Both the position numbers and the translations under genes were made by a program. A stretch of 18,097 nt of DNA, taken from positions 1-18,097 of the forward strand of contig JAPUIL010000614.1 of NCBI GenBank assembly GCA_027297085.1, written 5' to 3'. Each line of letters begins with the position of its first letter. Within the stretch, counting starts at the first letter, position 1. This stretch comes from Verrucomicrobiota bacterium. GTDB taxonomy: Bacteria > Verrucomicrobiota > Verrucomicrobiia > Opitutales > UBA2995. The notes below the pieces were generated by a model. It was given only the letters and a program-made list of their open reading frames with translations. It ran no database searches and was not told where the DNA came from. Shown piece by piece: positions 1-18,097 of this stretch.

Positions 1-246
1 TCTGAAGCGCCCAAAGCCGAAAAGCCAAAGGCCGAAGAGCCTGAAGCCGAAAAGCCAAAGACCGAAGAACCTAAAGCCGAAAAGCCGAAGACCGAAGAAC
101 CTAAAGCCGAAGCACCAAAGTCTGAAGCGCCCAAAGCCGAAGAACCTAAAGCCGAAAAGCCGAAGCCTGTAGAACCTAAGGCTGAAAAGGCCAAAGCCGA
201 AGAAACCAAGGCGGAAGCTCCTAAATCCGAGAAAGTTGAAGCTCCT
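1..246 (+). repeat. 15-bp coding tandem repeats (xExPK pentapeptides) in the rpsK extension
   Basis: About 16 consecutive pentapeptide units can be read in frame 1, for example [20 protein letters not shown] and AEKAK, followed by degenerate units. At DNA level the units are 15 bp, often paired into a 30-bp period: 61-81 closely matches 91-111. The block 1-21 recurs exactly at 121-141, which suggests expansion by slippage or unequal recombination. Lys/Pro and Glu alternate, so the segment should be extended and disordered, like the Glu-Pro/Lys-Pro linkers of TonB-type proteins. It begins before the window, so the total copy number is unknown. Confidence 0.85.
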
Positions 247-744
247 AAGGCTGACGGCAAAAAGGAAGGCGAGCCCGCCGAAGCTGTTGCTTCCGAAGGA
301 TCAAAAGAGGAAGAAAAGAAGGAGGCCACCACAGTGAAGGATCTCCTTAGCGACGGCCTTGGCAATATAAAGGTTCGCCGTGCCAAAGGCAGCAAGAATA
401 TAACCCACGGAGTGGTGCATGTAATTGCGACCTTTAATAATACCAAAGTCACCGTGACAGACACCAAAGGAAACGTTATTTCCTGGAGCAGTGCCGGTAA
501 ATGTAATTTCCGTGGATCACGCAAATCCACCGCTTATGCCGCTCAGGTTGTCACTCAAGATGCCACCCGTGCCGCCATGGCCCACGGTTTGAAAGAAGTT
601 GAAGTTCACCTCAAAGGGCCAGGTTTGGGAAGAGATTCTGCCGTCCGTGCCTTGCAAGCGCTTGGTATGATCATTGTCGCTATCGTAGATAAGACGCCCG
701 TTCCTCACAATGGTTGCCGCCCTCCAAAACGCCGCCGCGTATAA
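1..744 (+). CDS. rpsK: 30S ribosomal protein S11 with long repetitive N-terminal extension (5' end outside window)
   Basis: S11 is a 30S platform protein that contacts 16S rRNA near the mRNA exit region. The canonical domain is encoded from about 334 to the stop: it shows FNNT, the FRGSRKST block, [14 protein letters not shown] and the C-terminal [13 protein letters not shown] signature. Bacterial S11 is usually about 129 residues, and from the GTG at 334 the product would be 136. The same frame is open with no stop back to base 1. It adds at least 111 residues rich in Lys, Glu, Pro and Ala, organised as xExPK pentapeptides, so the true start may lie upstream of the window. Internal initiation at GTG 334 is also possible because AAGGAGG precedes it by 8 nt. 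The next gene, rpsD, starts 20 bp downstream, in the standard alpha-operon order. Identity of the S11 domain is certain. Which start or starts are used is open. Confidence 0.95.
318..336 (+). promoter_or_regulatory. Internal Shine-Dalgarno and GTG start within rpsK
   Basis: AAGGAGG occupies 319-325, with 8 nt between it and the GTG at 334-336. Initiation here would give a 136-residue protein of nearly canonical S11 length. Most other starts in the window have no SD, which makes this perfect one notable. The bases also encode Lys-Glu-Ala in the extension, so chance cannot be excluded. Confidence 0.5.
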
Positions 745-764
745 TTTTTTAAGTATCATTTAGT

Positions 765-1373
765 ATGTCTCGTTACACAGGACCCACCACCCGTATCAAT
801 CGCCGTTTTGGAATGGCGATTTTTCCGCCTAACAAAGCATTTGAGCGCAAGGGCTATCCACCCGGGGTTCATGGCCCTCGCCTTCGTCGCAAACAAAGTG
901 ACTACTCGATCGGGCTGAATGAAAAGCAAAAGCTTCGCTTTATGTATGGCATGACTGAAAAACAGTTTCGCCGTACCTTCGAACAGGCAAAGCGAGCCAA
1001 GGGTGTAACCGGGGAAGTTTTCCTGCAACGCCTGGAAACCCGGCTGGATAATGTTATCTACCGTTTGAATCTTGCTAAGACCCGTTCCAGTGCCCGTCAG
1101 TTCGTCAACCACGGACACATCAAAGTCAACGGACACAAGGTGGACATTTCCAGTTATCAAGTAGAAGCTGGTGACGAAATCGAAGTCAAGGATTCGACTT
1201 CTTCACGGCAGCTTGCCACCCGTGCGTTGGACGAAACCCGCGCCCGCACTATTCCTGACTGGGCTTCCCTCGCGGAAGACACCTTTAAAGGAAAAATTAA
1301 CCGTCTGCCTTCTCGTGACGAGATTGAGGTAGGCATCAATGAGCAGCTCATTGTTGAATTTTACAGCCGTTAG
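765..1373 (+). CDS. rpsD: 30S ribosomal protein S4
   Basis: S4 is a primary 16S rRNA-binding protein that nucleates assembly of the 30S body, and in many bacteria it represses its own operon. The 202-residue length is standard. The N-terminal domain (1-90) has the RYTGP start, the KGYPPGVHG block and the LRFMYGMTEKQF helix. The S4 RNA-binding domain covers about 91-150, with RLDNVIYRL, ARQFVNHGHIKVNG and the VEAGDEIEV strand. The protein ends in LIVEFYSR. The N-terminus has none of the zinc-binding cysteines found in the C+ form of S4. It lies 20 bp after rpsK and 42 bp before rpoA. No SD is visible; the upstream bases are AT-rich (ATCATTTAGT before the ATG). Confidence 0.98.
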   Translation: MSRYTGPTTRINRRFGMAIFPPNKAFERKGYPPGVHGPRLRRKQSDYSIGLNEKQKLRFMYGMTEKQFRRTFEQAKRAKGVTGEVFLQRLETRLDNVIYRLNLAKTRSSARQFVNHGHIKVNGHKVDISSYQVEAGDEIEVKDSTSSRQLATRALDETRARTIPDWASLAEDTFKGKINRLPSRDEIEVGINEQLIVEFYSR

Positions 1374-1415
1374 TTTTTACACACTTATACACTAATAATT
1401 ATCTCCTATTGTTTT

Positions 1416-2414
1416 ATGGCCACTCGATTAGGAAAATTCGAAATACCAAACCGCCTCACGAAAGACGAAGAGAGCTCCAATGAAACTTATGCTAAGTTCG
1501 TAGCCGAACCTTTCGAAGCTGGTTATGGGCATACCATCGGCAATACATTGCGCCGTGTACTTCTTAGCTCTATTGAAGGAGCCGCGATTTCTTCGATCAA
1601 AATTGAAGGCGTTAATCATGAATTCCAGAGTGTTGACGGAATTGTTGAGGACATCACGGACGTGGTACTGAACCTCAAGAAAATCCTCCTGATCAATCAT
1701 AAGCGGGAATCGATTAAGCTTCTGCTAGATGTGACCAAGGAAGGAGAAGTCACGGCAGCTGATATTCAGCCCGACTCCAATATTGAGATTATCAATCCCG
1801 ATCAGGTTATTTGCACGCTCGACCATGAACAACGTCTGTTCGCCGAGTTGGAAGTTAAGGTAGGCCGTGGGTATGTTCCTGGAGATGAGAACAAATCTGA
1901 AGAAGATCCGATTGGCGTTATCCCCATCGATTGTCTTTACAGCCCGGTGCGTCTTGTAAAATACAGCGTTGAGAATACCCGGGTGGGTCAAATAACCGAT
2001 TACGACAAATTGATTCTGGAAATTACTACTGATGGACGGATCACTCCAGACGATGCTCTGAAACACGCAGCTTCAATCCTGAAGCACCACCTGGATGTCT
2101 TCGACAAGGTGAGCGATGAAGACATTGAGTTCGAAAGCGAAGGATCAGAAGTCAGCGAAGAGCAAAACAAGCTTCGCAAGCTGCTCAACATGAGTGTCAA
2201 CGAAATCGAACTTTCCGTGCGTGCAGCCAACTGCTTAAACAACGCCAACATTACGACCGTTGGTGAATTGGCCATGAAGTCGGAGCAAGAGATGCTCAAG
2301 TACCGCAACTTCGGTAAAAAATCTCTGAATGAAATTAAAGCCAAACTGGAACAACTCGGCCTGTCGTTGGGGATGAAAATTGATGAGCGCCTCCTTGATA
2401 CCCGGATCGACTAA
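1416..2414 (+). CDS. rpoA: DNA-directed RNA polymerase subunit alpha
   Basis: RpoA dimerises to scaffold assembly of RNA polymerase, and its C-terminal domain contacts UP elements and activators. The 332-residue length is typical. The N-terminal domain (about 1-230) shows the GYGHTIGNTLRRVLLSS assembly motif near residues 36-52 and the late segment ILKHHLDVF. An acidic linker (about 231-252) leads to the C-terminal domain. That domain carries VRAANCLNN, with Arg269 and Asn272 at the positions of the DNA-contacting residues of E. coli alpha, and the helix-hairpin-helix NFGKKSLNEIK. The gene sits in standard order between rpsD and rplQ. There is no SD before the ATG; the upstream stretch is pyrimidine-rich (CTCCTATTGTTTT). 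Confidence 0.98.
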   Translation: MATRLGKFEIPNRLTKDEESSNETYAKFVAEPFEAGYGHTIGNTLRRVLLSSIEGAAISSIKIEGVNHEFQSVDGIVEDITDVVLNLKKILLINHKRESIKLLLDVTKEGEVTAADIQPDSNIEIINPDQVICTLDHEQRLFAELEVKVGRGYVPGDENKSEEDPIGVIPIDCLYSPVRLVKYSVENTRVGQITDYDKLILEITTDGRITPDDALKHAASILKHHLDVFDKVSDEDIEFESEGSEVSEEQNKLRKLLNMSVNEIELSVRAANCLNNANITTVGELAMKSEQEMLKYRNFGKKSLNEIKAKLEQLGLSLGMKIDERLLDTRID

Positions 2415-2434
2415 GTTCCTACTGTTCATTCAAA

Positions 2435-3022
2435 ATGCGCCATTTAAAACACAGACATGAATTAGGGGTAAAGAAAGCCCACCGCATGGCCCTTATGGCC
2501 AACCTCGCGTGTGCTCTCATTAAAGAAGGCCGTATCAAAACGACCTTGGCCAAAGCCAAGGCTCTACGCCCCTTTGCTGAAAAGTTGGTTACCCTGGCAA
2601 AACACGGAACTCTGGCTGACCGCCGGTTGGCCAATAGCAAGTTGCGCAATAAGGAAGCGTTGCAATTGCTCTTCAATGAAAAAGTAGAAGAGTTTAAAGA
2701 CCGGCCCGGAGGGTATACTCGTATTTACAAGATTGGTAATCGCCTCGGTGACGCTGCGGAGATGGCCATTATCGAACTCATTCCTGCCGCCGACGAAGGT
2801 TATGGGAAGAGAAAAAAGAAAAAGGCCAAAAAAGCTGCCAAGAAAACGGTTGAAGAAAAGCCGGTAGAAGTAGAAGTCGCGGCAGAAGCTGAGATAGAAG
2901 AGCCTGAAGCCGAAGGGGAAGAAAAGAAAACCGAAGAACCGGTTGCGGACGCAGAGGAAGCTCCGGACGCTGAAGCCGCCGCTGAAGAAGAACCCCCCGC
3001 CGAGGAAGAAACCAAGCAATAA
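2435..3022 (+). CDS. rplQ: 50S ribosomal protein L17 with charged C-terminal extension
   Basis: L17 is a 50S protein near the polypeptide exit tunnel. Residues 1-118 are the canonical domain: it opens MRHLKHRHELGVKKAHR, continues through LIKEGRIKTTLAKAK, and ends in the GGYTRIYKIGNRLGDAAEMAIIEL block. Typical L17 is about 120 residues and this protein has 195. The extra 77 residues are strongly biased: a basic stretch at about 125-137 (KRKKKKAKKAAKK), then an acidic Glu/Ala/Pro stretch to the end. The tail is probably disordered. It recalls the charged extension on S11 in the same operon. The gene follows rpoA by 20 bp, has no SD, and is the last ribosomal gene before a hairpin. Confidence 0.97.
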   Translation: MRHLKHRHELGVKKAHRMALMANLACALIKEGRIKTTLAKAKALRPFAEKLVTLAKHGTLADRRLANSKLRNKEALQLLFNEKVEEFKDRPGGYTRIYKIGNRLGDAAEMAIIELIPAADEGYGKRKKKKAKKAAKKTVEEKPVEVEVAAEAEIEEPEAEGEEKKTEEPVADAEEAPDAEAAAEEEPPAEEETKQ

Positions 3023-3056
3023 CCTTTGGAGGACTTTTTACTATAAACTCTTTTTC

Positions 3057-3085
3057 CCAACGCGCCTGAAATCCGGGCGCGTTGG
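3057..3085 (+). terminator. Hairpin after rplQ, probable end of the ribosomal operon
   Basis: A perfect 10-bp stem pairs CCAACGCGCC (3057-3066) with GGCGCGTTGG (3076-3085) around a 9-nt loop. It starts 34 bp after the rplQ stop. The downstream tract is only TGTTT, so termination may be partial. The 3' arm ends 8 nt before the ATG of the next gene, so the hairpin could also affect translation of that gene. Confidence 0.6.
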
Positions 3086-3093
3086 TGTTTACG

Positions 3094-3327
3094 ATGATTC
3101 CCATTAGCCTGGCAGACGGATTTTTTATTTACCTCATCCTGGGGATAGGAATGGTTTTCGGCTTGTGGGCTTACTACGATTTCCGGGATAAAAATTTGTA
3201 TCAGGCTGAGCGGTCAAAAACAGTTTATCACTGTGTCAAATGCGGCAAGATTTATGCTGATAAGATGGGAGTGAAACAGTCCAATTGCCCACGCTGCAAA
3301 TTTAAAAACACTCATTTGCAATTCTGA
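3094..3327 (+). CDS. Small membrane protein with C-terminal zinc ribbon
   Basis: The product is 77 residues and I do not recognise a named family. Residues about 8-28 form one hydrophobic membrane segment ([19 protein letters not shown]). A short charged linker follows. The C-terminal domain has two CxxC knuckles (Cys47/Cys50 and Cys65/Cys68), spaced like a rubredoxin-type or ribosomal-type zinc ribbon. The segment is probably a signal anchor; by the positive-inside rule the Arg/Lys-rich linker places the ribbon in the cytoplasm. The ATG at 3094 is preferred over an in-frame TTG at 3082, which would lie inside the preceding hairpin. The gene ends 2 bp before guaA, so the two are probably cotranscribed. 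Function is unknown. Confidence 0.75.
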
Positions 3328-3329
3328 TT

Positions 3330-4868
3330 ATGGCCGAAGTTGTCGCCGTTCTAGATTTTGGTTCCCAATACACGCAGGTCATCGCACGCCGGCTGAGAGA
3401 ATGCCAGGTCTACTCGAAAGTATATCCGTTTTTTACGACCGCGGAGTCGCTCAAGGAGGAGGGTGTTAAAGGAATTATCCTCTCTGGAGGTCCCTCCAGT
3501 GTGTTTGCTGAAACTGCGCCGAAACCGGACACGGCTATTTTCAATTTAGAGGTGCCCGTAATGGGTATCTGTTACGGACTCCAATTGCTGGGTTTTCTGT
3601 TGGGAGGTAAGGCCGAGCACAGTGAGGAACGCGAATACGGTAAGGGAACTTTAACGATCACGGAAGACAGTCCGCTCTTCGAAGGCATTAACAAAACCAT
3701 CCGGGTTTGGAATTCTCATGGCGATAAACTGACTCAACTTCCGGAAGGATTCAAACCCGTTGCCAGTACAGAAAATAGTGCATTCGCGGCCATTGAAAAC
3801 CGGGAGCGCAATTTCTATGGATTGCAATTTCACCCCGAGGTGTTTCATACCGAGCAGGGAACGGATATCATTCGAAATTTTGTTTTTTCCATCTGCGGGT
3901 GTACCGGAGATTGGACGATGGAAAGCTACATCGAAAGCTCGATAGCCGCCATTCACGAACGTGTAGGCGACAAGAAAGTGATTCTCGGATTAAGTGGAGG
4001 CGTCGATAGCTCTGTCGCCGCGAAATTGATCCACGATGCCATCGGACCTCAACTCACCTGTGTGTTCGTCGATAATGGATTGCTTCGAAAGAAGGAACGT
4101 GAAGCGGTGGAAAAGCTCTATGGCGATCACTTCCAGATCAATCTTGTGGTTGCGGATTCATCTGAGCTCTTCCTCGGTCGCTTGGCGGGAGTTACGGATC
4201 CTGAACAGAAGCGCAAAATAATCGGCAACACCTTTATCGAGGTATTCGAATCAGAGGTCGATAAAATCGGTGAAGTGGACTTTCTGGCACAGGGGACCAT
4301 TTATCCTGATATCATCGAAAGCCTCCCCATTGACGGAAATCCGGCTTCCTTGATAAAAAGCCATCATAATGTAGGTGGGCTGCCGGAGCGCATGAAACTC
4401 AAGATACTCGAACCACTCAACCAATTGTTTAAGGATGAAGTGCGTCTGCTGGGAAAGAGCCTTGGTCTGCCGGACAATGTAGTCTGGAGGCAGCCTTTCC
4501 CGGGTCCCGGATTGGCGGTTCGGATTTTGGGCGATATCACCGCCGATAATTTAAAGGTTCTGCGAGGAGCCGATGCCATCTTGCTCGAAGAAATGAAAAA
4601 GGCGGACATGTATTACAAGGTATGGCAGTCTTTCGCTGTTTTCCTTCCCGTTCGAACTGTTGGAGTGATGGGGGATGAAAGAACTTACGACAATGTCATC
4701 GCTTTAAGAATTGTTGAGAGCGTGGATGCCATGACTGCTGACTGGGCTCAACTCGACCATGACCTGCTCGCCAAAATTTCCAATCGTATCATCAACGAGG
4801 TCAAGGGTGTGAATCGAGTAGTGCTCGATATCAGTTCAAAACCACCTAGTACCATCGAGTGGGAATAA
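3330..4868 (+). CDS. guaA: GMP synthase (glutamine-hydrolysing)
   Basis: GuaA converts XMP, ATP and glutamine to GMP in the last step of guanine nucleotide synthesis. The 512-residue length is typical of the fused two-domain enzyme. The class I glutamine amidotransferase domain (about 1-190) has the nucleophile Cys81 in GICYGLQ and the His168/Glu170 pair in QFHPE. The ATP-pyrophosphatase domain follows, with the P-loop SGGVDSS at 222-228. The C-terminal dimerisation domain has the XMP-binding stretch FPGPGLAVR and ends in the conserved PPSTIEWE. It starts 2 bp after the zinc-ribbon gene and no SD is seen. No terminator is evident before the next gene 67 bp downstream, so read-through is possible. 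Confidence 0.98.
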
Positions 4869-4935
4869 CTTAAGATTTGGGTTGAACATTGGACGAATAT
4901 TGGAGTCCTATAGCGTCTGTCCCTATGACTCGACC

Positions 4936-5718
4936 ATGAACTTCGATTCTATTAAAACTCCTTTTTTGCGTATCCTGCCAAAGGTGTTTTTGGTTCCTGT
5001 AATTGCCAGCGTTTTGCTCGGTGCTTTTAGCTTTGGTGCTCAGGCAGATCCCCAAGTAACGGCCATATTAACAAAAGCTCGAAGCTACATTGGAAAGGAG
5101 ACCGTGCTGAATGAGATTCAAACTCTGCGCTTCAGAGGCACAATTTCCACTCCCGAAGGAGATCAAACCGCCATTGTAATTAATTTGCGATCACCCCATA
5201 AGCAATTGCAGATCCTTACTAGTAAGGAAGTAGTGCAGGAGGTTGGTCTCAATGACTATGAGGCCTGGAAAAAAGTATACCGGATCAATCAACCAGATAT
5301 CTACCAGCTAATTCCTTATACGACTGATCAGTTGAAGCGAGTAAGAGCTAATACCTTTGAAAATTTAAATTTCTTTTCGCCGGTAACCAGTTATAACCGT
5401 AAACTGGAATACGCCGGTCAAGAGACTATCGATGGTGAGGTGGTTGATAGAGTAAAAGTCATTTATGGAAGTATCTTTTATATTCGATATTTTAAGCGCT
5501 CCAATGGGCAGTTGTTGCTGACTGAAATCGAAACCGGGGAGCGCATTCAGGAAAGCGGAGAAATGAATGTTGGAGGCGTACGATTTCCAGATACGTTAAC
5601 GTCCTACATCGACGGTAAGGAAATCCATCGAATTGTGTTTGACTCCATTGAAGTAAATCCAGACTTGGATGAATCCCTCTTCACGCAGCCAGCACTCCCT
5701 GGTCCGAGGAAAAAATAG
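4936..5718 (+). CDS. LolA-like exported protein (outer-membrane lipoprotein-sorting fold)
   Basis: The product is 260 residues from the ATG at 4936. An in-frame TTG at 4882 would put 18 non-signal residues ahead of the signal peptide. Residues about 1-37 look like a Sec signal peptide: basic residues, then FLVPVIASVLLGAFSFGAQA with an AxA cleavage site. The mature part reads as beta strands typical of the LolA/LolB-like half-barrel: RFRGTISTPEGDQ, DYEAWKKVYRIN, DGEVVDRVKVIYG and a closing IEVNPDLDESLF segment, which is common in LolA-like proteins. Such proteins bind lipoproteins or lipids in the periplasm, but this one may not be the true LolA chaperone. Its TAG stop directly abuts the hisD ATG, which points to translational coupling even though the functions are unrelated. 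Confidence 0.75.
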   Translation: MNFDSIKTPFLRILPKVFLVPVIASVLLGAFSFGAQADPQVTAILTKARSYIGKETVLNEIQTLRFRGTISTPEGDQTAIVINLRSPHKQLQILTSKEVVQEVGLNDYEAWKKVYRINQPDIYQLIPYTTDQLKRVRANTFENLNFFSPVTSYNRKLEYAGQETIDGEVVDRVKVIYGSIFYIRYFKRSNGQLLLTEIETGERIQESGEMNVGGVRFPDTLTSYIDGKEIHRIVFDSIEVNPDLDESLFTQPALPGPRKK

Positions 5719-7014
5719 ATGCCTGTCTTAACCTTTGGAACGGCTGGCTTCTTAAAACGGCTAAAGTCGTTTGCCGAAGATGCCGCGGGTTCCCCGCAGG
5801 TGGAATCCATCGTATCCGGAATCATCAATTCAGTTCGGACGGGGGGAGACAAAGCACTGTTTGATATAACGGAGAAACTCGATGGCCCCCGGTTGACAGC
5901 CAAAACTCTCAAGCTGACTGACGCTGAATTGAAGAGGGGCGAAAATAGTCTTACCGCCAAGGATAAGAGGGCCATCCGGGAGTCAATCCGTTGTGTCAAA
6001 GCCTTCAACCGGAAATCCGTTCCAAAGAATTGGACAGCTAAGAACCTGCACGGAGCAAGCGTGGGGGAGCGCTTTTATCCGATCAATCGTGTGGGGATTT
6101 ACGTGCCCGGTGGCAGTGTGCCCTTGGTGTCTACGGTCATTATGACAACCACCTTGGCCAAGATAGCCAAAGTCCCGCAAATTTGTGTTTGTACGCCTCC
6201 CGATAAAGAGGGTGGCATCGCTCCAGCAATGGCGGGTGTTTTATCTCTCTGTGGAATTAGGGAGCTGTATAAAATTGGCGGTGCTCAAGCGGTTGCCGCC
6301 ATGGCCCTTGGCACAAAGTCCGTCCCGGCAGTCGATAAAATTTTTGGTCCCGGCAATGCGTTTGTGAACGAAGCCAAACGCCAGATGTTCGGAGTTGCGG
6401 GTATCGACCTTCTGCCTGGACCCAGTGAAGTGATGGTGATCGCCGATGCTGGCGCCCAACCGCAATTTGTGGCCGCGGACCTCTTGGCGCAAGCCGAGCA
6501 TGGGTCTGGAAAAGAGAAAATCTACCTGGTATCTACATCCGCTAAGCTGATAAGTGCTGTTGATTCGGCTATCGAGAAGCAACTGCCGGAGCTTTCACAT
6601 AAAGACGCTATTAGGCGAGTGCTGAAAAATAACTTTGCTATCATTCGGGTTCCCAATCTGGAAGCAGCGGCGGAAGTGGCTAATTTTGTGGCTCCGGAAC
6701 ATATGGAGTTACAAGTGGCATTCGATAAGATCGCCCAAATGACACGTCAAATTACCACTGCCGGAGCAATTTTTCAGGGTGGTTATACGGCAACCGCATT
6801 GGGTGATTTTACAGCCGGCCCGAGCCACGAGCTTCCAACCGGTCGAGTGGGTCGATTCTCAAGTGGACTCACCGTTGCAGACTTTTTCCGTAGAAGTAGC
6901 GTGGTTCATTATGAGAAGAACCACGTGAAGAAAGCCGCTGAGACTATCGACGTATTCTCACGGTTAGAAAAACTCGACGCCCACGGTAGATCTGTATCTA
7001 TTCGGGCAAAGTAA
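5719..7014 (+). CDS. hisD: Histidinol dehydrogenase
   Basis: HisD catalyses the last two steps of histidine synthesis, oxidising L-histidinol to L-histidine with NAD and a zinc ion. The 431-residue length is standard. Visible hallmarks are RVGIYVPGG (about 124-132), the GPGNAFVNEAKRQ block (210-222) and LPGPSEVMVIAD (232-243). The predicted zinc ligands are Gln258, His261, Asp363 and His422, and the catalytic pair Glu327/His328 lies in APEHMEL. All key residues known from the E. coli enzyme are present. The ATG follows the preceding stop with no gap (TAGATG), and a GAGGA at 5706-5710 gives a plausible SD. hisC follows after 21 bp. Confidence 0.98.
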   Translation: MPVLTFGTAGFLKRLKSFAEDAAGSPQVESIVSGIINSVRTGGDKALFDITEKLDGPRLTAKTLKLTDAELKRGENSLTAKDKRAIRESIRCVKAFNRKSVPKNWTAKNLHGASVGERFYPINRVGIYVPGGSVPLVSTVIMTTTLAKIAKVPQICVCTPPDKEGGIAPAMAGVLSLCGIRELYKIGGAQAVAAMALGTKSVPAVDKIFGPGNAFVNEAKRQMFGVAGIDLLPGPSEVMVIADAGAQPQFVAADLLAQAEHGSGKEKIYLVSTSAKLISAVDSAIEKQLPELSHKDAIRRVLKNNFAIIRVPNLEAAAEVANFVAPEHMELQVAFDKIAQMTRQITTAGAIFQGGYTATALGDFTAGPSHELPTGRVGRFSSGLTVADFFRRSSVVHYEKNHVKKAAETIDVFSRLEKLDAHGRSVSIRAK

Positions 7015-7035
7015 CGAGATCCACTCGCAATCACT

Positions 7036-8136
7036 ATGCAACCGATTCCGTCCATAATTGACCGGGCGCTTGCGCATGTCCAAGCGTTGGAAGCGTATGT
7101 ACCCGGAAAACAACCACAGGAGGCTGGTTGGATTAAGTTGAACACCAATGAGAATCCTTACCCGCCGAGCCCACGCGTGAAAACAAGCATCGCTAAGTTG
7201 ACTGGGGATCCTTTGAGGAAGTATCCAAATCCGATCAGTGCCAAGTTGAGAGAATCTTTAACTGCTCATTTTGAGTTACCGGGTGCGGATTGGGCTTTTG
7301 TGGGTAACGGTTCGGACGAAGTACTCAATCTTCTGATACGCGTCTTTTGCGACCAGGAGAAGAGTGGGGGATATATGGTTCCGAGTTACTCTTTATACCC
7401 TGTGCTTCTCGACATCCAGAATGCAAAGACGGTGGTTGTGCGTTACGATAGTTCCATGGAACTTCCTGTTAAGGATGTGGCGAATTGTGGTGCGCATATC
7501 TTCTTTCTTACTTCGCCCAATGCTCCAACCGGGGTGGGAATACCGGCGGATGCCATTCGCGAGTTGGCTGAAACCTTTCCAGGTATTCTGGTAGTGGACG
7601 AAGCCTACGGCGCCTTTGCGGAGGAAGATGCCGTATCTTTGGTTGAGAAATACTCCAATCTTTGTGTCACAAGAACATTTTCCAAGTCCCACTGCTTGGC
7701 AGGCATGCGTATTGGTTGTCTTCTGGGTAACCCGGACTTCGTGCAATTGCTCGACAAGGTGCGCGATAGTTACAACGTTAATGTCCTCTCTCAAGAGGTG
7801 GGTCTGGCTGCCCTTTCCGACACGGATTATTATGAGGGGGTGGTCACAAAAATTAAACAAACGCGCGATTTTTACATCAATGAATGGCAAGGAAAGGGTT
7901 GGTTCGTTTATCCGTCCCAGGCAAACTACATCTTTACCCAGCCGGTTAATTCCGTAGCTGAAAAGGGACCGGAGGTGGCCAAATCGTTGTTTGACTTTCT
8001 GCGGGGAGAAAAAATTCTGGTACGTTATTTTGGAAACGATCCTCTGACTGATTCCTTTCTTCGAATCAGTGTGGGCTCCGAATCCGACATGTTAACCTTA
8101 AGTGAAGCGATCGACCAATGGCTGAAAAACGCATAG
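7036..8136 (+). CDS. hisC: Histidinol-phosphate aminotransferase
   Basis: HisC is a PLP-dependent fold-type I aminotransferase that converts imidazole acetol phosphate and glutamate to L-histidinol phosphate. The 366-residue length is normal. Signatures are [13 protein letters not shown] near the N-terminus, RKYPNP, the [11 protein letters not shown] cofactor loop, SPNAPTG with Asn162, DEAYGAF with Asp188 and Tyr191, and the PLP lysine Lys217 in [14 protein letters not shown]. That lysine loop is slightly unusual: many HisC proteins read SKAFGLAGLR. There is no SD before the ATG. The 3' end overlaps hisB by 19 bp, which suggests translational coupling. Confidence 0.97.
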
Positions 8137-8717
8137 CCTCCATCACCCGCAAAACAGCGGAAACAGATATCGCACTGACCATCAATCTGGATGGAACAGG
8201 GGAATATGAGGTGGATACAGGTATCCCCTTCTTTGACCACATGTTGTGTCTGTTTTCCAAACACGGTTTATTTGACCTCAACCTGAAGGCGAGCGGCGAT
8301 TTGGATGTGGATTATCACCACACGGTGGAAGATGTTGGAATTGTTTTGGGCGACGCCATCAAGGAAGCGCTGGGAGATAAACTGGGTATCAGGCGCTATG
8401 GATTTTTTATCCTGCCCATGGACGAATCCTTGGCACGTGTGGCCATGGATCTGAGCAACCGTCCGTATTTACATTACGAGGTACAGTCTCCGGCTAACTA
8501 CATCCGCGATTTCAACATCGTGCTCATTCGGGAATTTTTCCAGGCTGTGGTAAACAGTCTGAGTGCAAATATTCACCTGAAAGTCGAATACGGCGATGAA
8601 CCGCACCACATCGTGGAAGCGTTGTTCAAGTGTTTTGCCCGAGCTCTGGATGCAGCTACATCTATCGATCCGCGAACCGAAGGCAAATTGCCGTCGACTA
8701 AGGACATGCTTACCTGA
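8118..8717 (+). CDS. hisB: Imidazoleglycerol-phosphate dehydratase
   Basis: HisB dehydrates imidazole glycerol phosphate to imidazole acetol phosphate, a manganese-dependent step just upstream of HisC. The 199-residue size marks the monofunctional enzyme, without the histidinol-phosphatase domain fused to it in E. coli. The repeated metal-binding motifs are intact: GIPFFDHML (His41), [10 protein letters not shown] (His67, His68, Glu71) and [11 protein letters not shown] (His163, His164, Glu167). The ATG lies inside the end of hisC, in a different frame. No SD is visible, so initiation probably depends on coupling. hisH begins 10 bp after the stop. Confidence 0.98.
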
Positions 8718-8727
8718 GGAGAAATTC

Positions 8728-9357
8728 GTGAAACCAAAATTAGCAGTAATAGACTACGGTATGGGAAACCTGCGTAGTGTCTCCAAGGCATTCGAAGCAT
8801 GTGGTGCGGAAGTGACGCTCGTTACCGGACCGGAGCAGGTAAATGGCTCCGCCGGGTTAATATTGCCAGGCGTGGGTGCTCTGGGCGATTGCATCGAAGG
8901 CCTGCGTGCCTGCAACTTGATTGATACGGTTAAAGGTTGGATAGCGGAAGACCGTCCCTTTTTCGGAGTGTGTCTAGGATTCCAGGCACTTTACGATTAC
9001 TCGGAAGAAGGATCGGTAAAGGGGTTGGGCATCTTCCCCGGCCAGGTAAAACGGTTTCAATTGCCCGATACTTACAAAGTGCCTCACATGGGATGGAATT
9101 CGGTGACTTTTGCCGATACTGGCGATTCCATTGTCGAAGGGCTCAATTCGGAAGAGGATCAATTTTATTTCGTACACAGTTACTATGTCGCTCCCGAAGA
9201 AGCGCTCACTACTTTTTTCCAAACTGATTACGGCAGCTCATTTGCTAGTGGTATCAAAGTTGGTAATTGCGTAGCTACACAGTTTCACCCGGAAAAAAGT
9301 CAGAAAAAAGGACTAACTCTCTACCGAAACTTTCTGAAATTAGTTGAAAATAACTAG
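8728..9357 (+). CDS. hisH: Imidazole glycerol phosphate synthase, glutamine amidotransferase subunit
   Basis: HisH hydrolyses glutamine and passes ammonia to HisF, which makes IGP and AICAR. The GTG at 8728 is chosen because GAGGAG at 8716-8721 precedes it and it gives a 209-residue protein beginning KPKLAVIDYGMGN, the usual HisH N-terminus. An in-frame ATG at 8596 lies deep in hisB and is unlikely. The class I amidotransferase triad is present: Cys82 in GVCLGFQ, and His187 and Glu189 in QFHPEK. PHMGWN, typical of HisH, is also there. The partner gene hisF, and hisA, which often follow hisH, are absent here because gltA comes next. Confidence 0.97.
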   Translation: MKPKLAVIDYGMGNLRSVSKAFEACGAEVTLVTGPEQVNGSAGLILPGVGALGDCIEGLRACNLIDTVKGWIAEDRPFFGVCLGFQALYDYSEEGSVKGLGIFPGQVKRFQLPDTYKVPHMGWNSVTFADTGDSIVEGLNSEEDQFYFVHSYYVAPEEALTTFFQTDYGSSFASGIKVGNCVATQFHPEKSQKKGLTLYRNFLKLVENN

Positions 9358-9410
9358 TGAGTGCGGAGAATCTTTCTTTTACACGGAATCAATTTCAGCA
9401 GTTTTAGTAT

Positions 9411-10691
9411 ATGTCAGAGACAGCCACCATAACCATCGAAGGTAAGCAATACGAATACCCGGTCATATCCGGAACTGAGGGTGAAAAAGCGGTAGACGTT
9501 CGCAAACTACGGGGAGATACCGGTTACATCACCTACGACGATGGTTACGGAAATACCGGCTCATGCCTAAGTGACATCACATTTGTCAACGGTGAAGTGG
9601 GTATTTTGCGTCATCGGGGTATCCCCATTGAGGAACTTGCCGAACACTCTTCCTTTCTGGGCACTTCTTTTTTGGTGATCTATGGGCACCTTCCTTCAAA
9701 CGAGGAGATGGCTGCTTTCAGTGATCGCATCTCCAGAAATGCCGATTTGCATGAGGACTTTCGTCACCATTTCTCCGGATTCCCCACCGATGCTCATCCC
9801 ATGGCCGTTTTGAGTGCCATGCTGAATGCGGTGGGTTGTTATCACTCGGAGATGACTTCCAACAACCGGGAGCAAGACCTTGAGCATTTTGACCGTGCCG
9901 CGGCGTTGTTGATCTCAAAGGTTCGAACGATTGCTGCGATGACTTACCGCATGGGGGCGGGATTGCCCTTTGTATCTTCGCGCGAAAATATCGGATACGT
10001 TGAGAATTTCCTGCATATGATGTTTAGCGAAGAGGGCGCCGAGTATCAAGCAACGCCGGAAATCTCTCGTGCACTTGATTTATTTTTCCTGCTGCATGCC
10101 GACCACGAGCAAAATTGCTCCACCTCCACGGTCCGGATGGTGGCTAGTGGCGGAGCTAATATGTTCGCTTCAGTATCGGCGGGTGTATCCGCACTTTGGG
10201 GTCCACTACACGGTGGAGCTAATACCGCGGTGGTAAAGATGCTCCAGGCCATCCATGATACCGGTGATGACGGCAGTAAGTTTATCGAAGCAGCCAAGTC
10301 TGGCAAAGCGCGTTTGATGGGCTTTGGTCACCGTGTGTATAAAAACTATGATCCGCGCGCAAAGATTCTTGGAAGCGCAACAGAAGTACTTCTTGGGAGT
10401 CTTGGGCACTCGGATCCTTTGCTGGATATCGCTCGCCACCTGGAAAAAGCTGCGCTTGAGGATGAGTATTTTATCGAACGAAAACTTTACCCCAACGTCG
10501 ATTTCTACAGCGGTCTCATCTTGAAGGCGGTGGGTATTCCCGTGGAAATGTTTACGGTGATGTTTGCTATCGGTCGTATGCCGGGATGGATTGCCAACTG
10601 GCGAGAGATTGCCACGGGCTCCAAGCGCATTCATCGGCCAAGGCAGATCTACACCGGTAAGGTTGATCAACACTTCGTATCCGCGGAGTAA
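9411..10691 (+). CDS. gltA: Citrate synthase (type II)
   Basis: Citrate synthase condenses acetyl-CoA with oxaloacetate to start the TCA cycle. The 426-residue size and the N-terminal beta domain ([19 protein letters not shown]) fit the hexameric, often NADH-regulated, Gram-negative type. Predicted catalytic residues are His267 in PLHGGAN, His307 in [15 protein letters not shown] and Asp364 in PNVDFYSG. The middle stretch [19 protein letters not shown] is characteristic. The ATG is 53 bp after hisH in an AT-rich leader without an SD. It may be the end of the his transcript or have its own promoter; the sequence does not settle this. The next gene is convergent. Confidence 0.97.
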
Positions 10692-10731
10692 CGCGAATAG
10701 CGGACGAAGCTGAATGGCTCCGCAAGGCGGA

Positions 10732-11466
10732 TCACTTCGGCGCTTTCTTAGGCGGTTCGTGCATCATTTCTTCAAGCTTTAAGCCGGTCAGGTTACCTAA
10801 GCTCGAAATGAGTTTCCAAAGTGCGATCATCATGATGACGGTGCTTGGAATAGCGATCACCGGCCAACTTAGAGCGTTCATCTTGCCGAGTTCGGCATTG
10901 AACTCCGCCAGGTTATCTGCCGGGTGAGTGGTTACAATGATCCGTGCCAGGAAAAAGTTCAGCGCAGCACTTAATGCAAAGGAAAAGACCAACAACCAGT
11001 TACAAAATGCGAATACCTTATCGAAGGCTTGCCTTGCGTTGAACTCCTCCAACTTTTGATCAATGACCTCTGTATTCAAAATTTGGGGATTGTATAGGAA
11101 AGTTTTGATAAGAGGCCGTTTGGTACGAAAGGTAACCAATACCATGATTCCAATGGCAAATGGAATAGATGCTTCCTTTACTGCGAGCCAGTAGGGATCC
11201 ACCTCAACCAGCCCAAAGGTGCCGCTTAAGCCTACGCTTATCAATCCCAGGATCGAAATATAATTGATCTGCTTCCGGTTTAGCAAATCCCAGATTCCAT
11301 AACCGAGAGGAAAAGAAAGCCCAACCACGAGCGCCACTACCGGACCCAATTTATCGGGGCTGCTCAATTGTGTCAGGACCAGCAGCGGAATAACGATATT
11401 GAACGCAATGCTCAGTAATAGATTTTCCCGTTTTTTCGCTGGCTTGGAAGGGGTGGGTTGACTCAT
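10732..11466 (-). CDS. VC0807-like multi-pass membrane protein
   Basis: The product is 244 residues starting MSQPTPSKPAKKRENLL at the ATG ending at 11466. A 14-residue upstream extension is possible but less likely. Hydrophobic segments can be seen at about 16-34, 40-56, 66-84, 97-113, 151-172 and 201-221, so about six membrane passes are expected. The pattern (short basic N-tail, GYGIWDLLNRKQINYISILGLISVGLSG, TFRTKRPLI, then a soluble DxxLxxF segment) resembles the VC0807-family proteins of unknown function. No substrate or catalytic motif is evident. The gene is convergent with gltA and divergent from the sensor kinase. The C-terminal tail is charged and cytoplasmic-looking. Confidence 0.7.
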   Translation of the reverse strand: MSQPTPSKPAKKRENLLLSIAFNIVIPLLVLTQLSSPDKLGPVVALVVGLSFPLGYGIWDLLNRKQINYISILGLISVGLSGTFGLVEVDPYWLAVKEASIPFAIGIMVLVTFRTKRPLIKTFLYNPQILNTEVIDQKLEEFNARQAFDKVFAFCNWLLVFSFALSAALNFFLARIIVTTHPADNLAEFNAELGKMNALSWPVIAIPSTVIMMIALWKLISSLGNLTGLKLEEMMHEPPKKAPK

Positions 11467-11521
11467 GGATGCGACAGTGGGAGGCCCTAAAAGACTTGGC
11501 AATCTCATTTAGACAAGCGTT

Positions 11522-11562
11522 ATTAGGAGGCATCTTTTTAAAAATCCTAATGCTCGTTTTTT
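11522..11562 (+). promoter_or_regulatory. Hairpin and T-run in the divergent intergenic region
   Basis: ATTAGGA (11522-11528) pairs with TCCTAAT (11545-11551). The 16-nt spacer itself contains TTTTTAAAAA, and six Ts follow at 11557-11562. The element lies 18 bp before the kinase ATG. On the plus strand it resembles a weak terminator or attenuator in the leader. It could equally be an operator for the divergent pair. I could not assign a -35/-10 promoter in this gap with confidence. Confidence 0.3.
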
Positions 11563-11580
11563 AGTTCTTTGGTTTCCGAT

Positions 11581-12759
11581 ATGAAAGAAAAGCGCCACTC
11601 TCCGCTCGACCGTGTTCTTGGGCAGTTGGATCACCTGGATGAAACCAATCTGCAAAATCTGATCAACCGGCTGGCCCGGGAGCGTGAGCTATTCGAAGGA
11701 ATTTTCAATACCATCCGGGAAGGCATCCTCGTCGTCTCTAAAGAAGGCATCGTCGAATACACCAACGGCGAGGGCATGAAGATAGTCGGGCTGAAGGATT
11801 CCGATATTGGTGTAGCTGTTTTATGGAAATGGATTCCTGATCTTGCTCCAGTGATTAACATGGATGGTGCTGAACCGGACTTCGCCGAACAGGCTTCCGT
11901 CACGAGAGAGATCGAAATGACTTACCCGGAACATCGGTTCGTGCGGGTTTACATGGTGCCATTCGAAGGTTTTGAAAACCTGGATCCTCATTTCGTGGTC
12001 ATTCTCAGCGATATTACTCGTGAGGTCCTGTCCACAGAGGAGAAAATCGAATCCGAGAAAATTTCTTCCATCTTCTTACTAGCAGCAGGCGTGGCTCACG
12101 AATTGGGCAATCCACTCAATTCGCTTACGATTCATCTTCAATTGATGCAGCGTCAATTGGATCAAATTCAAGATGAAGCTATCCGCGAAAAACTACAGCG
12201 GTCGCTGTCTATTTGCAGTGGAGAAGTTGAACGGCAGGACGGAATCATAACGAACTTTCTCGAAGCTATTCGACCATCGCCCCCCGACTTCCAGGACACC
12301 AATCTGGTCGAGGTCCTTGAATCGGTTTTGCAAGTGCAAGAGCAGGAATTGCATAATTCCAAGGTGACCATTGAAATGGAGATTGGTGATGAACCTCCCA
12401 TAATTGCCGGTGACATGAACCAGATGAAGCAAGTGTTCTTTAATATCATCAAGAATGCCCGGGAAGCTATGCAGGAGGGAGGTACGCTTCACATCGAAAC
12501 ACGATCGGATGATGATTATTTTTTCGTTATCATCGCTGACACAGGTGAGGGTATAGAGAAAGAAGACTTGGCCAGCGTGTTTCAGCCCTACTACTCAACC
12601 AAATCGTCCGGCAGCGGTCTCGGCCTTATGATTGTGAATCGGATTCTCCGCGATCATGGCGGGCAAGTAGGCATTGACAGTAAACCCGGTATGGGCACGG
12701 TTATTTCCCTGAGATTTCCCAAAAAACACCGCCGGATTCGACTGTTACCTCAAGAATGA
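11581..12759 (+). CDS. Soluble PAS-domain sensor histidine kinase (NtrB-like)
   Basis: The product is 392 residues from the ATG at 11581; an in-frame TTG four codons earlier is a weaker choice. No membrane segment or signal peptide is present, so the kinase is cytoplasmic. A helix (about 15-40) leads to a PAS domain at about 38-145 (FNTIREGILVVSKEGIVEYTN). The dimerisation and phosphoacceptor domain carries His173 in AAGVAHELGNPLNSL. The ATPase domain has the N box NIIKNAREAM (Asn292), G1 DTGEG (320-324), the F-box-like VFQPYYSTK and G2 GSGLGL (344-349). The layout matches NtrB-type kinases that pair with sigma54 activators, and the next gene, 34 bp on, is one. The signal sensed is unknown. 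Confidence 0.93.
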   Translation: MKEKRHSPLDRVLGQLDHLDETNLQNLINRLARERELFEGIFNTIREGILVVSKEGIVEYTNGEGMKIVGLKDSDIGVAVLWKWIPDLAPVINMDGAEPDFAEQASVTREIEMTYPEHRFVRVYMVPFEGFENLDPHFVVILSDITREVLSTEEKIESEKISSIFLLAAGVAHELGNPLNSLTIHLQLMQRQLDQIQDEAIREKLQRSLSICSGEVERQDGIITNFLEAIRPSPPDFQDTNLVEVLESVLQVQEQELHNSKVTIEMEIGDEPPIIAGDMNQMKQVFFNIIKNAREAMQEGGTLHIETRSDDDYFFVIIADTGEGIEKEDLASVFQPYYSTKSSGSGLGLMIVNRILRDHGGQVGIDSKPGMGTVISLRFPKKHRRIRLLPQE

Positions 12760-12793
12760 GCGCTCTCGGTCCCAGCACCTCAAAAAAGTATAT

Positions 12794-14167
12794 ATGCCTG
12801 CTTCTATTCTCATTGTAGATGACGAAAAACACACCCGGGAAGGCCTGCAATTTGCCTTGGAAGATTCCTATGATGTTTACTTGGCGAGCAACGCGGATCA
12901 GGCGTTTAATCTTTTGGAAAGCCAACCATTTGATGTGGTCCTGACCGATTTACGGATGTCGGGAAAGTCAGGCATGAAGGTGATAGATGAAGCTCTCCGC
13001 ATGCCTCAGAAGCCCATCTGTATTATGATGACGGCCTATGGAAATGTTGAGACGGCCGTAGAGGCCATGAAGCGTGGAGCTTTCGATTTTCTAACCAAAC
13101 CGGTTAACCTGGAACGTTTGGATATCCTGATTAAGCGTGCCATTAATTCCAAACAGATCGAAACGGAAAACCGGGAGCTTCACCAGCGCCTCGACCAGAA
13201 ATTCAGTTTCAAAGGAATTATCGGCAACTCGTCTGCTTTGGACGCAGTCATTGAAAGAGTAAAGCTGGTTGCTCCCTCTAAAGCAACCATCCTGCTGGAA
13301 GGTGAAACGGGCACCGGTAAGGAGTTGATTGCCCAAGCCATCCACCAGAACAGCGATCGCTCGCGCAAGGCATTTATTACGGTAAACTGTGCCGCCCTTC
13401 CACCCAATCTTCTCGAAAGCGAATTGTTCGGGCATGAAAAAGGTGCTTTTACCGGAGCCATGGAAAAGCGGGTAGGGCGGTTTGAAGCTTCCCACGAGGG
13501 GACGCTTTTTCTCGATGAGATTGGAGAGATCGATGCGACGACTCAGATCAAACTCCTCCGTTTCCTTGAAACAAAAACCTTCGAACGGGTTGGCAGTATT
13601 AAGCCCATGTCAGTGGACGTGCGATTGGTCTTCGCGACCAATCAGAACCTCAAGGAGTTGGTCGAGAAAGGAACGTTTCGCGAGGATCTCTATTATAGAT
13701 TGAACGTGATTTCCATATTTCTACCACCCTTACGGGAAAGGAAGGAAGATATCGCTTTGCTGCTGAATCACTTCCTTACCTTTTACGCCAAAGACAACGG
13801 AGTGCCTGTACCTCAGTTGGATTCGGGAGCCATCCGGGTATTGGGTGAATACCGTTGGCCGGGTAACATCCGGGAGTTGAGAAACTTCGCGGAGAATACT
13901 GTGGTGCTTCATCGTGGTGCGATGATTACCGAGTACGACCTTGATAATCGTTTCAGGGAGGGCGCACCCGTAAGTGTGCACTCCGAGGGTGTCCAATCCA
14001 ATCTCTCAGTTGAGGAGAATGAAAAACACCTGCTAAGGAAAGCGCTTATACAGGCCAAGGGGAATCGGACCAAGGCCGCTGAATTGATGGGAATCTCCCG
14101 CCGCACTTTGCACCGTAAACTATTACAGTGGCCTGAGCTCGACACCACTGGTAAATCCGTATCTTAA
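12794..14167 (+). CDS. Sigma54-dependent response regulator (NtrC family)
   Basis: The product is 457 residues with the full three-domain plan. The receiver domain (1-120) has acidic Asp9/Asp10, phosphoacceptor Asp52 in VVLTDLRM, Thr80 and Lys102 in TKP. The AAA+ domain (about 140-375) has Walker A GETGTGK (170-176), the sigma54-contacting GAFTGA loop (217-222), Walker B GTLFLDE (236-242) and the REDLYYRLNV segment. A C-terminal Fis-type helix-turn-helix (about 424-444, NRTKAAELMGISRRTLHRKL) binds DNA. An intact GAFTGA and Asp52 predict a phosphorylation-controlled activator of sigma54 promoters. The adjacent kinase is the obvious partner. Targets are not identifiable here; the exported-protein gene 7 bp downstream is cotranscribed and may share the pathway. 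Confidence 0.96.
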   Translation: MPASILIVDDEKHTREGLQFALEDSYDVYLASNADQAFNLLESQPFDVVLTDLRMSGKSGMKVIDEALRMPQKPICIMMTAYGNVETAVEAMKRGAFDFLTKPVNLERLDILIKRAINSKQIETENRELHQRLDQKFSFKGIIGNSSALDAVIERVKLVAPSKATILLEGETGTGKELIAQAIHQNSDRSRKAFITVNCAALPPNLLESELFGHEKGAFTGAMEKRVGRFEASHEGTLFLDEIGEIDATTQIKLLRFLETKTFERVGSIKPMSVDVRLVFATNQNLKELVEKGTFREDLYYRLNVISIFLPPLRERKEDIALLLNHFLTFYAKDNGVPVPQLDSGAIRVLGEYRWPGNIRELRNFAENTVVLHRGAMITEYDLDNRFREGAPVSVHSEGVQSNLSVEENEKHLLRKALIQAKGNRTKAAELMGISRRTLHRKLLQWPELDTTGKSVS

Positions 14168-14174
14168 ACTTCGA

Positions 14175-15062
14175 ATGAGTGGCCAGGTATTTATTTTTAG
14201 GTTCCTTCCTTGGCTCCTTATCTTTTCGGTGGCAAACACCACACTTCTTGGAGAATCCATCCGGGTGGTTGGAAGTAACTTTGCGGGTGCAGCTCTGAAA
14301 TTGAATGCAGAGAGTTCATCGATTGCCGGTTCTTACGATGTAGAATACCTGATGTCGGGAAGCGTGTTGGGGCTAATTAAATTAAAAGAGGATTTTGCAG
14401 ACGTTGCCTTCGTTCTTCAAACTTCGGACAATCACCCTTCCCTGGAAGGGCTGACATCTATTCCGCTTGGATTTTGGGGTATCTACTTTGCAGTTGCTGA
14501 TGGAAATCCTTCCAGCGAAGTACGCATGACCGATCTTTTCGAAATCCTTCGAAAAACCCGGGACGGTTTAAAGTCGGAATGGGGGCCGTTGCTTCCGGGA
14601 GAGCCCAAATGGACCAACCGCTTGATCTTTGTTACTTTCGATCTTAAAGAATCGGATCCGTCTTATTCGATCTTCCTGGATCGATTTTTTGATAAGGTTA
14701 ACCCGGACAATTTTTCTTCGATGGGAGAAAAGATTGAAAATCCGTACCTTTCGGGGGTCTCCAATTTACTCGTTATGTCGCGCCTGCCAAAGACTGGGAG
14801 CGGACTGCGTGTGTTGTCCTTAATTCAGGAAGGGCAGAGTGTTGGTTTTCCTCCTTCTCCAGAAAGCATGTTCTTTGCCGACTATCCTCTTCATACCAGA
14901 CTGCTGCTGGTTGTGCGTGATCCCAAGGATACGAAAGTCCGTGCTTTTGTGAGAGATTTCTTCGAGAAAAACAGACTGGAATTGCTACTCCAGGCCGGGC
15001 TGGTTTCCGCTCCTGAAAACGTGCAGAAACAGACCCTTTTAGAGTTTGACTTGGATTTTTAA
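14175..15062 (+). CDS. Exported PstS-like periplasmic-binding-fold protein
   Basis: The product is 295 residues with a signal peptide at about 1-26 (hydrophobic core FLPWLLIFSVANTTLLG). The mature protein begins ESIRVVGSNFAG, like the opening strand of PstS-type phosphate-binding proteins. It continues with SGSVLGLIKLKEDFADVAFVLQ, which resembles their GSG..GI..L..G..D stretch. The segment LGFWGIYFAVADGNPSSEVRMTDLFEIL matches the region in which such proteins name the ligand-loop strand and helix. The fold call is by pattern only and the ligand is unknown. There are no ABC-transporter genes nearby. It sits 7 bp behind the NtrC-like regulator, so it is probably in the same operon and may be an accessory sensor or an output. 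It ends 27 bp before the tRNA. Confidence 0.65.
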   Translation: MSGQVFIFRFLPWLLIFSVANTTLLGESIRVVGSNFAGAALKLNAESSSIAGSYDVEYLMSGSVLGLIKLKEDFADVAFVLQTSDNHPSLEGLTSIPLGFWGIYFAVADGNPSSEVRMTDLFEILRKTRDGLKSEWGPLLPGEPKWTNRLIFVTFDLKESDPSYSIFLDRFFDKVNPDNFSSMGEKIENPYLSGVSNLLVMSRLPKTGSGLRVLSLIQEGQSVGFPPSPESMFFADYPLHTRLLLVVRDPKDTKVRAFVRDFFEKNRLELLLQAGLVSAPENVQKQTLLEFDLDF

Positions 15063-15089
15063 TTTTCTCTTACTCTGCTCCTTCAATTT

Positions 15090-15165
15090 GCGGGCGTAGC
15101 TCAGTTGGTAGAGCATAACCTTGCCAAGGTTGGGGTCGTGAGTTCGAATCTCATCGCCCGCTCCA
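15090..15165 (+). tRNA. tRNA-Gly (anticodon GCC), CCA encoded
   Basis: A complete 76-nt cloverleaf can be folded by hand. The acceptor stem pairs GCGGGCG (15090-15096) with CGCCCGC (15155-15161). The anticodon stem has four Watson-Crick pairs plus a T-G pair at the top, around a loop with GCC at 15123-15125. The T arm has loop TTCGAAT. The discriminator is T15162 and the 3' CCA is encoded at 15163-15165. The D arm has the usual AGCTCAGTTGGTAGAGC. No own promoter was recognised in the 27 bp after the previous gene. Confidence 0.97.
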
Positions 15166-15201
15166 TTTTAATTGGAGTTCAGAGTAAATTGAATCCCTAC
15201 A

Positions 15202-15231
15202 GTCTTCACCCAATAGTGGAGACCTTTTTTT
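15202..15231 (+). terminator. Rho-independent terminator after tRNA-Gly
   Basis: GTCTTCAC (15202-15209) pairs with GTGGAGAC (15216-15223), seven Watson-Crick pairs and one T-G, around a 6-nt loop. Seven Ts follow at 15225-15231. It lies 36 bp after the tRNA. Nothing else is recognised between 15232 and the next start at 15346. Confidence 0.85.
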
Positions 15232-15345
15232 GTACGAATAAGCAATTTTTTGCAGCTGTGAGAACCAAAGCTATCACTACTCTTGAATAACCTGCGGATT
15301 CTTCCTTTTCAAACAGTGGTTAATCTGTAGCTTTCTGGCTTTCGT

Positions 15346-16368
15346 ATGGAATCCATCCTGCAAAATTTTATCACAGAGCGGTCGACATTGCTGTTGTTCG
15401 TATTCCTGGCGGTCATGATTGTGCTGCTAGCCAAAGGCGCCGATCTGCTAGTGGACAAAGCGGTGGAAATCTCTCATCTCGCCGGGATACCAAAGGCGTT
15501 GATCGGGGCAACCATTGTAAGTCTGGGCACGACATTGCCTGAAGCTTCTGTATCGGTAATGGCTGCCATTGAAGGAAATCCCGGCATGGCTATGGGGAAT
15601 GCAGTCGGGTCGATTATTTGCGATACCGGTCTGATCCTAGGTCTGGGAGTGCTGGTTAAGCCGCTTCCCTTGGACCGGCGTATTGTAAATCGTCAAGGGT
15701 GGATTCAACTTGGATCTGGCGTTTTGCTTATTTTGATTTGCCTTCCGTTCTCGCACCTCGATCGCGTTTTCGATACTGGCGGCAAATTACCTCAGGTTGG
15801 TGGCTTTCTATTAATCATTCTATTGGGAGTCTATTTTTTCTGGAGTTACCGTGCAGCCATGCGCGCCGAAAACCGGGAATCCAACGGAGATACTGAAAGT
15901 TTGTGCTGGAAAGTCATTGTCAAGGATCTGTGTATCATGGCTGTGGCCGTCGCGGTTGTTGTCCTTTCTTCCAAGGTGCTCATCCTATGTGCCGAAGAAA
16001 TAGCTCACCGGCTAAATGTTCCTGAGAGCGTAATCGCAGCTTCTTTAGTTGCTTTCGGTACATCGTTGCCCGAATTGGTGACAGTGATGAGTTCTATCCG
16101 CAAAGGGCAGGGAGAACTGGCAATAGGCAATATAATCGGGGCCGATATTCTGAATGTTCTTTTTGTCGCGGGAGCAGCGGCTGCCGTGACTCAATCCGGT
16201 TTATCCGTTCCAACTGATTTTTTCTCCACCCACTTTCCAGTTATGCTTCTGCTTCTTATCGTTTTCCGGGTTGGAATTTTGACTTGCAAAACGCACCTTA
16301 ACCGATTGTTTGGCGGACTGCTATTAGGAATCTATCTAGCCTTTCTTTGTGCCAATTTTCTGTTTTAG
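15346..16368 (+). CDS. CaCA-family sodium/calcium-type antiporter
   Basis: This 340-residue inner-membrane protein has about ten hydrophobic segments and the two inverted alpha repeats of the Ca2+/cation antiporter family, as in YrbG. Alpha-1 runs from about 53 to 100 (GATIVSLGTTLPEASVS with Glu66, then GNAVGSIICDTGLILG). Alpha-2 runs from about 229 to 276 (AASLVAFGTSLPELVT with Glu243, then GNIIGADILNVLFV). The two glutamates are the expected ion ligands. The second half of each motif departs from the common GSNIFN form (SIICDT and ADILNV), which may mark a subfamily with different ion preference. The ATG has no SD. The gene is alone, with a terminator on each side. Confidence 0.9.
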   Translation: MESILQNFITERSTLLLFVFLAVMIVLLAKGADLLVDKAVEISHLAGIPKALIGATIVSLGTTLPEASVSVMAAIEGNPGMAMGNAVGSIICDTGLILGLGVLVKPLPLDRRIVNRQGWIQLGSGVLLILICLPFSHLDRVFDTGGKLPQVGGFLLIILLGVYFFWSYRAAMRAENRESNGDTESLCWKVIVKDLCIMAVAVAVVVLSSKVLILCAEEIAHRLNVPESVIAASLVAFGTSLPELVTVMSSIRKGQGELAIGNIIGADILNVLFVAGAAAAVTQSGLSVPTDFFSTHFPVMLLLLIVFRVGILTCKTHLNRLFGGLLLGIYLAFLCANFLF

Positions 16369-16389
16369 TCCTTTGCGCTTCATGTACAG

Positions 16390-16420
16390 AAAAACGCAGC
16401 CTGGGGTGTGGCTGCGCTTT
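16390..16420. terminator. Bidirectional terminator between convergent genes
   Basis: A perfect 7-bp stem, CGCAGCC (16395-16401) with GGCTGCG (16410-16416), encloses an 8-nt loop. On the minus strand it is followed by five Ts (complement of A16390-16394), which serves the PEP-CTERM gene. On the plus strand CTTT follows, a weaker tail for the antiporter gene. It sits centrally between the two stop codons. Confidence 0.75.
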
Positions 16421-16451
16421 CGGGATTTAGGTCACAGGGTTGACCAGCAAA

Positions 16452-17198
16452 TCAACGTAACTTTCTGCGACGAAAGTAGATCAATCCGCTAAGGAAAAAG
16501 GCTCCAATGACTCCGTAAGTGGATGGCTCGGGAACTTGTGCCGTGAATTTTAGACCGGTGATCGCACCGGATCCACCGAATTCTATTTCAGCTCTCCTTA
16601 CTTCGAACGTTTCGAAATGAACTTCCTGGTACGAATTGTTACCCAATTCTGCGATCAAGTAGCCTGTACCAATCTGAACATCCAAGTCATCGAAGAATCG
16701 AATAAATGAATTAGGACGATCACCCCCGAGGTCATCGATATCGAGGATTCCGATGTCATTAAAGGTAACTGCGGTATCAAAAATGATATTCATTATACCA
16801 CCTCTGGAATCGTCGTCAGGAGTGGTATTGTTGTTTTGTTCCTGGATAATGAGCACATTATCTGCTCCTTGGGTGTTTCCAAAGATGTAATTGTTGTTGG
16901 CCCAATCCGACGCGGTATTTCCTGAACCTACCGTGCCGTCTCCCGGTGTTTCAAGATCGTCATCGATGCCGTTCTGATTTGCGCCGGAGTCGAAGGCCCA
17001 AAGTTTGAGTCCCGGCCTGCTGGTTGAGCTTTGGACGTATTCAAAATTTACGCCCCAGGCAGAGTATTGATTCGTGACTTCATCGCCGGCCGATATGTTG
17101 CCGGCGGGGCTTGAATCGAAATCGATAATATACATCTGACCGAAGGCAGACGTGCTGCTAAGTAGGATTATCCCGAATATATATTTTATAATTTTCAT
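16452..17198 (-). CDS. PEP-CTERM sorting domain-containing exported protein
   Basis: The product is 248 residues from the ATG ending at 17198; a TTG 11 codons upstream is less likely. Residues 1-20 form a signal peptide (MKIIKYIFGIILLSSTSAFG). The mature body is acidic and rich in Asn, Asp and Gly, with a beta-rich look (FDSSPAGNISAGDEV, GVNFEY, FNDIGILDIDDLGG), and could be a jelly-roll-like domain. I do not recognise its family. The C-terminus from about residue 222 is a classic PEP-CTERM signal: VPEPSTYG, a hydrophobic segment, then RRRKLR. Such proteins are processed by exosortase and are usually linked to extracellular polysaccharide or the cell surface. The exosortase genes are not in the window. 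Confidence 0.9.
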   Translation of the reverse strand: MKIIKYIFGIILLSSTSAFGQMYIIDFDSSPAGNISAGDEVTNQYSAWGVNFEYVQSSTSRPGLKLWAFDSGANQNGIDDDLETPGDGTVGSGNTASDWANNNYIFGNTQGADNVLIIQEQNNNTTPDDDSRGGIMNIIFDTAVTFNDIGILDIDDLGGDRPNSFIRFFDDLDVQIGTGYLIAELGNNSYQEVHFETFEVRRAEIEFGGSGAITGLKFTAQVPEPSTYGVIGAFFLSGLIYFRRRKLR

Positions 17199-17237
17199 AA
17201 TGTGACCTGTTGTGTTTTTTCTTTTTAACAAGATAAC

Positions 17238-17266
17238 ATTATAAAAAGCGTAAAACTATAGGGGAA
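17238..17266 (-). promoter_or_regulatory. Putative promoter of the PEP-CTERM gene
   Basis: A perfect TATAAT on the minus strand occupies 17238-17243, in an AT-rich context. The hexamer 17 bp upstream (17261-17266, TTCCCC) is a poor -35 match. Transcription would start near 17230, giving a leader of about 30 nt. The -10 is convincing and the -35 is not. Confidence 0.4.
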
Positions 17267-17272
17267 ACACTT

Positions 17273-17314
17273 AACTGCACCTAGTGAAAACTCTTAGGTT
17301 AACCTAGTGCAGTT
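17273..17314. repeat. Inverted repeat with nested 12-bp palindrome upstream of the PEP-CTERM gene
   Basis: AACTGCAC (17273-17280) is the exact inverse of GTGCAGTT (17307-17314), and pairing extends 3 bp past one bulged C. Inside lies the perfect palindrome TAGGTTAACCTA (17295-17306). CCTAGTG also occurs twice in direct orientation (17280-17286 and 17303-17309). It lies just upstream of the putative -35 region of the PEP-CTERM gene and 95 bp past the kamA-like stop. It could be an operator or a transcript-end hairpin; there is no minus-strand T-run. The rest of the gap to 17408 shows nothing recognisable. Confidence 0.5.
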
Positions 17315-17408
17315 TTGGTACTTCCTAAGGGGTAATTCTTATTTCGGGCTTGGATAACATTGATCCCAGCCGAGATGCTTCCTCTCTCTAACTACAGGTA
17401 ATTGGCGA

Positions 17409-18097
17409 TTAAGCGTAGAGTTCTGTAGGATAATCGGGCTTTTGGTCCTGGTTTGTTGATTCCAGGGTTTCCGTTGAATAACGGAAGATTTTGCCTTCGA
17501 AGTTTCTCAGGACAATCTCGTTGTCGTTGATGCATTCCACGTAATCGGGGTTGATTGGGATCTTCCCACCCCCTTGTGGAGCATCGATAACGTATTGCGG
17601 TATTGCATAGCCCGTCGTGTGCCCTCGCAGACCCTGGATTATCTCGATTCCTTTTTTGATATCCACCTTGAAGTGGCTGCTACCAGTGATGGTATCCAAT
17701 TGATAAAGATAATAGGGTCGAACGCGCATCTGCAGTAGTCTGTGGACGAGTTCCTTCATGGTTGGAACATCATCATTCACACCTTTAAGTAAAACCGATT
17801 GATTTCCCAAGGGAATTCCGGCACGGGCTAGACGCCCGGTCGCTTCTTTTAACTCCTCGGTGCACTCAGTCGGATGATTGACGTGAATACTCATCCACAA
17901 TGGTTCGTGCTTGAGGAAGATATCGCACAATTCGGGGGTAATTCGTTGGGGTAGAAATACTGGAATACGAGTTCCGATTCTGACAAATTCAATATGCTCG
18001 ATGGCGTGAAGCCGGCCTAGCAGGTAATCAATCTTTTTGTCGGACAAGATTAAGGGATCTCCACCGCTAATCAACACGTCACGAATTTGAGGTGTCT
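17409..18097 (-). CDS. kamA: Lysine 2,3-aminomutase family radical SAM protein (N-terminal part outside window)
   Basis: Only the last roughly 229 codons are visible. The frame stays open to the window edge and reads IRDVLISGGDPL, the conserved SAM-binding GGD region, so the protein continues upstream. The radical SAM CxxxCxxC motif must lie outside the window. The visible part matches KamA: FVRIGTRIPV, YYLYQLDTITGSSHFK, KGIEIIQGLRGHTTGY, then YVIDAPQGGGKIPINPDYV and LRNFEGKIFRY. The Asp in YQLD and the Asp in VIDAP correspond to the two residues that bind the lysine side-chain amine in the clostridial enzyme. KamA isomerises L-lysine to beta-lysine using PLP and SAM. The C-terminal tail after NPDYV is longer than in EpmB, which argues against the EF-P-modifying homologue. 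Exact substrate remains inferred. Confidence 0.88.
   Translation of the reverse strand, partial: TPQIRDVLISGGDPLILSDKKIDYLLGRLHAIEHIEFVRIGTRIPVFLPQRITPELCDIFLKHEPLWMSIHVNHPTECTEELKEATGRLARAGIPLGNQSVLLKGVNDDVPTMKELVHRLLQMRVRPYYLYQLDTITGSSHFKVDIKKGIEIIQGLRGHTTGYAIPQYVIDAPQGGGKIPINPDYVECINDNEIVLRNFEGKIFRYSTETLESTNQDQKPDYPTELYA

Follow-up and report, generated by a model that had tools for sequence, protein, structure and literature searches.

This locus raises two questions: whether the long charged arm that precedes ribosomal protein S11 belongs to a single genome or to a whole lineage, and what such an arm may do on the 30S subunit. Core ribosomal proteins are usually held nearly uniform in bacteria, and a constrained S11 extension at the mRNA exit amounts to a plain structural difference. 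The window, that is, the whole stretch of DNA analyzed here (18,097 nucleotides), is an entire contig (G000:C573) of its own assembly, G000, which comprises 849 contigs and is 76% complete, and base 1 is the contig edge. Bases 1-744 of the forward strand form a single frame of 247 amino acids that is uninterrupted from base 1, and hence open for at least the 111 codons that the earlier note had counted ahead of aa 112. The arm encoded there is, as that note also held, a long polyampholyte, with 26 K, 32 D/E and proline and alanine fractions of 0.147 and 0.193 over 109 residues, and S11 profile matches follow downstream. Pfam Ribosomal_S11 (PF00411) matches aa 137-246 with 144.4 bits against a curated cut-off of 25.1, and NCBIfam uS11_bact (TIGR03632) matches aa 129-244 with 173.3 bits against 154.5. 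The S11 domain thus starts after aa 112-121, where the earlier note had placed its beginning, and these residues are instead part of a lineage-specific motif. This is the single S11 match in the 76% complete assembly, and it lies in an alpha-operon context (Table 1).

Table 1. Coordinates of rpsK, its extension and the neighboring alpha-operon genes in the window
Feature	Position	Strand	Basis
Disordered S11 N-terminal arm, 5' end cut by contig edge	1..333	+	open frame, composition, AlphaFold2
15 in-register pentapeptides (SEAPK ... AEAPK), 15-nt period, 30-bp slippage unit	1..225	+	repeat analysis
AAGGAGG (319-325) with in-frame GTG (334-336), a possible but non-conserved internal start	319..336	+	
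Conserved root motif, T111 to aa 127 (R127)	331..381	+	113 non-redundant Opitutales sequences; modelled helix 112-117
Basic patch joining arm to S11 domain	370..399	+	column conservation; NCBIfam match from aa 129
S11 domain PF00411, aa 137-246; stop codon 742-744	409..738	+	Pfam, NCBIfam
rpsD, next alpha-operon gene	765..1373	+	ORF, name by eye
rpoA	1416..2414	+	ORF, name by eye
rplQ (L17), acidic C-terminal tail past about aa 117	2435..3022	+	PF01196 aa 20-116 of 195; TIGR00059 aa 9-116

The rest of the window offers some observations of its own. A 176-aa open frame at 3-530 on the reverse strand, opposite the arm and early S11, is probably a by-product of repeat composition. Four frames of 81-295 aa (3082-3327, 4882-5718 and 14175-15062 on the forward strand, 10732-11508 on the reverse) have no Pfam match at E 0.001. 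At the far end, positions 17409-18095 (reverse strand) encode a partial lysine-2,3-aminomutase-like radical SAM protein (LAM_C), perhaps of the EF-P-modifying kind, and the neighboring 259-aa frame at 16452-17231 (reverse strand), which has no Pfam match, ends in VPEPSTYGVIGAFFLSGLIYFRRRKLR, a C-terminus that we take to resemble a PEP-CTERM sorting signal.

The S11 N-terminus across the Verrucomicrobiota

S11 was matched in 46 of 53 relatives (four of the seven genomes without a match are at least 90% complete) and, among the matches listed, in 287 of 288 genomes drawn across the phylum. The N-termini examined comprise 110 order-level loci, of which three (one being the window) lie at a contig edge, together with 69 further stretches, four of them without result, and 59 of 64 larger regions. 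Every one of them exceeds the length of its E. coli counterpart, the E. coli N-terminus serving as zero for these excess lengths. In the 59 genomes the excess ranges from 15 to 162 residues and reaches at least 25 in 52 of them, and all 39 genomes of the class to which the window belongs exceed E. coli by at least 33; in the other seven of the 59, it is only 15-23 residues, little above mycobacterial S11 proteins of 138-139 residues. The comparison of rpsK across related Verrucomicrobiota that the earlier note proposed reveals an arm of variable length in every N-terminus examined, and the idea of a fusion peculiar to one genome had to be abandoned.

Several features of the sampling bear on these figures. 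S11 was located by short patterns, which returned nothing in five of the 64 regions (G098, G084, G262, G078, G129) and in four of 40 stretches (G135, G173, G078, G129). In the latter four genomes, S11 is extended and carries a variant of the motif by eye, and they stand outside the motif-pattern counts; G098, G084 and G262 were left out of the N-terminus readings. Starts were also picked by pattern, and the value of 140 obtained for G006 is too large, the first ATG lying too early; its likely start is MSKEE, as in P0036 (204 aa). The genome sets overlap and only identical DNA was removed, which reduced 136 of 138 loci (two had no visible start) to 113 non-redundant Opitutales sequences, whereas the homologue listing and the contig search comprise the best 120 of 7996 and the best 80 of 302, respectively.

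Among the 113 sequences, the arm with its variable spacer spans 20-183 residues, and 79 begin with MSEE or MAEE. Pooled dN/dS was 0.23 for the arm, 0.18 for the motif region and 0.057 for the core (533 non-independent pairs from 88 sequences), values that are lowered by aligning the pairs as proteins and by sharing sequences between pairs; at 0.23, the arm evolves as coding sequence. Taken together, the comparison supports the notion that the arm is an S11 N-terminal extension inherited across the Verrucomicrobiota, probably genuine and translated. Long S11 proteins stand in public databases under their plain name (e.g. P0021, P0068), and in open papers, to which the search was mostly confined, we found neither an account of a verrucomicrobial S11 arm nor a verrucomicrobial ribosome structure. 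Cultured relatives make the arm accessible to mass spectrometry of ribosomes and to cryo-EM.

S11 is not alone in carrying such additions. An inspection by eye of the ribosomal clusters of three genomes revealed long low-complexity additions on every S11, on two of the L17 proteins and on a single S5. The L17 of the window (2435-3022, forward strand) has 195 aa, its domain ending at about aa 116 and giving way to an E-, A- and P-rich C-terminal tail; within the family, the G001 protein has 197 aa and that of G006 has 140 aa and no such tail. In G136, a 214-aa frame named S5 by eye (locus L222, oriented offset 11732) bears a Pro/Ala/Ser-rich N-terminal extension, which the S5 proteins of G001 and G006 (157 and 159 aa) lack.

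Repeat expansion and the start of the frame

The earlier note counted about 16 charged, Pro-containing pentapeptides in the arm, which is a fair description: the first 75 residues consist of 15 in-register pentapeptides, 13 of them with proline, and the first 110 contain 12 exact xExPK units, whereas 5000 residue shuffles gave a mean of 1.06 and never more than 5. At the nucleotide level, a repeat search detects a 110-nt stretch in ten copies with 15-nt spacing, and the longest exact repeat (29 nt) occurs at positions 62 and 137. Over the first 80 codons, nucleotide identity is 0.644 at a lag of five codons and 0.743 at a lag of ten, compared to maxima of 0.507 and 0.490 in 2000 codon shuffles. 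The note had also suggested that near-identical units of both 15 and 30 bp point to recent length change, and here the two periods part ways. Same-codon pairs are in excess at the 30-bp lag (33/47 against 25.7 expected), which bears out the longer unit, and show no such excess at 15 bp (17/42 against 21.8), where the suggestion fails; since the excess is confined to the 30-bp spacing, the slippage unit is two pentapeptides.

The repeat itself is not conserved across homologues. Runs of at least three xxxPK pentapeptides were found in seven of the best 120 of 7996 homologues, the window being counted among them, in arms that differ in sequence, and P0023 and P0024, at 303 and 316 residues, are almost one and the same protein. 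Both observations indicate that the repeat is a recurrent local expansion of the spacer.

The start codon of the window S11 is out of view: the contig opens within the repeat, at base 1 of the window, and a search of G000 (849 contigs, 76% complete) returned no match for rpsM. In the 39 of 59 genomes where rpsM could be placed by script, the distance from the rpsM stop to the ATG of the arm is 5-93 nt in 38 cases and 233 nt in the remaining one; in G001, which belongs to the genus of the window, it measures 16 nt. The possibility of a second, internal start must nonetheless be weighed, for an AAGGAGG sequence stands 8 nt ahead of the in-frame GTG at 334, and 11 of 88 sequences have an in-frame start with an SD-like 4-mer near the root of the arm. 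A short S11 initiated at this GTG could then be the ribosomal form, with the long frame being little used. The 11 cases, however, sit at differing places, the seven family members have other codons at the corresponding position (GTC, GTC, CTT, GTT, CTT, ATT, ATC), the lineage of the window displays no SD enrichment, the dN/dS of the arm argues against disuse, and Lys-Lys-Glu codons easily give AAGGAGG. An internal start at GTG334 is hence rejected as a conserved feature, and we deem a short ribosomal S11 most improbable.

The conserved root and its possible docking role

Where the arm meets the S11 domain, sequence variation gives way to a nearly fixed segment. Anchored on AKGSKN, the 113 Opitutales sequences yield the root consensus T-A-x-D-L-L-(x)7-K-(I/V)-R-(K/R)-A-K-G-S-K-N, in which D/E, the first L, K, I/V and R are present in all 113, the second L in 111, A in 106 and T in 103; in the basic patch, K, R, A, K and N are invariant, with G in 112 and S in 110. 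The window reads T-V-K-D-L-L at aa 111-116, V replacing the usual A (second position: A 106, V 2, L 2, I 2, G 1). Elsewhere in the phylum, inspection by eye places RRDIFAELG, TINDVFASL, NLSLDPDDIE or TAAELLGEEL at the same spot, and some verrucomicrobial lineages show no root-type motif among the genomes examined. A strict motif pattern, which was composed after the sequences were seen and misses versions such as KRDIFAEI, occurs in 16 of 19 genomes of the order, 6 of 25 of the class and 7 of 26 of other classes, where shuffles predict 0.35, 0.26 and 0.12. As judged from these alignments, the exact root motif is lineage-bound, and what the arm conserves is its root motif together with acidic first residues (e.g. 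MSEE or MAEE).

An AlphaFold2 model of the window protein, built with 95 sequences, predicts the S11 core well and leaves residues 1-111 without secondary structure (pLDDT of about 43-56), followed by a six-residue helix at 112-117. With a pLDDT of about 55, the fold of the root is a guess, and the model shows no confident packing of the motif on the S11 core. A conserved segment without a confident fold on its own protein would fit a docking site, and an rRNA-binding strand would look alike; the residues adjoining the basic patch may merely bind rRNA.

Our preferred reading, to which we assign a probability of roughly 0.45, is that the arm combines a docking motif and a flexible spacer on the 30S platform at the mRNA exit. 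The tripartite arm would then begin with an acidic segment (e.g. MSEE), continue as a disordered spacer whose length and sequence can change freely, and close with a constrained root. The root would fold as a short amphipathic helix upon binding a partner on the platform beside the mRNA exit, candidates being the neighbors bS18, bS21 and uS7, or visiting factors such as YbeY and Era, and the spacer would form a flexible bristle around the exit. The pentapeptides of the window would represent a slippage expansion of this spacer in units of 30 bp, with no message of their own. The location of S11 that the earlier note invoked agrees with the description of the E. coli exit site as uS7, uS11, bS18 and bS21 (PMC6133939). 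Likewise, YbeY and Era are linked to S11 in E. coli (PMC7515705), and in B. subtilis RNase R touches the 30S subunit at uS11 and bS18 (PMC10901742), all three facts coming from organisms outside the Verrucomicrobiota.

The main rival to docking is a tolerated low-complexity tail, an old extension drifting by slippage whose root is a lengthened rRNA-binding N-terminus with no protein partner. The wide variation of the spacer in length, sequence and sign of charge (net charge from -68 to +17 among Opitutales arms) is what such drift would produce, L17 of the same operon has similar tails in two of three genomes and none in the third, and the root adjoins the fixed basic patch. Yet the acidic start and D-L-L are kept across the order while the spacer changes, the hydrophobic L-L pair is odd for RNA binding, and an arm is present in every N-terminus examined. 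We therefore regard a tolerated tail as possible but doubtful.

Charge bears on a further alternative, in which the arm is a built-in acidic chaperone that shields basic S11 until its placement on rRNA, in the way that p32 and YBEY assist mitochondrial uS11m. A net negative charge prevails among Opitutales arms (median -6, upper quartile -1), against +10 for the S11 core, and in humans YBEY, p32 and uS11m are joined in a stable complex (PMC7515705). The reach to mRNA or the anti-SD region that the earlier note envisaged is conjectural, and an acidic charge does not favor RNA binding by the arm. The sign of the charge is not kept, however, arms of 60-90 residues having a median of +2 (n=34), and no single description, be it acidic shield or basic RNA-binding tail, suits every arm. 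An acidic shield with conserved charge is thus unsupported and, with YbeY retained in most relatives, a chaperone role seems unlikely. A loss of bS21, with S11 as its substitute, and a loss of YbeY were also rejected. PF01165 (bS21) matches 51 of 53 relatives, the two without a match being G000 and G048, and PF02130 (YbeY) matches 48 of 53; hence the arm does not replace them.

Shine-Dalgarno use and known systems

The use of Shine-Dalgarno (SD) sequences was also examined across the relatives. In the window (765-15346), an SD 4-mer precedes 1 of 15 ORF starts, against 2 at control positions, and the signal is similarly low in G001 (13/127 starts, 13 controls) and G070 (1/68, 8 controls); G040 has 10 of 77 starts against 4 controls, and G214, an SD user, 7 of 16 against none. 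G070 and G214 share the 16S 3' terminus GGATCACCTCCTTT, with CCTCC intact in the former. Further searches yielded no 16S 3' end for the genus of the window: an exact pattern matched 0 of 18, and a 910-base 16S query 0 of 10, outcomes that are uninformative and not a sign of absence. A looser pattern matched 14 of 53 genomes, exactly only in G041 and G035, and yields candidate 16S genes only; RF00177 matched two of eight genomes, both outside the order, and the profile missed 5 of 14 control genomes, so that this result is uninformative as well.

Over 59 genomes, longer S11 extensions go with weaker SD signals (rho 0.63). This trend, the low SD use in the window, G001 and G070 with the intact CCTCC of the latter, and the listing of some Verrucomicrobiota as SD-scarce with CCUCC (PMC10783764) would all suit an arm or motif that retains or masks the 3' tail of 16S rRNA, leading the ribosome to ignore SD sequences as bS21, bS18 and bS6 do in the Bacteroidia. 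The link is nevertheless seen between groups and not consistently within them. For ribosomal genes (37 genomes, each contributing 15 or more), within-group rho is 0.21 in the order (n 19), -0.83 in the class (n 6, p 0.04, of opposite sign) and -0.07 in other classes (n 12); for all ORFs (57 genomes), the values are 0.11, 0.17 and 0.56 (p 0.015 for the last). In addition, G072, G226 and G065 combine an arm and a TAAELL-like motif with SD sequences in 12/18, 11/18 and 10/17 ribosomal genes (controls 1, 1 and 0), and G120, G193, G305 and G059 have an S11 arm together with an SD signal. Given these inconsistent trends and armed SD users, a simple rule tying the arm to SD loss is rejected, and screening of the 16S tail seems to us quite unlikely. 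The arm borders on the question of start-site choice in SD-scarce Verrucomicrobiae whose anti-SD is intact, and the present data do not tie the two.

Extending the docking reading, one may speculate that the Verrucomicrobiota have a phylum-specific S11 arm whose root, docked by the mRNA exit, selects the mRNAs or factors that gain access to the 16S 3' end, and that species tune the length of this arm. We hold this to be a long shot; if true, verrucomicrobial ribosomes would initiate by rules of their own.

The docking reading can also be set against systems already described. The window protein resembles bacterial uS11 in its S11 domain (aa 129-246, above the curated cut-offs of PF00411 and TIGR03632) and in its rpsK-rpsD-rpoA-rplQ gene order (rpsD and rpoA named by eye, rplQ by PF01196), and it departs from it in size: in the 60 PDB matches listed out of 140, full-length uS11 chains from bacteria and chloroplasts mostly have 123-140 residues, whereas the window S11 has at least 247, with an arm and a root motif. 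Mitochondrial uS11m (PDB chains of 196 and 233 residues) also bears a long N-terminal addition, but this extension is organellar and lineage-specific, and the likeness noted is the presence of a long extension. Lineage-specific extensions near functional 30S sites are likewise treated in a review (PMC11764897) and, for mycobacterial uS5 and bS18, in PMC6133939; those discussed in the review are described there as flexible and positively charged, whereas the arms analyzed here are mostly acidic or balanced. The anti-SD sequestration of the Bacteroidia (PMC9976891) concerns the same corner of the 30S subunit in SD-poor organisms with an intact anti-SD, but it relies on proteins other than S11, and in the Verrucomicrobiota SD users carry arms too. 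A more distant analogy is provided by the noncatalytic region of RNase E, a disordered region whose microdomains are conserved short binding segments (PMC4435900). RNase E is an unrelated protein with known partners, and the S11 root would resemble it as a conserved short segment within a variable disordered region.
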